Source of the DNA: Halapricum desulfuricans
GTDB lineage: Archaea > Halobacteriota > Halobacteria > Halobacteriales > Haloarculaceae
Reading direction: 5' to 3'
Length of the DNA: 64,000 nt
NCBI RefSeq assembly: GCF_017094505.1
Contig: NZ_CP064787.1
Location: forward strand, 62,001-126,000
Below are positions 1 through 64,000 of this stretch, in pieces. Position 1 is the stretch's first letter, and every line of letters begins with the position of its first letter. Made by a program: the position numbers and the translations under genes. Below the pieces are notes generated by a model. It saw nothing but the letters and a program-made list of their open reading frames with translations. It was not told where the DNA came from and searched no databases.

Positions 1-77
1 TCGAACTCCGCGGCCTGTCCGATCTGGATCGGGCCGCTCCCGATCAGCAGGATCGTCGGTCTCTCGTCGTCTGTCAT
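1..77 (-). CDS. carB: Carbamoyl-phosphate synthase large subunit, N-terminal fragment (runs off window start)
   Basis: Only the first 25 codons are in the window; the rest lies to the left. The ATG is at 77 on the minus strand. The protein begins MTDDERPTILLIGSGPIQIG, and the GSGPIxIGQAxEF signature is the start of the first ATP-grasp half of CarB. CarB makes carbamoyl phosphate from bicarbonate, glutamine-derived ammonia and two ATP for pyrimidine and arginine synthesis. An AT-rich stretch near 103-112 sits about 28 bases upstream of the ATG, a position suited to a leaderless archaeal promoter. Identification rests on the N-terminal motif only. Confidence 0.88.
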   Translation of the reverse strand, partial: MTDDERPTILLIGSGPIQIGQAAEF

Positions 78-234
78 TGTCCCACCGGAGTCCGTACATC
101 GTAATAAGCCCGGCGAAAGATTACGAACCTCGAAACCGATTTTCGGAAATCGTAACGCAGCGATCGTCGTTCGCTTTCGGCTCTCTCTCTCCGCCCGACT
201 CGCGTGACCTATCGCTGGCAGTCGATTCGGACTC

Positions 235-314
235 TTGCTGGTGGCTATACGTTCGTCAAGATATCTGGCACGACGCCGTGCCAGATCATTTCGAAATGTT
301 ATAGCCACCAGTAT
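235..314. repeat. 80-bp double-palindrome element, copy A
   Basis: Outer arms CTGGTGGCTAT (238-248) and ATAGCCACCAG (301-311) are perfect inverted repeats. The centre is a second perfect stem, ATCTGGCACG (263-272) and CGTGCCAGAT (277-286), around a 4-base loop. The left outer edge is slightly decayed relative to copies B and D. Copy B begins two bases after this one. Related copies are at 7179-7256 and 50162-50241. No ORF is encoded. The architecture resembles a small non-autonomous palindromic element; the family name is not known to me. Confidence 0.85.
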
Positions 315-315
315 C

Positions 316-395
316 ATACTGGTGGCGATACGTTCGTCAAGATATTCGACACCCCGTCGTGCCGAATCGTTGTGAAATGTCATCGCCACCAGTAT
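316..395. repeat. 80-bp double-palindrome element, copy B
   Basis: Perfect 14-bp terminal inverted repeats ATACTGGTGGCGAT (316-329) and ATCGCCACCAGTAT (382-395) enclose an imperfect central stem (344-352 with 361-368). It has the same orientation as copy A and is separated from it by one base. Arm differences between A and B (GCTAT versus GCGAT) are matched on both arms, so the changes are compensatory and suggest selection on the folded form. Confidence 0.85.
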
Positions 396-464
396 CACCC
401 CCTCCAACCGGCGGGACTGTTATCGCCCGGACGGACCCGCGAACGGTGGCTTACAGCGGTAGCG

Positions 465-512
465 AGGCGAAAGCCCATCGGCTTTAGCCGTGTGGAGGAT
501 GTTAGTTCACAC
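465..512 (+). mobile_element. Right-end-like remnant of an IS200/IS605-type element
   Basis: The hairpin AAAGCC-catc-GGCTTT (470-485) is followed by a GGAGGATGTTAGTTCAC-like tract. Hairpin-plus-GGAGGA-type ends are familiar at the right ends of haloarchaeal TnpB-carrying IS200/IS605 elements. A similar tract occurs in inverse orientation at 28530-28562. No transposase or tnpB reading frame is present, so this is at most a solo end. The coding fragment that follows looks truncated exactly here. The assignment rests on remembered family features, not on a search. Confidence 0.45.
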
Positions 513-939
513 TACGGGGGGAAGATCTCTCTGGAAAGTCGATCTGAACAGCGATGGGAGTGTCACCGTGGACGGTGGTGTCGTGGTCGTCGACAGTAAC
601 GTTCGAACGCTGTCGGTCGGGGACAACACGTTCGGCGACATCGCTGCCGACGAAGACGGTGTGCTGTACTTCAGCGTGAACGGCGCGTTCTTCAAGATCG
701 GCCTCGACGACGCCAGCAACGACGAGATCATCGTGCAATCCAGCGACCGGGACGCCTACGCGGTCCTCAGCCAACTCGCGTTCGACGACACCGACACGCT
801 CTGGGCGCACGACGCCGGTGACGGCGAGTGGCGGACTGTCGACCTGACGGACGGGAGTCTGAGCGACGCGGTCGCGACAACCAAGACCTACACTGACCTC
901 GCAACGTGTGGGACGTACGAACTGGACTGTCCGGAATAA
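490..939 (+). pseudogene. C-terminal fragment of a beta-propeller-like protein, 5' end lost
   Basis: The open frame reads as a haloarchaeal protein from about codon 9 (GGRSLWKVDLNSDG) to DCPE-stop. It contains two repeats of a pattern such as DIAADEDGVLYFSV and QLAFDDTDTLWAHD, like blades of a propeller. The first codons fall inside the IS-like end at 465-512, and there is no signal peptide or credible start. I read it as the tail of a longer, probably exported gene cut by a mobile element. It could instead be a small expressed protein using the codon at 490. Its function is unknown. Confidence 0.5.
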
Positions 940-985
940 TCGGTCGGGCAGTCGTTTCTATTCGACTTTCGGTTCGACTCGCATA

Positions 986-1010
986 CAACACGGCAAGTAC
1001 GACCGTGTTG
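986..1010. terminator. Hairpin between convergent 3' ends
   Basis: CAACACGG (986-993) and CCGTGTTG (1003-1010) form a perfect 8-bp stem with a 9-base loop. It sits between the fragment ending at 939 and the end of pcna at 1053. No long T tract follows, so a termination role is only suggested by position. Confidence 0.35.
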
Positions 1011-1052
1011 TCTGCTAAGTGGTGTTTAAGCCGACAGCTACAGAGCGTGGAC

Positions 1053-1796
1053 CTAGTCGCTCTGGACTCGCGGGGCGAGCATGTAGGTGACCTGGCCCTG
1101 TCCTTCGGCGATCTCGAAGTGCAGCTTCACGGGGAACTCCTCGCCCAGGTCGACCGTGACCTCGGCGTCTTTCGGGATCGCCTTGTTCATGTCCTTGAGA
1201 TAGTCCAGCGAGAACAGCGAACTGGCCGGCCCCGCCGTGAGATCGATCAGGTCCTCGGCGGTGAGCTCGAGGTGTACGTCGTCGGTGTCGCCCTCCGCGT
1301 CGACGTAGAACAGCTCCTCGGTCTCGTCGACGCCGAGTTCGATGTGATCCGAAACCATGTCCGAAGCCTTGACGGCACGGTCGATGTCCCGGCCTTCGAG
1401 CACGATCTCGGCGGGGAGGTCGAGGTCCGGCAGGTCGGGCTCCTGGCGGATCGAGTCGGGGTTAATCAGCGCGAGCGTGTACTCCAGCCCGTCGATGGCG
1501 ATGTGGAGCTTGCGGGTCTCCTCGTCGAGTTCGAGGTGGATCAGCTGATCGGAATCGGCCATCCCCGCGATGTCTTCGAGTCGCGAGAGGTTGACGCCGA
1601 TGAGCCCGCCGTCGGTCTCGTAGGATTCGAACGCCGCGGCACTCAGCGAGAGGTCGACCATCCCGACGTTGGCGGGATCGACCGCCCGGATCTCCAGCCC
1701 GTCGTCCTCGAGGTGGATCTTGCACTCCTCGACCAGCACGCTGACCGAGTCGAGCGTCGACTGCAGCGTGTCGGCGCTAACGATCGCGTTGAACAT
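1053..1796 (-). CDS. pcn: DNA polymerase sliding clamp (PCNA)
   Basis: This 247-aa protein is the usual length for archaeal PCNA. It starts [12 protein letters not shown] and has the two-domain clamp fold pattern, with acidic beta strands such as [16 protein letters not shown] near residues 35-50 and the C-terminal strand VTYMLAPRV. As a homotrimeric ring it tethers DNA polymerases, FEN1, ligase and RFC to DNA. The start at 1796 is chosen because homologues begin MF(K/N)AIV and because a TTTTTAAT-like TATA box lies about 30 bases upstream. The frame stays open further upstream, but that part has no family resemblance. The gene stands alone. Confidence 0.95.
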
Positions 1797-1820
1797 CTTG
1801 ACCCTCGCTACGCCCCCATT

Positions 1821-1830
1821 CATTAAAAAG
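1821..1830 (-). promoter_or_regulatory. TATA box of pcna
   Basis: On the minus strand CTTTTTAATG is centred about 30 bases before the pcna ATG at 1796. This is the spacing expected for a leaderless or nearly leaderless archaeal transcript. Confidence 0.6.
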
Positions 1831-1961
1831 TCCCTCATTACACGACCGCTTCTTCCCGCGTCGGGTCGCTCTCCTCGTGCGCCTGTTTCGTACTGACCTG
1901 CTTCGGGCGGTCGGGCCAGCAGATCGGTACAATAATCCGTCTGAAACGTGAGAGGCGAGAC

Positions 1962-2183
1962 ATGAGCACGGACGGACGATTCGACGACGCACTCGCGGTG
2001 TCGGACAGGCTCGAACTGTTCGGCACACTCGTGGGCGCGCTGCTCGTGTTGATCGGCCTGGGGACCGTCGCCGGGATGCCCTGGCAGACCAACGGCAGCA
2101 CCGCGGTCTCGGTGTTGCAACTGCTGGGCGTGCTGGCGACGATCGCCGCTGGGACCGGACTGGTCTGGCTGGTCCGGCAGTGA
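1962..2183 (+). CDS. Small two-helix membrane protein
   Basis: This 73-aa protein has a short acidic N-terminus ([15 protein letters not shown]) and two hydrophobic segments, roughly residues 20-40 and 48-70, joined by a short loop. It ends in WLVRQ. It starts 165 bases from pcna and is divergent from it. No catalytic motif is visible. I do not recognise a function; small double-spanning proteins of this form are common in haloarchaea. Confidence 0.7.
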
Positions 2184-2201
2184 CGAGACGGCGTCTGGCG
2201 G

Positions 2202-3275
2202 TCAGTCCTTGTTCGGCAGATACGACAGTCCGAGCAACAGCACTGCCGCGACGGAACTCAGGATGACCACGCCCCACAGCCCGGCCTTTCGCTCTTGGTA
2301 GTTGTCGATCTCCGTTTGGGTGTCGCGGTAGGACTCGCGGGTCTCGGTGGTGTTCGGGGCGAACTGGACAGTCCCCGAATCGGGGATGTGGACGAAGTAC
2401 GACCGGCCGTCGAGGTTCACTGATTGGCCTTCCGACAGCCCCACGCCGATCGTTCCGGGACCGGTCCAGTTCAGCGGGAGCGTCGAGCGGGTGACGTTCC
2501 CGACCGTCGTCTCGTTGCCCTCGTAGGTGAGCGTCTCGCCCTCGGCGAGCGTTCTGGTCTCGGGTTCGGGCAGGTACGCCGCGAGCGGCTGCTGGGTGCC
2601 GTTGCGGTACTGGACGTATTCGGTCCCGTCGGGGGCGGTCCCCAGCGAGTCCTCGACGGCGTCGTCGGTCACCAGCAGGCGAGTGACGTTCTGCTGCTGG
2701 ATCAGCGACGCCGTCGCCGGGTCGGTCTCGTTGGGAATCGCGACGAGATACGCCGAGCCCCACGACACGGTGGCCGCTGTCGAGGTGATCTCGGTTACCG
2801 TCCCGTCGGGGGCGTACTGGCCGTCAGACTCGAGGGTGAGGGTCTCGCCGCGCTCGAAGGTCGCGTTGATCGAACTGTTCTCGACCGCTTCGAGCCGAAG
2901 CGTCGGGGGGTCGGCCGAGGCGTTCAACAGCACCCGGTGATCGCGCTCCCCGAACGTGACCGTCGAACCGTTCGGAACCGTCACCCGGTCGACGCGCTGG
3001 CCGTCCCAGGAGACGGTCTGCCAGGACACCGTCGAGTTGTTCTGCAGCGTCGCCGTGTACGTCGCGTCCGGATCCGTCCAGGTCAGCTCGCCGGAACTGT
3101 CCCCGACAGACGCGACCGTGTAGGTTCGGTCCCCGACGGTGAGTGTCTCCCCCTCTGCGTAGGTCTCGCCGGAGAGGTCGACCTGCGGTCGCTCTGCCAT
3201 CCCGACGTATGCGTACGCGCCCGCACTGACGACTGCGAAGAGGACGAAATAGACTGCCGCGGCACGTCGTTGCAT
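2202..3275 (-). CDS. Membrane-anchored extracytoplasmic beta-rich protein
   Basis: The 357-aa protein has an N-terminal hydrophobic segment (residues 6-25, VYFVLFAVVSAGAYAYVG) and a C-terminal membrane helix (about 330-352) followed by a short charged tail. The region between is acidic, rich in Thr, Gly and Asn, and has repeated units such as GETLTVGDRTYTVASVG, GETLTLESDGQYAPDG and GETLTYEGNETTVGN, which look like about four related beta modules. It is probably displayed outside the membrane. The neighbours are unrelated and the function is unknown. Confidence 0.75.
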   Translation of the reverse strand: MQRRAAAVYFVLFAVVSAGAYAYVGMAERPQVDLSGETYAEGETLTVGDRTYTVASVGDSSGELTWTDPDATYTATLQNNSTVSWQTVSWDGQRVDRVTVPNGSTVTFGERDHRVLLNASADPPTLRLEAVENSSINATFERGETLTLESDGQYAPDGTVTEITSTAATVSWGSAYLVAIPNETDPATASLIQQQNVTRLLVTDDAVEDSLGTAPDGTEYVQYRNGTQQPLAAYLPEPETRTLAEGETLTYEGNETTVGNVTRSTLPLNWTGPGTIGVGLSEGQSVNLDGRSYFVHIPDSGTVQFAPNTTETRESYRDTQTEIDNYQERKAGLWGVVILSSVAAVLLLGLSYLPNKD

Positions 3276-3350
3276 ACCGTGTCGATGGGATTGCCCGACG
3301 TATAATCGTTGCCGTTCTTCCGATCCGCGAATCTGGCGAAAACGCCCGTC

Positions 3351-4310
3351 TCAGGCGTTATCGGCAATTATTTCCGCTACGTCATCTTCCGATGGCAACC
3401 CGTCCATCGCGCCGGTCGCGGTGGTCGCAAGCGCCCCCACCGCGCTCGCGTAACGGACGGTCTCGGAAAGCGAGCGCTCGCCCAGCAGTCCGGCGATCGT
3501 GCCGGCGACGAACGCGTCCCCGGCACCGGTCGTCTCGACGACGTCGACCTCGAAGCCGCCAAAGGCCGTCTCAGCCGGGCCCCAGGGAGCCGCTTCGGAC
3601 GCGCGGGCCATCGCGCCCTCGCTCCCGCGGGTGAGCAGCACGGTATGGGGCCCGCGCTGGAGGAGGTCCGCCGCGAGCGCGTCCTCGTCGGCCGCATCGA
3701 CCAGCACCGACAGGTCGTCCCGGTCGGTCTTGACCACGTCGGCGAGTTCGAGCGCGCGCTCGAGCGTCTCGACGAGCACCGACTCTTCGGGCCAGAGGTC
3801 CGCCCGCGTGTTCGGATCGAACGAGACGGTACAGCCCCGGTCGCTCGCGCGCTCCATCAGCTCCAGCGTCGCCGACCGCGACGGCTCGGTGTGCAGCGTG
3901 ACGCCGCCGACGTGGACCCACTCGACGCGATCCAGCGTCTCGGCCGGGACCGCCCCCGGCTGCATCGCGAATGTCGCCGTCTCGTCGGCGAAGAAGGTGA
4001 ACGACTGGTCGCCGTCCTCGTCCTCGCCGACGAGGGTGTGGGCCGTCTTCCGCTCCGGATCGCGTTCGAGCAACTCCTCGCGGACGCCGTTGTCGGTCAG
4101 CACGTCGGCGAGGTGATCGCCGAAGGGGTCGTCGCCGAGTCGTGCCCACAGAAGCGGCGGATGGCCGAGCCGGGCCAGCGCGACCGCGACGTTCGTCGGT
4201 GCGCCGCCCGCCCGGCGCGTGAGCGTCTCCGCGTCGGCGATCGGCCCCGGAGTCGCCGGAAACAGATCGATCAACGCCTCTCCCGCGACGAGTACCTGTG
4301 AATCGTCCAT
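3351..4310 (-). CDS. PfkB-family sugar kinase (fructokinase-like)
   Basis: This 319-aa PfkB (ribokinase-family) kinase has the N-terminal signature GEALIDLFP and RAGGAPTNVAVALARLG, and the C-terminal catalytic motif TTGAGDAFVAG near residues 258-268, where Asp is the catalytic base. The family phosphorylates a hydroxyl of a sugar or nucleoside with ATP. The spacing of the GG..N.A motif is fructokinase-like, but the substrate is not established. The start at 4310 is the ATG just before the conserved VLVAGEALIDL. A separate PfkB paralogue is at 30545. Confidence 0.88.
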   Translation of the reverse strand: MDDSQVLVAGEALIDLFPATPGPIADAETLTRRAGGAPTNVAVALARLGHPPLLWARLGDDPFGDHLADVLTDNGVREELLERDPERKTAHTLVGEDEDGDQSFTFFADETATFAMQPGAVPAETLDRVEWVHVGGVTLHTEPSRSATLELMERASDRGCTVSFDPNTRADLWPEESVLVETLERALELADVVKTDRDDLSVLVDAADEDALAADLLQRGPHTVLLTRGSEGAMARASEAAPWGPAETAFGGFEVDVVETTGAGDAFVAGTIAGLLGERSLSETVRYASAVGALATTATGAMDGLPSEDDVAEIIADNA

Positions 4311-4382
4311 ATCGGAGTGTACGTGCGATTGTCCAATAGTATTGCTATCGAACGACCGTCGCGGTCGGGGGCGAAGTCGAGA

Positions 4383-4408
4383 CGAATACGTTCGCACGAA
4401 GGTATTCG
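4383..4408 (+). promoter_or_regulatory. Two tandem CGAA-N4-TTCG inverted repeats
   Basis: CGAATACGTTCG (4383-4394) and CGAAGGTATTCG (4397-4408) lie 14 bases apart, about one and a half helical turns. The second ends 39 bases before the ATG at 4447. Single copies sit upstream of 4935, 9089, 9234 and 12234. The motif resembles the inverted repeat reported for the haloarchaeal denitrification activator NarO; the exact published consensus should be checked. Confidence 0.6.
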
Positions 4409-4446
4409 TCGATGGCGAAGGTATCCAAGAACCGACGACGATCGCC

Positions 4447-4857
4447 ATGGAAACTGTCACTGTCACGCGGCCGATCGAGGCCTCGTCGGACGAGATCCGG
4501 GACGCGCTCGACGACCTCGAGCCGTTCATGCGGGCGTCGGGGTTCGACGAGGTCGAGATCGACGGCGACCGACTGGAGATCTCGAAGGCGCTGGGGCTGT
4601 TGCGGATATCGCTGACGCTGCGGGTCTCCGAGGACGAGCAGGCGGCGCTGGCGTACGAGCAGATCGACGGGGTCTTCGACTCGATGACGACGGCGTACGA
4701 ACTCACGGAGCGGGACGGGACGACTGCGGTGACCGCCCGCACGGAGTTCGCGCTCGACGCGCCCGGCGGGTCGATTCTCGACGCGACCGTAGTGCAGCGC
4801 CAGCGCCGCAAAGAGCTCGAAGCGCAACTGGACTACCTCGAAGACCGCGTCGAGTGA
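4447..4857 (+). CDS. SRPBCC/CoxG-like protein
   Basis: This 136-aa acidic cytosolic protein starts METVTVTRPIEAS and shows the strand-helix-strand pattern of the SRPBCC (START-like) fold, ending in a long helix (VVQRQRRKELEAQLDYLED) that would close a ligand cavity. CoxG-like members bind small hydrophobic ligands or act as assembly factors. Two CGAA-N4-TTCG sites directly upstream tie its expression to the cluster at 8.8-12.2 kb. The ligand is unknown. Confidence 0.75.
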   Translation: METVTVTRPIEASSDEIRDALDDLEPFMRASGFDEVEIDGDRLEISKALGLLRISLTLRVSEDEQAALAYEQIDGVFDSMTTAYELTERDGTTAVTARTEFALDAPGGSILDATVVQRQRRKELEAQLDYLEDRVE

Positions 4858-4884
4858 TCGACCGCACAGCAGAACGCGACAAGA

Positions 4885-4896
4885 CGAACATGTTCG
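4885..4896 (+). promoter_or_regulatory. CGAA-N4-TTCG inverted repeat
   Basis: CGAACATGTTCG ends 39 bases before the ATG at 4935, the same distance as for the sites ahead of 4447 and 9089. Confidence 0.6.
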
Positions 4897-4934
4897 CAAA
4901 AGCGTTGTTTCGGGACGGGCGTCCAGTGTCGGGC

Positions 4935-5288
4935 ATGAGCAGCGACGGCGCCGAACCGAGTACTGACCGAACGGGGTCCGCGAAGCTGGAACGGCCTGAC
5001 AGCGCCGACGACGACCACGCCGACGACCCCGTCGAAGACGCGCTCGACGCCGTCCGGCGACGCGGTCGGGCGGTCGAACGGCGGGAACTGGAGCGCGCGA
5101 CCGCCCGTCTGGACGCGATGGACGGTCTCACCGACGAACGCCGGCGGGTACTCGCCGAGACGGCGTCGGCGATCGCTACGGGCGTTCTCGCTGCGCCGCT
5201 CGCGTCGCTCTCCAGGGTCGACGGGCTGGACGACGGCGAACTCGAACGGGTCGAATCACTGTTGACGCCGGAAAAGCCGTTGGAGTGA
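4935..5288 (+). CDS. Stand-alone glutamyl-tRNA reductase dimerisation-domain-like protein
   Basis: This 117-aa protein has a low-complexity acidic N-terminus (residues 1-40) followed by helices reading AVRRRGRAVERRELERATAR, then LTDERRRVLAETASAIATGV and LAAPLASLSRVDG. This pattern matches the C-terminal dimerisation helices of glutamyl-tRNA reductase (HemA), which start 5-aminolevulinate and heme synthesis. The catalytic and NADPH domains are absent. It may modulate HemA or another heme enzyme. A CGAA-N4-TTCG site precedes it, in line with a heme or anaerobic role. The homology call is by eye. Confidence 0.6.
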   Translation: MSSDGAEPSTDRTGSAKLERPDSADDDHADDPVEDALDAVRRRGRAVERRELERATARLDAMDGLTDERRRVLAETASAIATGVLAAPLASLSRVDGLDDGELERVESLLTPEKPLE

Positions 5289-5298
5289 AACTGAGGTC

Positions 5299-5335
5299 GG
5301 TGCTGTCGCCCGCCGGCTTTTCCCTCGGCAGCACC
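5299..5335. terminator. Hairpin in the gap after the 5288 stop
   Basis: GGTGCTG (5299-5305) and CAGCACC (5329-5335) pair across a 23-base loop containing CTTTTCCC. It lies between two genes on the same strand. It could end the upstream transcript, but the evidence is weak. Confidence 0.25.
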
Positions 5336-5346
5336 AAGGCTCGTCC

Positions 5347-6021
5347 ATGGCAGACGTTGACTCGGTCCTCTTCGACCTCGACGGGACGCTCTGTCGCCGC
5401 ACGCAGGACATGCAGGCGGTCTACGAGCGGGCGTTCGAGCGGGCCGGTGAGACGCCGTTCGGCGACCCGCCGGCCCTCTGGGAGGCGCTGGACGGGCCGC
5501 CCGATCACGGCGACACGGTCGGATACTTCGGCGCGGGGCTCGCCCGGGTCGCCGCCCAGCACGGTCGATCCAGTGTCGACACGCTCGCGGTCGCCCGCGC
5601 GCTGGTCTCGGAGATCGACGACAGCGCGGTAACCCACCTCCCGGGGGCGGAGACCGCGCTGGAGAGCGCGGCGGCGGTCGGCCCGATCGGCGTCGTCACC
5701 AACGGGCCGAGAGACCGCCAGCGGACGAAACTCGACGCGCTCGGCGTCACGGGTCGCTTCGACGTGGTCGTCTACGGGGCCGAGCTGCCCCGGTCGAAGC
5801 CACACACCGCCCCGTTCGATCGCGCCCTCGAGGAGCTCGATGTCGCCCGAGAGCGGACGCTGTACGTCGGGAACTCGCTGGCCTACGACGTCGCCGGCGC
5901 GCACAACGCCGGGCTGTCGGTGGCGTGGTTGCGAGCGGACGAAGGGGCCGGGGCGTACGAACCGGAGTACGTGATCGACTCGCTGGTCGAACTGCCGGCG
6001 ATACTGCGGGAGGACGGATGA
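5347..6021 (+). CDS. HAD-superfamily phosphatase
   Basis: This 224-aa protein has all HAD motifs: motif I FDLDGT (residues 9-14, nucleophile and general acid Asp), motif II VVTNGP (about 118-123), the motif III Lys in RSKPHT (about 148-152) and motif IV VGNSLAYDVAGAHNAG. The helical cap lies between motifs I and II, typical of phosphoglycolate phosphatase-like or pyrimidine 5'-nucleotidase-like members. It hydrolyses a phosphate ester; the substrate is unknown. The stop codon overlaps the next gene's start (ATGA), so the two are probably cotranscribed. Confidence 0.88.
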   Translation: MADVDSVLFDLDGTLCRRTQDMQAVYERAFERAGETPFGDPPALWEALDGPPDHGDTVGYFGAGLARVAAQHGRSSVDTLAVARALVSEIDDSAVTHLPGAETALESAAAVGPIGVVTNGPRDRQRTKLDALGVTGRFDVVVYGAELPRSKPHTAPFDRALEELDVARERTLYVGNSLAYDVAGAHNAGLSVAWLRADEGAGAYEPEYVIDSLVELPAILREDG

Positions 6022-6980
6022 GTCGGCTGGCTGGCGCGTTCGACGGCGAGTCGGCGCATGCCGCGGCTGCGGCCGCGCTCGAGACGATCGACGACGCCGC
6101 GGTCGCGGTCGAGCCGATCGATCGCGGGCGTCGAAAGCAGACGGCGCTCGCTCGGTTCGCGAACCGGGGACCGGTCGTCGTGCAGGTCTGTGCCGAGCGG
6201 ACCTGGCTTCGTACCGAGGCGGCGCTGTTGGGCGCGGTGCGCCGGCGAACGTTCGTCCCGGTGCCGCCGGTGCTCGCCGCGGGGGCGCACGACGGCGTCG
6301 CGTACATGCTCACCGCCTACGTCGCCGGCGACGATCTCCACGAGGCGTTCGTCTCGATCGGGGAGGGGGCGCGACGGGACCTCGCGCGCTGGTTCGGGGC
6401 GGCGCTCGCCCGGCTCCACGAGGCGTTCCGGTTCGACGGGCACGGGCGACTGGGCCTCGCTGACGGGGCCCTCGCGTCGGACGGCCGGGACTGGGGGCCG
6501 TGGTTCCGGGAATACGGCCGGCGAGCGATCGACCGGCTCCCGTCGGCGTTCGACTCGCTCCGGGGTGATCTCCGAGCCGTCGTCGCGGCCGGGTCCGACG
6601 ACGAGCCCGACGCGCGACTGTTCCCGTGGGACTTCCGGCCGGGAAACGCGCTGGTCGCCGGCGACTCGGTCACGGCGGTCGTCGACTGGGAAGCGCCGCT
6701 CGCGGCCGCGCCTGCCCTCTCGGTCGCCAAATCCGAGTACCTCGTCGCGGACTGGTATATCGCCGATCCCGAACCGCTCCGGCAGGCATTCAGAGGGGGC
6801 TACGCCGACGTCAGGCCCTTTCCGGCGATCCGTCCCGCTCATCGGGTCGCCGCGATCGCCGAGAGCGCTGTCGATTCCGACGGCGAGGTGACCAATCCTC
6901 GATACCCACCGGTCGAAAAGAGCGAAGCTATTGCGTTCCATCGAGACGCGCTGACGGAGGCACTGGCCGAGACCCGATAG
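6018..6980 (+). CDS. Aminoglycoside phosphotransferase (APH) family kinase-like protein
   Basis: This 320-aa protein has the APH/choline-kinase fold. Phosphate-binding lobe residues are at 45-60, the hinge is MLTAYVAGDD, the catalytic loop is FPWDFRPGNALV (about 204-215) and the metal-binding segment is TAVVDWEAP. The usual HGD of the catalytic loop is replaced by PWDF; the Asp and the Asn are kept. Real substrates of archaeal members are mostly unknown, so antibiotic resistance should not be assumed. Translation is coupled to the HAD gene by a 4-base overlap. Confidence 0.8.
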   Translation: MSRLAGAFDGESAHAAAAAALETIDDAAVAVEPIDRGRRKQTALARFANRGPVVVQVCAERTWLRTEAALLGAVRRRTFVPVPPVLAAGAHDGVAYMLTAYVAGDDLHEAFVSIGEGARRDLARWFGAALARLHEAFRFDGHGRLGLADGALASDGRDWGPWFREYGRRAIDRLPSAFDSLRGDLRAVVAAGSDDEPDARLFPWDFRPGNALVAGDSVTAVVDWEAPLAAAPALSVAKSEYLVADWYIADPEPLRQAFRGGYADVRPFPAIRPAHRVAAIAESAVDSDGEVTNPRYPPVEKSEAIAFHRDALTEALAETR

Positions 6981-6996
6981 CGACGCGGGACGATCG

Positions 6997-7158
6997 GGCC
7001 GCTACGGCGAGCAGTTCCGGGTGGTCAACGACCGCGATCCGACGCCGATCCGACAGTCTCTCGCCGACCTCACCGGGGTCGAGCCGACCGCAGTTGACCC
7101 GCTCGGCGTGCGCCACAAGAGCCCGGACGCCTGGGAGCTGACGACGGTTCGCCCCTGA
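6997..7158 (+). pseudogene. C-terminal remnant of a DUF2249-like protein
   Basis: The frame encodes a coherent tail containing QFRVVNDRDPTPIRQSLAD and ending SPDAWELTTVRP-stop. The VNDRDPxP motif and the final WEL...VRP resemble the C-terminal half of DUF2249 domains, also seen in the intact gene at 8835-9089. No start codon or N-terminal half is present; the frame runs back into the APH gene in another phase. I read it as a decayed partial copy. Palindromic element C follows directly. Confidence 0.5.
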
Positions 7159-7178
7159 TTTGATCGCAGGCGCTTCGG

Positions 7179-7256
7179 TATTCATGCGGGATACCAATTC
7201 GAACTGATCTGGCACGACGGCGTGCCAGATGTCTCTACGAACGTATCGCCACCAGA
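7179..7256. repeat. Double-palindrome element, copy C (inverted, one arm decayed)
   Basis: The central stem ATCTGGCACG (7207-7216) and CGTGCCAGAT (7221-7230) is identical to copy A. The right arm ACGTATCGCCACCAG matches the reverse complement of copy B's left arm, so C is inverted relative to A and B. The left outer arm has lost the TGGTGGC core while the adjacent ATACCAATTCGAA tract remains. Confidence 0.75.
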
Positions 7257-7339
7257 TCACCGTGATTACCGCATGTCTGTTCCGGAGCGACCGCACGAAG
7301 TAGTTCGGTCGTGACGGTAACTTGTCACAGTAATAACTA

Positions 7340-8614
7340 TCATTCTCCGCCCATGTTCCGGATATTCTCGGGGATGTCCATGATAAATCCCTCTATTTGA
7401 GTCGCGTCGTCTGCTACCTGTGCAGGCCGTCCCCGTTCCCAGACTGATCGCCGCTCGCCGGATCGCGTCTCGATCCGATAGGTCAGCTCGAAGGGGTCGT
7501 CGTTCTCGACAGCCAGATCGACGTCTTCCCAGACCCGCTCTCTGTCGTCCGGGACCATGATGTCGTCGCCCCAGCTCACCGTGCCGCACTCGATCTGCTC
7601 GGCCGTGTAGCCGGTCAGCTCCTCGACACGGCCGCGGACCATCTCCATCGGCCATCCCGGTCGTTGCTCGCATCGATAGACGATTCCGGGCAGGTTGTCG
7701 ACGATCGTCCGGAGTCGCTGTTCGCGTGCTCTCTGGTCGGTGATGTCGAACGAATAGCCGAGGAGCCCGACGATGTCGCCGTCCTCGTCGCGCCAGGGCA
7801 CTTTCGACGTGAGGAAATACCTGTCTCGAGCTTCGTCGTAGGTTTCTTTATCGATAATCTGCTCCCCCTCTTCGATGACCCGCAGGTCATCTTGATACGC
7901 CTCCTCGGAGAACTCATCCGGGACATCGTATTCGACTTCTGTATCCCGTTTACCGATCCAGCGCTCGGGATCGTCGTAGAACTCGCTGCTCACCCAGAGG
8001 TGGCGCGCCTCCCGGTCCTTGATGAACAGGTGTATCGGGACGAAATCGAACAGGGCGTCGAGAAGCCGTTTGTGGCGTCGCAACTCCCGTTCGCGTTCCT
8101 TTCGCTCCTCGATTTCGTCTCGGAGTCGCCGTTCGGTCGCCTCGAGTTGCTCGGTGTAAGCTTCCAGCTGCTGGTTCTGTGCCGTGAGTTCCCGGTTCAG
8201 CGCACGCAATTCCGATTTCGTCTGATGTTTCTCGATCTCGTTGCGGACCGCATCGGCCAGCACGCTGTACTGAGAGGTGGGGTCACCCCCCTTCTGGAGG
8301 TACCGATCGGCTCCGAGGTTGAGCGCGTCGATCGCGACCTCCTCTCGCCCCTTGCCGGTGAACACGATGAACGGGATATCGCTGTCGAACCCCTCCCGGA
8401 TCGTCTCCAGCAATTCGAGCCCGTCGATATCGGGCATTTGATAGTCGGAGATGATCGCGTCGAACGTCTCCCGCTCGAATCGGCCCAGCGCCTCGGTCGC
8501 CGACAGAGCTGTCTCGACGGTGAAACGATCGTCTTCCCGGGGCAAGAACTCGGCGATCAGTTCCGAGATGCCCGGATCGTCGTCGACCGCCAGCACTCGA
8601 AACGACTCGTCCAT
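7340..8614 (-). CDS. Response regulator receiver with two PAS domains, no kinase domain
   Basis: This 424-aa protein has a REC domain at residues 1-120 (acidic DDD at 11-13, phospho-acceptor Asp57 in ISDYQMPD, Thr86 and Lys88), then a coiled coil (about 125-185, repeated E/R/L heptads). One PAS domain follows (about 190-300, ending LLGYSFDITDQRARE), then a second (about 302-420). No histidine kinase or HTH domain is present, so output must go through a partner. The ATG at 8614 is preferred: GGAGG lies just upstream and a TATTTAT box is about 30 bases away. An upstream in-frame start at 8653 would lie on the TATA box. Confidence 0.85.
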   Translation of the reverse strand: MDESFRVLAVDDDPGISELIAEFLPREDDRFTVETALSATEALGRFERETFDAIISDYQMPDIDGLELLETIREGFDSDIPFIVFTGKGREEVAIDALNLGADRYLQKGGDPTSQYSVLADAVRNEIEKHQTKSELRALNRELTAQNQQLEAYTEQLEATERRLRDEIEERKERERELRRHKRLLDALFDFVPIHLFIKDREARHLWVSSEFYDDPERWIGKRDTEVEYDVPDEFSEEAYQDDLRVIEEGEQIIDKETYDEARDRYFLTSKVPWRDEDGDIVGLLGYSFDITDQRAREQRLRTIVDNLPGIVYRCEQRPGWPMEMVRGRVEELTGYTAEQIECGTVSWGDDIMVPDDRERVWEDVDLAVENDDPFELTYRIETRSGERRSVWERGRPAQVADDATQIEGFIMDIPENIRNMGGE

Positions 8615-8640
8615 CGCCTCCACGTGATATCGGGTGACAC

Positions 8641-8647
8641 ATAAATA
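8641..8647 (-). promoter_or_regulatory. TATA box of the REC-PAS-PAS gene
   Basis: TATTTAT on the minus strand lies about 30 bases before the ATG at 8614. It supports that start over the upstream in-frame codon. Confidence 0.55.
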
Positions 8648-8730
8648 CCACACCTTGCTCGCGCTCGACGTGCGCTACCGTCTCGACTGCTGGAAAACCG
8701 AACGTGAACCGCCTCGGCCTGCCACGCTTG

Positions 8731-8811
8731 ATACGGTCGGTTGTAACGATTTACCGGTACGATCGCCTAACGGATGCGATCGATCTGGAACAGACTTACG
8801 ACCGACCGTAT
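8731..8811. repeat. 81-bp double-palindrome element of a second family
   Basis: Terminal arms ATACGGTCGGTTGTAA (8731-8746) and TTACGACCGACCGTAT (8796-8811) are inverted repeats with one mismatch. A central stem GATCGC (8761-8766) and GCGATC (8776-8781) encloses a 9-base loop. It has the same size and two-stem plan as copies A-D but unrelated sequence. It occupies most of the gap between the convergent-side ends of two minus-strand genes. I recall similar palindromes in other haloarchaeal genomes but cannot verify this here. Confidence 0.75.
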
Positions 8812-8834
8812 GAGACGGACGCACGTTCACCGGG

Positions 8835-9089
8835 TCACGGCTTCCAGATCGCCGTGTAGACCGGATCCTCGCCCGTCGACTCGTACTCGAGCCCTCGCTC
8901 CTCGAGTTTCGGGAACAGGTGCTGGGGCCGCCGGTCGTTGATCTGGATCAACACGACGTCCCCGAGGTCGACGACCGCCTCGAGTGTCTCCTGAAGGGGT
9001 TTCGGCGGCGGCAGTTCGCGGACGTCGAGCGTCTCGTGGCCGGCTCGGTCCGGGACCGCCTCGCTGTCGAGCACGTCTGTCGGCTCCAT
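8835..9089 (-). CDS. DUF2249-domain protein
   Basis: This 84-aa protein reads LDVRELPPPKPLQETLEAV then VVLIQINDRRPQHLFPKLEE and ends VYTAIWKP, the DUF2249 pattern (LDVRxLPPP ... NDRRPxxLFPxLEERG). DUF2249 genes often accompany nitrogen-oxide reduction, hemerythrin or radical SAM genes, and the biochemical role is unknown. The ATG at 9089 is chosen; an upstream ATG at 9142 would add 18 unconserved residues and overlap the CGAA-N4-TTCG site at 9128. It is divergent from the radical SAM gene. Confidence 0.8.
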   Translation of the reverse strand: MEPTDVLDSEAVPDRAGHETLDVRELPPPKPLQETLEAVVDLGDVVLIQINDRRPQHLFPKLEERGLEYESTGEDPVYTAIWKP

Positions 9090-9127
9090 AGTCGTCGCGT
9101 GGAGACGCGTGCGGGCAACGGTTCTCC

Positions 9128-9139
9128 CGAACGTGTTCG
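9128..9139 (-). promoter_or_regulatory. CGAA-N4-TTCG inverted repeat (DUF2249 side)
   Basis: CGAACGTGTTCG lies 39 bases upstream of the DUF2249 ATG at 9089, at the spacing seen for the sites ahead of 4447 and 4935. No strong TATA box follows, as expected for an activator-dependent promoter. Confidence 0.6.
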
Positions 9140-9175
9140 TCATCCGGTCCACTCGACGTGCCGTATCGACACAGA

Positions 9176-9187
9176 TGAATATGTTCG
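9176..9187 (+). promoter_or_regulatory. Near-consensus TGAA-N4-TTCG site (radical SAM side)
   Basis: TGAATATGTTCG lies 47 bases before the ATG at 9234, with one base off the consensus. Together with the site at 9128 it gives each of the two divergent genes its own element. Confidence 0.5.
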
Positions 9188-9233
9188 GGACGGTTGACTC
9201 GGGCGTTGCACGACAACGATCGGGGAGAGACGC

Positions 9234-10355
9234 ATGCATCCCCGGGATATCGATCTGTCGGAGCGGCCGTTCGTCCTCGTCTGGGAGGTCACCCAGGCCT
9301 GTGAACTCGAGTGCAAGCACTGCCGGGCGGACGCCCGGCCCGACCGCCGTCCGGGCGAGCTGACGACCGCGGAGGGAAAGCAGTTGCTCTCGGAGGCGGC
9401 CCAATTCGGTGAGAATCAGCTCGTCGTGCTCTCGGGCGGTGACCCGCTCGTCCGGGACGACCTGGTCGAACTCGTCCGGTACGGCGTCGAGCAGGGACTG
9501 TCGATGACACTCACGCCCAGCGGAACCGACGCGCTGACGCCCGAGATTGTCGATGAACTGGCCGACGCGGGGCTGCGACGGCTGGCGCTGAGCGTCGACG
9601 GCGCGACCGCCGAGGCCCACGACGAGTTCCGCGGCGAGCCGGGCAGTTTCGAGGGGACGGTCTCGGTCGCGCGCCACGCCCGCGAACGGGGCATCCCGCT
9701 GCAGATCAACACGACCGTCTGTCAGGAGACGCTCCCCGAGCTTCCCGACCTGGCAGATCTGGTGGCGGACCTCGGGGCCGTGCTCTGGTCGGTGTTCTTC
9801 CTCGTGCCGATCGGCCGCGGACAGGTCCTCGATCCGATCGATCCCGAGCGGTCGGATCGAGTCATGGAGTGGCTACTCGAACAGTCCCAGGAGCGATCGT
9901 TCGGTGTCAAAACGACCGAAGCGCCACACTACCGCCGGGTCGCGACGCAGGCACGGCAGGGCGGCGAGGCCGTCGCACCCGCCACGGCCGACGAGATAGG
10001 CCGGCGGACGAGCGTCCGGGCCGGCAACGGGTTCGCGTTCGTGAGCCACCTCGGGGAGGTGTACCCGTCGGGGTTCCTCCCCGAGTCGGCCGGCTCGGTC
10101 CGGGACCGCTCGATCGTCGACGTCTACCGGAACTCCGACCTGTTTACCGATCTGCGGGATGTCGAGGCCCTGAAAGGGAAGTGCGGGGCCTGCGAGTACC
10201 GCGGCGTCTGCGGGGGGTCTCGCTCGCGGGCGTACGCCTACACCGGCGACCCACTCGAGAGCGATCCGCTGTGCCCGTACGTTCCCCCAGAGTACGACGG
10301 GCCGGTGCCCGATCAGGTGATCGAGGGATCGGTTTCGAATCCGGCCGACGACTGA
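9234..10355 (+). CDS. Radical SAM/SPASM enzyme, heme-type (NirJ/AhbC-like)
   Basis: This 373-aa protein has the radical SAM motif CELECKHC (Cys23, Cys27, Cys30) that binds a 4Fe-4S cluster, a GGDPL motif at about 66-70, and a C-terminal SPASM-type Cys region (KCGACEYRGVCGGSRSRAYAYTG and a later Cys). This arrangement is shared by heme-modifying enzymes NirJ (heme d1) and AhbC/AhbD (alternative heme pathway) and related haloarchaeal proteins. It probably acts on a porphyrin or peptide in the cytosol. Neighbours (DUF2249 and a CcoN/NnrS-like membrane protein) point to nitrogen-oxide metabolism. The exact reaction is inferred. Confidence 0.82.
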   Translation: MHPRDIDLSERPFVLVWEVTQACELECKHCRADARPDRRPGELTTAEGKQLLSEAAQFGENQLVVLSGGDPLVRDDLVELVRYGVEQGLSMTLTPSGTDALTPEIVDELADAGLRRLALSVDGATAEAHDEFRGEPGSFEGTVSVARHARERGIPLQINTTVCQETLPELPDLADLVADLGAVLWSVFFLVPIGRGQVLDPIDPERSDRVMEWLLEQSQERSFGVKTTEAPHYRRVATQARQGGEAVAPATADEIGRRTSVRAGNGFAFVSHLGEVYPSGFLPESAGSVRDRSIVDVYRNSDLFTDLRDVEALKGKCGACEYRGVCGGSRSRAYAYTGDPLESDPLCPYVPPEYDGPVPDQVIEGSVSNPADD

Positions 10356-10374
10356 TCGTGCGGTGACAGAAACT

Positions 10375-11697
10375 ATGCAACAGTTCACGGGCGATCTCGA
10401 TACCGACAGTCAGCCACCGCTTGCGATCCCCTTCGCGCACTTCGTCCTCGGCGTGGCGATCCTCCTGATCGGCGGTGCGATCGCCGGTCTGGGGTCGTTC
10501 GTTCCGGGGATCGACCCCGCCGGGGCCGGACCGTTACACCTCCTGCTGGCGGGCTGGATCGGGCTGACGATCATGGGCGCGATGACGCAGTTCGTCCCCG
10601 TCTGGTCGGGGACGAGTCTGTACTCCCGACGGCTGTCGGTCGCCAGTCTCTGGCTGGTGACGCTGGGCGTCGCCGGACTGGTTGCAGGGTTTCTCTTCGA
10701 GTACACGTGGCTCCTGATCGGCGCGAGCGTGCTACTGATCGGGTTCTGGACGTTCGCGTACAACATCGTGCGTACGTTGCCCCCTGTGCGGACGTTCGAC
10801 ATCACCGAGACGCACTTCGCGTTCGCGCTCGCCAGTCTGCTCGTCGCGACGGTCCTCGGCTGGGTGCTCGCCACTGACATCGCCTTCCGGGTGCTCGGCG
10901 GCCTGATAGCGCCGTCACGGATCGTCCTCTCGCACCTGACGCTGACGGTCTTCGGGTTCGTCCTCGCGACGATCGTCGGGGCGCTCTACCAGCTCGCCCC
11001 GATGTTCACGCAGGCGGAGACGACGGCGGTGGATGCCCACCTCGCACACGTCGAGATGGTCGCGCTCCCGGGCGGGATCGCGTTGCTCGCGACCGGTCGG
11101 TTGCTCGGCTCGACCCGCGTCGGGACGTTCGGCGGTGTCGTCTTCCTGACCGGCGCGCTGGCGTTTTCGGGGTTTCTCGCCCGGCAGCTATGGCGCGCTC
11201 GCGTCGAGGTCGGGCCGCTGCTCCGGCGGTACGGACTCGTGGTGGCGTCGCTGGTCGGCTGGATCGCGCTCACGGTCCCGTACTGGCTGGTCAACCCGGT
11301 CTCGGTGTTCACGCGCTTTGGCGGGCCGATGGGGACGCACTTGCTTTTCGTCGGCGTATTCACCCTGACGATCGTCGGCACCTTCTATCACGTCGTGCCC
11401 TTCATCGTCTGGTATCACCGCTACAGCGACCGGCTCGGGTACGAGTCGGTGCCGATGGTCGACGACCTCTACGACGACCGCATCGCGACCGTCGAGTTCT
11501 GGCTGCTCGCGGTCGGGCTGGCCGGCCTCTGGATCGGCGACGTCCTCGCGACGACGCGGGTGATCGCCGTCGGCGGGAACCTCCTCGGCGCGGGGATCCT
11601 GTTGTTCGGCGCGAACATGGCCGGCGTCGTCTGGCGACACCGCCCGGAGACCGTCCGGGAGGTGCTCGCCACGCTGGCGGGTCAGTCCACAGCGTAA
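10375..11697 (+). CDS. Polytopic membrane protein, NnrS / heme-copper oxidase subunit I-like
   Basis: This 440-aa protein has about 12 transmembrane helices and conserved-looking intramembrane His residues in HLLLAGWIGLTIMGAMTQF, LSHLTLTVFGF and GTHLLFVGVFTL, plus a YHVVPFIVWYHRY loop. The pattern fits NnrS or CcoN-like heme/copper membrane proteins tied to NO stress and denitrification. It follows the radical SAM gene by 19 bases on the same strand, so it is probably cotranscribed. The ATG at 10375 is used; GGTGA lies 8 bases upstream, and a GTG at 10363 would add four residues. No nirK or norB is in the window. Confidence 0.65.
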   Translation: MQQFTGDLDTDSQPPLAIPFAHFVLGVAILLIGGAIAGLGSFVPGIDPAGAGPLHLLLAGWIGLTIMGAMTQFVPVWSGTSLYSRRLSVASLWLVTLGVAGLVAGFLFEYTWLLIGASVLLIGFWTFAYNIVRTLPPVRTFDITETHFAFALASLLVATVLGWVLATDIAFRVLGGLIAPSRIVLSHLTLTVFGFVLATIVGALYQLAPMFTQAETTAVDAHLAHVEMVALPGGIALLATGRLLGSTRVGTFGGVVFLTGALAFSGFLARQLWRARVEVGPLLRRYGLVVASLVGWIALTVPYWLVNPVSVFTRFGGPMGTHLLFVGVFTLTIVGTFYHVVPFIVWYHRYSDRLGYESVPMVDDLYDDRIATVEFWLLAVGLAGLWIGDVLATTRVIAVGGNLLGAGILLFGANMAGVVWRHRPETVREVLATLAGQSTA

Positions 11698-11727
11698 CGA
11701 AGCGACGCCGGTGAGAGCGACGGACTC

Positions 11728-12234
11728 TCAAAACGGGAGATCGGCCTGTTCGTCTCCACTCGAGTCCGCAAGTTCGCCGTCAGCGTCGACCTGCAACTGT
11801 TCGTTGATCGCGTCGCTGTGCTGGTGGCGGTCGGCGATCCGGACCTCGACTGCCTCGAACCCGTGGCGGTCGGCGAGGTCGTTGAGCGCGCGGCTCGCCG
11901 CGGTCGTGAGCACCTCGCCCTGCGGACAGAAGGCGGTCGTCGGCGTGAACTCGACGTGCAGCACCTCGTCGTCTTCGACCGCGTACCTGAACCCGGCATC
12001 GGGATGTCGGGGATCGAGGTTGAGCTTCGCGAGGTTGTATCCGAACGTCGTGTCGTAGACGCCCCGCTCCTCGAAGATGTCCCGGACCGTCCGGTGGATC
12101 TCGACGTGTTCCTCGCCTTCGAGTACCGCGTGATCGGTCAGGCGCGGTCCCGGATCCGGGACGTTCGACGGGACGAACTCCCCGTACTCGTCGAACTCCG
12201 GCCCGCCGCTGTCGCCTCGACTGAACAGACCCAT
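11728..12234 (-). CDS. DUF59/MIP18-like acidic protein
   Basis: In this 168-aa protein the central part (about 45-135) resembles the DUF59 (MIP18/PaaD) fold: FEERGVYDTTFGYNLAKLNL parallels the DPEIPVNIxDLGL motif and FTPTTAFCPQGEVL parallels the MTLTxPxCP motif with its conserved Cys. Such proteins help iron-sulfur cluster delivery. The N- and C-terminal tails are acidic and probably disordered. A CGAA-N4-TTCG site lies 42 bases before the ATG. Orientation is convergent with the NnrS/CcoN-like gene. The family call is moderate. Confidence 0.6.
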   Translation of the reverse strand: MGLFSRGDSGGPEFDEYGEFVPSNVPDPGPRLTDHAVLEGEEHVEIHRTVRDIFEERGVYDTTFGYNLAKLNLDPRHPDAGFRYAVEDDEVLHVEFTPTTAFCPQGEVLTTAASRALNDLADRHGFEAVEVRIADRHQHSDAINEQLQVDADGELADSSGDEQADLPF

Positions 12235-12275
12235 CGTACCTCCCCGTTCGGTCTCACCGTCCCTGTGGACTATCC

Positions 12276-12287
12276 CGAACACGTTCG
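12276..12287 (-). promoter_or_regulatory. CGAA-N4-TTCG inverted repeat
   Basis: CGAACACGTTCG lies 42 bases upstream of the ATG at 12234. It is the last member of the motif set found between 4.4 and 12.3 kb. Confidence 0.55.
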
Positions 12288-12338
12288 ATCGGCCCGGTCG
12301 TACAGCGGGTCTCGACGCCCGAAGCGTCTTGCAGGACG

Positions 12339-12527
12339 CTACGCCGACAGTAGCCTGTCGTCGACGACGTCTTCCAGCGCGCTCTCGAGCGCGGAGACGT
12401 CACGGGAGCAGATCTGCGAGCTGCCGCCGATCGGAGCGACGCATCTGACGAACAGTTCCACCGGCTGCGGCGCGCGTGGCTCGACGGCGAGTGAGTCGAC
12501 GAAGGCGTGACAAACGGGCGCTCGCAT
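12339..12527 (-). CDS. Small Cys-containing protein of unknown function
   Basis: A 62-aa protein starting MRAPVCHAFVDSLAVEP, with three Cys and an acidic C-terminal helix (SALESALEDVVDDRLLSA). The frame also extends to an ATG at 12563, inside the end of the kinase gene. Base composition and the amphipathic C-terminus look coding. I do not recognise a family. Confidence 0.5.
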   Translation of the reverse strand: MRAPVCHAFVDSLAVEPRAPQPVELFVRCVAPIGGSSQICSRDVSALESALEDVVDDRLLSA

Positions 12528-12559
12528 TGCGGGAGAACGACCCGACACAGCCGACAGCA

Positions 12560-13762
12560 TCACTGACTGATAGTTCGGGCCTCGGATTCGTGCGTGTTCA
12601 CGGCCGCGCCCGCCGCCGGCGAGTCGGCGCGGGGGAGCTCGAGACCGAAGGCAGCCCCGCCGAGGTCGCTGTCTTCGACGGTGATCGACCCGCCGTAGCG
12701 ATCGACGAGCATGTCGACGATGTACAGCCCGATTCCCGACCCGTCGCTGTCAGCGCCGAGCTCGCCGCGCTCGAACAGCGTCTCCCGCTCCGCCTCCGCG
12801 ATCCCGGGGCCGTCGTCCGCGACGCGGATCGACACCGTCTCCGCGTCGGTCTCGACTGTCACGACGACGTGAGGGGCGTCGCTGTCGTTGTGCGCGACGG
12901 CGTTCGACAGGAGGTTGTGCAACACCGACGCGAGCAACTCGTCCGCCCGGACGGCGATGTCCGGGACTGACTCGAGTGACACCGTCACGCCCGGGTTGCG
13001 CTCCCGGAAGTTCTCGACCTGCGTGCGAATGACCTGTCGGACCGCGACCGGCCGGAGGTCTGCGTCGTCGTCCTCCATCGCCGAGACGAACGTCCGGAGA
13101 CGCTCGGTGAGGTCCATTGCCTCGCTCGTCGTCCGCTGGAGGCGCTCGAGGGCGTCCTGTCCGTCGGCATCGACGTGTCGTTCGAGGACGTCCGCCGTGC
13201 CCGCGATGACCTGCAGGTCATTGCCGATGTCGTGGCGGACGATCCGGTTGACAAGCGCCAGTTTCTCGCGCTCGTCGGCCAACCGCTCGCGCTCGCGTTC
13301 ACGTTCGCCGGTGACTGCCAGCCGCCGCGCGTCGTACCACCCGACGATCAGCCCGCCGAGCCCGCCGCTGGCACCGTTCCCGACGACGATGACAGTCGAA
13401 TCGACGGCCACGACGCCGCTGGACGCCTCGAACAGGACCAGTGCGAACCCGGTCAACACCGAGACGGCCGTCCCGACCGCCCACCAGACCCCGACGTGAC
13501 CGCTCTGTTCGGCGGTCAGCTGACACCGCCAGATTAACAGTCCGGCGGTCGCGACGACTGCCGCGAGCGCGAGCGGGAACACGCCGCCAAAGAGCAGCCC
13601 GACCGACGAGGGAAACCCCTCGAGGATCCGATCGACCATGCCGACCGAGAGCCCGACACCGACACCGGTGACTGCCCCGCCGACGAGAACGCGGACGGTC
13701 CGATCGGATCGACCGGCCACTGCCCGGGCGACGATCGCGTCGAGCGTCAGTTTCCCTTGCAA
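12560..13762 (-). CDS. Membrane sensor histidine kinase
   Basis: The 400-aa frame encodes about four membrane helices (residues 25-145), a short coiled coil rich in Arg and Glu (152-168), a HisKA domain with phospho-acceptor His177 in IVRHDIGNDLQ, and an HATPase domain with N box LHNLLSNAVAHN, G1 ADDGPGI and G2 GSGIGLYIVDM. It would autophosphorylate in response to a membrane or internal cue. No adjacent response regulator is seen. The codon at 13762 is TTG, so the true start is uncertain, and a later start would lose part of the first helices. Confidence 0.85.
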   Translation of the reverse strand: MQGKLTLDAIVARAVAGRSDRTVRVLVGGAVTGVGVGLSVGMVDRILEGFPSSVGLLFGGVFPLALAAVVATAGLLIWRCQLTAEQSGHVGVWWAVGTAVSVLTGFALVLFEASSGVVAVDSTVIVVGNGASGGLGGLIVGWYDARRLAVTGERERERERLADEREKLALVNRIVRHDIGNDLQVIAGTADVLERHVDADGQDALERLQRTTSEAMDLTERLRTFVSAMEDDDADLRPVAVRQVIRTQVENFRERNPGVTVSLESVPDIAVRADELLASVLHNLLSNAVAHNDSDAPHVVVTVETDAETVSIRVADDGPGIAEAERETLFERGELGADSDGSGIGLYIVDMLVDRYGGSITVEDSDLGGAAFGLELPRADSPAAGAAVNTHESEARTISQ

Positions 13763-13875
13763 CTTGCCCGCCGTATGGATCGATCGTACCTAACCGTTCG
13801 GGTTCGCACGTCGCACAATCACGCGCAACTCGTCGCGCGGAGAGCGATCGTCGTTTGGCGTCCGGGAATGGGACG

Positions 13876-14802
13876 CTACTCGGCGTTCGGGAACGGGACG
13901 TCGATCGCCCGTCCGTCCTCGGCGACGAACGCGCGTTCGCCCTCGAAGACCGCCCGAGCCTCGTCTTCGAGCTGTCCGCCCCGTCCCGCGTAGCGCGTCG
14001 AGATATGTGTCAGCGCCAGCCGTTTCGCCCCGGCCCGGTTGGCCAGTTCGGCGGCCTGCTTCGCCGTCGTGTGACCGGTCTGGCCGGCCCGGTCGCGGTG
14101 GTCCTCGCCGAAGGTCGCATCGTGGATCAGCAGGTCCGCGTCGTCGGCGGCCTCGACCGTCGCGGCCGTCGGGCTCGTGTCGCCCGTGTAGACCACCCGC
14201 CGACCCGGGCGGGGCGGGCCGACGACTTCCTCTGGCCGGATCGTCCGGCCGTCGTGTTCGACCGGCTCGCCGGCGTGCAGTTTCGAGTACTTCGGTCCCG
14301 GCGGGATGCCGAGTTCGTCTTCCGCCTTTTCGCGGTCGAACCGGCCCTTTCGGTCGCTCTCGATCAGGACGTACCCGACCGACTTCGTGCGGTGGTCGGT
14401 CTCGAAGGCCTCGACGGTGTACGCCTCGCGGTCCAGCACCACGTCGCCGGGAGCGACCTGATGGATCCGGAGGGGATAGGTCGGCCGTTCGCCGGTCGCC
14501 TCGATCAGCTGTTCGAGGTGACTGCGGGTCCCGTGGGGCGCGTGAATCGCCAGCGGGTCGGTCCGGTCGTTGAAGTCCAGCGTCTGCAACAGCCCGGGGA
14601 TTCCGAGGACGTGATCGCCGTGCAGGTGGGTGACGAAGATGTGCGAGACGTCGAACCCCGTGGAAAAGCGCATCATCTGGCGCTGGGTCCCCTCGCCGCA
14701 GTCGAACAGGAACCGCTCGCCCTCCCTGCGCAACAGCACAGCCGAGGGGTTGCGTTCGGTCGTCGGCACGGCCCCGCTGGTCCCCAGAAACGTCACGCGC
14801 AT
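13876..14802 (-). CDS. rnz: Ribonuclease Z (tRNA 3'-end endonuclease)
   Basis: This 308-aa protein starts MRVTFLGTSGAVPT, the family's start, with the zinc-binding motif HLHGDH (residues 59-64) and later metal ligands in VYTGDT and LTHISTRY. It is a metallo-beta-lactamase-fold endonuclease that removes the 3' trailer of pre-tRNA. The length agrees with the short RNase Z form. The start at 14802 is chosen because upstream in-frame residues have no family match. It is divergent from trkA. Confidence 0.93.
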   Translation of the reverse strand: MRVTFLGTSGAVPTTERNPSAVLLRREGERFLFDCGEGTQRQMMRFSTGFDVSHIFVTHLHGDHVLGIPGLLQTLDFNDRTDPLAIHAPHGTRSHLEQLIEATGERPTYPLRIHQVAPGDVVLDREAYTVEAFETDHRTKSVGYVLIESDRKGRFDREKAEDELGIPPGPKYSKLHAGEPVEHDGRTIRPEEVVGPPRPGRRVVYTGDTSPTAATVEAADDADLLIHDATFGEDHRDRAGQTGHTTAKQAAELANRAGAKRLALTHISTRYAGRGGQLEDEARAVFEGERAFVAEDGRAIDVPFPNAE

Positions 14803-14855
14803 CTCGTCGGCCACTCCCAGGTCCGCGAGTAAACCTCCTTCGGATCGCCGCAGTG

Positions 14856-14863
14856 TTTTTATC
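14856..14863 (+). promoter_or_regulatory. TATA box of the TrkA-type gene
   Basis: TTTTTATC is centred about 27 bases before the ATG at 14886, consistent with a leaderless transcript. Confidence 0.55.
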
Positions 14864-14885
14864 CGTGGTTGTGTATGACACACGC

Positions 14886-15539
14886 ATGAAGTTCGTCATC
14901 GTCGGCTTCGGCCGGGTCGGCATCCGCACCGCACGAATCCTCGACAGCGAGGACCACGACGTCACAGTTGTCGACAGCGACCCGGAGAAGATCGATCGCG
15001 CCCGCGAGGAGGGGTTCACCGCGCTGCAGGGCAGCGGCGACGACGAGTCCCTGCTGGAGGAGGCGGGCATCGAGACGGCCGACGCGATCGCGGCGCTGAC
15101 CGACGACCTCAACGTCAACTTCTCGGCGTGCATGATCGGTAAACATCACGGCGCGCGCACGGTCATGCGGATCGACGCGGACTACCGCGAGGAGATCTAC
15201 GAGGCCTACGCCAGCGAAGTCGACGAGGTCGTCTATCCGGAGCGACTCGGCGCGGCCGGTGCCAAGACGGCCCTGCTCGGCGGTGACTTCAACGTGCTGG
15301 CGGACCTGACCGAGCGACTGTCGGTCGCGACTATCGACGTTCCGGACGGTGCGGACGTGATCGGCAAACGCGTCGTCGAGGTCGAGCTGCCCGGCGACGC
15401 GCGCATCTACGCGCACGGACGACGGGACGAACCGATGTCGATCCCGCTGCCCGACACGACGATCGAGGCGGGCGACACTGTCGCTGTCACGACCGACCCG
15501 GACTCGCTCGAGGACATCAGAGCGACGCTCGGCGCGTAA
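14886..15539 (+). CDS. TrkA-type potassium uptake regulator (RCK domains)
   Basis: This 217-aa protein has an RCK-N Rossmann domain with nucleotide motif VGFGRVG (residues 6-12) and an acidic end of the second strand (VVDSDPEK), followed by an RCK-C domain (about 135-217) ending ATLGA. Such cytosolic subunits bind NAD(H) or ATP and gate Trk/Ktr K+ channels. This matters for a salt-in halophile. No channel subunit is adjacent. Confidence 0.88.
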   Translation: MKFVIVGFGRVGIRTARILDSEDHDVTVVDSDPEKIDRAREEGFTALQGSGDDESLLEEAGIETADAIAALTDDLNVNFSACMIGKHHGARTVMRIDADYREEIYEAYASEVDEVVYPERLGAAGAKTALLGGDFNVLADLTERLSVATIDVPDGADVIGKRVVEVELPGDARIYAHGRRDEPMSIPLPDTTIEAGDTVAVTTDPDSLEDIRATLGA

Positions 15540-15576
15540 ACAGAAAGGGAAACGAGAGGGGTGGTAGTGGGTGCCC

Positions 15577-15624
15577 GGGCGCGCGATGAGGATGGGAGGC
15601 ATACCGAAGCCGTTGTGCGCGCCC
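15577..15624. other. Intergenic stem-loop, possible structured RNA
   Basis: GGGCGCGC (15577-15584) and GCGCGCCC (15617-15624) form a perfect 8-bp stem enclosing 32 bases. The gap 15540-15825 (286 bases) holds this hairpin and otherwise no ORF I trust. It could be the 3' structure of the trkA transcript or a small RNA; no known RNA family was recognised. Confidence 0.35.
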
Positions 15625-15825
15625 ATGCGATCGGTGTCTTCGCTCGCCCATAAATTCACGTCAGACAAGCGCAAGACCCCCGGCCAGCGGTCAGGTTTGT
15701 CGATAGGGGGACGTTTTCGATCGATGACGTTTCGAGCGTGTTCCGCAGCCCCAACGATTATGGTCTCGCGTCCCGGAGTGTCTAGTACGTGTGTGGTGGT
15801 ACCACCCATCACACTGGGCCTACCC

Positions 15826-15972
15826 ATGACCACGGACAAACCGATGACCGACGCGGACGCGGACGGACGGTACGCCGCAATCGAGACCGGCGGCGGCGAG
15901 ACGGTGATCTACGATCGGGACAATCCCGACGCGTGGGTCCAGTCGGACTACGCCGTCGACGTGGGAACATAA
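15826..15972 (+). CDS. Small acidic protein (DUF7331-like)
   Basis: A 48-aa protein containing DGRYAAIETGGGETVIYDRD and ending with a WVQSDYAVDVG tail. The RYAAxE...VIYDRxNxxAWVQSDY pattern is a conserved haloarchaeal small-protein family that I associate with DUF7331, of unknown function. The frame runs open further upstream without protein-like sequence, so the ATG at 15826 is used. Confidence 0.7.
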   Translation: MTTDKPMTDADADGRYAAIETGGGETVIYDRDNPDAWVQSDYAVDVGT

Positions 15973-16019
15973 TGTCGACGCGACGATCGCGTCATCGGGA
16001 TCTTTTCTGACCGCGATCC

Positions 16020-17048
16020 TCAGGACTGTAGTCGCTCCATGTGCTCTTCGAAGGCCGCCCAGAACGGGTCCTTGCCGGGGTGATCGACGGCTTCGCCGTC
16101 GACAGTCAGCCCCGATCCGGCGACGACCTCGCCGACGTCGGCCGCGGGGACCCCCTCGCGTTCGAGAGCGTCGAGCACGTCCCCCACACCGTCGGGGTCG
16201 ACCGTCGCCAGCAGCGTCCCCTCGCTGATGGAGATCCAGGGATCGACCCCGAAGAACTCGCAGGCCTCGCGGACGCCGGGCTGGACCGGCACCCGGTCGC
16301 GCTCGATCTCGATCCCCACGTCGGCGGCGCGCGCCATCTCGAAGAGCCCGCCGTAGACGCCGCCCTCGGTCGCGTCGTGCATCGCCGTCACCGGCCCGGC
16401 CGCGGCAGCCGTCAGCGCGTCTCTCACCGGGCTCATGTCGTAAAACCGGTCCTGAGCGTCCTCGATCGTCGAGTCGGGGAGCTCGCCCTCCAGCAGCGAC
16501 TCGAACTGGATCGACAGCAGGCCCGTCGTCTCGATCGCGGGGCCTTTCGTGACGATCACGCGGTCGCCCGCGGTCGCGCCGTCCGGGCGGACGAGGTCGT
16601 CCGGGTCGCCGACAGCCATCGCCGTCCCGCCGCCGACCATCGGGTAGTTACAGCCGGCATACCTGGCGGTGTGACCGGTCACGATCGACACGCCCAGCTC
16701 GCGCGCCTCCCGATCGAAGGTCTCCCAGACCGTCTCGAACTCCCCGTCGGTGATTTCGGGTGGGAGGTTGAAGTCGACGCTGAGATACGCCGGCTCCAGC
16801 CCCGAGACGGCGACGTCGCTGAGCAGGACGTGAAAGGCGAACCACGCCGCCCGCTCGAAACCGACCGCGGGCATGACGAACACGGGATCAGTCGCCATCG
16901 CCAGCGCCTGCTCGCCGATCTCGACGACGCCGAAGTCGACGCCGTGGGTGGGACCGAGCGTCACGTCCTCGCGGTCGGCCCCCAGCCGCGGGTAGATGTA
17001 CTGGTCGAAGAACTCCCGATCCGCTTTCCCGAGGTCGGGCTCGCTCAT
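16020..17048 (-). CDS. AIR synthase-related / HypE-like protein
   Basis: The 342-aa protein has the PurM/HypE/SelD/ThiL fold: an N-terminal ATP-binding half with ATDPVFVMP and the glycine-rich MVGGGTAMAVG, and a C-terminal half with DRVIVTKGPAIETTGLLS and HDATEGGVYGGLFEMA. In place of the true HypE C-terminal Cys tail the protein ends EEHMERLQS, so carbamoyl transfer for NiFe hydrogenase is unlikely. It probably activates a carbonyl or carboxyl substrate with ATP. The function is unassigned. It is followed by a DMT transporter gene on the same strand. Confidence 0.75.
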   Translation of the reverse strand: MSEPDLGKADREFFDQYIYPRLGADREDVTLGPTHGVDFGVVEIGEQALAMATDPVFVMPAVGFERAAWFAFHVLLSDVAVSGLEPAYLSVDFNLPPEITDGEFETVWETFDREARELGVSIVTGHTARYAGCNYPMVGGGTAMAVGDPDDLVRPDGATAGDRVIVTKGPAIETTGLLSIQFESLLEGELPDSTIEDAQDRFYDMSPVRDALTAAAAGPVTAMHDATEGGVYGGLFEMARAADVGIEIERDRVPVQPGVREACEFFGVDPWISISEGTLLATVDPDGVGDVLDALEREGVPAADVGEVVAGSGLTVDGEAVDHPGKDPFWAAFEEHMERLQS

Positions 17049-17094
17049 TACTGGTTGGTATCGTCCCGTGGTAGTAAGGCTTGCTGGTTCGGTG

Positions 17095-17970
17095 CTAGCC
17101 GATCGTGATCAGCGTGATACCGGCGACGGCCAGCCCTGCGGCGACCAGCCGGACCCGGAAGGCATCCTCGTTCAGGAGGATCCCGCCGAGCAGGACGGCG
17201 ACGACCGCCTGCGTGTTGACGATTGGCGACCCGATGCTGGCGGGCAGCAGCTGAAAGGCGAGCAACACGAGGTGGTTGGCGACGGCGACAAGCAGGCCCG
17301 CAGCGGCGAACTTCGGCAGGTCCTGTCGCGTCTCGGCCGGCCAGGACGCACGAGCCGCAAGCGGCGCGACAAACAGCGTTACGATGAAAAACATCACCGG
17401 GAGAAACGTCTGTGGCGGGAGCGAGAGCTCCTGCATCAGGTAGCGCTTGCCCACGTCGACGACGCCGAACGCGGCGGCACTGGCCAGCGCCAGCTGGGCG
17501 GCGGTCGTCGTCGCGGCCCGCCGGAACGGTTCGAGGAGTTCGCCGGGCTGGTAGTTGGCGACGTAGACGGCGGCCGTCGCGACGAGGACGCCGCCGATCT
17601 GGAGCAGCGTCAGGTGCTGGCCGAGCAGGAGGATCTCCAGCGGCAGGACGAACACGGGAACGATCTTGCTGATCGGGGCGACGTACGAGACCGCGCCGCG
17701 CCGGAGTGCTGCCAGAAACGACAGCAGGGCCAGCCCGGTCATCGCCGAGACCCCGAAGACGACCGTGAACAGCCACAGATCGGCACCGGCCGGGAGATAG
17801 TCGCCATCGACGGTACACGCGGCGACCGGCAGATACCAGAGGAACGCCGCCCCTTCGACGAGCACGAGGTACACCGGCGAGGGGTACGGCGAGAAGTACC
17901 GTTTAATTGCGTAGAGATACGCGCCGAGCAACAGCGCCGACGCGATCGCGTAGCCGAGTCCGAGGTTCAC
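17095..17970 (-). CDS. EamA-family (DMT) transporter
   Basis: This 291-aa protein is made of two EamA repeats with about ten hydrophobic helices. The ends of the two halves carry the typical LEILLLGQHLTLLQIGGVLV and LLGGILLNEDAFRVRLVAAG motifs. It probably exports or imports small metabolites across the cytoplasmic membrane. The apparent start is GTG at 17970. It lies 47 bases upstream of, and in line with, the AIR synthase-like gene. Confidence 0.85.
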   Translation of the reverse strand: MNLGLGYAIASALLLGAYLYAIKRYFSPYPSPVYLVLVEGAAFLWYLPVAACTVDGDYLPAGADLWLFTVVFGVSAMTGLALLSFLAALRRGAVSYVAPISKIVPVFVLPLEILLLGQHLTLLQIGGVLVATAAVYVANYQPGELLEPFRRAATTTAAQLALASAAAFGVVDVGKRYLMQELSLPPQTFLPVMFFIVTLFVAPLAARASWPAETRQDLPKFAAAGLLVAVANHLVLLAFQLLPASIGSPIVNTQAVVAVLLGGILLNEDAFRVRLVAAGLAVAGITLITIG

Positions 17971-18009
17971 AGCGCGACTATTCGACCCGACACCAAGAGG
18001 CGTTCGTTC

Positions 18010-18966
18010 CTATCGCAGATCGAGTTCGTCGAGTCGCTCCTGGAGCGTCTCGGCGGAGGCGTGGAGTCGTTCGTGTTCCTCGTCGGTCAGATCGTACTCC
18101 AGCACCTGCCGGACGCCGCGGCGGTTGACGACGCTGGGCAGGCTGAGATACACGTCGTCGAGGCCGTGCTGGCCCTGCATGAGCGTCGAGACCGTCAGGA
18201 TCGTGTCCTCGTCGCGGACGATCGCGTCGATGATCTCGGCCGTCGCGAGCGCGACTGCGTAGTTGGTCGCGCCCTTCTTCTCGATAATTTCGTAGGCGGC
18301 GCCCGCGACTTTCTCCGACAGCTCGTCTTTGATGTCCGGACCGCACTCCCGCAAGCAGGCCGAACAGAAGTCGTCGAAGGGCATCCCTGCGAGGTGAGCG
18401 CTGCTCCAGACCGGCACTTCGCTGTCGCCGTGTTCGCCGATGACGTAGGCGTGGACGTTCTGGGCGGCGACGTCGCAGTGCTGGCTGAGCACCTGCTTGA
18501 ACCGCGCGGTGTCAAGCACTGTCCCCGAGCCGATGATCCGCTCGTGCGGCAGGTTCGAGACCTCCCAGGTGACATACGAGAGAATGTCGACGGGATTGGT
18601 GACGACCAGCAGCACCGTCTCGGGGTCGATCCGATCGGTGATCTGCGGAACCATGTCCTCGAAGATATCGACGTTCCGCTCGAGCAGCTCCATGCGGCTC
18701 TCGCCCGGCTTCTGGCTCGCGCCCGCGGTGATCACGACCACGTCGGCGTCCCAGCAGTCCTCGTAGTCGCCGACGTAGACGTCGACCGGCTCGACGAACG
18801 CCCCGCCGTGGGAGAGATCCATCGCCTCGCCCTCGGCTTTCTCGCGGTTGATGTCGATCAGCGCGATCTCCGAGACGGTGCCGCTGTTCATCAATGCGAA
18901 CGCCGTCGTCGCGCCGACGTTCCCGGCTCCGACGATGGCGACCTTGCCCTTGATGCTGGTGGTCAT
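18010..18966 (-). CDS. ldh: L-lactate dehydrogenase-type NAD-dependent dehydrogenase
   Basis: This 318-aa LDH/MDH-family enzyme has the NAD fold motif GAGNVG (13-18), substrate-loop GASQKPGESR with Gln85, and catalytic His179 in GEHGDSEVPVW. Gln at the substrate-discriminating position of the loop is the LDH state; malate dehydrogenases have Arg there. It would interconvert pyruvate and L-lactate with NADH, which fits fermentative or microaerobic growth. The ATG at 18966 precedes the conserved VAIVGAGNVG. Specificity is inferred from one loop. Confidence 0.85.
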   Translation of the reverse strand: MTTSIKGKVAIVGAGNVGATTAFALMNSGTVSEIALIDINREKAEGEAMDLSHGGAFVEPVDVYVGDYEDCWDADVVVITAGASQKPGESRMELLERNVDIFEDMVPQITDRIDPETVLLVVTNPVDILSYVTWEVSNLPHERIIGSGTVLDTARFKQVLSQHCDVAAQNVHAYVIGEHGDSEVPVWSSAHLAGMPFDDFCSACLRECGPDIKDELSEKVAGAAYEIIEKKGATNYAVALATAEIIDAIVRDEDTILTVSTLMQGQHGLDDVYLSLPSVVNRRGVRQVLEYDLTDEEHERLHASAETLQERLDELDLR

Positions 18967-19027
18967 TCCTGTTGGCTTCTTTCGGGCACGCGGACATAAA
19001 GTTGCGGACGAGGAAAGGGCGTTCGTC

Positions 19028-19171
19028 CTACGACCGCCACTCGTTGCCACAGCGGTTGCACTCGAAGTACCGCCAGTCGGTCCCGCCCGGCACGCGTTCA
19101 CGGGCGGTCGTCTCTCGGTCGCAACTGCCACACACCGGACAGGCTGTCATCGCCTCTGTGCTGAGGGACAT
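19028..19171 (-). CDS. Small zinc-ribbon protein
   Basis: A 47-aa protein with two CxxC knuckles, CPVCGSC and CNRCGNEW, forming a zinc ribbon like the C-terminal part of TFS/RPB9. It lacks the acidic hairpin DE motif of TFS. A TATATAT box (19194-19200) lies 26 bases upstream of the ATG, so this start is well supported and the transcript is probably leaderless. The function is unknown; nucleic-acid binding is possible. Confidence 0.7.
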   Translation of the reverse strand: MSLSTEAMTACPVCGSCDRETTARERVPGGTDWRYFECNRCGNEWRS

Positions 19172-19193
19172 GTCAACCTGTATGTGCCGCCCG

Positions 19194-19200
19194 TATATAT
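19194..19200 (-). promoter_or_regulatory. TATA box of the small zinc-ribbon gene
   Basis: TATATAT sits 26 bases before the ATG at 19171. Confidence 0.6.
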
Positions 19201-19281
19201 TCTTTCGGAAGTGAGTAAAGATTTCTGGAGTCGGTCGAGTCGGCCGAAACGTCAAGGGGTATCGGTCTCGAAATCCCGAGT

Positions 19282-19458
19282 ATGACCCGGACGACGTACA
19301 CCTGTGACGGGTGTGGGGCTCAGCTGGACAACGAAAAGGACATCCAGAAAAGCACTGGGACGATCCGCCCGGACTGGCAGTGTCGGACCTGTGGGACGAC
19401 CGTGCCGTCGGTCGTCGCCGAACGGATCAGCCATCAAAAGCAGAACGCGACGGAATAA
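19282..19458 (+). CDS. Small double-CxxC zinc-binding protein
   Basis: A 58-aa protein, MTRTTYTCDGCGAQLDNEKD..., with CDGCG near residue 8 and CRTCGTT near residue 34, a typical zinc ribbon. It ends HQKQNATE-stop at 19458. It is divergent from the zinc-ribbon gene at 19171 and just upstream of an MFS gene. The function is unknown. Confidence 0.65.
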   Translation: MTRTTYTCDGCGAQLDNEKDIQKSTGTIRPDWQCRTCGTTVPSVVAERISHQKQNATE

Positions 19459-19485
19459 AGGCCGCTGGCACCCACGGTTGATCGA

Positions 19486-20724
19486 ATGGACGGAAACGAG
19501 CGATCGATCGTCGGGTTCGCGAGTGCGGCACACGCGCTCGTCCACACCTACGAGCTGTCGATCCCGGTGTTCGTCGTCGTCTGGCTGCGGGAGTTCGGGG
19601 CCTCGACCGCCGAGCTGGGGCTCGCCGTCACCGGGGGGTACGCGCTGTTCGGGATCGGCGCGCTGCCCGGCGGCGTGTTGGCCGATCGGTTCGGCTCGCG
19701 CCGGCTGGTCGCTGCCGGGCTCGCCGGGATGGGACTGTCGTTTCTGGCGCTGAGTTTCGCGAACGGGCTGGTCGCCGTCGCACTCGCGCTGGCCGGCTGG
19801 GGCGCGGCCGCCAGTGTCTATCATCCCGCGGCGCTGTCGCTCCTTTCGACGGGGATCGAGAACCGCGGCACGGCCTTCGCTTACCACGGGATGGCCGGCA
19901 ACGCTGGTATCGCACTCGGTCCGCTCGTCTCGGCGCTGCTGCTGGTGGCGTTCGACTGGCAGGCTGTCGTCCGACTGCTCGTCGTGCCGGCAGTCGCCGT
20001 CGCGGGATACGCCGCCGTCGTCGAGTTCGACGAACGGGCCGCCGTCGACGGCGACCGCACCGCCGGGGATCGCGGGGTCTCGACGTCGTCAGTGTTCGAG
20101 GCGAGTCGGACGCTGTTCACCGGCGGGTTCGTGCTGGCGCTGGCGATCGTCGCGGCGAACGGCCTGTTCTACCGCGGGACGCTGACCTTCCTGCCGGAGA
20201 CGCTCGGGGACTTCCTGCCGCCGATCGACGAACTTTTCGGCGTCGTCGGGTCCGACAGCGTACTGGCCGCGGAACTTGACACCGCGTCGCTGGTGTACGC
20301 CGGCCTGCTGACGGTCGGCATCGCCGGCCAGTACGCCGGCGGGAAGCTCTCCGATCGCGTGTCGCCGACGCTCGGCATCGCCGGCGCGTTCGGGGCACTT
20401 GTCGCTGTCGCCGTCGCGTTCGTCCCCGCGGCCAGGGCGGGGCCGGGACCGCTGCTCGCGGTTAGCGTCCTGCTCGGCCTGTTCCTGTTCGCGCTCCAGC
20501 CGCTCTATCAGGCGACTGTCGCCACGTACACGCCGCCGGACGGTCGGGGCCTCTCGTATGGGTACACGTACCTTGTTTCGTTCGGCCTCGGCGCGACCGG
20601 CGCGACGATCGCCGGCTATCTCCTCTCGACGCTCGGTATGAGCGGGACGTTCCTCGTACTCGCGGTGCTTCCGGCGCTCGGAGGAGGGTTCGCACTCGCG
20701 CTGTACCGGTGGAAACCGACGTGA
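19486..20724 (+). CDS. Major facilitator superfamily transporter
   Basis: The 412-aa protein has about 12 hydrophobic helices in two halves, the MFS loop 2-3 motif GGVLADRFGSRRL and its second-half equivalent GGKLSDRVSPTL. The central loop (around 185-205) is acidic. The substrate is not deducible. It starts 27 bases after the small zinc-binding gene on the same strand. Confidence 0.88.
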   Translation: MDGNERSIVGFASAAHALVHTYELSIPVFVVVWLREFGASTAELGLAVTGGYALFGIGALPGGVLADRFGSRRLVAAGLAGMGLSFLALSFANGLVAVALALAGWGAAASVYHPAALSLLSTGIENRGTAFAYHGMAGNAGIALGPLVSALLLVAFDWQAVVRLLVVPAVAVAGYAAVVEFDERAAVDGDRTAGDRGVSTSSVFEASRTLFTGGFVLALAIVAANGLFYRGTLTFLPETLGDFLPPIDELFGVVGSDSVLAAELDTASLVYAGLLTVGIAGQYAGGKLSDRVSPTLGIAGAFGALVAVAVAFVPAARAGPGPLLAVSVLLGLFLFALQPLYQATVATYTPPDGRGLSYGYTYLVSFGLGATGATIAGYLLSTLGMSGTFLVLAVLPALGGGFALALYRWKPT

Positions 20725-20787
20725 CCGGCGCGTCGCCCGGCGTGTCTCGCCCGGCGGTTTTTTGCGCTCCGGCCCTCTCTAGGGAGT

Positions 20788-21678
20788 ATGCGCGTACTCG
20801 TTACCGGGGCGACAGGATTCGTCGGCAGCCATCTCGTCCCAGCCCTGCTCGAGGCCGGCCACGACGTCGTCGCGATGACCCGCGATGCCGACCGGTACGA
20901 CCCGCCCGACGGCGTCGAAGTCGTCGAGGGCGACCTGCTGGAGCCGGAGACGCTGGCCGGCGACTTCGACGGCGTCGACGCGGCCTACTACCTGGTCCAC
21001 TCCCTGCAGACCGGCGGCGACTTCGAGGAGCGCGACCGGACGGCCGCGACCAACTTCGCGGCGGCCGCGAGCGGGGCCGGCGTCGAGCGCGTGGTCTATC
21101 TCGGTGGCCTGGGCGAGACCGGCGACGACCTCTCGCCGCACCTGCGCTCCCGTCAGGAAGTCGAGCAGTTGCTCGCCCGCGGGAGCTACGACCTGACGAC
21201 GCTGCGGGCGGCGATCATCGTCGGCGCGGGCAGCGTCAGCTTCCGGATGGTCCGCCAGCTGGTCGCGAAACTACCGGTCATGGTCGCCCCGCGGTGGGTC
21301 TACACCGAGTGTCAGCCGATCGCTATCACCGACGTGGTCTCGTATCTCGTGGGCGTGCTCGACGCACCCGAGACTGCCGGCGGGACCTACGAGATCGGCG
21401 GCCCGGAGGTGCTGACCTACAAGGAGATGCTCGTCCGAACCGGCGAGGCGATGGGGAAGCGACCGCTGGTCGTCCCGGTCCCCGTGCTGTCGCCGAAACT
21501 CTCCTCGTACTGGGTCGATCTCATGACCGACGTGCCCAGATCGATCTCGCATCCGCTGATCCTCGGGCTGAAGAACCCGGTCGTCGTGACCGACGACAGC
21601 ATCGACCGCCACGTTACGGTCGATCGAACGCCGTTCGGAGAGGCCGTCGAGCGCGCGCTGGCGGAGGCCGCAACGTGA
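20788..21678 (+). CDS. NAD(P)-binding, NmrA/NDUFA9-like SDR protein
   Basis: This 296-aa atypical short-chain dehydrogenase has the N-terminal GATGFVG (residues 7-13), TRD at the end of beta 2, DLLEPETL and YYLVHSL strands, and no classical YxxxK. Such proteins act as quinone/flavin-related oxidoreductases or assembly chaperones. It overlaps the next gene by 4 bases (GTGA), so the two are cotranslated. The C-terminal part (DLMTDVPRSISHPLILGLKN) is typical of the NDUFA9-like subgroup. Confidence 0.82.
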   Translation: MRVLVTGATGFVGSHLVPALLEAGHDVVAMTRDADRYDPPDGVEVVEGDLLEPETLAGDFDGVDAAYYLVHSLQTGGDFEERDRTAATNFAAAASGAGVERVVYLGGLGETGDDLSPHLRSRQEVEQLLARGSYDLTTLRAAIIVGAGSVSFRMVRQLVAKLPVMVAPRWVYTECQPIAITDVVSYLVGVLDAPETAGGTYEIGGPEVLTYKEMLVRTGEAMGKRPLVVPVPVLSPKLSSYWVDLMTDVPRSISHPLILGLKNPVVVTDDSIDRHVTVDRTPFGEAVERALAEAAT

Positions 21679-22436
21679 GCGCCAGCGGCGAGCAGGAGGC
21701 GAGGACGACGCGATCGCAGGCGAATGCGTCCCCCGAAGCGATCTATCGCGAGGACCGGTGGGTCTACGAGAGCATCGTCGGTTCGATCCCGGGCGTGGAC
21801 TTCTCCCGGACGCAGGCAATGGCGATCCAGCTCGGCCTGTTCGGAATCGGCGTGATCGTGATCGCGGCGCTCACCGACCGCTGGACGGCCGCGCCCGCGG
21901 GGCTGGCCGCCGTCGTCGTCGTCTCGGCCGGGAGCGTCCTCATGCTGACGCTCGGTCGCCGCATCCGGAATCTCGACGTGCCGGGATGGTACACCCACAC
22001 CCTGTTCGGCACGGGGATCGAGATCGTACTGGGCGTGTTCTCCTACGTCGGGCTGATCACCTATCTGTTCGTGGCCGAGCCGCGCGAGCCCGGCCCGTCG
22101 CTACTCGAGACGCTGCTCGGGCCGGAGCCGTCAGTGCTGGCGGTGGCGTTCACGCTGCTCGTGCTGTGGGACGTCTGCTATCGAATCGGCACGGGCTGGT
22201 GGGCCAGTATCGTCGGACTGTGGCGCTCGGTCCTGTTCGCCGAGCGGCTCGATCGCTCGACCAGGACTGCGCTGATGGAGGCCGATCTCGTGACGATCGG
22301 GTTCGCGGCCGTCCAGCTCGTGCTGTTGCCGTTTCTGGACGGCCACAGGCTGCTGGCGCTGCTGGTCGCGGGCCACGTCGTGGCAGTCACGGTAGTCTCA
22401 GGGCTCTCGGTGCTGCTGTTGCGGCAGTCACGGTAG
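21675..22436 (+). CDS. Six-helix integral membrane protein with repeat-derived C-terminus
   Basis: This 253-aa protein starts at a GTG overlapping the previous stop. After an N-terminal soluble stretch (1-45) it has about six membrane helices. Its last 19 residues (VTVVSGLSVLLLRQSR) come from a 41-bp direct repeat (22384-22502), and the stop lies in the second copy. 41 is not a multiple of 3, so the duplication shifted the frame and replaced the original ending. The function is unknown; the context suggests a link with the SDR protein. Confidence 0.75.
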   Translation: MSASGEQEARTTRSQANASPEAIYREDRWVYESIVGSIPGVDFSRTQAMAIQLGLFGIGVIVIAALTDRWTAAPAGLAAVVVVSAGSVLMLTLGRRIRNLDVPGWYTHTLFGTGIEIVLGVFSYVGLITYLFVAEPREPGPSLLETLLGPEPSVLAVAFTLLVLWDVCYRIGTGWWASIVGLWRSVLFAERLDRSTRTALMEADLVTIGFAAVQLVLLPFLDGHRLLALLVAGHVVAVTVVSGLSVLLLRQSR

Positions 22437-22502
22437 TCTCAGGGCTCTCGGTGCTGCTGTTGCGGCAGTCACGGTAGTCTCAGGGCTCTCGGTGCTGCTG
22501 TG
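22384..22502 (+). repeat. 41-bp tandem direct repeat, 2.9 copies
   Basis: The unit begins CAGTCACGGTAGTCTCAGGG and is 41 bases. Copies at 22384-22424 and 22425-22465 are complete and 22466-22501 is a partial third. It covers the stop codon of the membrane-protein gene and ends two bases from the stop of the convergent thioredoxin gene (22504). Copies are identical, so the expansion is recent or maintained. Confidence 0.95.
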
Positions 22503-22503
22503 T

Positions 22504-22845
22504 CTAGCCCTGGGCGAACGCCTGCAGTTGCTCGCCGGGGACGAACCCCTCGGAGATGCGATCGACCGGCTCGCCGTCACGGAACCGCACGAAGGTGGGA
22601 ACGCTCGCTATCTGGTACTCCTCGACCAGCGGCGGGTCGTCCCGGGGGTTGATCGTCCCGACGACGACGCCCGAACGGGCGACGCCGCTCAGTACCGGTT
22701 CCATCGACGCACAGACGCCACAGCCGTCGGTGTAGAACTCGACGAGAACGTCGTCATAGGTCTCGACGAAGGCTGCGAGCTCGTCGCCGTCGGCCAGATC
22801 GACTGGACGCTCCGGCGGCTGTTCCGCGTTGAACGTTGTACTCAT
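22504..22845 (-). CDS. Thioredoxin-family protein
   Basis: This 113-aa thioredoxin fold has the active site CGVC (Cys42, Cys45) after VLVEFYTDG, and the cis-proline motif SVPTFVRF. It is a cytosolic thiol-disulfide reductant. The ATG at 22845 is used. The gene ends next to the 41-bp repeats and is divergent from the TetR gene. Confidence 0.88.
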   Translation of the reverse strand: MSTTFNAEQPPERPVDLADGDELAAFVETYDDVLVEFYTDGCGVCASMEPVLSGVARSGVVVGTINPRDDPPLVEEYQIASVPTFVRFRDGEPVDRISEGFVPGEQLQAFAQG

Positions 22846-22917
22846 CACGCACTGAAACGGGTCCGAGAAGCCTTAGTGCTACGATCTCTCCGGAATCGGA
22901 AGATTCTTTTCCGTCAT

Positions 22918-22935
22918 TGACTGATCGGTCAGTCA
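22918..22935 (+). promoter_or_regulatory. Palindromic operator upstream of the TetR gene
   Basis: TGACTGATCGGTCAGTCA is an inverted repeat with eight of nine positions paired, of the TGACTGACCGGTCA type often bound by TetR regulators. It ends 3 bases before the TetR ATG, so autorepression is likely; the divergent thioredoxin promoter may also be affected. Confidence 0.65.
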
Positions 22936-22938
22936 GGA

Positions 22939-23562
22939 ATGGACGGACCGACCGGGGACCCCGCGGGGGAGCTGAGCGAGACACGCCGGGAGCTGATCGA
23001 AGCGACGCGGGACGCGATGTGCAAGCACGGCTTCGCCGATCTGACGATGCAGGCGATCGCCGACGAGTCCGAGAAGAGCAAGGCGGCGCTGCACTACCAC
23101 TTCGATACGAAGGCGGAACTGCTGGCCGAGACGCTGTCGTACCTGCTCGCGGAGTTCATCGAGGAGGTCGATACCGGTCCCAGGGGCGATCCCGAGGCGC
23201 GACTGCGGGCGCTCACGGAAGCCCAGCTGTTCGGCCCCGGCGGGCGGGACGGCGACTCAAGCGACCACTGGGAGTATCACGCGATGCTAATCGAGATCCA
23301 GTCGCATGCCCCCCACGACGAGACGTTCGAACAGCAGTTCACCGCCAATTACGAGTACGTCAGAGGACTCTACGCCGATATCATCAGGAACGGGATCGAA
23401 CAGGGTGTCTTCGAACCAGTCGATCCCGACCGGACCGCGGCCCACATCCTCGCCGCGATCAAGGGCGCACGCGTCCACCACGTCACCACCGAGCGCGAGG
23501 ACGTCGCCCCGACCGTCTACGACGCGCTGGTCGAGCAGGTACTCGACCCGCTCCGGGCGTGA
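22939..23562 (+). CDS. TetR/AcrR-family transcriptional regulator
   Basis: This 207-aa protein has an N-terminal HTH (about 17-60): EATRDAMCKHGFADLTMQAI then SKAALHYHFDTKAELL, the TetR signature. The C-terminal ligand domain is helical and acidic. A palindrome directly before the start suggests self-regulation. The target may include the thioredoxin gene. Confidence 0.88.
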   Translation: MDGPTGDPAGELSETRRELIEATRDAMCKHGFADLTMQAIADESEKSKAALHYHFDTKAELLAETLSYLLAEFIEEVDTGPRGDPEARLRALTEAQLFGPGGRDGDSSDHWEYHAMLIEIQSHAPHDETFEQQFTANYEYVRGLYADIIRNGIEQGVFEPVDPDRTAAHILAAIKGARVHHVTTEREDVAPTVYDALVEQVLDPLRA

Positions 23563-23625
23563 CATCCGGTTCACCGAGCCGACGGTAGCCGGGGGAGGAC
23601 GACTCGCCTCAGCGCGGGGAAGAGA

Positions 23626-24495
23626 TCAACCGAGCGTGACATCGAGATACAGCATCAGGACGACACCGACCATCAGTCCGAGCGTCGCAACGCGTTCGTG
23701 GCCCCTCGTGTGTGTCTCGGGGACGATCTCGTCGCTGATGACGAACAGCATCGCGCCGGCGGCAAAGCCCATCGCGTAGGGGAGAAGCGGCTCGAAGACG
23801 ACGACGGCGGCCGCGCCGGCGACGGCCAGTGGGATTTCGACGACGCCTGCCCGAACGCCGGCGAAGAGCGCGTACGCGCGGCGGTCGAGCCCGGCGTTGA
23901 TCGCCGCGATCGAGACGGCCAGTCCCTCGGGGACGTTCTGAATACCGATCGCGACCATCAGCGGCAGGGCGTCCTCGACGTTGCCCGAGCCGAACCCGAC
24001 GCCGACGGCCAGTCCCTCGGGCATGTTGTGCAGCGTGATCGCCAGAATAAAGAGCACGACAGAGGCCACCCGGGGGTCGTCGACCGAGGGGATCGACTCG
24101 TCCGGGTCGGCAGCGTCACGGCGCTTGCGGCCGGTCAGCAGGTAGTGTGCGTGTGGCACGACCGCGTCACCCCTGTCAAGGGCGACCGTCCCGAGCAGGA
24201 TTCCGAACAGGACGGGCACGGGCTGGAGCGGTCCGTCAGCCCACCCGACCGCGTCGGGCGTCAACTCGATCCCGGGGACGATGAGGCTTGTGAACGCCGC
24301 GGCCATCATCACGCCTGCGGCGAACCCGAGCGCGCCGTCGAGCGTCCGCTCGCTGGGGTCGCGCCAGACCAGCACCAGCGACGCGCCGATCAGGTTCAGC
24401 GTCGCGATGAACAGCCCGCCCACCAGCCCGTGGACGACGGCGTTCGTCCCGAAGACGCCCTCGAACTGCGTCGCGACGCTTCCGACGATCACGTC
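23626..24495 (-). CDS. ZIP-family metal transporter
   Basis: This protein of about 289 aa has eight hydrophobic helices and the ZIP metal-site motifs HNMPEGLAVGVGF (helix 4) and QNVPEGLAVSI (helix 5). Between helices 3 and 4 is a variable loop with KRRDAADPDESI. It imports divalent metals such as zinc or iron. The frame stays open to 24591 but only with a TTG start there; a GTG at 24495 preceded by GAGGGC is preferred. The start is uncertain. Confidence 0.82.
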   Translation of the reverse strand, partial: DVIVGSVATQFEGVFGTNAVVHGLVGGLFIATLNLIGASLVLVWRDPSERTLDGALGFAAGVMMAAAFTSLIVPGIELTPDAVGWADGPLQPVPVLFGILLGTVALDRGDAVVPHAHYLLTGRKRRDAADPDESIPSVDDPRVASVVLFILAITLHNMPEGLAVGVGFGSGNVEDALPLMVAIGIQNVPEGLAVSIAAINAGLDRRAYALFAGVRAGVVEIPLAVAGAAAVVVFEPLLPYAMGFAAGAMLFVISDEIVPETHTRGHERVATLGLMVGVVLMLYLDVTLG

Positions 24496-24682
24496 TGGCC
24501 CTCGCGTTGTGTCGCCATTTCTGATGCCCGGGTCACGATACAGTTCGGGGTACGCACCTCTCACGTATGAAACCACCCGGTGGGCGGGCAATGACGCCCC
24601 GAGAGGCTGTGTCTCAGATGCCAGAAATATTCACTCATACCTTAGTTATTTGTCGATTGCGCTCGAAGACGTGTGTGGAAGG

Positions 24683-25741
24683 ATGGCAATGAAAGCATTC
24701 GTCATGAAAGAGATCGGAGAGACGGACGTCATCGAGAAAGAGCGGCCCGAGCCCGGGCCGATGGACGCGATCCTGAAGCCGACCGTCGGGCTGGTCTGCA
24801 CGTCGGACACGCACACGGTCCACGGGGCGATCGGCGAGCGCGAGGACCTCACGCTGGGTCACGAGATCGTCGGCGTCGTCGACGAGGTCGGCGAGGATGT
24901 CGAGGACTTCGAGCCGGGCGACCGCGTGGCGGTCGGCGCGATCACGCCGGACTGGAACTCCGAGGCCGCGCAGGACGGTCACCCCTCCCAGTCCAACGGG
25001 GCGCTCGGCGGCTGGAAGTTCGCCAACGTCAAGGACGGCACGTTCGCCGAGTACGCGCACATCAACGACGCGGACGGCAACCTCGCGCACATTCCCGACG
25101 GCGTCACAGACCACGAGGCCGTCTACACGGCCGACATGCTCTCGACGGGGTTCGCCGGCGCGGAGAACGCCGACATCCCGATGGGCGGGACCGTCGCGGT
25201 CTTCGCGCAGGGCCCGGTCGGCATGATGGCGACGAAGGGCGCGGAACTCCAGGGTGCCGGGCGGATCATCGCCGTCGAGACTGTCGAAAACCGAAAGGAG
25301 CTGGCTCGCGAGTACGGAGCCACTGACGTCGTCGACTTCGAGGACGGGGACCCGGTCGAGCAGATCATGGAGCTGACCGACGGCCGGGGCGTCGACGCCG
25401 CGATCGAGGCGCTCGGCGCGGACGAGACCCTCCAGGACTGCATCAAGGTCACCAAGCCCGGCGGGACGGTCTCGAACGTCGGCTATCACGGCGACGGCGA
25501 GTTCCGGCGCATCCCCCGCGAGGAGTGGGGCGTCGGGATGGCCGAGATCGACATCGTCACCGACCTCTGTCCAGGCGGCCGCCTGCGTATCCGGCGGCTG
25601 CTGCGGCTGCTCGAACAGGGCAAGGTCGATCCGACGAAGATGACGACCCACGAATTCGACTTCGAGGACATCCAGGAAGCCTTCGAGATGATGGAGGCCA
25701 AAGACGACGACATCATCAAGCCGCTGATCCGGTTCGACTGA
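24683..25741 (+). CDS. Zinc-dependent alcohol dehydrogenase (MDR family)
   Basis: This 352-aa protein resembles tetrameric secondary alcohol dehydrogenases of the Thermoanaerobacter type. Catalytic zinc ligands are Cys39 (VCTSDTHT), His60-Glu61 (GHE) and the Asp of YTADMLSTGF. The four-Cys structural zinc loop is missing. The nucleotide motif is AQGPVGMMA, followed by RIIAVETVENRKE. It oxidises secondary alcohols or reduces ketones/aldehydes with NAD(P). The ATG at 24683 is used. The exact substrate is unknown. Confidence 0.85.
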   Translation: MAMKAFVMKEIGETDVIEKERPEPGPMDAILKPTVGLVCTSDTHTVHGAIGEREDLTLGHEIVGVVDEVGEDVEDFEPGDRVAVGAITPDWNSEAAQDGHPSQSNGALGGWKFANVKDGTFAEYAHINDADGNLAHIPDGVTDHEAVYTADMLSTGFAGAENADIPMGGTVAVFAQGPVGMMATKGAELQGAGRIIAVETVENRKELAREYGATDVVDFEDGDPVEQIMELTDGRGVDAAIEALGADETLQDCIKVTKPGGTVSNVGYHGDGEFRRIPREEWGVGMAEIDIVTDLCPGGRLRIRRLLRLLEQGKVDPTKMTTHEFDFEDIQEAFEMMEAKDDDIIKPLIRFD

Positions 25742-25748
25742 TCGTTGC

Positions 25749-26675
25749 CTAGACGAGGTTGACTGCCCAGCGGATCCCCGCGAGCACGACCAGCACGCCC
25801 CCCTCCAGGCGAGTCAGCTGCCGGCCGGTCCACAGCAGCGTGACGACGAGCAGGACCGTCCCGAGCAACCAGACGACGCTCCGAGGGGCCTCCGGCGAGA
25901 CCGAGAGCGGCCCCAGCAGCCCGGCGACACCGAGCACGCCGAGGACGTTGAACAGGTCGCTCCCGAGGAGGCTCCCGACCGACAGTCCGGAGTGGCCGCG
26001 CCTCGCGGCGACCACCGCGGTCACCAGCTCCGGCGTCGAGGTCCCGGCGGCGACGACGGTGACGCCGATCGCCCACTCGGAGACGCCCGCCGCGGCCGCC
26101 AGCGTCGAGGCGCTTTCGACCAGCAGTCGTGCGCTCCCGACCACGAGCACGAGCCCGACGAGCAACCGCCCCGCGTCGGCGACCGGTCGTGTCGGTTCGA
26201 CCGTTTCGGCGACGGTCGCAATCGTGCCGCTGCGGATCAGGATCGACAGGTAGACCACCAGTCCCAGCAGGAACAGTCCGCCCTCGGGGCGGGTGAGCTG
26301 ACCGTCCCGCAACAGGACGAGCAGGACGACGGAAGCGAGCACGAGCGCGGCCCCGTCCCGGTGGACGAGCCGACGCGTGCGGTCGAGCGTCCCGAGCAGC
26401 GCCGTCGTGCCGAGGACGAACCCGAGGTTGAACACGTTCGAGCCGACGACGTTGCCGACGGCGATGTCACCTTGACCGGCCAGCGCCGCCTCGGCCGTGA
26501 CGGCGAACTCCGGCATCGAGGTCCCGAACGCGACGACGGTCAGCCCGACGACGAGACGGCTGACGCCCAGCCGCGCCGCCAGCGCCGACGCGCCCTCGAC
26601 CAGCAATCGCGCGCCGATCCAGAGCCCGCCGATCGACGCGAGGATTACGACGAGCTCGAGGGCGGGGATGGCCAT
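25749..26675 (-). CDS. Calcium/sodium antiporter (CaCA family, YrbG-like)
   Basis: The 308-aa protein has two inverted halves, each carrying an alpha-repeat: VVAFGTSMPEFAVT with GNVVGSNVFNLGF, and VVAAGTSTPELVTA with GSLLGSDLFNVLG. The Glu and Asn/Asp residues of these repeats bind cations. It exchanges Ca2+ or K+ with Na+ across the membrane. The start at 26675 excludes an unconserved N-terminal extension. It is convergent with the alcohol dehydrogenase gene, 7 bases apart. Confidence 0.9.
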   Translation of the reverse strand: MAIPALELVVILASIGGLWIGARLLVEGASALAARLGVSRLVVGLTVVAFGTSMPEFAVTAEAALAGQGDIAVGNVVGSNVFNLGFVLGTTALLGTLDRTRRLVHRDGAALVLASVVLLVLLRDGQLTRPEGGLFLLGLVVYLSILIRSGTIATVAETVEPTRPVADAGRLLVGLVLVVGSARLLVESASTLAAAAGVSEWAIGVTVVAAGTSTPELVTAVVAARRGHSGLSVGSLLGSDLFNVLGVLGVAGLLGPLSVSPEAPRSVVWLLGTVLLVVTLLWTGRQLTRLEGGVLVVLAGIRWAVNLV

Positions 26676-26890
26676 CGTCGGTCGTTTGGATCGCCCCCCT
26701 CGAAAAGACGTTGATACTGAATCTGACACGTCTGGGTCTGCCCGTACCGACCTTTTCGTCCGAGCAGTCGCGCTTGCGATCGCTTTGAATCCCCGGCTAT
26801 TGGGACTGGGTTTTATTTTGAAGCACTCATAGACGATAGATACAGGGCCGTTTCCGGGCGTTCGATCACGGCGGCCGATGGAGTGATTCA

Positions 26891-28465
26891 ATGCAATCTG
26901 ATAGATCGAAGCTGACACCGGACAAGCGACAGACGGTAGACGGATCGGAGCTGACGACCGAAATCGGAATCGACAGCGAGGAGATCGCGTGGCGCAAGTC
27001 GTTCACGCGACTGGACGACGACGACGTCGCCGCTCTCTCGGAGATGGACCCGCTGTTCGACGCGATCGCCGACGACCTGGTCGACGAGTTCTACGATCAC
27101 CTCCTCGAGTTTCAGGAATCGGTCTCGGTGATGGATCAATCGACTCGCGGCGTCGAGTCGCTCAAGGGCGTGCAGGCCAGCTACCTGCGGACGCTCGGCC
27201 GCGGGAATTACGACCAGCAGTACTTCGATCAGCGCGCCCGGATCGGTAAGATCCACGACATGCTGGACATGGGGCCGAAGTTCTACATGGGTGCCTACAG
27301 CATCTACTACCGGGGGATCCTCGAGGCTATCGCCGAGGACGTCAAGCGGTCGCTCGATGGCGACGGGTCGCCAGCGGTGAGTCCGGACGGCGGCGCGACG
27401 GAGGTCCTCGAAGACGAGACCGTCGGAGAGCTACGTGACGCCCGGAGCGGCGCAGACACCGGGAGCGTGACGCCCGAAGCGGCGATCGACGCGGTCGTCG
27501 AGCGGTCGATGTCGGCGCTGAAACTGCTGCTGATCGATCAGGGTGTGGCGATGGACACGTATATTCACTCATACAGCCAGCAACTCGAAACCGAGATCGA
27601 ACAGCAGCGCTCGACCAGCGAGGAGATCGAGGCGGCCGTCACCGAGACCAGGGACGCCGCCGAGGAACTCGCAGACAGCACCCAGCAGATCAGCGACATC
27701 GCCGACAGTCAGGCCCGGCAGATGGGCGAGGTCGCAAGCGAGGTCTCGAACATGAGCGCGACGATCGAGGAGATCGCCTCGACGGCCGAGGAAGTCGACG
27801 CGACGAGCGCTCGCGCGGAACGACTCGCCGAGGAGGGTCAGGAAGACGCCACCGAAGCGATCGGAGTCATGGAAGACGTCACGGCGTCGACCGAGACGGT
27901 GACCGAGGACGTCGATCGGCTGCAGGAGCGAATCGGCGAGATTGACGAGGTCGTGGAGGTGATCAACGACATCGCCGAGCAGACGAACATCCTGGCGTTG
28001 AACGCCTCGATCGAGGCCGCCCGCGCGGGCGAAGCCGGGTCGGGGTTCGCGGTCGTCGCCGACGAGGTCAAGAGCCTCGCCGGCGAGTCACAGGAACACG
28101 CCGCCGAGATCGAGCGAGTGGTCGAGGCGATCCAGGACGACGCCGATGAGACCGTCGAGAGCCTGGAGACCGCGACCCAGCAGGTCCAGCAGGGCATGGA
28201 CCGCGTCGAGGACGCGATGCGCAACCTCGAGGACATCGTCGAGGCGATCTCGGAGGCCTCCCGGGGCATTCAGGAGGTCGCGGAGGCGACTGACGATCAG
28301 GCCGCCTCGACCGAGGAGGTCGCGAGCATGGTCGACGACCTCGTCGAGCAGTCAGAGCGCGTCGCAAGCGAGGTCGAAACCGTCGCCACAGCGAACCGGC
28401 AACAGCGGGCACAGGTCGAACAGATATACGAGGCCGTCCAGCGGCTCTCGACCGACGGGACGTGA
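26891..28465 (+). CDS. hemAT: Globin-coupled aerotaxis transducer (HemAT)
   Basis: This 524-aa soluble protein has an N-terminal globin domain (about 25-180) with the proximal heme-ligand candidate His122 in [21 protein letters not shown] variable acidic linker (about 155-195) is followed by a methyl-accepting chemotaxis domain with hairpin-tip [20 protein letters not shown]. It has no membrane segment. It binds O2 and signals through CheA/CheW to the archaellum. Other che genes are not in the window. Confidence 0.93.
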
Positions 28466-28529
28466 CAGCGGGTCAGCGACAGAGACAGTTACCGACTCGG
28501 GGCGCTTATGTGAGACGGCGTTCACAGAT

Positions 28530-28562
28530 GACATTGACCTCCTCCCGCGGCTGAAGCCGTGA
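28530..28562 (-). mobile_element. Second IS200/IS605-type right-end-like remnant
   Basis: On the minus strand the hairpin CGGCT-tc-AGCCG (28559-28548) runs into GCGGGAGGAGGTCAATGTCA. It matches the hairpin plus GGAGGA tract at 465-512 in inverse orientation. No transposase or TnpB frame is adjacent. It may be a solo end or an ancient insertion. Confidence 0.4.
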
Positions 28563-28588
28563 CCTCTCGCCTCCCAATGCTGTAACAG

Positions 28589-28771
28589 ATGTCCGCAGAC
28601 CCCGCCTTCCCCGGCACCGTCGTCGTCGACCCGACGCGAGACTCGAGTCCGTCGTGGACGCCCTCAAGGGCGAAATCGGCGGCGTGCGGATCGTCGGGCG
28701 ACAGTCGCCAGCCGGGACGATCGACGGTATCGGTCGCCCTCTCCGGCGTCGACATCGCACACGTGCTGTGA
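28589..28771 (+). pseudogene. Possible frameshifted small gene
   Basis: The frame starts MSADPAFPGTVVVDPTR, continues in a second phase as LESVVDALKGEIGGVRIVGR, and returns to the first phase for VALSGVDIAHVL-stop. Joined, these would make a coherent protein of about 62 aa, so two compensating frameshifts in a decayed gene are possible. The alternative is a chance GC-rich frame. The neighbouring IS-like end supports a disturbed locus. The rest of the gap 28466-28842 shows nothing else. Confidence 0.35.
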
Positions 28772-28842
28772 CCGTCCGAGACGCGTACGAGGAAGCGACC
28801 GTCCGAAAGCAGTAACACCGACGCGCTCCGAGATGACTTTCG

Positions 28843-29367
28843 ATGGTAGTGTCCAACGAGAAGGGCGATCGCCGCGAGCGCGAGCTCGTCAACGCCCTCG
28901 ATGCGGCCGGGTTCGCGGTGATGCGCGCGCCGGCCAGCGGGAGCGCGACCGAGCGGGAACTCCCGGACGTGCTGGCCGGCGACGGCACGACCTTCTACGC
29001 CATCGAGGCCAAATCCAGCGGCGGCGACCCCATCTATCTCTCGGGCGAGGAGATCGAGGCGCTGGTCTACTTCTCGCGGAACTTCGGCGCGAAACCGCGG
29101 GTCGGCGTCCGGTTCGACCGCGAGGACTGGTACTTCTTCCACCCCGGCGACCTCTACACGACCGACGGCGGCAACTACCGCGTCAAAAAGGAGACCGCGC
29201 TCGCGGAGGGAACGGACTTCGAGGAGTTCGTCGGCCACTCGGAGAAGGTCACGCTGGACGACATCGCCGAGGACGACGGCCCGGACCAGACCGTCCTGGA
29301 CGTGCTCGCGGCCTTCGATCGGGGCGATCTGGACATCGACGAGGCCGCGGCGATGCTAGAGGACTAG
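28843..29367 (+). CDS. hjc: Holliday junction resolvase Hjc
   Basis: This 174-aa protein has an archaeal Hjc core at residues 4-125: [33 protein letters not shown] and IEAKSS, giving the nuclease residues Glu12 or Glu14, Asp42, Glu55 and Lys57. As a dimer it cleaves four-way junctions in recombination. The C-terminal acidic extension (about 130-174) is haloarchaeal. GTG at 28849 is an alternative start. The stop codon lies in a 30-bp tandem duplication. Confidence 0.93.
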
Positions 29368-29419
29368 GCGTCGTCACGACCTGCTCGGCAGGACTAGGCG
29401 TCGTCACGACCTGCTCGGC
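29360..29419 (+). repeat. 30-bp tandem duplication at the hjc stop codon
   Basis: AGGACTAGGCGTCGTCACGA begins a unit of exactly 30 bases, present at 29360-29389 and 29390-29419 without mismatch. The first copy contains the hjc stop. The unit is a multiple of 3 and contains an in-frame stop, so Hjc itself is unchanged; the second copy lengthens the gap to the next gene. Confidence 0.95.
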
Positions 29420-29467
29420 GGCCGTTCCGCAACTGATAACATCCTTCCCGCTGAGCGTTCGACCAGC

Positions 29468-30505
29468 GTGTACGCCGCAGCGATCACCGACCTGTTGCGC
29501 CTGATCGCCGTCCCGGTGCTCGGCTGGGCGGCGATCCGGGACCTCGAGACCCGTCGCGTCCCCAACGAGACGTGGCTCCCCCTGATCGGGCTCGGGGTCG
29601 CACTGCTTCTGTGGGACGGACTTGCCGTCTGGACCGACACTGCGTGGATGCTGACGATCGACGGTCTCGAGGTGGGTATCGAGGCCTGGTCGGCCGGCGA
29701 ACCCGTGTCGCTCGCGCTCCGCGCGGCGATCAGCGTCGGCTTTCTGGTGCCGTTTGCCTATGTGTTCTGGTGGTTCGGCGGCTTCGGCGGCGCGGACGCG
29801 AAGGCGCTGATGGCGCTTGCGGTCCTGTTTCCGACCTATCCGGTGTTTTACTTCCCATCGCTCACGTTGCCGTGGTTCGAGGCGACGCTCGGCGTGTTCG
29901 CGCTGACGATCCTCTCGAACACGGTGCTGGTCGGGGCCGTCTACCCGATCGCGCTCGCGGGCCGAAACCTGCTGCGGGGAGCGGTGAGTCGGATGATGGT
30001 CGTCGGCCGCCCCGTCGCCGTCGAGACGTTGCCCCGGCGGTACGGCCGGTTGCTGGAGCGGCCCGAGGGATTCACCCGACGCGGGATGGATCTGGACGTG
30101 CTGCGGATGTACCTCTCCTGGCGCGGGCTGACGCTCGCGCAACTGCGCGGTGATCCAGAGCGCTACCGCGATCCTTCGAGCCTGCCGTCCGAGCCGAACG
30201 ATCCCGGTGACGGAACGGTCCCCGAGGGGGACCGCTCGCTGGTGCGCACCGACGGCGGTCGTGAACGGGACGGACGCGAGGACGACCCCTGGGGCGCGGA
30301 GGCGTTCTTCGAGGACATCGGCGGTCCGATCTACGGGACTGACGCCGAGGAACTCCGGGCCGGATTGGCGCTGCTCACGGGGAGCGATCGGGTGTGGTAC
30401 TCGCCTGGACTCCCCTTTATCGTCCCGATGTTCGGCGGACTCGTCGCGAGTCTGCTCGCCGGTGACGTGCTGGTCTGGCTGCTCTTGCAGGCCGGACTCG
30501 GCTAG
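29468..30505 (+). CDS. Type IV prepilin/pre-archaellin peptidase (A24)
   Basis: The 345-aa membrane aspartyl protease has catalytic Asp25 in IRDLETRRVPN and Asp110 in the GGADAK motif, with about six membrane helices. A long cytosolic acidic loop (about 205-305, GDGTVPEGDRSL region) lies before the last helix. PibD-type enzymes process type III signal peptides of archaellins and pilins. It uses a GTG start at 29468. It follows hjc and precedes a sugar kinase. Confidence 0.88.
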   Translation: MYAAAITDLLRLIAVPVLGWAAIRDLETRRVPNETWLPLIGLGVALLLWDGLAVWTDTAWMLTIDGLEVGIEAWSAGEPVSLALRAAISVGFLVPFAYVFWWFGGFGGADAKALMALAVLFPTYPVFYFPSLTLPWFEATLGVFALTILSNTVLVGAVYPIALAGRNLLRGAVSRMMVVGRPVAVETLPRRYGRLLERPEGFTRRGMDLDVLRMYLSWRGLTLAQLRGDPERYRDPSSLPSEPNDPGDGTVPEGDRSLVRTDGGRERDGREDDPWGAEAFFEDIGGPIYGTDAEELRAGLALLTGSDRVWYSPGLPFIVPMFGGLVASLLAGDVLVWLLLQAGLG

Positions 30506-30544
30506 ATCGACAGCGACAAACTGCCCGGTCGGCTTTCGGAACGT

Positions 30545-31441
30545 ATGGACGTCTTCGTCGCCGGCGGCTGCTCTTGGGACTCGATCGTCTACCTCGAAAG
30601 GTTCCCGCGGGAGACCGAGACGCACTCCGCGCGGGACTTCCAGGAGACGCTGGGCTCGAGCGGATCGGGCAAGGCGCTGAACCTCGGTCGGCTCGGCATC
30701 GACACGCGCTTTCACGCGATGATCGGCGACGACCGCTACGGCGAGGCGATCCGCGAACGCCTCGAGTCCGAGCCCGTCGAGTTCCGGTTCGATTACGACC
30801 CGAACGGGACCGAACGGCACGTCAACCTGATGAACGACGCCGGCGATCGGATCTCGATCTTCGTCGTCTCGCCCACGCAGGAGCCCGAGATCGACTACGA
30901 GCGCCTCGAGCAGTGGACCGCCGAGGCCGACGCGCTCGTCGTCAGTCCCGTCAACTACTCGCGGTACCTGCTCCCGGCCGCGGTCGAGGCCGGCACGGCC
31001 GTCTGGGCCGACGTTCACGCTTACGACGGCGAGGACCCCTATTACGACGACTTCCTCGAGGCCGCCGACTACCTGTTCATGAGCGAGGAGGGGATGGACG
31101 ACTACCGCGAGTTCATGCGCGAGCAGATCGACGCCGGCAGACGGCTGGTCGTCTGCACTCGCGGGAGCGACGGCGCGGTCGCGCTGACCGCCGACGGCGA
31201 GTGGATCGAGGTCCCGGCCGCCGAGTTCGACACAGTCGACACCAACGGGGCGGGCGACGCCTTCTTCGCGGGGTATCTCTACGGGCATCGACAGGGGCTG
31301 TCCGTCGAGACGAACCTGCGCCTGGGGACGCTCGCCGGCGGACTGGCGGTTTCCTCGTGGGATCTGGCACACCCCGACCTCTCGCCGGATCGGCTGGCCG
31401 ACGAGTACGAACGGCGATACGGAGAACTGCTCCTTCGGTGA
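30545..31441 (+). CDS. PfkB-family carbohydrate kinase
   Basis: This 298-aa protein has the N-terminal VFVAGGCSWDSIVYLERFP, a modified GG..N motif (GSSGSGKALNLGRLG) and the catalytic TNGAGDAFFAGY near residues 232-243. It phosphorylates a sugar or nucleoside with ATP; the substrate is unknown. It is a distant paralogue of the kinase at 3351. It is convergent with the HTH gene, 15 bases apart. Confidence 0.85.
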   Translation: MDVFVAGGCSWDSIVYLERFPRETETHSARDFQETLGSSGSGKALNLGRLGIDTRFHAMIGDDRYGEAIRERLESEPVEFRFDYDPNGTERHVNLMNDAGDRISIFVVSPTQEPEIDYERLEQWTAEADALVVSPVNYSRYLLPAAVEAGTAVWADVHAYDGEDPYYDDFLEAADYLFMSEEGMDDYREFMREQIDAGRRLVVCTRGSDGAVALTADGEWIEVPAAEFDTVDTNGAGDAFFAGYLYGHRQGLSVETNLRLGTLAGGLAVSSWDLAHPDLSPDRLADEYERRYGELLLR

Positions 31442-31456
31442 GGTCCCGTCCAGTCA

Positions 31457-31861
31457 TCAACGGTCGACAGCGCCGCTCTCCCCGTCGTTCGCGTCGACGA
31501 ACGAGCGGACGAGGTGGCGCTCGACGGCGTTGAGTCGCTGTGAAATCGCCGACTCCGAGCGGTCGAACGCCGCGGCGATGTCGGCGAGGCGGGCGCTTCG
31601 CGGGTTGTCGTAGTACCCGCACGCGACCGCGTAGCTGGCGGTCGAGCGCTGTGCGTCGGTGATGTCGTCGACGGCGATGACGTGCGGGCCCGCATCGGTC
31701 GATCCGACGGCGTCGATCGAGAACGACCCGTCTTCCATCGATCGCCCGAGAAACAGGAGCAACTCGCGGGCCGCGTCCGGCTCGGGAAACGAGAGCGTCA
31801 TTCTGATTCCGGCCTCGTCCGGGTCGGTCGTCGCCCGTGTCTCGTGCTGTGACACGGTCAC
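31457..31861 (-). CDS. Bat-type HTH regulator at the end of the molybdoenzyme operon
   Basis: In this 134-aa protein the C-terminal HTH (about 75-128) reads ITDAQRSTASYAVACGYYDN then LADIAAAFDRSESAISQRLN, the Bat/HTH_10 pattern. The short N-terminal half has no Cys cluster. The GTG start at 31861 overlaps the stop of the chaperone gene, so it is translationally coupled. Its place in the operon suggests feedback control of the reductase genes. Confidence 0.8.
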   Translation of the reverse strand: MTVSQHETRATTDPDEAGIRMTLSFPEPDAARELLLFLGRSMEDGSFSIDAVGSTDAGPHVIAVDDITDAQRSTASYAVACGYYDNPRSARLADIAAAFDRSESAISQRLNAVERHLVRSFVDANDGESGAVDR

Positions 31862-32487
31862 CCCTCCGCGTGCGTGCTCGCCCGCTCTAGCATCTGTTCC
31901 ACCCGGTCCTGCTCCGGCCCGGTGACGCCGAGTTCCGATCGCAATCGCTCGATCGCGGCGACCAGCTGCTGGACACACCACCGATGGATCGGGGCCTGCG
32001 CGGCCGCCCGGTCGGTCAGCGCGGCGAAGGCGTCGATCCAGTCGAGTTCCGTCTCGACGAACGCGGCGAGTTCGTCCCGCTCGCCGGCTTCGGCCAGCAG
32101 ACCTGCATACTGGAGCTGGAGCGCGACGTGATCGGGCGGGTACGCCTCCGGAACCGTCGCCTCGAGCGCGTCGTACCGGCGCTGCATCGCGGCGGCCGGC
32201 GGGCCACCCATCAGCCCGCTGCGGTCGCCGTACCACTCCTTGTAGGGAGAGGCGGCCGGCGGCGCGAACGGCGTCACCAGCGCCCCGAACAACGCCTCGT
32301 AGTCCTCGGTGAGATCGCGCCCGGAGACGGAGGGCGGCTCGTCGGGGTCGACGCCGACCCGCTCCAGCAGCTCGGCGAGGGCATCGGGCTCGTTTTCGAG
32401 GGTCTCCTGAACCGCCCGATCCGGATGGCGCAGGCAGTTCGACAGCCCGACGAGCGCGTCCGCCCACGCGTCGTCTTGGTCCGTCAT
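31858..32487 (-). CDS. TorD/DmsD-like molybdoenzyme chaperone
   Basis: This 209-aa, mostly helical and acidic protein has the TorD-family feature of a central YEALFGALVTPFAPPAASPY segment and a late HRWCVQQLVAAIERL helix. TorD-like proteins bind the Tat signal peptide of molybdopterin enzymes and help cofactor insertion before export. It sits 2 bases after the NrfD-like gene in an operon with the Tat-exported oxidoreductase it probably serves. Confidence 0.8.
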   Translation of the reverse strand: MTDQDDAWADALVGLSNCLRHPDRAVQETLENEPDALAELLERVGVDPDEPPSVSGRDLTEDYEALFGALVTPFAPPAASPYKEWYGDRSGLMGGPPAAAMQRRYDALEATVPEAYPPDHVALQLQYAGLLAEAGERDELAAFVETELDWIDAFAALTDRAAAQAPIHRWCVQQLVAAIERLRSELGVTGPEQDRVEQMLERASTHAEG

Positions 32488-32489
32488 CG

Positions 32490-33632
32490 TCACAGTCCCG
32501 GAACGGCCAGCGGCGTCTTGACGGCGGCCATCAGGATCACGTACCGCAGCAGGAACCCGCCGACGAGCACGAGCGTGTACTTCAGCGCGTAGCCGCCGGT
32601 CAGCAGCCGCTCGCCCCACAGCGTCTCGCCGACGTCGGTGAACTGATGCAGCATCGTCACCGTGATCGAGAGGGCGACTGGAAGCCCCGTCCCCAGGATC
32701 AACACGCCGCCGACGAACTCCAGTCCGTAGGTGCCGAACAGCGCGGTCTCGGTCACGTTCGCGGCGACGTCCGGGGAACTGGCCAGATACGACACCAGCA
32801 GCCCGATCGCCACCAGTTCCACGACGATGATCGCGTCGTCGGTCAGGCAGAACCGGTGGTTGGTCCGGGTCAGCGCGCCGCCGCTGGCGACCGTCCCCAG
32901 AAGGGCCGCCGAGATTCCCGTCGAAACGCCGCTCAACAGGAAGATGAAGGGGAGGTACGTCCGCTCCCACAGCGGGACGACCGCGACGTCGCTCAGCAAC
33001 ATCGCCGTGTAGGCGATAAGCAGCAGCGCGAGCGCCCCGCCGACGAGCCGGAACGCGCCGTGGACGCGGCTGGGCGGGCGTGTCGTGTCGGCGATCGTAT
33101 CCAGCAGCCACACGATCCCGCGGTCCGCCGACCACGGTGCGACGCCGTCGATCCAGCCGAGGATCCGCCGGGGGAACATGCTCAACCCGGACTGAGACTG
33201 CAGGTTCGCCCCGAAGTGCAACCACAGCGTCTCCAGCGCCGCGACGACCGTGAACAGCACGATCACCCACGTCCCGATGACCAGCCACGAGCCGAAGTTG
33301 GTGAAAAGCACCGGGAACGTGAGCGCGCGCAGCGGCGCACCCAGGTGCGACAGCAGGGCGACGCCGCCGACGGCGATCGAGAGGACGCTGAGCACCGATC
33401 CCCAGCGAGCGGTCTCGGCGCAGGCGTAGCGGTGCTCGTCGTCGTCGGTCCTGGCGAGCAGGATCTTGCCGAGCCAGCTGTCCGTGTCCATCAGGCTCTT
33501 CATCAGGCTCGCCCACGAGGAGGTCACGTACGCCCCGCCGGCGGTGCCACCGAGGAAGAGATACAGCGCGATGAACTGCGCCCAGTGGACGTGGGGCAGC
33601 CAGAGCCATTCCGAGCCACCTGTGACACTCAT
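32490..33632 (-). CDS. NrfD/PsrC-type membrane anchor subunit
   Basis: This 380-aa protein has about nine membrane helices of the NrfD family: HVHWAQFIALYLFLGGTAGG at the start, APLRALTFPVLFTNFGSWL, and LLSGVSTGISAALLG. NrfD subunits anchor the molybdenum and Fe-S subunits and transfer electrons between them and (mena)quinone. The gene lies between the ferredoxin and chaperone genes with 2-base gaps. No heme-binding pattern is clear, as expected for this family. Confidence 0.88.
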   Translation of the reverse strand: MSVTGGSEWLWLPHVHWAQFIALYLFLGGTAGGAYVTSSWASLMKSLMDTDSWLGKILLARTDDDEHRYACAETARWGSVLSVLSIAVGGVALLSHLGAPLRALTFPVLFTNFGSWLVIGTWVIVLFTVVAALETLWLHFGANLQSQSGLSMFPRRILGWIDGVAPWSADRGIVWLLDTIADTTRPPSRVHGAFRLVGGALALLLIAYTAMLLSDVAVVPLWERTYLPFIFLLSGVSTGISAALLGTVASGGALTRTNHRFCLTDDAIIVVELVAIGLLVSYLASSPDVAANVTETALFGTYGLEFVGGVLILGTGLPVALSITVTMLHQFTDVGETLWGERLLTGGYALKYTLVLVGGFLLRYVILMAAVKTPLAVPGL

Positions 33633-33634
33633 GG

Positions 33635-34303
33635 TTAGTCCCCTGCGTTGTCAGGCGTCGCGGCGTGTTCGACCATATTGAGGTTCTCTTCGCCCTGGAA
33701 TGGCTCGACGATCACCCGCTCGTTGTTCGATTTGAACCGTTCGGCTGCCGCCTGGGAGGCCTCTTTGACCATCTCCTTTTCCGGTCCGGCCTTGATCGCC
33801 CCGCCCACGCAGTCGGAGACGCAGTTGGGCTGGATCGGATCGTCCTGTTCGTTTTTCGACTCCGCGCCCGCGCCGCTGCCCGGGCCCTGATCGAGACACA
33901 TGTTGCACTTCGACATCAGCCCGTTGTCGCCGTAGGTCGGCGCGCCGAACGGACACGCCCACCCGCAGTACTTGCAGCCGATGCACTTGTCCTGGTCGAT
34001 GGTGACGATCCCGTCGCTGTCGCGCTTGACGATCGCTTCCGTCGGGCAGACCTCCTCGCAGGGCGCGTCGTGACAGTGCATACACGACATCGAGATCGGG
34101 ACGTTCTCGATCGGCGCGGACGTATCGGCGTCGTACTCCTCGGACGCGGGGTGGGTCCCCTTCTCGTGGTGGGTGACGGTCCGCCAGTCGTCGGCGTCGG
34201 AATCCCGGCCGTGGAACTGCTTGCAGGAGATCGAACACGCGTGACAGCCGATACACCGGTTGGGATCGAAGTAAAACACCCAGTGGTCCTGTCTGTCAGC
34301 CAT
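33635..34303 (-). CDS. Four-cluster ferredoxin subunit (PsrB/DmsB/PhsB type)
   Basis: The 222-aa protein starts near RCIGCHACSISCKQFHGRD (Cys17, 20, 23, 27) and has further clusters in SCMHCHDAPCEEVCP, CIGCKYCGWACP and CNMCLD...CVSDC. This four 4Fe-4S pattern is the electron-transfer subunit of DMSO, polysulfide and thiosulfate reductases. A short insert GPGSGAGAESK lies between the last Cys groups. There is no own signal peptide, so it would be co-exported with the catalytic subunit. Confidence 0.92.
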   Translation of the reverse strand: MADRQDHWVFYFDPNRCIGCHACSISCKQFHGRDSDADDWRTVTHHEKGTHPASEEYDADTSAPIENVPISMSCMHCHDAPCEEVCPTEAIVKRDSDGIVTIDQDKCIGCKYCGWACPFGAPTYGDNGLMSKCNMCLDQGPGSGAGAESKNEQDDPIQPNCVSDCVGGAIKAGPEKEMVKEASQAAAERFKSNNERVIVEPFQGEENLNMVEHAATPDNAGD

Positions 34304-34305
34304 GG

Positions 34306-36621
34306 TCAGTCACCCCCCGCCGGCGTGACCTCGACCGCGATGTGTCTGTCTACCTGTCCGGTGATCGGGTCCATCTGTGTGTCGTGAAGGGTCATCGTGT
34401 TCATTCCGTCCGCCGACCGCTCGCGGGCGTCCTCGCCGGTCGTGATCGCCGAGGTCTGGCCGAACCCATACTGTGAGGTGACGAAGCCGGGCCGGGCGCG
34501 CTCGGTGACGATCGCCATGAGTTCGCCGCTGCCGCTCTCGGATTCGATCGTCACCAGATCGCCTGTCTCGATGTCGCGCTCCTCGGCGTCCTGCGGGTGG
34601 ACATAGAGGTAGTTCCCGCGGTAGTCCTCCTCGCTCAGCTGGTTTTGCTTGGCGAACTGGTCCTGCAGCCGCTCGTGGGGCTGGTTGCTTCCGTGGGAGA
34701 AAAACACCGAGCGAACGTCAGTGAACTCCAGGGGGTACGCCTCGGAGGTCGAATCGCCGTACGTGCCCGGCGGAATCCATTCGGGGGCAGTGTCCATTCC
34801 GGCCTCCTCGGCGGCCGTCGCGAACGACGATACCTGATCGAGGTCGAATCGGAAGGTGAAGTCCTCGCCGTACTGCTCGTAATCGTACTCCTCGAGGAGT
34901 TCGTAGTTCGTCTCGCCGCTATCGATTTCTTCGAGGGTCAGATCCAGCGTCGAGAGCTGGTCGTCGATGTACTCTTCGTGGGAATCCCACTGCTGGAAGA
35001 TCGTCCAGTCGTCGTTGTCCGTCCGCTCAGCCATCGCGTCCGCGATGCCGGTCAGGATGTCGAAGTCGGGCTTGGTGTTCCACTGCGGATCAACGGCGGC
35101 TTTCGAGCCCGTGATCCACTTGTGGTTGGGGTAGGCACTCCAGTTGCCGGTCCCGAGGGTATCTTTCTCCAGCTGAGTGGCCTCCGGCAGGACGATGTCC
35201 GCCCGCCGGGAGACGCCGTTCCAGTAGGCGTCGATCGAGATGACGAGATCCATCGCCTCGATCGCCTCGACCCACGCGTCGGCGTTGCCGTCTTTCAGCG
35301 GGTCGTCGTGGTGACAGACGATGCCGTTGATGTGGCCGTTCTCGACCATCTCCGGGACGAGGTTGTGCGCGATCCCCTCGATGTGCCGGACGGGGTAGTC
35401 GGAATACTCGTCGTATTTCTTGAGCGCCGGCTCCTTGTACTCGGCGCGCGGCGTGTAGTCCTCCTCACAGACCTGGCCGAACGATGCCGTCGCGGGGTAC
35501 TTCCAGAGCCGGAGCCCGCCGGGCCTGTCGATGTTGCCGACAAGCCCGTTGAGCGCGGTGATGTTCTGGGTCGCCTTCCAGCCGTTGCCGGCCTGTGCCG
35601 TGCCGGTCCAGACGGAGATGCCCGCCTGCGGGGCCGCCTCGGCGAACCCGCGTGCGACTCGTCGGATCTGGTCGGCGTCGAGGCCGGTGATCTCGGCCGC
35701 CCGCTCGGGGGGCATCTCGGCGGCCGCCTCCCGGTAGGCATCGAAGCCGTAGGTGTGGTTCTCGACGAACTCCTGATCATACAGGTCTTCCTCGATGATG
35801 ACGTTGGCCATCGCAAGCGCCAGCGCCCCGTCGGTCCGGGGCTCGATCGGCATCCACTCGTCGGACTTCTGGGCCGTGATCGTGTGCTGTGGATCGATCG
35901 TGACCAGCGTCGCGCCGTTCTCTTCGATCGCCTCGAGGACGCCTTTGGCCTCGAACTGGCCGGCGAAAGAGTTCAGAACGTTCCGGCCCCAGGCGATGAT
36001 GTACTCGGAGTTCTGGTAGTCGGGGACGCGGTTGTTCGAGCCGACGCCCATCATCCCGCCGGTGACGAAGGTCGGGCCGGCACAGACGTGGATCCCGCGG
36101 CTGATCCGCTCGGGCGAGCCGTAGAGGTCCCGCCAGACCGTCCGGAAGATGTCCGTCTCGGCCCAGCTGGTGGCGTCGAGGAACGTCTCCGCACCGTTCT
36201 CCTCGGCGAACGCGACCAGCCGTTTCGCGGTCTCATCGAAGGCCGTCTCCCAGTCCACCTTCTGGAGGTTCCCGTCCTCGTCCCGAATGTGGGGCTCTTT
36301 GATCCGCTTTGGGTCGTGAGTCTTGTCCAGTTGTGCCAGTCCCTTCGGACAGAGCGTCCCCTCGGTGTCCGGTCCGGCGCTGCCCCGCGGATGGCCGTCG
36401 ACACCGGTGAGGTTGACGACGGTGCCGTCGCGGACGTAGGCTTTCTGTCCGCAGTTGTGGCTACACATCCAGCAGTTGCCGAAGGCTGTCGACAGCTCTC
36501 CGGACGGGGCGCTGTCCGTCCCGTCGCCGGAGAGACAACCGCCGAGGGCTGCCACCCCGGCGGCCGCCCCGGCCGTCTTCAGCAGGTTCCGACGAGTGAG
36601 CGTCCCCTCGCGTTCACTCAT
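34306..36621 (-). CDS. Tat-exported molybdopterin oxidoreductase, Phs/Psr-like catalytic subunit
   Basis: The 771-aa protein has a Tat signal (Arg10-Arg11 in LTRRNLLK) with lipobox LGGC (Cys29), so it is probably a lipoprotein outside the membrane. 4Fe-4S ligands are Cys50, Cys53, Cys57 and Cys91. The candidate Mo ligand is Cys180 in GIHVCAGPTF; DmsA uses Ser there, so a polysulfide, thiosulfate or similar reductase is favoured. The bis-MGD domains follow, ending VEVTPAGGD. The start at 36621 is chosen over 36663 because GAGGTGG lies just upstream and the Tat motif then falls in the usual place. The substrate is inferred. Confidence 0.88.
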   Translation of the reverse strand: MSEREGTLTRRNLLKTAGAAAGVAALGGCLSGDGTDSAPSGELSTAFGNCWMCSHNCGQKAYVRDGTVVNLTGVDGHPRGSAGPDTEGTLCPKGLAQLDKTHDPKRIKEPHIRDEDGNLQKVDWETAFDETAKRLVAFAEENGAETFLDATSWAETDIFRTVWRDLYGSPERISRGIHVCAGPTFVTGGMMGVGSNNRVPDYQNSEYIIAWGRNVLNSFAGQFEAKGVLEAIEENGATLVTIDPQHTITAQKSDEWMPIEPRTDGALALAMANVIIEEDLYDQEFVENHTYGFDAYREAAAEMPPERAAEITGLDADQIRRVARGFAEAAPQAGISVWTGTAQAGNGWKATQNITALNGLVGNIDRPGGLRLWKYPATASFGQVCEEDYTPRAEYKEPALKKYDEYSDYPVRHIEGIAHNLVPEMVENGHINGIVCHHDDPLKDGNADAWVEAIEAMDLVISIDAYWNGVSRRADIVLPEATQLEKDTLGTGNWSAYPNHKWITGSKAAVDPQWNTKPDFDILTGIADAMAERTDNDDWTIFQQWDSHEEYIDDQLSTLDLTLEEIDSGETNYELLEEYDYEQYGEDFTFRFDLDQVSSFATAAEEAGMDTAPEWIPPGTYGDSTSEAYPLEFTDVRSVFFSHGSNQPHERLQDQFAKQNQLSEEDYRGNYLYVHPQDAEERDIETGDLVTIESESGSGELMAIVTERARPGFVTSQYGFGQTSAITTGEDARERSADGMNTMTLHDTQMDPITGQVDRHIAVEVTPAGGD

Positions 36622-36770
36622 CGGAACCACCTCGGAAGACGCCGAAACGACTCTGTCGGTCATCCCACGCGTCGCACCGTCCGAAATCCGCTGTCGATGT
36701 CTGCGTTGCCACGATCATGACTCTCCCATACCTGTAGGGAACACCCGAACCAGCAAAGCGGACACTCGGT

Positions 36771-36790
36771 ATCAATTAAGCCTTTATATA
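36771..36790 (-). promoter_or_regulatory. Core promoter of the molybdoenzyme operon with downstream AATTGAT box
   Basis: The minus strand has TATATAAA (36790-36783), five bases, then AATTGAT (36777-36771). The same arrangement with the same spacing is at 38496-38515. The predicted transcription start near 36757 leaves a leader of about 135 bases. The box between TATA and start is a likely operator. Confidence 0.65.
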
Positions 36791-36887
36791 CTCGGGAGCG
36801 AGACGCCGTCAGCAGTCTTGTTCGATAAATCCAAGAATAGACACCAACGCTTTGTACCGGGCGGTGCAAGTTCAGTTGTGAGACACC

Positions 36888-37148
36888 ATGGCTACTGAAC
36901 CGTCAAACTCGCTCGATACGCTGGTGCGCGTAGCGGAGGGGGAAAACGAACTCACGAAAGCGCAGTTCGAGGAGATCGTCGACTCGATGGAGACGCGAAA
37001 GAAGTACAGCGTCGAGTCGTACAACATGCTCTGCACGTCGGCCGACGTGGTCGTCGTCTGTGACATGGACACCCAGGAGTTCATCCAGATCGAGGTCCCC
37101 CTTGACGCGGACTCTGAGGACGAAGTGATCGTCACCCGGGATATCTGA
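36888..37148 (+). CDS. Orphan 86-aa acidic protein divergent from the reductase operon
   Basis: The protein starts MATEPSNSLDTLVRVAEGEN, has a helical half and then beta strands ADVVVVCDMDTQEF and IQIEVPLDADSEDEVIV. There is one Cys in NMLCTSAD and one in VVVCDMD. It has no signal peptide or known domain. It sits between the reductase operon and the sulfurtransferase gene, so a role in the same pathway is plausible. The upstream gap 36622-36887 holds the shared promoter region. Confidence 0.65.
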   Translation: MATEPSNSLDTLVRVAEGENELTKAQFEEIVDSMETRKKYSVESYNMLCTSADVVVVCDMDTQEFIQIEVPLDADSEDEVIVTRDI

Positions 37149-37176
37149 TCGCCGACGAACCTTCCCGACGAGCGGA

Positions 37177-38454
37177 TCAGGATCCGCAGCCGAATCCGCC
37201 ACCGCCGGTGTCGGCACCCATGTACTCGATGTCGTTTTTCTTGACCTGATTGGACTCGAGCTGTGCGAGTTCGGTCAGCTCCTCGTTGAGGTCCGGATCG
37301 ATCGTGACCTGATCGGTCGCCGTGATCTCGCCTTCGGTCCGACCGTTGATGTCGGTCCGCCAGGTGTCGTTCGGTACCGGGTCCTGCTCGCCGTTGTACT
37401 GCTTCCACTGGAACTTCCAGGAGCCGTCATAGAGCGCGACGTTGTCGTACCCGAGGACCCCGTCGAGCGCGAAGAACGCGAGCGTCCCCTTGAAGCCGCT
37501 GTGACATAGCGTGACGATCTGATCGCCGTCCTCGATGCCGTCGTAGCCGAAGACGTGACTCTCGATATCGCCGGCCGATTTCCACGGGACCGACTCCGTG
37601 AACGCGCCCTGGGTGTAGCTCGCCGGCGGATCGAGGATGCTGCCCGCGATCTTCGCGTCCTGATCCGGACCGCGGAGATCGAGGATTGACGCCTCGCTCT
37701 CGCCGGCGTTCTTGGCGTCGACCAGCTGGATCATCTCGTTGAGGCCCTTCCGGAGCTCGTAGTTCGGCGTCTCGAAGTCCTCGACGGGGTAGTTACTCTC
37801 GGGCGTCTCGGGCGTCTCGTAGACCAGTTTGTCCGCTTCCTCGTAGGCGGTCGGGCCGCCGTTGAGCACCTTGACGCGCTGGCGGGGGAAGCCCCAGTAC
37901 CGGAGCGTCCAGTACGCCCGGGCGTTGTACATCGGGTTGTCCCCGGAGAGAACGACCACGGTGTTCGGGCCGACGCCCGCGCTCTGGATGACCTCGTCGA
38001 TGACCGAGCCGGACGCGACGAGTTTCTTTGCTTCCCCGAGCCCGTCGAGGCGAGTCTCGGTCAGCGTTGCCGGGCCTTCGGCGTCTTCGGTCGACCACTT
38101 GACCGCACCCGGAACGTGGCCACCGCCGTAGTTGCTCGCGTCGACTCTGAGCACGACGACGCGGTCCTCGTAGACGTCGTCCGTGTTGACGAGACCCGCG
38201 TCGATCCACTCTTTCAGCGTCGCCGGTTCGATCAGCGCGCTCTCAGTCGCTGTCGGATCGGGTTGCTCCGTCTGCTGTGGTTCGGTCGTCTGCTGTGGCT
38301 CGGTCGTTTGCTGTGGTTCGGTCGTGGTCGTCGTGTCTCTCGGTTCGGTCGTCGCCCCTCCGTCGTCGCCGCCACCGGAACAGCCAGCGATCGCGGCGAC
38401 ACCTGCGGCACCGGACAGTGCGAGGAACGTTCGGCGGTCGAGTTCGCGTTCCAT
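37177..38454 (-). CDS. Exported two-domain rhodanese sulfurtransferase lipoprotein
   Basis: This 425-aa protein has a Tat signal (Arg7-Arg8 in DRRTFLAL) with lipobox Cys25, a Thr/Gln/Pro-rich linker with repeated TTEPQQ (about 40-75), then two rhodanese domains. The second carries catalytic Cys317 in LCHSGFKG; the first has LSGDNPMY in the corresponding loop and lacks Cys. The C-terminus ends in GGGGFGCGS with Cys423. It would move sulfane sulfur from thiosulfate outside the membrane. The ATG at 38454 is chosen over an upstream GTG at 38466. Confidence 0.88.
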   Translation of the reverse strand: MERELDRRTFLALSGAAGVAAIAGCSGGGDDGGATTEPRDTTTTTEPQQTTEPQQTTEPQQTEQPDPTATESALIEPATLKEWIDAGLVNTDDVYEDRVVVLRVDASNYGGGHVPGAVKWSTEDAEGPATLTETRLDGLGEAKKLVASGSVIDEVIQSAGVGPNTVVVLSGDNPMYNARAYWTLRYWGFPRQRVKVLNGGPTAYEEADKLVYETPETPESNYPVEDFETPNYELRKGLNEMIQLVDAKNAGESEASILDLRGPDQDAKIAGSILDPPASYTQGAFTESVPWKSAGDIESHVFGYDGIEDGDQIVTLCHSGFKGTLAFFALDGVLGYDNVALYDGSWKFQWKQYNGEQDPVPNDTWRTDINGRTEGEITATDQVTIDPDLNEELTELAQLESNQVKKNDIEYMGADTGGGGFGCGS

Positions 38455-38495
38455 ACCTGCACACACGGATTCCGGTGGGATCGGCCTAGCTCTGA

Positions 38496-38515
38496 ATCAA
38501 TTTGGGCTTTATATA
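38496..38515 (-). promoter_or_regulatory. Sulfurtransferase promoter matching the operon promoter
   Basis: The minus strand has TATATAAA (38515-38508), five bases, then AATTGAT (38502-38496), as at 36771-36790. The predicted start is about 38486, with a leader of about 30 bases to the ATG. Confidence 0.65.
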
Positions 38516-38651
38516 CCCACACCGCTGTCGGTTCGTTGGGTAAAGCCATGGGTTGCCCTGTCGTCCGTCTCAGACTGTCGGCTATTTCATTTTGTCTCGG
38601 TTCGAATAGACAGCGACGAAAATTGGAGTACAGGCAGTACAACAGTCACCG

Positions 38652-39170
38652 TCAGTCGTCAAGATATGGCTCCTCAACGTGCGGGTCGCCCCCGACGAGC
38701 GTCGTCAGCCACCGAGTGGCGATATCGAACACCGCAACGAGTGGGGCCAGTACGTGTTCGACGTACGAGATCGGCCGGGCGACGCGGAGGCTCCAGGACT
38801 CCGCATGGCCGAGTCCGTAGGATTTCGGCACGATTTCTCCGAAAACGAGGATCAGAACGCTGACAGTGAGTGTTGCTATGACGACGGTGAATCCAGGAGG
38901 GACGAACCGCGCAACGAGGAGTGTGATGATGCTGGTGATGGCGATATTGACGAGGTTGTTCCCGACCAGCAGTGTCACGAGAAGTCGATGCGGGTTGGTG
39001 CGGAGTTGTTGGAGTGTACGGCCATCTCGCGTCTTGTCTTCGGGAGTTGTCCCGACCCACTCATCCGGAAGCGAAAAGATCGCTGACTCACTGCTGGAAA
39101 AGAATGCACTCAGTGACAATAGCAGCACGACTGCGATAAGGGACGGTGCCAAGATCAGGTATGTACTCAT
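38652..39170 (-). CDS. DUF21-only CNNM-like membrane protein
   Basis: The 172-aa protein has the DUF21 transmembrane domain of CNNM/CorC proteins: LSAFFSSSESAIFSLP, a region TNPHRLLVTLLVGNNLVNIA and FGEIVPKSYGL. It stops at HVEEPYLDD, exactly where the full-length paralogue at 43725 enters its CBS and transporter-associated domains. It may be a natural short form or a truncated gene. The likely role is metal ion (Mg2+/Co2+) transport or its regulation. Confidence 0.78.
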   Translation of the reverse strand: MSTYLILAPSLIAVVLLLSLSAFFSSSESAIFSLPDEWVGTTPEDKTRDGRTLQQLRTNPHRLLVTLLVGNNLVNIAITSIITLLVARFVPPGFTVVIATLTVSVLILVFGEIVPKSYGLGHAESWSLRVARPISYVEHVLAPLVAVFDIATRWLTTLVGGDPHVEEPYLDD

Positions 39171-39234
39171 ACGCGAATCGTACGAAGGTAGGTGTATGAA
39201 TACCTGTGGTTGGTTCGCACGTCTTCTGAACGAC

Positions 39235-39894
39235 TCATCCGACGCCGTCCCAGCAGTCACACTCCACCGAGAGCTGGCGGAGGACGTTGCCCTCCGCCCG
39301 CCGGAGGCGCTGTGACAGCGCCGAGGTTGAGATACCGATCCGGTCGGCCAGCTCGGCCAGCGAGACGTCGGTGTCCGGGTCGTAATACCCCATCTCCTGT
39401 GCGTGATAGACTGCCTCGCGCTGCTTGCGGGTGAGCGCGGAGACGTCCACCGAGCAGTCCTCGTTGAACTCCGACCGGTCCGTCGAGACGATGCTCCGGA
39501 GCGAGACGTTATCACACACTGACCGGATGTCACTCACGAGATCGGCGACGGCCTGGGTGTCGGCGACGTAGGTCTCGACGACGAACGACCCCTCGTTGAT
39601 CTCCCGGTAGCGCGGGAGACAGCCGTGTTCGCCGAACACCTTCCCCGGACAGTGCTCGCAGAGCTGGTTCTCGAAGTATTGGGTCGCAATCTCCTCGTCC
39701 GCCGGATCGCGCACCACGGCGTCGACGTTACAGACCTCCTCGCTGAGGCGCACGTCGATCCCGATGACCTCACCGTCCATGCGGTCCAGCCGACAGGGGC
39801 CGCCCCGCTCGATCTCCAAGACGACCCGCATTTCTCGGTCCTCGACTGGCGGGTCGATCGGAGCGCTCTCCCGTCCGATCCGGTTGATCCCCAT
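39235..39894 (-). CDS. Cys-rich Bat-type regulator, NarO/DmsR-like
   Basis: The 219-aa protein has Cys34, Cys55, Cys79, Cys82 and Cys92 (the last three in [14 protein letters not shown]), then a C-terminal Bat-type HTH (about 160-212) with [20 protein letters not shown] and [20 protein letters not shown]. This N-terminal Cys cluster plus HTH is the layout of NarO and DmsR, haloarchaeal activators of anaerobic respiration that may sense O2 or redox through an Fe-S site. It lies upstream of the sulfurtransferase and reductase genes. The target is inferred. Confidence 0.82.
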
Positions 39895-40053
39895 ATCCGG
39901 TTTATCGGATCTAATACTCAAATGGACGGGGTCGTTTCTCACGTACTGGAAACATCCGCAATCGATCGGGAGGGTCCGGCGACGAGTCCCGCCCGTGTCG
40001 CCTGCGCGTGCAGACGCAAAAGGCCTATGCGAGCCTGTGCCGACCACAGTGAT

Positions 40054-40425
40054 ATGAGCGAGACAGAGCCGAGACTGGCCTTCGAGGACACCGAGTACCT
40101 GCCGGCGGTCGCCCAGGACGCCGACAGCGGCGAGGTCCTCATGCTCGCGTACGTCACGCCCGAGGCGCTGGAACGGACCCGCGAGACCGGCCGCGCCCAC
40201 TATTACTCGCGGAGTCGAGACGAGCTCTGGGAGAAGGGAGCCACGAGCGGCCACACCCAGCACGTCGAAGAGATCCGAGTCGACTGCGACGGCGACGCCC
40301 TGCTGTACCTGATCGAACAGGAGGGCGGGGCCTGTCACACGGGGTATCGCAGTTGCTTCTACCGGACGATCGACGGCGACGTAGTCAGCGAGAAGGTGTT
40401 CGATCCCGATGACGTCTACGAGTGA
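40054..40425 (+). CDS. hisI: Phosphoribosyl-AMP cyclohydrolase
   Basis: This 123-aa HisI domain without a HisE fusion has the motifs [30 protein letters not shown], the metal-binding Asp and Cys of [11 protein letters not shown] and [15 protein letters not shown]. It opens the purine ring of phosphoribosyl-AMP in histidine synthesis. The ATG at 40054 is used. It overlaps the next gene by 17 bases. Confidence 0.95.
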
Positions 40426-41548
40426 GACGTCGGTCGACGAACTGATCGAGCGCTACCGGCGTCGCGCGGACGCCTACGGGGAGGCCTGCGACCGGGTTGA
40501 GCAAGCCGGCGAGGACCGACTGCAGCGGCTCGCGGAGTACTACGACGAACTCACGGGGCTGTTCGACCGCTACGAGTCGCGGATCGTCAGCGACGGCGAG
40601 AGCGAGGTCGACATGGAGGCGTTCATCGAGTATCAGGACGAGCTGGCGCACTTCTTCGAGCACCTGCCCGAGGACCTGCCCCACCGCGAGGACTTCGAGG
40701 CGGTCGACGAGGTGATGCACGAGCGCTATCTCAAGCACTCGGACTTCGAAGACGCCCGCGATGCGCTGTCGCCGGTCGCCGATCTGGTCGACCGTCTCGA
40801 GGAGCGTGCCCGGGCCGAGGACCGCCTGGAGACGGCGAGACGCGACCTCGAACGGCGGCGGCGGGCGATCGACGAACGGATCAACGATCACGAGCAGTTG
40901 ATCGAGTTCGGCGAGGCCGACCTGGACGCGCCCGTCGAGCGACTCCGCGACCCTATCGAGGCCTACGACGAGGCCGTCTCGGACGCCTTCGAGACGTTCG
41001 CCGGCGACGCGAGTGCCCGCGAGGTGCTTTCGTTCGTTGAATCGACCGCGGCGTTCCCCCTGATCGAGTACCGCGAACCGCCCGCGGACCTCCTCGAGTA
41101 CGTCCGAACCTCCGGGGCCGGAGCCGAGTCCATCCCGCAACTGCTCGAGTACGCCGACTACTCGGTCTCGAAACTCGATCACTACGTCGAGGACGCTCGC
41201 GCGCTCAAGCGCAACGTCGCGACTCACCGGACCTACCTGCAGCGGCTCGACGGCGAACCCCTGACGATCGGCTGGCCGCCGCCGACCGCTGCGGCGCTGC
41301 AGTTCCGGTGTCGGGAACTCGTCTCCGTCGTCGACCGGTTCGACCCGCCGGACTCGGTGCTGACGGCACTACACGACGTTCGGGCGCTCGCCCGGCGCGA
41401 GGACTACGGGCGGCTGCGAGAGAGCGCCGTCGCCAGAGAGCGACTCGACGACGACGAACGCGAGCGACTCAAGCGCGGCGAGATTCAGAACGAACTCGAA
41501 CAGTTACGCGAACAGCGAGAGGGACTCGCGAGCGTTCTCGACGAGTAG
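40409..41548 (+). CDS. Acidic coiled-coil protein cotranslated with hisI
   Basis: This 379-aa protein is almost entirely helical, with heptad-like stretches at about 105-160 ([19 protein letters not shown]) and 340-375. Acidic residues dominate. It starts [16 protein letters not shown] inside the end of hisI. I recall the same neighbour of hisI in other haloarchaea (DUF7118-like). It could be a structural or chromosome-related coiled coil; the function is unknown. Confidence 0.72.
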
Positions 41549-41559
41549 GACGGCCGCGG

Positions 41560-42936
41560 CTATGGCTTTGCCGCGGCGTCCGTGATCGCGTCGTACATCA
41601 GCGACGCGAGCTGTTCGGCGCGGTCGCGGTCGCGTGCCTCGGCGTAGACGCGCACGAGCGGTTCGGTCCCGCTGGGACGGGCGAGCACCCAGCCGTCGTC
41701 GAACTCGAGCCGGTGGCCGTCGATCGTCCTCACCTCGGCGTCGGTCTCGTGGGCGACCGACTCGATCGCGTCGATCATTGCCGAGCGCTCGCCCTCGTCG
41801 GCGTAGGAGACGTTCTTCCGGACGTTGTAGTACGCGCCGTAGTCGGCGGCGATCTCGCTAGCTCGTCGGTCCGCGAGCAGTTCACAGAAGCGCGCGGCGG
41901 TGTAGGCCCCGTCCCGGATGGTCCGGTAGCCCGGGAAGATGATCCCGCCGTTGCCCTCGCCGGCGATCGGGACTCTCGTGCCCGCCTTCTGGAGTTCCTG
42001 CACCTTCGTGATGATGTGACTGGACCCGATCTGCGTGAGGTGCAACTCCGCGCCGACCTCGTCGGCGACGTCGACGAGCCGCTGGGAAGAGCTGACCGCC
42101 GAGACGACGCCGTCGCCCGCCCGGAGTTCCTCGCGGGCCAGCGCGGCCAGCGCGGCGTCGCCCTCGATGAACGAACCGGTCTCGTCGACGAAGATCGCCC
42201 GGTCCGCGTCGCCGTCGTGAGCGATCCCCAGATCGGCGTCGCTGGTCTCGACCAGCCGCTGCAGGTCGCCGAGGTTGTCCGCGACGGGTTCGGGTTTGCG
42301 TCCGGGGAAGTGCCCGTCGGGCTGGGCGTTGATCGTCAGGACGTGACAGCCCAGCTCGCGGAAGAACTGCGGGCTGGTCACCGCGCCGGCGCCGTGACCC
42401 GGATCGAGCGCGACTGTCAGGTCCGCGTCGGCGATGCGCCCGCGGTCGACCGCCTCGAGCAGTTGATCGATGTACGCCCGTCGAACGCCGTCGATCGTCC
42501 GGGTCTGGCCGATCGCGTCCCACTCGCTACGCTCGAAGCGCTCGCCGAGCAGGCGCTGTTCGACCTGTTCGAGGTCGTCGACGGCCAGCTCGATGCCGTT
42601 CGGTCCGATCAGTTTGATCCCGTTGTGCTGTGGCGGGTTGTGCGAGGCCGTCACCATCAGCGCCGGAATCGACTGCTCGTCGGCGTAGGCCTGTGCTCCC
42701 GGGGTCGGGATCGTCCCGAGGTAATCGACGTCGAAACCGACGCTCGCGAGTCCGCTCCGCGCGGCGTCGGCGATCATCCCGCCGCTGGTTCGGGTGTCGT
42801 GGGCGACCGCGACGCGCGAGACGCCCACATCGGTGCGCCAGACTGTGCCCGCGGCCATTGCGACCTGGAGCGCGTATTCGGGAGTCAGCGTCTCGTTGAC
42901 GACCCCGCGAACGCCGCTCGACCCGAAGACTTTCAT
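41560..42936 (-). CDS. glmM: Phosphoglucosamine mutase-type phosphohexomutase
   Basis: The 458-aa protein starts MKVFGSSGVRGVVNE, with catalytic Ser98 in TASHNPPQHNGIK, the Mg2+ loop DGDADR and the C-terminal phosphate-binding RPSGTEPLVRVYAEA. These four sites define the alpha-D-phosphohexomutases. Archaeal paralogues act on glucosamine, mannose or glucose phosphates; the GlmM-like N-terminus favours glucosamine phosphate, but substrate range is not settled. The upstream in-frame ATG at 42951 adds only MRVVR. Confidence 0.85.
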   Translation of the reverse strand: MKVFGSSGVRGVVNETLTPEYALQVAMAAGTVWRTDVGVSRVAVAHDTRTSGGMIADAARSGLASVGFDVDYLGTIPTPGAQAYADEQSIPALMVTASHNPPQHNGIKLIGPNGIELAVDDLEQVEQRLLGERFERSEWDAIGQTRTIDGVRRAYIDQLLEAVDRGRIADADLTVALDPGHGAGAVTSPQFFRELGCHVLTINAQPDGHFPGRKPEPVADNLGDLQRLVETSDADLGIAHDGDADRAIFVDETGSFIEGDAALAALAREELRAGDGVVSAVSSSQRLVDVADEVGAELHLTQIGSSHIITKVQELQKAGTRVPIAGEGNGGIIFPGYRTIRDGAYTAARFCELLADRRASEIAADYGAYYNVRKNVSYADEGERSAMIDAIESVAHETDAEVRTIDGHRLEFDDGWVLARPSGTEPLVRVYAEARDRDRAEQLASLMYDAITDAAAKP

Positions 42937-43026
42937 CCGGACGACTCTCACACGTCCGGGAGCATAGGGATTCCGGAGTGTCGACGACCGAGACGGCTGT
43001 GATCGGAGTCGATCCTGCGGGGCTGG

Positions 43027-43626
43027 CTAGATCCCGAGCCACTCGTCGCTGCGGATCTCGTACCCGTTCTCCCGGCAGAACTCGGCCGCTCGCCGGCGGA
43101 CAGCCCGAGAACCCGGAAGTCTCTCCTTCTCGTGGATCCGATCGACGATCCAGTCGGCGACGACCTCGATTCCCTCGTCCTCGTCGTCGGCGTCGATCGC
43201 CTTCAGCTCCCGAAACGTCTTCTCGTAGGTTGTACGCTGTGAGTCGCCGAGTTCCTCGTTTCGCAGCGTCCCGGCAGCCTCGACGACCCGTTTCATCGCC
43301 GTTGCGACCGTCGGCCGCTGTACCCGGACCCGGACCGACTCGGGCGTGTCGAAGCGTTCCGCGTCCGTATCGGCGACGAGTTCTCCGACCGTGTACGGCC
43401 CGTCGACCGATTCGATCTCCCGATCGCCGACGGTCTCGACCACGTCTGCCCCCGTCGCGGGGAACGAGACCGACTCGAGTTCCGATTCGAGGTCGACCAG
43501 TGCCGCAGGCTCGATTGGCGGCTCCGGCTCCTCACCTCGCTTGAGTTCCGTGGCGATCTCACGCGCTCGCTGGCGGCGCTCTCTGTTCCGGGCCTGGTCT
43601 TCCCGTCCGCGCTTGTCGTCTGCCAT
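43027..43626 (-). CDS. DUF5789-like acidic protein
   Basis: The 199-aa protein starts MADDKRGREDQARNRERRQR (basic-acidic helix), then has a domain with ESVSFPATGADVVETVGDRE and VDGPYTVGELVADT, the DUF5789 pattern I recall from haloarchaea. The C-terminal half (about 115-199) is an additional helical region with DEGIEVVADWIVDRIHEKER. It is cytosolic and of unknown function. Confidence 0.7.
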   Translation of the reverse strand: MADDKRGREDQARNRERRQRAREIATELKRGEEPEPPIEPAALVDLESELESVSFPATGADVVETVGDREIESVDGPYTVGELVADTDAERFDTPESVRVRVQRPTVATAMKRVVEAAGTLRNEELGDSQRTTYEKTFRELKAIDADDEDEGIEVVADWIVDRIHEKERLPGSRAVRRRAAEFCRENGYEIRSDEWLGI

Positions 43627-43724
43627 TAGATAACATACGTGTACCGCGGGTATAATTCTGCGGTCTTCGCCCCCGACACGTTCACAAAAGAGTTAATTCG
43701 CCCCCGCGGAAACAGTGAGTGTTG

Positions 43725-45185
43725 ATGGGGATATCCGTACTCGCAGCGGCGTCACAGGCCGGCATCGAACTATACACCGTACCGATCGTTGGCATTGAGT
43801 TGTCACAGACGGTGGTCACGGCGATCGGTATCCTCATGATTCTGTTTCTCCTCGTTGGGTCGGGGTTTTTCTCCTCGTCGGAGATCGCGATGTTCTCGCT
43901 GCCGCCGCATCAGGTCGACGCGATGGTCGAACAGGGCAGACGCGGCGCGAACGCGGTCAAGTCCCTCAAGGATGACCCGCACCGCCTGCTCGTGACGATC
44001 CTGGTCGGCAACAACATGGTCAACATCACGATGTCCTCGATATCGACGACAATCGTGGGTTTTTATCTCGACGCGGGAACGGCAGTGATCGTCTCGTCGC
44101 TCGGTATCACCTCGATGGTCCTGCTGTTCGGCGAGAGCGCACCGAAGTCCTACGCCGTCGAGAACACCGAGCTGCATGCGCGACGCGTCGCGCCGCCGCT
44201 GAAGGTCGTCGGGAAAGTCCTCCTGCCGCTGATCGCGGTGTTCGATCAGCTGACCCGGCAGGTCAACAAGATCACGGGCGGTCGCTCGGAGATCGAGAGC
44301 ACCTACGTCACCCGTGACGAGATCCGTAACATGATCAAGACCGGCGAGCGCGAGGGCGTCCTCGACGAGGAGGAACGGGAGATGCTCCACCGGACGCTCC
44401 GGTTCAACAACACGATCGCCAAGGAGGTCATGACGCCGCGGCTGGACGTGACGGCGGTCTCGAAAGACGCCGACATCGCCGAGGCGATCGAGACCTGCAT
44501 CCAGAGCGGGCACGCCCGCCTGCCGGTCTACGAGGGGAGTCTCGATAACGTCATCGGCGTCGTGCATATCCGGGATCTCGTGCGCGACCTCAACTACGGC
44601 GAGAACGAGCAACTCGAACTGCCCGATCTGATCGAGCCGACCCTGCACGTCCCCGAGAGCAAGAACGTCGACGATCTCCTCAAGGAGATGCGAGAGAACC
44701 GCATGCACATGGTCGTCGTCATCGACGAGTTCGGGACGACCGAAGGGATCGTGACGATGGAAGATCTCACCGAAGAGATCGTCGGCGAGATCCTCGAGGG
44801 CAGCGAGGAAGAGCCGATCGAGTTCGTCGACAGCGACACCGCGATCGTCAAAGGCGAGGTCAACATCGAAGAGGTCAACGAGGCGCTGTCGATCGATATC
44901 CCCGAGGGCGAGGAGTTCGAGACGCTCGCGGGATTCATCTTCAACCGCGTCGGACGGCTCGTCGAAGAAGGCGAGATCATCGCGTACGACGGCGTCGAGA
45001 TCCGCGTCGAACAGGTCGAGAACACCCGAATCATGAAAGCCAGAATCAGCCGGATCGACGAGGCCGAGATCGAGGGCGACCTCGATTCGGACGAGGACCG
45101 CGACGAGACGGCGGACGACGACAAGAGCGAGGAGACAGCGTCCGACGGCGAGTCGTCCGCCGACACCGAGAGGTCAGACGACTGA
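43725..45185 (+). CDS. CNNM/CorC-type hemolysin-family membrane protein
   Basis: The 486-aa protein has a DUF21 domain (about 30-200) with GSGFFSSSEIAMFSLP, then a CBS pair (about 205-330) with TPRLDVTAVS and ARLPVYEGSLDNVIGVVHIRD, and a CorC_HlyC domain (about 345-425). The C-terminal tail is acidic and disordered. Such proteins are linked to Mg2+ or Co2+ efflux or tolerance. The ATG at 43725 is preferred over a GTG two codons upstream. It overlaps the convergent PiT gene by 12 bases. Confidence 0.88.
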   Translation: MGISVLAAASQAGIELYTVPIVGIELSQTVVTAIGILMILFLLVGSGFFSSSEIAMFSLPPHQVDAMVEQGRRGANAVKSLKDDPHRLLVTILVGNNMVNITMSSISTTIVGFYLDAGTAVIVSSLGITSMVLLFGESAPKSYAVENTELHARRVAPPLKVVGKVLLPLIAVFDQLTRQVNKITGGRSEIESTYVTRDEIRNMIKTGEREGVLDEEEREMLHRTLRFNNTIAKEVMTPRLDVTAVSKDADIAEAIETCIQSGHARLPVYEGSLDNVIGVVHIRDLVRDLNYGENEQLELPDLIEPTLHVPESKNVDDLLKEMRENRMHMVVVIDEFGTTEGIVTMEDLTEEIVGEILEGSEEEPIEFVDSDTAIVKGEVNIEEVNEALSIDIPEGEEFETLAGFIFNRVGRLVEEGEIIAYDGVEIRVEQVENTRIMKARISRIDEAEIEGDLDSDEDRDETADDDKSEETASDGESSADTERSDD

Positions 45186-46364
45186 CGTCCAGACCGCGAA
45201 CAGACCGTATCCGAGACCGAGCGCCAGCGCCAGCGAGCCGATCCACGCGAGCACCGTCTTTCCCATCTTCTCGCCGCTGACCGCGCCGTCGCCGGCGGCG
45301 TAGCCGCTCCCGATGATCGCGCTGACGATGATCTCGTTGAACGAGACGGGGATGCCGAACAGGACGGCCGTCTGGGCGATGGCGAAACTCGGGATCAACG
45401 CCGCGATCGACCGGCGCGGCCCCAGCGAGGAGTAGTCCTGCGCGATCGCCTTGATCATCCGCGGTGCGCCCGTCCACGACCCGGCGAGCAGGCCGATCCC
45501 GCCGAACAGGAGGACCGTCTCGAGCGGGACCTGCACGCCGGTGTTAGGCCCGAGCAGCGGCAGGAGCGGCCCGATCGCCAGTCCGACCTGACTGCCGCCC
45601 GCCGAGAAGGCGACCAGCCCGCCCAGAACGAGCAGGAAGTGACGCTGTGCGGCCGCCGCATCGGCCTGCAGATCCCGATACAACAGCGCGGCGATGACCG
45701 CGGCGAACGCGACCGAGACGCCGGCCCGGCCGACCAGCGTCGACTGGCCGGCGAGGGCGGCGAGTTCGACGGCGATCGAGGACTGTTCACCCGGCCCGCC
45801 GAGCAGGACGAAGTTCACGTTCGCCAGCAGGACGGCGACGAGTCCCGCGAGCGTCGGAACCGCGACCCGCTCGGGCACGCGCTCGTCGCGCAGCGTCTTC
45901 GCGACGCCGTAGGCGATCCCGCCGCCGACGAACGGGGTCGCGACCCACAGCGTGACGATCTCACGGTACTTGGCCCACGCCGGGTCCCCGCCCGCCGCGA
46001 GCCCGATCCCGACGACGGCTCCGGTGACGGTGAACGCCGTGGCGATCGGATAGCCCGTGAACACGCCGAAGGCGACCAGGCCAGCGGCCAAAAGCAGCGC
46101 TAGCGTCGCCCCCGCAGGCGAGAGCGTGTACCCGCCGATCAGTTCCTGTCCGACCGCCTCCGAGACGTTCGCGCCCTGTAGCGTCGCCCCGGCCAGCCCG
46201 AGCAGTCCGACCAGGAACCCGGCCCGCATCACCGAGATCGCGTTGGCCCCTACCGCTGGCGCGAACGGCGTCGACCCCGAGGACCCGGCACCGATCGCCC
46301 ACGCCATGAACAGGCTCGCGAGCGTCGCGACCGCAAGCGTCGCCAGCAGTGTCGGCTCGACCAT
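45174..46364 (-). CDS. PiT-family inorganic phosphate transporter
   Basis: This 396-aa protein has about ten or eleven membrane helices and PiT repeats: AVGANAISVMRAGFLVGLL in the N-half and PVSFNEIIVSAIIGSGYAAG in the C-half. It imports phosphate with H+ or Na+. The start at 46364 (MVEPTLLATLAVA) excludes an unconserved N-terminal extension. Confidence 0.88.
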   Translation of the reverse strand: MVEPTLLATLAVATLASLFMAWAIGAGSSGSTPFAPAVGANAISVMRAGFLVGLLGLAGATLQGANVSEAVGQELIGGYTLSPAGATLALLLAAGLVAFGVFTGYPIATAFTVTGAVVGIGLAAGGDPAWAKYREIVTLWVATPFVGGGIAYGVAKTLRDERVPERVAVPTLAGLVAVLLANVNFVLLGGPGEQSSIAVELAALAGQSTLVGRAGVSVAFAAVIAALLYRDLQADAAAAQRHFLLVLGGLVAFSAGGSQVGLAIGPLLPLLGPNTGVQVPLETVLLFGGIGLLAGSWTGAPRMIKAIAQDYSSLGPRRSIAALIPSFAIAQTAVLFGIPVSFNEIIVSAIIGSGYAAGDGAVSGEKMGKTVLAWIGSLALALGLGYGLFAVWTSVV

Positions 46365-46449
46365 CACGAGCGTGTTCGGCGGCGACCGGGAATAGCCTAC
46401 CGGCTCGCGTTTCCGTGTCTCGTTGCCGCACAGTGCCCTCTCGATTCCG

Positions 46450-47691
46450 TCAATCGTCACCGAACAGGGACGAATCGAAGCCGCTCCGGTCCCTGAGTCG
46501 CCCGGTCCCGTCGTGGTCGGCGATATCTCCCTCGCTGAGGTCGTCGTTGACGGCTTCTACAGTCTCCGGTTCGACTTTTTCGGTCACCTCGAACGTCTCG
46601 ACGGGGCTGAGCAAGCCCCAGAGCGCGCCCAGCGAGTGGGGGACGAACGCCACCGGCGTCAACGCGAGATACAGCGGCCACAAAAGCGGCGACTTCCGGT
46701 ACCCGAACGAACCCGCGAGCATATACACGAACAGCATCCCCAGTAGCGCGAGCGAGAACAGCTCGTAGTAACCCATCCCGGGGGCCGTTCCAGGGAAAGC
46801 CACCGCGGCCACGACCAGAAACGGAACCAGCGGCGACAGCGCCCAGGCGACGATCCGGGTGTGATACAGCGGCCGATACCGGAGCGGCAACAGCCCGCCG
46901 TCCGCGCGCGTCCCGGATATCCACCGGCGGCGCTGTTTGATCATCGACCGGATCGAGGGCGGTGCCTGATTCCTGAAGCGGGTGTCGAGCACCGCAAAGG
47001 AGATGTCACGCCGGTCGGCGGCTTTCCAGATGAAGTTCGTGTCCTCGGTGATCGTCGCCCGGTCCCACGTGATCTCGTCCTCCAGCGACTTGCGGATCGC
47101 CACGCCCCCGCCCCACGCGTACAGCGGGTACCGGAGACGGTGGAACCCGAACTGCTCGAACTGGTAGCCGACGCGAAACACTTCACTGAGATAGGCGATC
47201 CGGGAGCCAGTGTACAGCGGCTTTTCGGTGAACTGGACGACGTCGGCGTCCGGGAGGCCGTGGAAGTCGGTGACAATCGTGTCCTCGTCCAGATACAGGA
47301 CGTACTCCTTCGAGCAGGGGACGTTGCGCCTGGCCCACTCGACCGCACGCCCCTTGTTGGTCGCCGCACACTCGAACGATTCCGGGACGACGTGGACGGT
47401 CGCACCCTCCACGTCGATCGGCGCTTCCGCGACGACGTGGACGTCCTCGATCTCGTCCGGGATCGACGCGACCGTCCCCTGAACGACGGCTTCGGCGTCG
47501 ATCGTCATGACGCGTACCTGGACGTCCGAGAGGTCCCACTCGACGTCGTCGGGCCCGACGGAGCCGCCCCGAGCTAGAACGACGGCCTCGAACAGCCACC
47601 ACAGCGCCGAGAAGCCGTAGAGAACGAGCGCGATCCACAACCCGAGCACGACCGTGCCCACGAGCGGGTTCGAGAGGAAGAACTCGATCAT
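46450..47691 (-). CDS. Membrane glycosyltransferase, family 2
   Basis: The 413-aa protein has an N-terminal membrane helix (about 8-38), a GT2 catalytic domain with a DxD-like YLDEDT motif (around 135), an ITEDTNF motif and QRRRWISGTR (Q/RxxRW, processive-type), then about three more helices. This layout resembles cellulose- or hyaluronan-synthase-like enzymes. It would add sugars to a lipid or extracellular polymer. The acceptor and sugar are unknown. Confidence 0.85.
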   Translation of the reverse strand: MIEFFLSNPLVGTVVLGLWIALVLYGFSALWWLFEAVVLARGGSVGPDDVEWDLSDVQVRVMTIDAEAVVQGTVASIPDEIEDVHVVAEAPIDVEGATVHVVPESFECAATNKGRAVEWARRNVPCSKEYVLYLDEDTIVTDFHGLPDADVVQFTEKPLYTGSRIAYLSEVFRVGYQFEQFGFHRLRYPLYAWGGGVAIRKSLEDEITWDRATITEDTNFIWKAADRRDISFAVLDTRFRNQAPPSIRSMIKQRRRWISGTRADGGLLPLRYRPLYHTRIVAWALSPLVPFLVVAAVAFPGTAPGMGYYELFSLALLGMLFVYMLAGSFGYRKSPLLWPLYLALTPVAFVPHSLGALWGLLSPVETFEVTEKVEPETVEAVNDDLSEGDIADHDGTGRLRDRSGFDSSLFGDD

Positions 47692-47842
47692 GCTGTGCAG
47701 GGCTCCTGTCCGATCGATGGTGGAATGAGGCACATAGTGTGAGAGACGCTCCACCGGAGGCTGGCGGACCAGCGAAAATTCAACCTTTCGACGTTACGCG
47801 CCCGTCTGCCCTGCCGGGCCAACAGGTCACCAGACCAGTCGA

Positions 47843-48547
47843 TCAGGTGTTCGTCGGGTCGGCGTCGTCGTGGTTCCGGTTGGGAACCTCGATACCCTCG
47901 GCGGCCTCCGGCGTCTCGGTCTCCTTCTCGGCGTCGATGTGCCAGCGGTCGAGTTCCTGCTCGTAGTCGGCCAGCTGGTTCGACACTCTGATCTTCAGGT
48001 CGTCGTCGTTGACGTTGATCTCGAAGACGTACTCGGGGTCGTCGTCGCTGACGCGTCTGACGTTGGCGCTGATCAGCTGGTTGTCGAAGTAGTAGGGCGC
48101 GAGCTGGGTCATCACGTTCTGATAGACCGTGTCCTCGACCTTCCGGATGGCCTTCCTGCCGGCGGAATCGGCCGCCCGGGCGACGTAGTCGATCGACTCG
48201 CCCCACTTGTCGACGGCCTCGTCGGGATCGTCCAGGTTCTCGTAGGACTCGCTGAGCTTCTCGCCGGCCGTCTGGAGGTCCTCGTCGGGGCCTTTCCCCT
48301 TCTTTTCGCCTTCACCCTCGTCGACGCTCGCCTGCTCGGCCGTCTTCTCGCTGACGTCCTCGTCGAGTCGCTCGTGGCTCTTGGGCCGCCACTCGTCGAA
48401 CTCCTCGAGGGCCTCGCTGTCGACCTCGACGTCCTCCTGGCTGGCGATGTCTTTCAGCGCCCGCGTGAGTCGCTCGCCGTGCTCGACGATCTCCGCCCAG
48501 CCGCCCCGGATCTTGAACCCGGAGACGCTCTCTTCCATCTCAGACAT
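47843..48547 (-). CDS. DUF5828-like acidic haloarchaeal protein
   Basis: The 234-aa protein starts MSEMEESVSGFKIRGGWAEI, contains a low-complexity stretch DEGEGEKKGKGPDEDLQ (about 75-92) and a beta-rich C-terminal part with EYVFEINVNDDDLKIRVSNQ. It has no membrane segment. I recall this as a conserved haloarchaeal family (DUF5828). The function is unknown. Confidence 0.7.
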   Translation of the reverse strand: MSEMEESVSGFKIRGGWAEIVEHGERLTRALKDIASQEDVEVDSEALEEFDEWRPKSHERLDEDVSEKTAEQASVDEGEGEKKGKGPDEDLQTAGEKLSESYENLDDPDEAVDKWGESIDYVARAADSAGRKAIRKVEDTVYQNVMTQLAPYYFDNQLISANVRRVSDDDPEYVFEINVNDDDLKIRVSNQLADYEQELDRWHIDAEKETETPEAAEGIEVPNRNHDDADPTNT

Positions 48548-48720
48548 AGTGAGGTGTTCGGTCGCTGCGGTTGGCGTCTGTACGCCACAAGACGTCCATC
48601 TTGGATACGGATTCGGGTCCTGCGTGGTTAAGCGTTTCCGCCCGCGTCCGTGACGGACGACAGTCGGCCGGTGTTGCCGCGCTCGGACGATATATCCGTC
48701 TCACGACCCACCGTCCGACG

Positions 48721-49413
48721 ATGACATCCGCACTGTTGATCGTCAGCGAACACGGGTACTGGGGCGAGGAATGTATCGAGCCGCTCACGACGCTCGACGA
48801 CGCCGGCGTCGACGTCACGGTCGCGACGCCGTCGGGCAGTCCGGCCGTCCTCGACGAGCGATCGGTCGACCCGGACGAGGTCGACGAGGAACTGGCCGAG
48901 CGCGTCCGCGAGGTCCACGAGAACGACGAGCGCCTGAACGATCCCGAACCGCTCGCCGGGGTCGATCCGGCCGCGTTCGACGCGGTCGTCTTCCCGGGCG
49001 GGCACGGCACGGAGTGGGACGTCAACCAGGACAGACACGCCCGGGAAGCCCTGCGGACGGCCGTCGAGGGCGAGGACGGGAAGGCGATGACCGTCTGTCA
49101 CGCGGTCGGGATCCTCGCGTTCACGCGGGACAGCGACGGCGACTTCCTCGCGGCAGGGCGATCGGTCACGGGCTTCCCCAACGAGTGGGAGGAGGGCATC
49201 GTTGACGAGTACGATCGGATGCCGGACGGCCGCAAACTCCCCTACTGGGTCGAAGACGAGGTCAAGGCAGTCGGGGCCGACTGGAACTCCCGACTCGAGC
49301 AGGACACCAGCGTCACCGTCGACGGGGACCTCGTGACCGCGCGAGGGCCGCCGTCCTCCGAGACTGCGGCACGGACGCTGCTCGACGAACTGGGTGTCGA
49401 GTACGACGGCTGA
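48721..49413 (+). CDS. DJ-1/PfpI-type class I glutamine amidotransferase-like protein
   Basis: The 230-aa protein has the nucleophile elbow VCHAVGILA with Cys near residue 125, preceded by FPGGHGTEWD, the pattern of the DJ-1/PfpI/Hsp31 superfamily. Members act as glyoxalases, proteases or chaperones. The length and the HGTEWD loop are closest to the Hsp31-like branch. It is cytosolic. Confidence 0.85.
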   Translation: MTSALLIVSEHGYWGEECIEPLTTLDDAGVDVTVATPSGSPAVLDERSVDPDEVDEELAERVREVHENDERLNDPEPLAGVDPAAFDAVVFPGGHGTEWDVNQDRHAREALRTAVEGEDGKAMTVCHAVGILAFTRDSDGDFLAAGRSVTGFPNEWEEGIVDEYDRMPDGRKLPYWVEDEVKAVGADWNSRLEQDTSVTVDGDLVTARGPPSSETAARTLLDELGVEYDG

Positions 49414-49470
49414 GCCGTGCCTCGGCGGCGTCTCGTCAGTTATTTCTCCCCGCCAGCCACACGCTCGGGT

Positions 49471-50145
49471 ATGACCATCGAAGACCGCGGCGAAGCGAAG
49501 GTTATCACGCACGCGCTCGCGAAACACACGCTCACGCAGTTACGAAGCGTCGAGACCGAGCAGGTCGCCTTCCGGAAGGGGCTCGTGAAGCTCGGGCGGA
49601 TCTGCGGCTACGAGATCATCGACGGCGTCATGGAGACGGCCTACGAGACCGTCCAGACGCCGCTGACCGAGACGACCGGCGAGCGCGTCGTCGGCATGGA
49701 CGACGTCGTGATCATCAACGTGCTCCGGGCGGCGACGCCGTTCGTCGAGGGGCTGCTCAAGGCCTTCCCCCGGGCGCGTCAGGGCGTCATCTCCGCCAGC
49801 CGCGACGAGTCCGGCGGGATGGACGACGCCGGCGAGTTCGACATCGAGGTCGACTACGTGAAGCTCCCCGAGATCCACCCCGAGGACACGGTCATCGTCG
49901 CCGATCCGATGCTCGCGACCGGCTCGACGATGGCGACCGTTCTGGAGCACGTCCAGGGGATGGGCGATCCCGAACGACTGCTCGTGCTCGCGGCCGTCAG
50001 CGCCCCCGAAGGGCTGGTCCGGCTGAACGAGCAGTTCCCCGACGTCGATGTCCTGTCGGTCGCCGTCGACGATCACCTCGACGAGGACGGCTACATCGTC
50101 CCCGGGCTGGGCGACGCCGGCGACCGGGCGTTTCGGACGACCTGA
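49471..50145 (+). CDS. upp: Uracil phosphoribosyltransferase
   Basis: This 224-aa type I PRTase has the PRPP loop [12 protein letters not shown] (about 148-159) and the UPRTase uracil-binding tail [17 protein letters not shown]. It makes UMP from uracil and PRPP in pyrimidine salvage. The ATG at 49471 gives the usual length. It is followed by palindromic element D. Confidence 0.95.
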
Positions 50146-50161
50146 CTGTCACGCCGAATTC

Positions 50162-50241
50162 ATACTGGTGGCTATACCATTTCGAAATGATCCGGCACGA
50201 CGGTGTGCCGGATATCTTTACGAACCTATAGCCATCAGTAT
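50162..50241. repeat. 80-bp double-palindrome element, copy D
   Basis: Outer arms ATACTGGTGGCTAT (50162-50175) and ATAGCCATCAGTAT (50228-50241) differ at one position. The central stem ATCCGGCACG and TGTGCCGGAT has changed both strands relative to copies A and C (TGG to CGG with CCA to CCG), a compensatory change. It is inverted relative to A and B and lies in the gap between upp and the next gene. Confidence 0.85.
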
Positions 50242-50304
50242 CAGTTCCACGGGCGTGAAAAAAGTGGACGGATTTTTATCCCCGGATCGTCGTGTTTCGG
50301 TCCG

Positions 50305-50907
50305 ATGGACGAGAAGACCGAACAGTTACGCGATATCTTCGTCGACGTCGCCGGCGAGGAGACGGTCACCGAGCGCCAGCAGGAGGGCCGGGGGTCGCTG
50401 TCGGACGGCGACGACGAGCGGATCGCCCAGCGGTTGATCGAGGTCATCGAGGACATGCGCGAGCGCTACGACTTCGAGACCGACTGTGACGACCGGACGC
50501 TGGCGGCGATCGTCAGGGGGTTCTACGAGGGGGAGAGCGACGGGACGCTCGCCGAGAAACTCGATCTCGATCCGGAGACGGTCTTCCGAGCGCGGATGGA
50601 CCTGCAGTTGGTCGATGACAGCGACGCCGACGCCCCGTTCTCGATGGCGACGCTCCGGGACCTGCTGGCCGAGGACGCAGACGGCGAGACGATCGCGGCC
50701 GAACTCGACGCCGACCGCGAGACGATCGAGCGCTTCAGCCGGGTCGCGGCCGCTCAGAACCGAGCCCGGCGGACGAGCCACCGGTTCAGGACCGCCTTCG
50801 AGGAGGTGCTGACCGACGTCGACCTCTCGATTCAGCTGACCGAGGGCGTCAAGGAGGACGGCCTCGAGGACGCCACCGAGGACATCGAGACCGACCTGTC
50901 GATGTGA
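50305..50907 (+). CDS. Conditioned-medium-induced protein 4-like (HTH-containing)
   Basis: The 200-aa acidic protein has two weak helix-turn-helix patterns, GFYEGESDGTLAEKLDLDPE and LLAEDADGETIAAELDADRE. This arrangement is known from haloarchaeal conditioned-medium-induced protein 4. It may bind DNA or sense growth state; direct evidence is lacking. The ATG at 50305 is chosen by homologous length. Confidence 0.7.
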   Translation: MDEKTEQLRDIFVDVAGEETVTERQQEGRGSLSDGDDERIAQRLIEVIEDMRERYDFETDCDDRTLAAIVRGFYEGESDGTLAEKLDLDPETVFRARMDLQLVDDSDADAPFSMATLRDLLAEDADGETIAAELDADRETIERFSRVAAAQNRARRTSHRFRTAFEEVLTDVDLSIQLTEGVKEDGLEDATEDIETDLSM

Positions 50908-50971
50908 CGATCGGGAGCGTGACGGGGAGTCCCGGCGGAGGTTTATATTCGAATCCGCCACCACGCGTGGT

Positions 50972-51628
50972 ATGCACGCGTTTCGTGACGTGGCGACGGC
51001 GGCCTACTGCCCGCGGAAACTCTACTATCGGCGGCGCGATCCGGACGTCGGCGAGTCGATCCCCGACCGCGTTCGGGACCGTCGGGAACTGGCGTTCGAG
51101 TACGACCGGCTTGTGACCGACGACGCCGCGCTGCGGGCCGCGCCGATCGAGGTGACGCCGACGACCTTCCGGTCCCGGATCGGCTGTCACAGGGCCGGGC
51201 TGGACGCCTGGGACGAACTCGCCGACCCGCCGGCCAGCGATGTCGTGCTCGAAGGGAAAGACGCTCGCGGTATCGCTCACAAGGTACTGGAGACGCCGCT
51301 GGCCCCGTCGCTGGTCTTCACTGGGCGCCCGCCCGAACAGGGCGTCTGGGAGCCGCAGTCGGTGCGTCTCGTCGCGGCCGCGCTGGCGCTGTCGTGGGAA
51401 CGCGAACGGTCGGTCGAGCGCGCCTTCGCGGAGTACCCGGCCTACGGCGTGATCCGCGAGATCGAACTCTCGGCGCGGCGACGGTCGCAGTACCGGGCCG
51501 CGCTCCGGACCGCCGAGTCGATCGACGGGCCGCCGAAACGGACCGAGAACCGCGAGAAGTGTCAGGCCTGCGAGTACCGCGAGGGATGCGGCGTCAAGAC
51601 GCGGTCGCTGCGGACGCTTCTCGGGTGA
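50972..51628 (+). CDS. Cas4-like PD-(D/E)XK family protein without CRISPR context
   Basis: In this 218-aa protein the N-terminal Cys13 in AYCPRKLYYRRR and the C-terminal CQACEYREGC form the iron-sulfur cluster set of the Cas4/AddB-type nucleases. The middle part is divergent, and the D, E and K active-site residues are not obvious to me. No cas genes or CRISPR repeats are in the window, so this is probably the free-standing haloarchaeal Cas4-like group. Its role may be in DNA processing. Confidence 0.72.
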   Translation: MHAFRDVATAAYCPRKLYYRRRDPDVGESIPDRVRDRRELAFEYDRLVTDDAALRAAPIEVTPTTFRSRIGCHRAGLDAWDELADPPASDVVLEGKDARGIAHKVLETPLAPSLVFTGRPPEQGVWEPQSVRLVAAALALSWERERSVERAFAEYPAYGVIREIELSARRRSQYRAALRTAESIDGPPKRTENREKCQACEYREGCGVKTRSLRTLLG

Positions 51629-51660
51629 CATGCGCCGAAGGGCAGTCCACCCGTTCAGTA

Positions 51661-52032
51661 TCACCCGGCGTCGATCACGTCGGTGATGTTCCCGCCCCGG
51701 TAGTGGTTTCTGGCCTGGATCGCGAAGACGGCCGCCAGGGCGAGCTGGGCGCCGCCCAGTACCGAATCGCCGGCCGACAGCGTCCAGGCTCCGAGGACGG
51801 CCATCCCGCCACCGACGAGCGCCGTTCCGATCCCGACGAGCTGATACCAGGCGAGCCCGGCCACGTCGAGGTCCTCGCCGGCGGCGATCCAGCCGGCGCC
51901 GCCGAGCGCCCACAGCGCGAGCGCGGCGAACACGGGCGCGCTGGCTCCCGCACCCGCCAGCAGCGACGCAGCGAGGAGGAGCGAAATGAGGACCGTGCCG
52001 CCGCCGACGGCGGTGAGCGATCGTCGATGCAC
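51661..52032 (-). CDS. Four-helix membrane protein of unknown function
   Basis: The 123-aa protein has four hydrophobic segments (about 7-30, 33-52, 62-85, 90-108), Gly- and Ala-rich, with a short polar end NHYRGGNITDVIDAG. No catalytic residues are visible. It follows the tsaC gene on the same strand. Confidence 0.65.
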   Translation of the reverse strand: MHRRSLTAVGGGTVLISLLLAASLLAGAGASAPVFAALALWALGGAGWIAAGEDLDVAGLAWYQLVGIGTALVGGGMAVLGAWTLSAGDSVLGGAQLALAAVFAIQARNHYRGGNITDVIDAG

Positions 52033-52080
52033 GGGTGTCCGTTGTTCGCGGCGATCGTAACTAGGTGTCGATCCGCGGTG

Positions 52081-52659
52081 CTATCGGTCGGCCAGCCACG
52101 CCTCGATCGCGTCCGCGTCGGGGCCGCGGCGGTAGATCTCGCCGGCCTCGACGTCGACGACCGTGCTTCCGGTCCCGCCGGTCTCGCCGCCGTCGAGAAC
52201 GACCGCGGCCGAGTCGGTGATCGAATCGAGGTCGGCGACGCGCCGGGCGCTGGGCCGGCCGCTGACGTTCGCGCTCGTGGCCGTGATCGGCGCGACCCGT
52301 TCCAGCAGGTCGAGCGCGAGCGGATGGTCGGGCACGCGGATCCCGACCTGCTCGCGGCCCGCAGTGAGGACGTCCGGGACCATCTCGCGGCGCTCGACCA
52401 GCACCGTCACCGGCCCGGGGAGGAACTCGTGCATGAACGCCCGCTCGGTCGCGGTCGGCGCGGTGTACTCGATCGCGGCGTGCAGGTCGGGAACGGCCAT
52501 CGAGATCGGCTCCTCGCGGTCGCGCCCCTTCGCTGCGAACACCCGCTCGACGGCGTCGGGATCGAGCGCGTCCGCGCCAAGTCCGTAGACGGTCTCGGTC
52601 GGGTAGACGACCAGTTCGCCGGCTTCGATCGCCTCGACGGCCGCTTCGAGGTCGCTCAT
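52081..52659 (-). CDS. tsaC: L-threonylcarbamoyladenylate synthase (Sua5/YrdC/TsaC)
   Basis: This 192-aa YrdC domain has the motifs [28 protein letters not shown] and [14 protein letters not shown], which bind ATP, bicarbonate and threonine. It makes threonylcarbamoyl-AMP for the t6A37 modification of tRNA. No Sua5 C-terminal domain is present. Divergent from pyrE. Confidence 0.93.
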
Positions 52660-52798
52660 CGTTCGCCCGTGGGCGTCTCGCGGACAAAAGGTCGCCGGTG
52701 ACGGCAGCCGGTGTCCGTGTCTGACAGTCGGACTCGGGCGGGACGACCCCGAGCGCGAATCCGATGGGTATTACCGAAGCGCTGGCACACTCGACAGT

Positions 52799-53326
52799 AT
52801 GGACACCCAGCGACTCATCGACGCGTTGCGCGAGACCGAGGCGGTCCGTTTCGGCGAGTTCGAACTCTCCCACGGCGGGACCAGCGACTACTACGTCGAC
52901 AAGTACGTCTTCGAGACCGACCCGACGAGCCTGTCGCTGATCGCCGAGGCCTTCGCCGAGTCGCTCGGCGACGGCGATACCAAACTCGCCGGGGTCGCGC
53001 TGGGCGCGGTCCCGCTGGTCGCGGTCACGAGCGTCGAGACCGGCCGGCCGTACGTCATCGCGCGCAAGCAGCGCAAGGAGTACGGCACCACGAACCTGAT
53101 CGAGGGCGACCTCGAGGCGGGCGAGGAGGTCGTCATCATCGAGGACATCGCCACCACGGGTCAGAGCGCGATCGACGCCGCCGAGGCGCTGCGCGAGGCC
53201 GGGGCCGTCGTCGAGCGCGTGCTCGTCGTCGTCGACCGCGAGGAGGGCGCGGCCGCAAACCTCGCCGAACACGACCTCCGACTGGAGGCGCTGGTGACCG
53301 CCTCCGAGCTGCTGGCCGATCGGTGA
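52799..53326 (+). CDS. pyrE: Orotate phosphoribosyltransferase
   Basis: This 175-aa PRTase has the orotate-family PRPP motif [18 protein letters not shown] (about 110-127), the substrate loop RKQRKEYGT and an early [14 protein letters not shown]. It converts orotate to OMP in pyrimidine synthesis. The length is normal for archaeal PyrE. Confidence 0.95.
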
Positions 53327-53394
53327 TCGGGACTGTCGCTCGTTGTCGCTAGACACATTCGAGCGCTCGATACGCACTGTCCGGGTGCCCTCAG

Positions 53395-55263
53395 TCAGGC
53401 GCCTCGCTCGACACCGTCGAACTCGAAACGCGCGCCGCCCGCTTCGGAGTCGGTGACCGAGACCGACCAGCCGTGGGCCTGCGCGATCGTCGAGACGATG
53501 TACAGCCCGTAGCCGGTCCCGTCCGGGGCCTGCGAGTAGCCCATCTCGAAGACCTTCTCGCGGACGTCCGGCTCGATCCCCTGGCCGTCGTCGGCGACGT
53601 AAAACCCGCCATCATGGATCCCGACCCGAACGGTCGCGTCCGGGCGGCCGTGGTCGATCGCGTTGCGAAAGAGGTTCTCGAGCAACTCGGTCAGGCGTTC
53701 GCGGTCGGCCACGACCGTCGGCGCGTCCCCGACGACCAGTTCCGCGTCGGGCGTCTCGACGACGCACCAGGCGTCACGCGCGGCGGCGTCGAGTCCGACG
53801 GGCTCGGGTTCGCCGACGATCCGGCCCCGCCGGGCCAGCATCAACAGCGCTTCGATGAGATGTCCCATCCGATCGAGCGCGTTGTCGATCCGCTCGACGT
53901 GCTCGGAGTCGGTTTCCTCGGCGAGCAACTCCGCCGAAGCGCTGGCGACGTGCAGCGGGTTGCGCAGGTCGTGGCTGACGATGCTGGCGAACTCCTCGAG
54001 ACGCTCGTTCTGCCGGGCGAGTTCGCGCTCGCGGTCGGCACGATCCAGCGCCGCCGCCAGACTCGACGCCAGGATGTTCGCCAGATCGATGCCGAACTCG
54101 GTGAACGTGTCGGCGTCGGCGGCGAACCCGAGCGCGCCGTGACCCTCGATCGGGAGGACCGCGACCGAGATGCCCTGCTCGTCGGTGAACTCTTCGGTCG
54201 CGCCACCCTCAGTCGTCAGATATCGCGGTTGCCCGGTCTCGATCACCTGCTCGAAGCGACCGCGGTAGGTCCCAAACAGCGAGTCACCACCGTCGATCGA
54301 CAGCGGTTCGAGTCCGTCCGCCGAGTCCTCGAGGACGACCTGAATCCGGGAGACGACAGGAATGTCATCGGTCAGTCGCATCGCCGCGCGACCGATCTCG
54401 GCTTTCGATTCCATGCGGACGAGCCGTTCAGTCGCCGCGTGGACCTCCCGGACCATGTACTCTTTGCGCTTCTCGTCGGTCACGTCGCGGCTCGACCCGA
54501 CGATCCCGATCGGCTCGCCCGCCTCGTCGTATCGCGGGGCTTTCGTGATCGAGACCCACCTGTCGCGCCCCTGCTCGTCGACGTAGTGTTCGATCCGCTC
54601 GACGTCCGGTTCGCCGCTCGCGAGCAGCGCTTGCTCCTCTCGGTAGGTCTGTCTCGCGGTCTCCGGGTCCAGAATGTCGTAGTCCGTGAGGCCGGCGATC
54701 TGGGACCGGGTGAGCCCGAACTCCTCGGCCGTCGCCGCGCTGGCTCCCTCGAACCGACCGACGTCGTCTTTCAGATAGAGCTGATGGGGATAGTACTCGA
54801 ACAGGGATTCGAGCAGTTCGGCGTCAGTCGGCGGATCGACTTCCATGCCCGCGGCGCTTCGAAGCTGGCGATAGACGAGTTCCGGCGCTTCGGGGATCCC
54901 CTTGATCGTGTCGATCCCCCGTTCGAGCGCCGCCTTCAGGCGGTCGTTGTCCCAGTTGTAGTCGTAGACGGCCACTGGCGTCTCCGACAGCGCCTCGCGT
55001 ACTCGCTGGTAGGCGTCGATGCCGTCGATCGCGGGTTCGTGTTCGCCTTCTTGCGCTCCGAGGACGACCACGAGGTCGACGCGCTCGGCCCGTGCCGTCT
55101 CGACGGCGTCGGAGACTGACGGCTCCGACTGCACCTCGATGGGCTCTGGGAACGCCGTGAGCGTCTCGAGGACGGAGTCGACCCGTCCGTCCGGATCGAC
55201 GAACAGCGCGTGTAACGTCCCGGCCGACGGCTCGACACCCATCTGTACGTCGATGTTTCGCAT
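53395..55263 (-). CDS. PAS-GAF sensor histidine kinase with receiver-like N-terminus
   Basis: The 622-aa protein has an N-terminal domain like a degenerate receiver (about 15-130: LHALFVDPDGRV, LVVVLGAQEG) without a clear phospho-Asp. A PAS domain follows (about 145-270, ending GSSRDVTDEKRK), then a GAF domain (about 275-410), HisKA with the His of IVSHDLRNPLH, and HATPase with NLFRNAIDHG, ADDGQGIEP and GTGYGLYIVSTI. It is soluble. The input is unknown. Confidence 0.88.
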   Translation of the reverse strand: MRNIDVQMGVEPSAGTLHALFVDPDGRVDSVLETLTAFPEPIEVQSEPSVSDAVETARAERVDLVVVLGAQEGEHEPAIDGIDAYQRVREALSETPVAVYDYNWDNDRLKAALERGIDTIKGIPEAPELVYRQLRSAAGMEVDPPTDAELLESLFEYYPHQLYLKDDVGRFEGASAATAEEFGLTRSQIAGLTDYDILDPETARQTYREEQALLASGEPDVERIEHYVDEQGRDRWVSITKAPRYDEAGEPIGIVGSSRDVTDEKRKEYMVREVHAATERLVRMESKAEIGRAAMRLTDDIPVVSRIQVVLEDSADGLEPLSIDGGDSLFGTYRGRFEQVIETGQPRYLTTEGGATEEFTDEQGISVAVLPIEGHGALGFAADADTFTEFGIDLANILASSLAAALDRADRERELARQNERLEEFASIVSHDLRNPLHVASASAELLAEETDSEHVERIDNALDRMGHLIEALLMLARRGRIVGEPEPVGLDAAARDAWCVVETPDAELVVGDAPTVVADRERLTELLENLFRNAIDHGRPDATVRVGIHDGGFYVADDGQGIEPDVREKVFEMGYSQAPDGTGYGLYIVSTIAQAHGWSVSVTDSEAGGARFEFDGVERGA

Positions 55264-55348
55264 CCCCTACAAAAAATGCTGCCGTGCGAATATCACAGCC
55301 GAGAACGACAACACGCAATCAGGTACGGCCGACAACGGGGGCGAGCGA

Positions 55349-56938
55349 TCACTCGCCGTTGTCGAGCGAGATGTGCGTCGCCTCGATGATGCGGTCGTCG
55401 TCGTTGAGCTCTTCCAGCAGGTCCTCGCCCGGCGCGCTATCGAGGTTGTAGACGGTCAGGGCCTCGCCGCCGCGGGACTGTCGGTTGTTGAACATGCCCG
55501 CGATATTGATGTCGTACTCGCCCATGACCGAGCCGATGTACCCGATGACGCCGGGCTCGTCGCGGTTGCGCACCACGAGCATGTGGCCGTGGGGAATCGC
55601 TTCCACGCGGTAGCCCTGGATGCGGACGATCCGCGGGTCGTCGTCGGAGAACTGCGTGCCATCGACGGTGACGGTGTGCTCGCCGTCGCTGACCTCGACG
55701 GTCACGAGGTTGTTGAAGTCCTCGACCTGTCGGGTCTTCGACTCGGTGACCTCGACGCCGCGCTCCTCGGCGATGCGCTCGGCGTTGATCGCGTTGGCCT
55801 GCCACTCCAGTGGCGAGAACACGCCCTGCAGGGCGCTGGCGGTCACGACGTCGACGTTCTCCTCGGCGATGTCCCCGGTGTAGGTGATCTCGACCGATTC
55901 GACGTGGCCGCCGAGCAACTGCATCGCGACCTTGCCGGCGGTCTCGGCGATCTTGACGTACGGTCGAATCACCGGGTAGACGCCCTCGCCGGCCGAGGGG
56001 GCGTTAACCGCGTTGGTGACGATGTCGCCGTCGAACGCCGCGAGGATCTGATCGGCGATGCTGATCGAGACGTTCTGTTTCGCCGACTCGCTGCTGGCGG
56101 CGATGTGCGGCGTCACGATCACGTTCTCGGCCGCGAGCAGCGGGTTGTCCGGCTCGACCGGTTCGCTGTCGAAGACGTCGACGGCCGCCCCGTGGAGGGT
56201 TCCGTCCTCGACTGCTTCTGCGAGGGCCGACTCGTCGACGAGCCCGCCGCGTGCGCAGTTGATCAGGTAGCCGTCCTCGAGTTTCGACAGCAGTTCCTCG
56301 TCGACGAAATGCTCCGTCTCGGCCGTCTTCGGCGTGTGCAGCGTGACGAAGTCCGCCCTCTCGAAGCAGGTCTCGATGTCGTCGACCAGCTCGGCGCCCA
56401 GCTGTCGGGCCCGCTCCTCGCTGAGATACGGATCGTAGGCGACCAGATCCATCTCCAGGTTGCCGAGGCGCTTGGCCACCTCCTGACCGATCCGGCCGAG
56501 CCCGACGACGCCCAGCGTCTTGCCGTTGAACTCCGACCCGAGGATGTCGCCTTTCGCCCAGTAGCCGTCTTTCAGCAGCATGTGGCCCTGTGGGATTTTG
56601 CGGCCGGCGGCGAACGCCAGCGCGATGGTGTGCTCGGCGGTCGCCCGGACGTTGCTCTCGGGTGCATTTGCGACGACGACTCCGCGGTCTGTCGCCGCCT
56701 CGACGTCGACGTTGTCGACGCCGATGCCCGCGCGCCCGACGACGACCAGTTCGGGCGCGGCGTCGAGCAGTTCCTCGTCGACGGTCGTCCCCGACCGGAC
56801 GATCAGTGCGTGTGCGTCGGCGACGGTCTCGAGCAGCGCCTCGCGGTCGGCGTCCGTGGCCAGTTCGATGTCGTGGCCCGCCTGGCGCAACCGTGCCAGC
56901 CCCGCGTCGTCGACGGCGTCCGTAACTACGACGTTCAT
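55349..56938 (-). CDS. serA: D-3-phosphoglycerate dehydrogenase
   Basis: This 529-aa long-form SerA has an NAD-binding domain with GLGRIGQEVA, catalytic region RGGLVDE and VTPHIAASS, an intervening ASB domain (about 325-450) and a C-terminal ACT domain (about 455-529) for serine feedback. It oxidises 3-phosphoglycerate, the first step of serine synthesis. The ATG at 56938 (MNVVVTDAVDD) is chosen over an upstream in-frame codon. Confidence 0.93.
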   Translation of the reverse strand: MNVVVTDAVDDAGLARLRQAGHDIELATDADREALLETVADAHALIVRSGTTVDEELLDAAPELVVVGRAGIGVDNVDVEAATDRGVVVANAPESNVRATAEHTIALAFAAGRKIPQGHMLLKDGYWAKGDILGSEFNGKTLGVVGLGRIGQEVAKRLGNLEMDLVAYDPYLSEERARQLGAELVDDIETCFERADFVTLHTPKTAETEHFVDEELLSKLEDGYLINCARGGLVDESALAEAVEDGTLHGAAVDVFDSEPVEPDNPLLAAENVIVTPHIAASSESAKQNVSISIADQILAAFDGDIVTNAVNAPSAGEGVYPVIRPYVKIAETAGKVAMQLLGGHVESVEITYTGDIAEENVDVVTASALQGVFSPLEWQANAINAERIAEERGVEVTESKTRQVEDFNNLVTVEVSDGEHTVTVDGTQFSDDDPRIVRIQGYRVEAIPHGHMLVVRNRDEPGVIGYIGSVMGEYDINIAGMFNNRQSRGGEALTVYNLDSAPGEDLLEELNDDDRIIEATHISLDNGE

Positions 56939-57034
56939 GTCTGACGTGACTTCCCCGCCCGGCATAACGCTTGCCAAACGGCGCTCGCAGGTGGCGGCGT
57001 CGATCGGCGCCAAACGGGCGGACAGCAGTCGCTG

Positions 57035-57664
57035 TCAGCGCCCGCGCCGTCCCTTCGTCTGTCTGTAATCTCGATCCAGAATCCCGAGCAGGTGCTCGAT
57101 CAGCGCCTCGGTCTCGGCGTCGGTCTGTTCGCGCGGTTCGATCATGGGAACGATCTCGAACCCGCGTCCGCGGACCGTGCTCGCGTGTTCGGCCTCGACG
57201 TCGAACTCCTCGGCGCTGCGAGTGGTGTACTCCCAGGCCAGCGCCTCCAGGGCGTGCTGGCCGGCGGCGACGATGATCTCGGGGTTGATCATCCGCAGTT
57301 CGCTCGTCAGATACGGCTCGCAGGCGCTGAACTCCTCGTCGGTCGGCCCCCGATCGGGATGGTGACACCGCGCGGCGTAAGTCAGCACGGCGTTGTCCAG
57401 TTCGGGCTCGGTCGTCTCCGGCGGCGAGTCGGTGAACCCCGTCTCGCGGAGGATCTCGAGGGTCGTCTTGCGGTCGGCTCCCATGAATGGGATCCCGACC
57501 TCGTCGGCTCCGGCGTCGGGGTAGCCGCCGACGAAGGCGAACTCCGCGCTCACGTCGCCGTAGCCGTGGACGACCTGCGATCGGCTCTCGGCCAGTTCGG
57601 GACAGTTCTGACACGACTCGTCCATCCCGAAGGGGTTGTACGGGGACTCCTGGTTCGCGTCCAT
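57035..57664 (-). CDS. Uracil-DNA glycosylase-superfamily protein
   Basis: This 209-aa protein shows the UDG fold: SCQNCPELAESRSQVVHGYG, then FAFVGGYPDAGADEVGIPFMG in place of the GEAPG motif, NAVLTYAARCHHPDRGPT as the middle motif and PEIIVAAGQHALEAL. It is related to family 4/5 UDGs but with a changed active-site loop (GGYPDAGADE) and only two of the usual Fe-S Cys near the N-terminus. It probably excises uracil or an oxidised base, but catalysis is not certain. Confidence 0.78.
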   Translation of the reverse strand: MDANQESPYNPFGMDESCQNCPELAESRSQVVHGYGDVSAEFAFVGGYPDAGADEVGIPFMGADRKTTLEILRETGFTDSPPETTEPELDNAVLTYAARCHHPDRGPTDEEFSACEPYLTSELRMINPEIIVAAGQHALEALAWEYTTRSAEEFDVEAEHASTVRGRGFEIVPMIEPREQTDAETEALIEHLLGILDRDYRQTKGRRGR

Positions 57665-57754
57665 ACGCCCGTGTCCGTCCGAACGGGCAAAACAGGCCCG
57701 GTCGCGGTGATTTCCGCTCCACAGATTCTTGTCGATCGATTCCTAACGAGCGGT

Positions 57755-57988
57755 ATGGTCGACGCTCTCGCACCGTCCGAACTGCTGAACGTGCGGCGAC
57801 TCGCCCGGTTTGGCTACCTCGGGCTGTTCGTCGTCGTAGCGTATTTCACGCCGCTGTTCGAGCAGTATCCACCGCTGCAGTGGCTCGGAATCGCCGGGCT
57901 CCTGATCGTCTTCTTCGACGCGATCGTCTGCGCGCGGCGACGCTGGCGCGAGCTCAGAGAGCAACTCGACGAGCCGGAGCCGAGCTAG
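57755..57988 (+). CDS. Small two-helix membrane protein
   Basis: The 77-aa protein starts MVDALAPSELLNVRRLARFG, has two hydrophobic segments (about 19-36 and 42-58) and a basic-acidic tail RRRWRELREQLDEPEPS. No known domain. It is divergent from the UDG-like gene and convergent with aroC. Confidence 0.65.
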   Translation: MVDALAPSELLNVRRLARFGYLGLFVVVAYFTPLFEQYPPLQWLGIAGLLIVFFDAIVCARRRWRELREQLDEPEPS

Positions 57989-58005
57989 ACTATCTCAGGG
58001 CTGCA

Positions 58006-59247
58006 CTACTCCTCGTCGACGGTCTCGGCGTGCGTGTCGGCGTCGTCGGGATCGTTGACCGGACTCGAGGGGTGGTAGTCGGTGTCGTACTCGCCGGGCC
58101 GGTCGTCCAGCCGGTCGGGGTTGATCCGCCCGCCGAGCAGCATGAAGTCGAGCACCGTGCTGTACAAAAGCGCCTCGACGACCGGGACCGCCCGCGGCGG
58201 CAGCGTCGGGTCGTGGCGGCCGACGACCTGGATCTCCTTGCGCTCGCCGGTCTCCCAGTCGACGGTCTCCTGCCTTTTCGGGATCGAGACCGGCGGATGC
58301 CAGCTCACCTCGCCGTAGATGGGGTCGCCGGTCGTGATCCCGCCCTGGATCCCGCCGTGGTCGTTGCCGACGGGCGTCGGGTCGCCTCGCGGCTCGTCGC
58401 CGCTCGACGGTTCCGAGTCGCTTCGCGACTCGCCCTCGAATTCCCAGTCCTCGTTGTACTCGCTGCCGGCGGTCGTCCGGGCCTCGCGGCCGATCCCGTA
58501 CTCGAAGTCGTTGACCGCGGGGATCGAGTACATGAGCTGGGCCATCCGCGAAGGGAAGCTGTCGAACCGCGGCGCACCCAGTCCCCGCGGGACGCCGCGC
58601 ATCTCGAAGTAGATCGCGCCGCCGATGGAGTCGCCCTCTGTCTGGTACTGGTCGGCCAGCTCGCGCATCCGTTCGGCCGTCTCGGGGTGGGCGCACCGCA
58701 CCTCGTTCTCCTCGCTGTGCTCGAGCATCTGCTCGAAGGAGACCTCGGGGGCCTCGACGTCGCCCAGCTGGCAGACGTGGGCCTTGATCCGGACGTCGTA
58801 CTCGCTCTGTTCGAGCACCTGCTTCGCGATCGCGCCGGCAGCGACCCAGTTGACCGTCTCGCGGGCCGACGAACGGCCGCCGCCGCCCCAGTTTCTGGTG
58901 CCGAACTTCGCCGAGTAGGTGAAATCGCCGTGGCTGGGCCGGGGCGCGGTGACGAACGGTTCGTACTTGCCAGAGCGGGCGTCCTTGTTCTGGATGACCA
59001 TCCCGATCGGCGTCCCCGTCGTGTAGCCGTCCTGCAGGCCCGACTTGATCGAGACGGCGTCCGGCTCGTCTCGCGAGGTCGTGATCATCGACTGACCCGG
59101 CTTGCGCCGGTCGAGGTCCTTCTGGATGTCGTCCTCGTCGAGCTCGACGCCCGCCGGCACGCCCGAGACGGTACACCCCATCGCCTCGCCGTGGCTCTCC
59201 CCGTAGGTCGTCACTTCGAAGAGCCGACCGAAGCTGTTGCCGTTCAT
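58006..59247 (-). CDS. aroC: Chorismate synthase with acidic insertion
   Basis: This 413-aa enzyme has the family motifs GESHGEAMGCTVSGVPAG, RPSHGDFTYSAKFG, RSSARET and GNDHGGIQGGITTG. It converts EPSP to chorismate, using reduced FMN. The stretch around residues 275-300 (ESRSDSEPSSGDEPRGD) is an acidic insertion compared with non-halophilic enzymes; its DNA contains a 17-bp hairpin (58425-58441). The ATG at 59247 is in the expected place. Confidence 0.95.
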   Translation of the reverse strand: MNGNSFGRLFEVTTYGESHGEAMGCTVSGVPAGVELDEDDIQKDLDRRKPGQSMITTSRDEPDAVSIKSGLQDGYTTGTPIGMVIQNKDARSGKYEPFVTAPRPSHGDFTYSAKFGTRNWGGGGRSSARETVNWVAAGAIAKQVLEQSEYDVRIKAHVCQLGDVEAPEVSFEQMLEHSEENEVRCAHPETAERMRELADQYQTEGDSIGGAIYFEMRGVPRGLGAPRFDSFPSRMAQLMYSIPAVNDFEYGIGREARTTAGSEYNEDWEFEGESRSDSEPSSGDEPRGDPTPVGNDHGGIQGGITTGDPIYGEVSWHPPVSIPKRQETVDWETGERKEIQVVGRHDPTLPPRAVPVVEALLYSTVLDFMLLGGRINPDRLDDRPGEYDTDYHPSSPVNDPDDADTHAETVDEE

Positions 59248-59311
59248 TGTTCTCCCGTGAGGGGCGGAGGCATTTGAAGCCTCCCACTTTTCGAGCGCGT
59301 CTCGTGAGACG

Positions 59312-59893
59312 TCAGTTGCCCTGAATCGCGTCGATGACCATCGCGGCGGCGACGATCGGCTCCTTGGGCACGTCGCTGGCGTCGTCGATCGTGATGTCGT
59401 AGGTGTCTTTCAGCGAGAACTGTCCGGAGATGTTTCCGACGTGGTCGCCGTCGAGGTCCGTGATCTCGTACTTGTGCGGGATCCAGCCGCCGAACGGGAC
59501 CACGTTCCGCGCGAGCGTCACCGCTGCGCCCCTGGAGTTGATCTCGGCGAGCTTTCGCTCGTCGCGGGCGTCGCGGATCTTCCAGGTGTCCTGAACGATC
59601 GAGTAGTCGTTGTCGAGTATCACGACGTCCTCTCCGGTCCGGGCGTCCGTCAGGACATAGTCGCCCGCGATGTCGATGATACCGCCCGCCTTGACGGTGA
59701 AGACCTCGTTGCCGTCGCCGTCGACGAAGGGGAACTCCTCTTTCATCTTGAGCATCTTCTGTTTGCCCCGCAACACGACGTCCCCGTCGGCGTCCTCGGC
59801 GCGGTACTTGTTGCGCACCAGCGACTGCACGACGGTGTAGCGGTCGTCTGTCAGGTCGATCCCCTCGATCGCGTACTCCCCACGCTGACTCAT
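59312..59893 (-). CDS. LURP-one/Tubby-like (scramblase-fold) protein
   Basis: The 193-aa protein has a beta-barrel pattern with RGKQKMLKMKEEFPFVDGDG, VFTVKAGGIIDIAGDYVLTD and EINSRGAAVTLARNVVPFG, matching the LURP-one-related/scramblase superfamily. The barrel encloses a buried helix in family structures. No membrane segment is seen. Archaeal roles are unknown. Confidence 0.75.
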   Translation of the reverse strand: MSQRGEYAIEGIDLTDDRYTVVQSLVRNKYRAEDADGDVVLRGKQKMLKMKEEFPFVDGDGNEVFTVKAGGIIDIAGDYVLTDARTGEDVVILDNDYSIVQDTWKIRDARDERKLAEINSRGAAVTLARNVVPFGGWIPHKYEITDLDGDHVGNISGQFSLKDTYDITIDDASDVPKEPIVAAAMVIDAIQGN

Positions 59894-59942
59894 GATCGCA
59901 CTGTCACAGAAACCCGATTTAAATCCATTGGTTCGTTCCCGA

Positions 59943-60125
59943 TCAAAACGTGAACGTGACGTAGAAGACGTGGTCGTTGGGGCAGGCGACGGTCCGGACC
60001 TTGCGGTCGTCAGCCTCGGGGTCAGACGGCTCGGTCGTCGAGATGCCGTTGACGGTCGAGTCTCGGGGCAGCCCCATGCTCGTGTCGGCACCGCATTCGG
60101 GACAGCGCAGTTGCCGGATCCCCAT
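59943..60125 (-). CDS. Small zinc-finger-like protein
   Basis: The 60-aa protein starts MGIRQLRCPECGADTSMG with a CPEC knuckle; a second half AC-PNDHVFYVTFTF supplies Cys and His. It may be a C2CH zinc site. It lies between the LURP-like and brp-like genes. The function is unknown. Confidence 0.62.
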   Translation of the reverse strand: MGIRQLRCPECGADTSMGLPRDSTVNGISTTEPSDPEADDRKVRTVACPNDHVFYVTFTF

Positions 60126-60226
60126 ATTTACCGACGTTCGTGACCACGGGTCAAAACAGCTACGGGATCGTCCCGCCCAACGTGTTTGGTCCGGCTTTGA
60201 TAGCGAAACCGGAGCTAATCACTGGT

Positions 60227-61309
60227 ATGTCCGAACACGCCCACCGACTGACGGTACCGAAACTCGTCCCCGAAGTCCCGGGCGGGACGACGCTGGCGGT
60301 CTCGCGCGTGGCACTGCTCGCACTGACGGTCGCGTTCGCCGTGGCGACGGTCGCCGGCTTCGAGCCGTCGCTTCGCGCGCAGGCGATCGTCTACATCTTC
60401 GGGATGGTCGCGCTGAACCTCCCTCACGGCGGGTTCGAGCACTTCAACAACCTCCGTCGGCGGACAGTCACCTTTCAGGTGCGCTATCTGGGACTGTACC
60501 TGACGGCCATCGCCGGGTTCATCGCGCTGTTGTTCGTGGCCCCGATCGCCGGACTGACGCTCGCGATCGGCGTCGCGGTCGCCAAGGGCGGCTACGGCGA
60601 CCTGCACGTGATGGAGGTCACCTTCGGAGCCGACCACCTGCAAAGCGAGTTCCAGCGTACGCTGGCGGCGCTGGTCCGGGGCGGTGCAGTCATGGCCGTC
60701 CCGATATTCTTCTTCCCTGATACGTTTCACACGTTCAGCGCGATGATGGTCGACATGTTCGAACCCGGCGGGCTCGCGCCCGTGAGTCAGTACTTCGATC
60801 TGACCCGGTGGCTCGTCGGCGGCGGGTTCGGCGCGCTGGTCGTCGCTCACCTCGCGCTGGGATACGTCCGTGCCTCGGGAACCGGTTCGTACGTCGCCGA
60901 CGCCGCGGAGACGCTGCTTCTGGTCGGCTACTTCGCGGTCGTGCCGGTCGTCATCGCCGTCGGGTTGTACTTCCCGCTGTGGTATTCCGCCCGACAGGTC
61001 GCGCGGACGACGGCCATCGACGCCGAACCGACGGGGTCGACGACCGGCGAGGGAGTGCTCGCGATCCTCGACAGCGACGACACCCGGCTGGTCGCGCTCG
61101 GGGCCTGGGGCGTGCTGATCGCCGGCAGCGTCGCTACCTTCGGGCTTGCGGCGCTGCTGTGGGCGCTCGCGCCCCAGCCGCTGGGCGGTGCGGGCCTTCC
61201 CGTCGGGCTGGTCGCGTTCTGGAGCATTTTCATTAGTATTATCGCGCTGCCACACGTCGTCGTCGGTTCGTGGTACGACCGCGATCGCGGGATCTGGTAC
61301 GTGCCCTGA
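60227..61309 (+). CDS. Brp/Blh-family beta-carotene 15,15'-dioxygenase-like protein
   Basis: The 360-aa polytopic protein has His residues typical of the family: NLPHGGFEHFNN (about 66-77), GDLHVMEVTFGADHLQ and ALPHVVVGSWYD, which bind the iron that cleaves beta-carotene to retinal. About ten helices. It precedes crtI by 2 bases, so the genes are cotranscribed. Brp or Blh in H. salinarum makes retinal for opsins. The ATG at 60227 excludes an unconserved extension. Confidence 0.85.
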   Translation: MSEHAHRLTVPKLVPEVPGGTTLAVSRVALLALTVAFAVATVAGFEPSLRAQAIVYIFGMVALNLPHGGFEHFNNLRRRTVTFQVRYLGLYLTAIAGFIALLFVAPIAGLTLAIGVAVAKGGYGDLHVMEVTFGADHLQSEFQRTLAALVRGGAVMAVPIFFFPDTFHTFSAMMVDMFEPGGLAPVSQYFDLTRWLVGGGFGALVVAHLALGYVRASGTGSYVADAAETLLLVGYFAVVPVVIAVGLYFPLWYSARQVARTTAIDAEPTGSTTGEGVLAILDSDDTRLVALGAWGVLIAGSVATFGLAALLWALAPQPLGGAGLPVGLVAFWSIFISIIALPHVVVGSWYDRDRGIWYVP

Positions 61310-61311
61310 CT

Positions 61312-62901
61312 ATGTTCGAGAATACTCCACTCAGCGGGACGGACGTGACGGTACTGGGCGGTGGCTTCGGCGGGCTCTCGGCGGCCGCGTACCTCGCGGA
61401 CGCGGGGGCGGACGTGACCGTCCTCGAGCAGAACGAGCGCCTCGGCGGTGCCGCGAACCTCATCGAGGGTGAGGGGTTCCGGTTCGATACCGGCCCCTCC
61501 TGGTATCTGATGCCCGACGTCTTCGAGCGGTTCTTCGATCACTTCGATCGCGACCCCGAGGACTACTACACGATCGAGCCGCTCGATCCGCACTACCGGG
61601 TGTTCTACACCGAGACCGACCCACAGCCCGAGAAGGGATCGCCGTACGCCGACGACCTCGAGACGCAGCCCGACTGCGACTGGGTGACGACGACGCCGGA
61701 CGTCTCTCAGTCACGGGAGATCTTCGCGGCCTACGAGGACGGGGGTGGCGAGACCTTCGACGAGTACCTCGCGGAGGCCGAGTACTCCTACGAGGTCGGG
61801 ATGGAGCACTTCGTCTACGAGGACCGATCGCGGCTGCGCGACATGATCGACCTCGACGTCGCAAGATCCGGCCGCGGGCTGTCGCTGCTGGGGTCGATGC
61901 AGGACCACGTCGAGAGCTACTTCGACGAGCCGAAACTCCAGCAGCTGCTGCAGTACACGCTCGTGTTCCTCGGCGGGTCGCCCCACAACACGCCGGCGCT
62001 GTACAACCTGATGGCCCACGTCGACTACAACCTCGGCGTCTACTACCCGGAGGGCGGGATCTACAGCGTCGTCGAGGGACTCGCAGATCTCGGTGCGGAA
62101 CTCGGCGTCGACTACGAGACCGGCGTCGGAGTCACCGACATCCAGCACACGACGACCGGGCTGGCGCTACAGACTTCTGAGGGACGTCGCCGGACGGAGA
62201 CGCTGGTCTCGAACGCCAACCCGGCCCACGTCGAGCGCGAGTTGCTCTCGCCGGGGAGCCGCGACCACGATCCCGAACACTGGGAGGAAAAGACCTACGC
62301 GCCCTCCGCGATCATGTTTTACCTCGGCGTCGAGGGCGACGTGGGGCCGCTGGCCCATCACTCGCTGGTGTTCCCGCCGGACTGGGACCCCCACTTCGAG
62401 CGGATCTTCGACGACCCGGCCTGGCCGGACGATCCCGCCTACTACCTGTCGGTCCCCTCGAAGACCGACGACACCGTCGCGCCAGACGGCCACCACGCGG
62501 TCGTGATCCTCGTCCCGATCGCGCCTGGGCTGGACGACGACGGCGAGACCCGCGAGCGCTACCGCGAGAAGGTCCTCACCCACCTCGCCGAGGAAGTGGG
62601 CGTGGACCTGCGCGACCGGATCGTCTTCGAGCGGTCGGCCTGCGTCTCCGACTATCGAAGCCAGTACAACTACCCGAAGGGGACGGCGCTCGGGCTCGCG
62701 CACACGCTGCGACAGACCGGGCCGCTGCGGCCGTCCCACCGGGCGTCGAACGTCGACGGCCTCTACTACGTCGGCAGCTACACCAACCCCGGAATCGGCG
62801 TCCCGATGACGCTGATCAGCGGCCAGCACGTCGCCGAGGCGGTCGTCGAGGACCGCGCCGGATCCGGGTCACCGCTGGATCGACTGAGGGCCCGGATTTA
62901 A
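61312..62901 (+). CDS. Phytoene desaturase-type carotenoid oxidoreductase (CrtI family)
   Basis: The 529-aa flavoprotein has an N-terminal FAD motif VTVLGGGFGGLSAAAYLADAG and the CrtI signature near the end, GLYYVGSYTNPGIGVPMTL. Family members introduce double bonds in phytoene or act on bacterioruberin intermediates (CrtI, CrtD). Sequence alone does not decide which step. Located between the brp-like and bat-like genes. Confidence 0.85.
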   Translation: MFENTPLSGTDVTVLGGGFGGLSAAAYLADAGADVTVLEQNERLGGAANLIEGEGFRFDTGPSWYLMPDVFERFFDHFDRDPEDYYTIEPLDPHYRVFYTETDPQPEKGSPYADDLETQPDCDWVTTTPDVSQSREIFAAYEDGGGETFDEYLAEAEYSYEVGMEHFVYEDRSRLRDMIDLDVARSGRGLSLLGSMQDHVESYFDEPKLQQLLQYTLVFLGGSPHNTPALYNLMAHVDYNLGVYYPEGGIYSVVEGLADLGAELGVDYETGVGVTDIQHTTTGLALQTSEGRRRTETLVSNANPAHVERELLSPGSRDHDPEHWEEKTYAPSAIMFYLGVEGDVGPLAHHSLVFPPDWDPHFERIFDDPAWPDDPAYYLSVPSKTDDTVAPDGHHAVVILVPIAPGLDDDGETRERYREKVLTHLAEEVGVDLRDRIVFERSACVSDYRSQYNYPKGTALGLAHTLRQTGPLRPSHRASNVDGLYYVGSYTNPGIGVPMTLISGQHVAEAVVEDRAGSGSPLDRLRARI

Positions 62902-62903
62902 AT
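62897..62903 (+). promoter_or_regulatory. TATA box of the bat-like gene
   Basis: TTTAAAT is centred about 28 bases before the ATG at 62928 and overlaps the end of the crtI-like gene, so the bat-like gene has its own leaderless promoter. Confidence 0.6.
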
Positions 62904-62927
62904 CGCCCCCGACCGTAGCAGGTCGGT

Positions 62928-64000
62928 ATGACTGCGGCGTCGGAGACGCGGCGGCTCTTGCGCGTGGGCGAGACTCCCCGATCGGGGCCGGTCGACGCGG
63001 ACTCGCTTGAACGCGCCATCGAGGGTGCCGTCGTCGTCGAATCCGACTTCCCGGCGGCACTGGATCGCGTGACAGACGGGGACGTCGACGGAGCCGTCGT
63101 CGATCACCGCGAGAGCGGGTTCGACGGGATCGCCTTCCTGCGGGCGGTTCGGCAGGATCGCCCGTCTTTTCCGGTCGTGCTCGTCCCGGCGACAGACGAC
63201 GGGAGCGTGGCCCGCCGCGCCGTCGAGGAGAACGTGACCGCCTACGTGCCCGCGAGCGGGGACGACACGCTCGAGCTCGTCGCACAAAAGGTCAAACAGC
63301 ACGTCGGGGCGCGTTCGAGCGAGCGCGGCCGCGTGCGGATGCCGATCAGCGACCTGACCGCCGAGGAGGAACAGCGACTCAAGGAGCGGGCGATGGACGA
63401 GGCGCCGGTCGGGATGACGATCGCCGACGCGACGCTGCCGGACGAGCCGCTGATCTACGTCAACGACGCCTTCGAGCGGATCACGGGGTACAGCAAACAG
63501 GAGACGGTCGGCGTCAACTGCCGGTTTCTTCAGGGCCCGGACACCGATATCGAGAAGACACACGAGATCAGAGACGCGCTCGACGCGGGCGAGTCGGTCT
63601 CCGTCGAGATGCGCAACTATCACAAAGACGGCTCGGAGTTCTGGAACGAACTGAAGATCACGCCGATCCGCGACGACGAGGGGGAGATAACGAACTTCGT
63701 CGCCTTCCAGCAGGACGTCACCGGGCGCAAGGAGGCCGAACTCCAGCTCGAGCGCGAGCGCGAGCGCCTCCAGCGGTTGCTCGACCGGATCAACGGGCTG
63801 ATCGGGGACGTCACCGAGATCGTCGTCACGGCTGACTCGACCGACGACGTCTACGCGCGTTCGGCCGAGCGTATCGAGGACGACGAGGCGGTCTCCCGGG
63901 CCTGGATCGGCGAGTACGATCCCGGTGCGCGCGTCGTTCGGACGCGGGCCGGCGGCGACGGCGAGATCGATCTGACGGCCGGCGACGCCGGGCCGCTGGC
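62928..64000 (+). CDS. bat: Bat-like regulator with LOV/PAS domain (runs off window end)
   Basis: At least 357 residues are visible. Residues 1-130 form a degenerate receiver (VVDHRESGFDG with Asp59). Residues 150-275 form a PAS domain with the LOV signature GVNCRFLQGP (Cys198), FWNELKITP and FQQDVTGRKE. A coiled coil (270-290) and the start of a GAF domain follow. Bat activates bacterio-opsin, brp and carotenoid genes in H. salinarum; the HTH would lie past the window edge. The Cys suggests flavin-based blue-light sensing. Confidence 0.85.
   Translation, partial: MTAASETRRLLRVGETPRSGPVDADSLERAIEGAVVVESDFPAALDRVTDGDVDGAVVDHRESGFDGIAFLRAVRQDRPSFPVVLVPATDDGSVARRAVEENVTAYVPASGDDTLELVAQKVKQHVGARSSERGRVRMPISDLTAEEEQRLKERAMDEAPVGMTIADATLPDEPLIYVNDAFERITGYSKQETVGVNCRFLQGPDTDIEKTHEIRDALDAGESVSVEMRNYHKDGSEFWNELKITPIRDDEGEITNFVAFQQDVTGRKEAELQLERERERLQRLLDRINGLIGDVTEIVVTADSTDDVYARSAERIEDDEAVSRAWIGEYDPGARVVRTRAGGDGEIDLTAGDAGPL

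Follow-up and report, generated by a model that had tools for sequence, protein, structure and literature searches.

The window, i.e. the whole 64 000-nt stretch of Halapricum desulfuricans DNA that was analysed, carries between positions 4383 and 12287 a group of mostly small genes interspersed with copies of the palindrome CGAA-N4-TTCG. A motif scan of the window located six exact copies there (4383, 4397, 4885, 7296, 9128 and 12276), all six intergenic and within about 8 kb; dinucleotide shuffling gave 1.9 exact sites per window on average, and six or more in 2 of 100 shuffles. The earlier note on this DNA had listed five of them, together with a near match at 9176, and every one was found where it had been placed; its list lacked the copy at 7296, which lies downstream of a gene, has no start codon at a matching distance and is probably a chance match.

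Genes associated with the sites

The first gene (4447–4857, plus strand) encodes a 136 amino acid SRPBCC protein (Polyketide_cyc2, PF10604). Ahead of it stands a tandem pair of predicted operators, to which, as to all the operators below, no strand is assigned: CGAATACGTTCG at 4383–4394, 53 nt before the ATG, and CGAAGGTATTCG at 4397–4408, whose edge is 39 nt from the ATG (4447). The pair is found in genome G001 too, and most of the more distant SRPBCC orthologues have a site upstream. In the sister species G002 and G005, SRPBCC comes second in a DUF2249 operon, and it is this operon that the site precedes; the idea that SRPBCC has a site immediately before it in all sister species was therefore dropped. 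The next gene (4935–5288, plus strand) codes for a stand-alone GluTR dimerisation-domain protein of 117 amino acids (PF00745), with CGAACATGTTCG at 4885–4896, also with its edge 39 nt from the ATG (4935); in other genera, similar small proteins are encoded next to DUF2249 or the radical SAM protein. The DUF2249 gene itself (8835–9089, minus strand; PF10006, 84 amino acids) is preceded by CGAACGTGTTCG at 9128–9139, once more 39 nt from the ATG (9089). A response regulator with two PAS domains (7340–8653) lies beside DUF2249 here as well as in G005 and G002, and has no operator.

On the plus strand, 9234–10355 encodes a TIGR04053 radical SAM/SPASM protein (489.6 bits, cut-off 395), which scores 338.5 bits, below the cut-off of 500, against the AhbD model (NCBIfam TIGR04545). 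Its site, TGAATATGTTCG at 9176–9187, has one mismatch and lies 47 nt from the ATG (9234); the counterpart in G002 is exact (CGAATATGTTCG). In Haloferax the corresponding gene stands between those for halocyanin and DUF2249 and matches HVO_2144; by gene order, the sole basis for this assignment, the two are orthologues. HVO_2144 was published as ahbD, and its deletion impairs anaerobic growth, which is rescued by heme (PMC5746218). The genome contains a second TIGR04053 gene (G000:C1:479181-480191, L354; 467.6 bits, 58% identity to the copy in the window), which has no site and adjoins succinyl-CoA ligase-like genes. The names that had been given to the SRPBCC, GluTR dimerisation-like, DUF2249 and radical SAM genes in the earlier note were each confirmed by Pfam.

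Downstream of the radical SAM gene, 10375–11697 (plus strand) encodes a 440 amino acid protein with 12 transmembrane segments and the fold of heme-copper oxidases (HCO-fold protein). Its best fold matches are cbb3 oxidase and NO reductase (TM about 0.6–0.73); His 55, 147, 187, 339 and 422 are invariant and His 22 nearly so, and there is no adjacent His pair as in CuB. In most other genera this gene has its own site at about 39 nt. The last gene of the group (11728–12234, minus strand) encodes a DUF59/MIP18-like protein whose best fold match is CIAO2B (Fe-S targeting), with weak scores (E 2e-3). Its predicted operator, CGAACACGTTCG at 12276–12287 (identical to CGAACGTGTTCG on the gene strand), is 42 nt from the ATG (12234).

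A small peptide is a further member in sister species and other genera, namely a CGCGG-family precursor of a radical SAM-modified RiPP (L364:8279-8581, L363:5554-5841 and L232:15581-15880, the last being the copy on which the TIGR03995 assignment was tested). The window yielded no copy of its gene; the promoter at the corresponding position seems to serve the GluTR-like gene here. In Halomarina a different radical SAM-partnered RiPP (Htur_1727 family; L367:1840-2139) likewise has a near-match site at 39 nt.

Position of the site and promoter organization

That three of the sites lie exactly 39 nt from the ATG, as claimed from the sequence beforehand, was borne out by measurement (4397, 4885 and 9128), the other two distances being 42 and 47 nt. 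In an alignment of 147 promoters, the operator spans −50 to −39 relative to the ATG and is followed by an extra G at −38. The core promoter consensus consists of A at −33 and −27, W-A at −11/−10 and a pyrimidine at −1, and contains no TATA box, in agreement with the weak TATA boxes noted previously; the SRPBCC promoter deviates from this consensus. Where the ATG is 40–47 nt away, the steps W+28/A+29 and Y+38/R+39, numbered from the edge of the site, mostly keep their place in most of the gene families tested, the exceptions being the radical SAM and halocyanin genes. The DUF59-like promoter, for instance, keeps W-A at +28/+29 in spite of its distance of 42 nt. Because these steps are mostly static when the ATG shifts, the distance appears to be fixed to a putative transcription start rather than to the ATG.

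Judged by their sequences, the promoters of the regulon look leaderless and nearly TATA-less. Leaderless transcripts represent 72% of the protein-coding transcripts of Haloferax volcanii (PMC4983044), and with leaderless transcription the ATG would fall at the same place as the probable transcription start. Placement of the site immediately before the BRE/TATA region of a weak promoter fits an activator, from which we infer activation and which speaks for the activator position proposed earlier. Mutation of the motif is known to reduce the activity of the nos and nor promoters of Haloferax mediterranei (PMC10062603).

Frequency and conservation of the motif

The bare motif occurs in 149 exact copies in the 2.94-Mb contig. 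Of 24 exact sites in the first 0.5 Mb, window excluded, 19 are coding, and none is followed by a called start at 36–44 nt. With most copies of this stretch inside genes, the eight fixed bases are not diagnostic by themselves; position and conservation are. The comparison of motif frequency inside and upstream of genes, by which the earlier note proposed to judge the regulon, would fail on the bare motif (the same 19 coding sites), and genome-wide enrichment was set aside as uninformative. Restricting the spacer to the purine/pyrimidine form CGAAYRYRTTCG leaves 13 copies in the genome, but all those with a CGCG spacer are coding, and this discriminator was dropped too.

Position proved highly conserved. 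In other genera, a site lies within 36–44 nt of the start in 51 of 52 DUF2249 orthologues (42 exact sites at 39), 57 of 62 HCO-fold orthologues, 66 of 84 DUF59-like orthologues and 31 of 43 CGCGG peptide orthologues. In 80 named haloarchaeal loci a total of 134 exact sites fall 39 nt ahead of a called start, other positions averaging 1.17 per nt, and sites are 14 times as dense in non-coding as in coding DNA; as the loci were picked by the presence of one regulon gene and their sequences are related to one another, these counts are a measure of conservation and not independent trials. The position is conserved across dozens of genera, and this comparison of sequences confirms the regulon as real, with CGAA-N4-TTCG as its predicted operator.

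hcp and denitrification genes

Away from the window cluster and the regulator gene described below, the only non-genic CGAAYRYRTTCG site in the genome precedes hcp (hybrid cluster protein). In G005, CGAACAAGTTCG occupies the same place in the hcp promoter, with conserved flanks, and both species checked (this genome and G005, which are close relatives) have an ATG at a distance of 39 nt. No hcp gene was found on haloarchaeal plasmids among the best 30 of 45 matching records.

The search for denitrification genes covered NirK, NorB and NarG. For NirK the best score in the genome is 42.9 bits (cut-off 296), with none above. No NorB was found: the single COX1-family member over the cut-off is an oxidase. 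For NarG, no molybdenum oxidoreductase comes near the cut-off, the types present being thiosulfate/polysulfide, DMSO or tetrathionate enzymes. Genome-wide, a single heme-copper oxidase gene scores over the Pfam cut-off, at G000:C1:2197663-2199015 (L352). Thus the reductase genes NirK, NorB and NarG are not part of the regulon here and the accessory regulon is kept. In G002 the same cluster has norB as a neighbour, together with nirK-like and halocyanin-like genes, and NirK is above the cut-off on that contig as well, so the present genome looks like a reduced denitrification island. Where present, these classical targets of the motif have their sites farther out, nirK at 68 and 79–80 nt and norB at 67–68 nt, and the core promoter described above is absent from both.

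A candidate regulator

The regulator first suspected (39235–39894, minus strand) has DmsR_N and HTH_10 domains and adjoins a PhsA-like molybdenum enzyme (34306–36663). The genome has at least four regulators of this type, the three further paralogues likewise having molybdenum oxidoreductases as neighbours, and the promoters beside the four showed no exact site. The neighbouring PhsA-like molybdenum operon is the more likely target of the protein, which we consider an unlikely regulator of the sites and no longer the first choice. The region 31858–39894 of the window, with the PhsA-like enzyme, a rhodanese-type sulfurtransferase and this regulator, looks like an operon for respiration of sulfur compounds; the paralogues (L355, L356 and L357), one per separate molybdenum oxidoreductase operon, form with it a family of local regulators.

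A search for HTH_10 homologues gave 15. An HTH_10 protein of 212 amino acids (contig positions 2,038,935–2,039,573) is encoded by a gene with a perfect site 9 nt ahead of the ATG. Its G002 orthologue (94% identity), also with a site 9 nt before the ATG, is head-to-head with an operon DUF2249-SRPBCC-CGCGG-GluTR-like whose sites lie at 39. Relatives are encoded within the same islands of Haloferax larsenii, Halarchaeum, Halomarina and Natronorubrum, and are at most 10 kb away in 37 of the 80 named loci. Because of these gene neighbourhoods and its own sites, the 212 amino acid protein, which has no conserved cysteine, is the likely candidate for the regulator of the CGAA-N4-TTCG regulon; a site 9 nt before the ATG suggests that it may repress itself. 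The regulator reading the motif in H. mediterranei was reported as unidentified, the suspect being encoded in the nirK-nor cluster (PMC11218638); it is a short Bat-like protein, like the 212 amino acid protein, of which it is probably the orthologue.

Comparison with known systems

The palindrome is identical to the motif published for haloarchaeal denitrification promoters (PMC5746218, PMC10062603, PMC11218638), including CGAAYATDKTYG of H. mediterranei (PMC10062603, PMC11218638); the likeness to the NarO target pointed out earlier is therefore real. The motif of the NarO regulon is credited to Hattori et al. 2016 where PMC5746218 cites that work. DUF2249, radical SAM/ahbD and clustered sites are common to both systems, and DUF2249 genes and motif-bearing genes are induced in denitrifying H. 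mediterranei (PMC11218638). They differ in that the NarO sites are 66–79 nt from the ATG (nirK, nor, nos) and those described here at 39, in that here NirK, NorB and NarG were not found and hcp, SRPBCC, GluTR-like and DUF59-like genes are added, and in that the probable regulator is not of the DmsR_N type.

The NO regulators of bacteria have hcp and the heme-copper protein NnrS among their core targets (PMC1274295). In the regulons of NsrR, HcpR, DNR and NnrR, which occur in non-denitrifiers too, hcp and a heme-copper-type membrane protein stand under one palindromic operator (PMC1274295). Here the hcp and HCO-fold genes, with a putative role in NO defence, likewise share one operator type, as in NsrR/HcpR regulons. 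The bacterial regulators are of FNR or NsrR type, whereas the candidate here is an archaeal HTH_10 protein acting on an archaeal promoter.

Interpretation

Chance matches to a short GC-rich palindrome would be in keeping with 149 genomic copies that are mostly coding in the stretch examined, but the six in 8 kb are all intergenic and the conservation of position across dozens of genera refutes this explanation, which we regard as hardly credible. It is also improbable that the DmsR_N regulator at 39235–39894, or a paralogue, is the activator: it does belong to the HTH_10 family, and NarO and DmsR have been described as short Bat-like regulators of anaerobic respiration, yet each of the four adjoins its own molybdenum operon, whose promoter has no exact site. 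Rather more plausible, though still unlikely, is that the sites belong to the known NarO/denitrification regulon sensing low oxygen or nitrate, left as a partly or wholly functionless remnant after loss of the reductases. The motif and the accessory genes match the denitrification islands of Haloferax and Halarchaeum, and the same cluster adjoins nirK and norB in the sister species G002. However, in the genome analysed here (G000) and in G005, neither of which has NirK above the cut-off, the proteins are 94–99% identical and the sites are retained, and the kept hcp site suggests a regulon in current use.

With NirK, NorB and NarG not found, NO defence and heme/Fe-S maintenance fit better than a denitrification regulon. 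Of the single heme and nitrogen-oxide regulon imagined in the earlier note, its unity is upheld by the shared conserved operator and a role in denitrification is not, none of the three reductases having been found. The reading that we favour, and hold to be reasonably likely as a whole, is that of an activator-driven regulon for heme and Fe-S maintenance under NO or anaerobic conditions, with the 212 amino acid HTH_10 protein as regulator and starts 39 nt from the operator. A dimeric activator would bind CGAA-N4-TTCG directly upstream of a nearly TATA-less, leaderless promoter, and transcription would begin at the ATG or just ahead of it, at a distance of 39 nt from the edge of the operator. 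In this Halapricum the regulon would comprise SRPBCC, GluTR-like, DUF2249, the TIGR04053 radical SAM and HCO-fold proteins and DUF59/MIP18-like, and, beyond the window, hcp and the gene of the likely regulator (2,038,935–2,039,573), a gene that its own product may repress. It would most likely respond to nitric oxide or nitrosative stress at low oxygen and would keep heme and Fe-S proteins functional. To judge from gene content and sites, the latter probably switch on defence against nitric oxide rather than denitrification in this Halapricum. More tentatively, the 212 amino acid protein may be an archaeal NO-responsive activator of TATA-poor promoters that fixes the start exactly 39 nt from the operator and controls a core NO-defence stimulon (hcp, HCO-fold, DUF2249, DUF59-like, GluTR-like and SRPBCC) independent of denitrification.

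The operator was already known. In the literature examined, to which the main NarO (Hattori 2016) and DmsR papers do not belong, we found neither the geometry nor the regulator candidate nor a denitrification-free version with hcp; the geometry may in part be already published. If correct, the fixed geometry would allow promoter, start site and start codon to be predicted precisely across haloarchaea. Functionless families (DUF2249, the stand-alone GluTR dimerisation domain, the TIGR03995 CGCGG peptide and the CuB-less heme-copper-fold protein) would be tied to one testable NO-related function, and a concrete candidate is offered for the missing regulator of H. mediterranei (PMC11218638).
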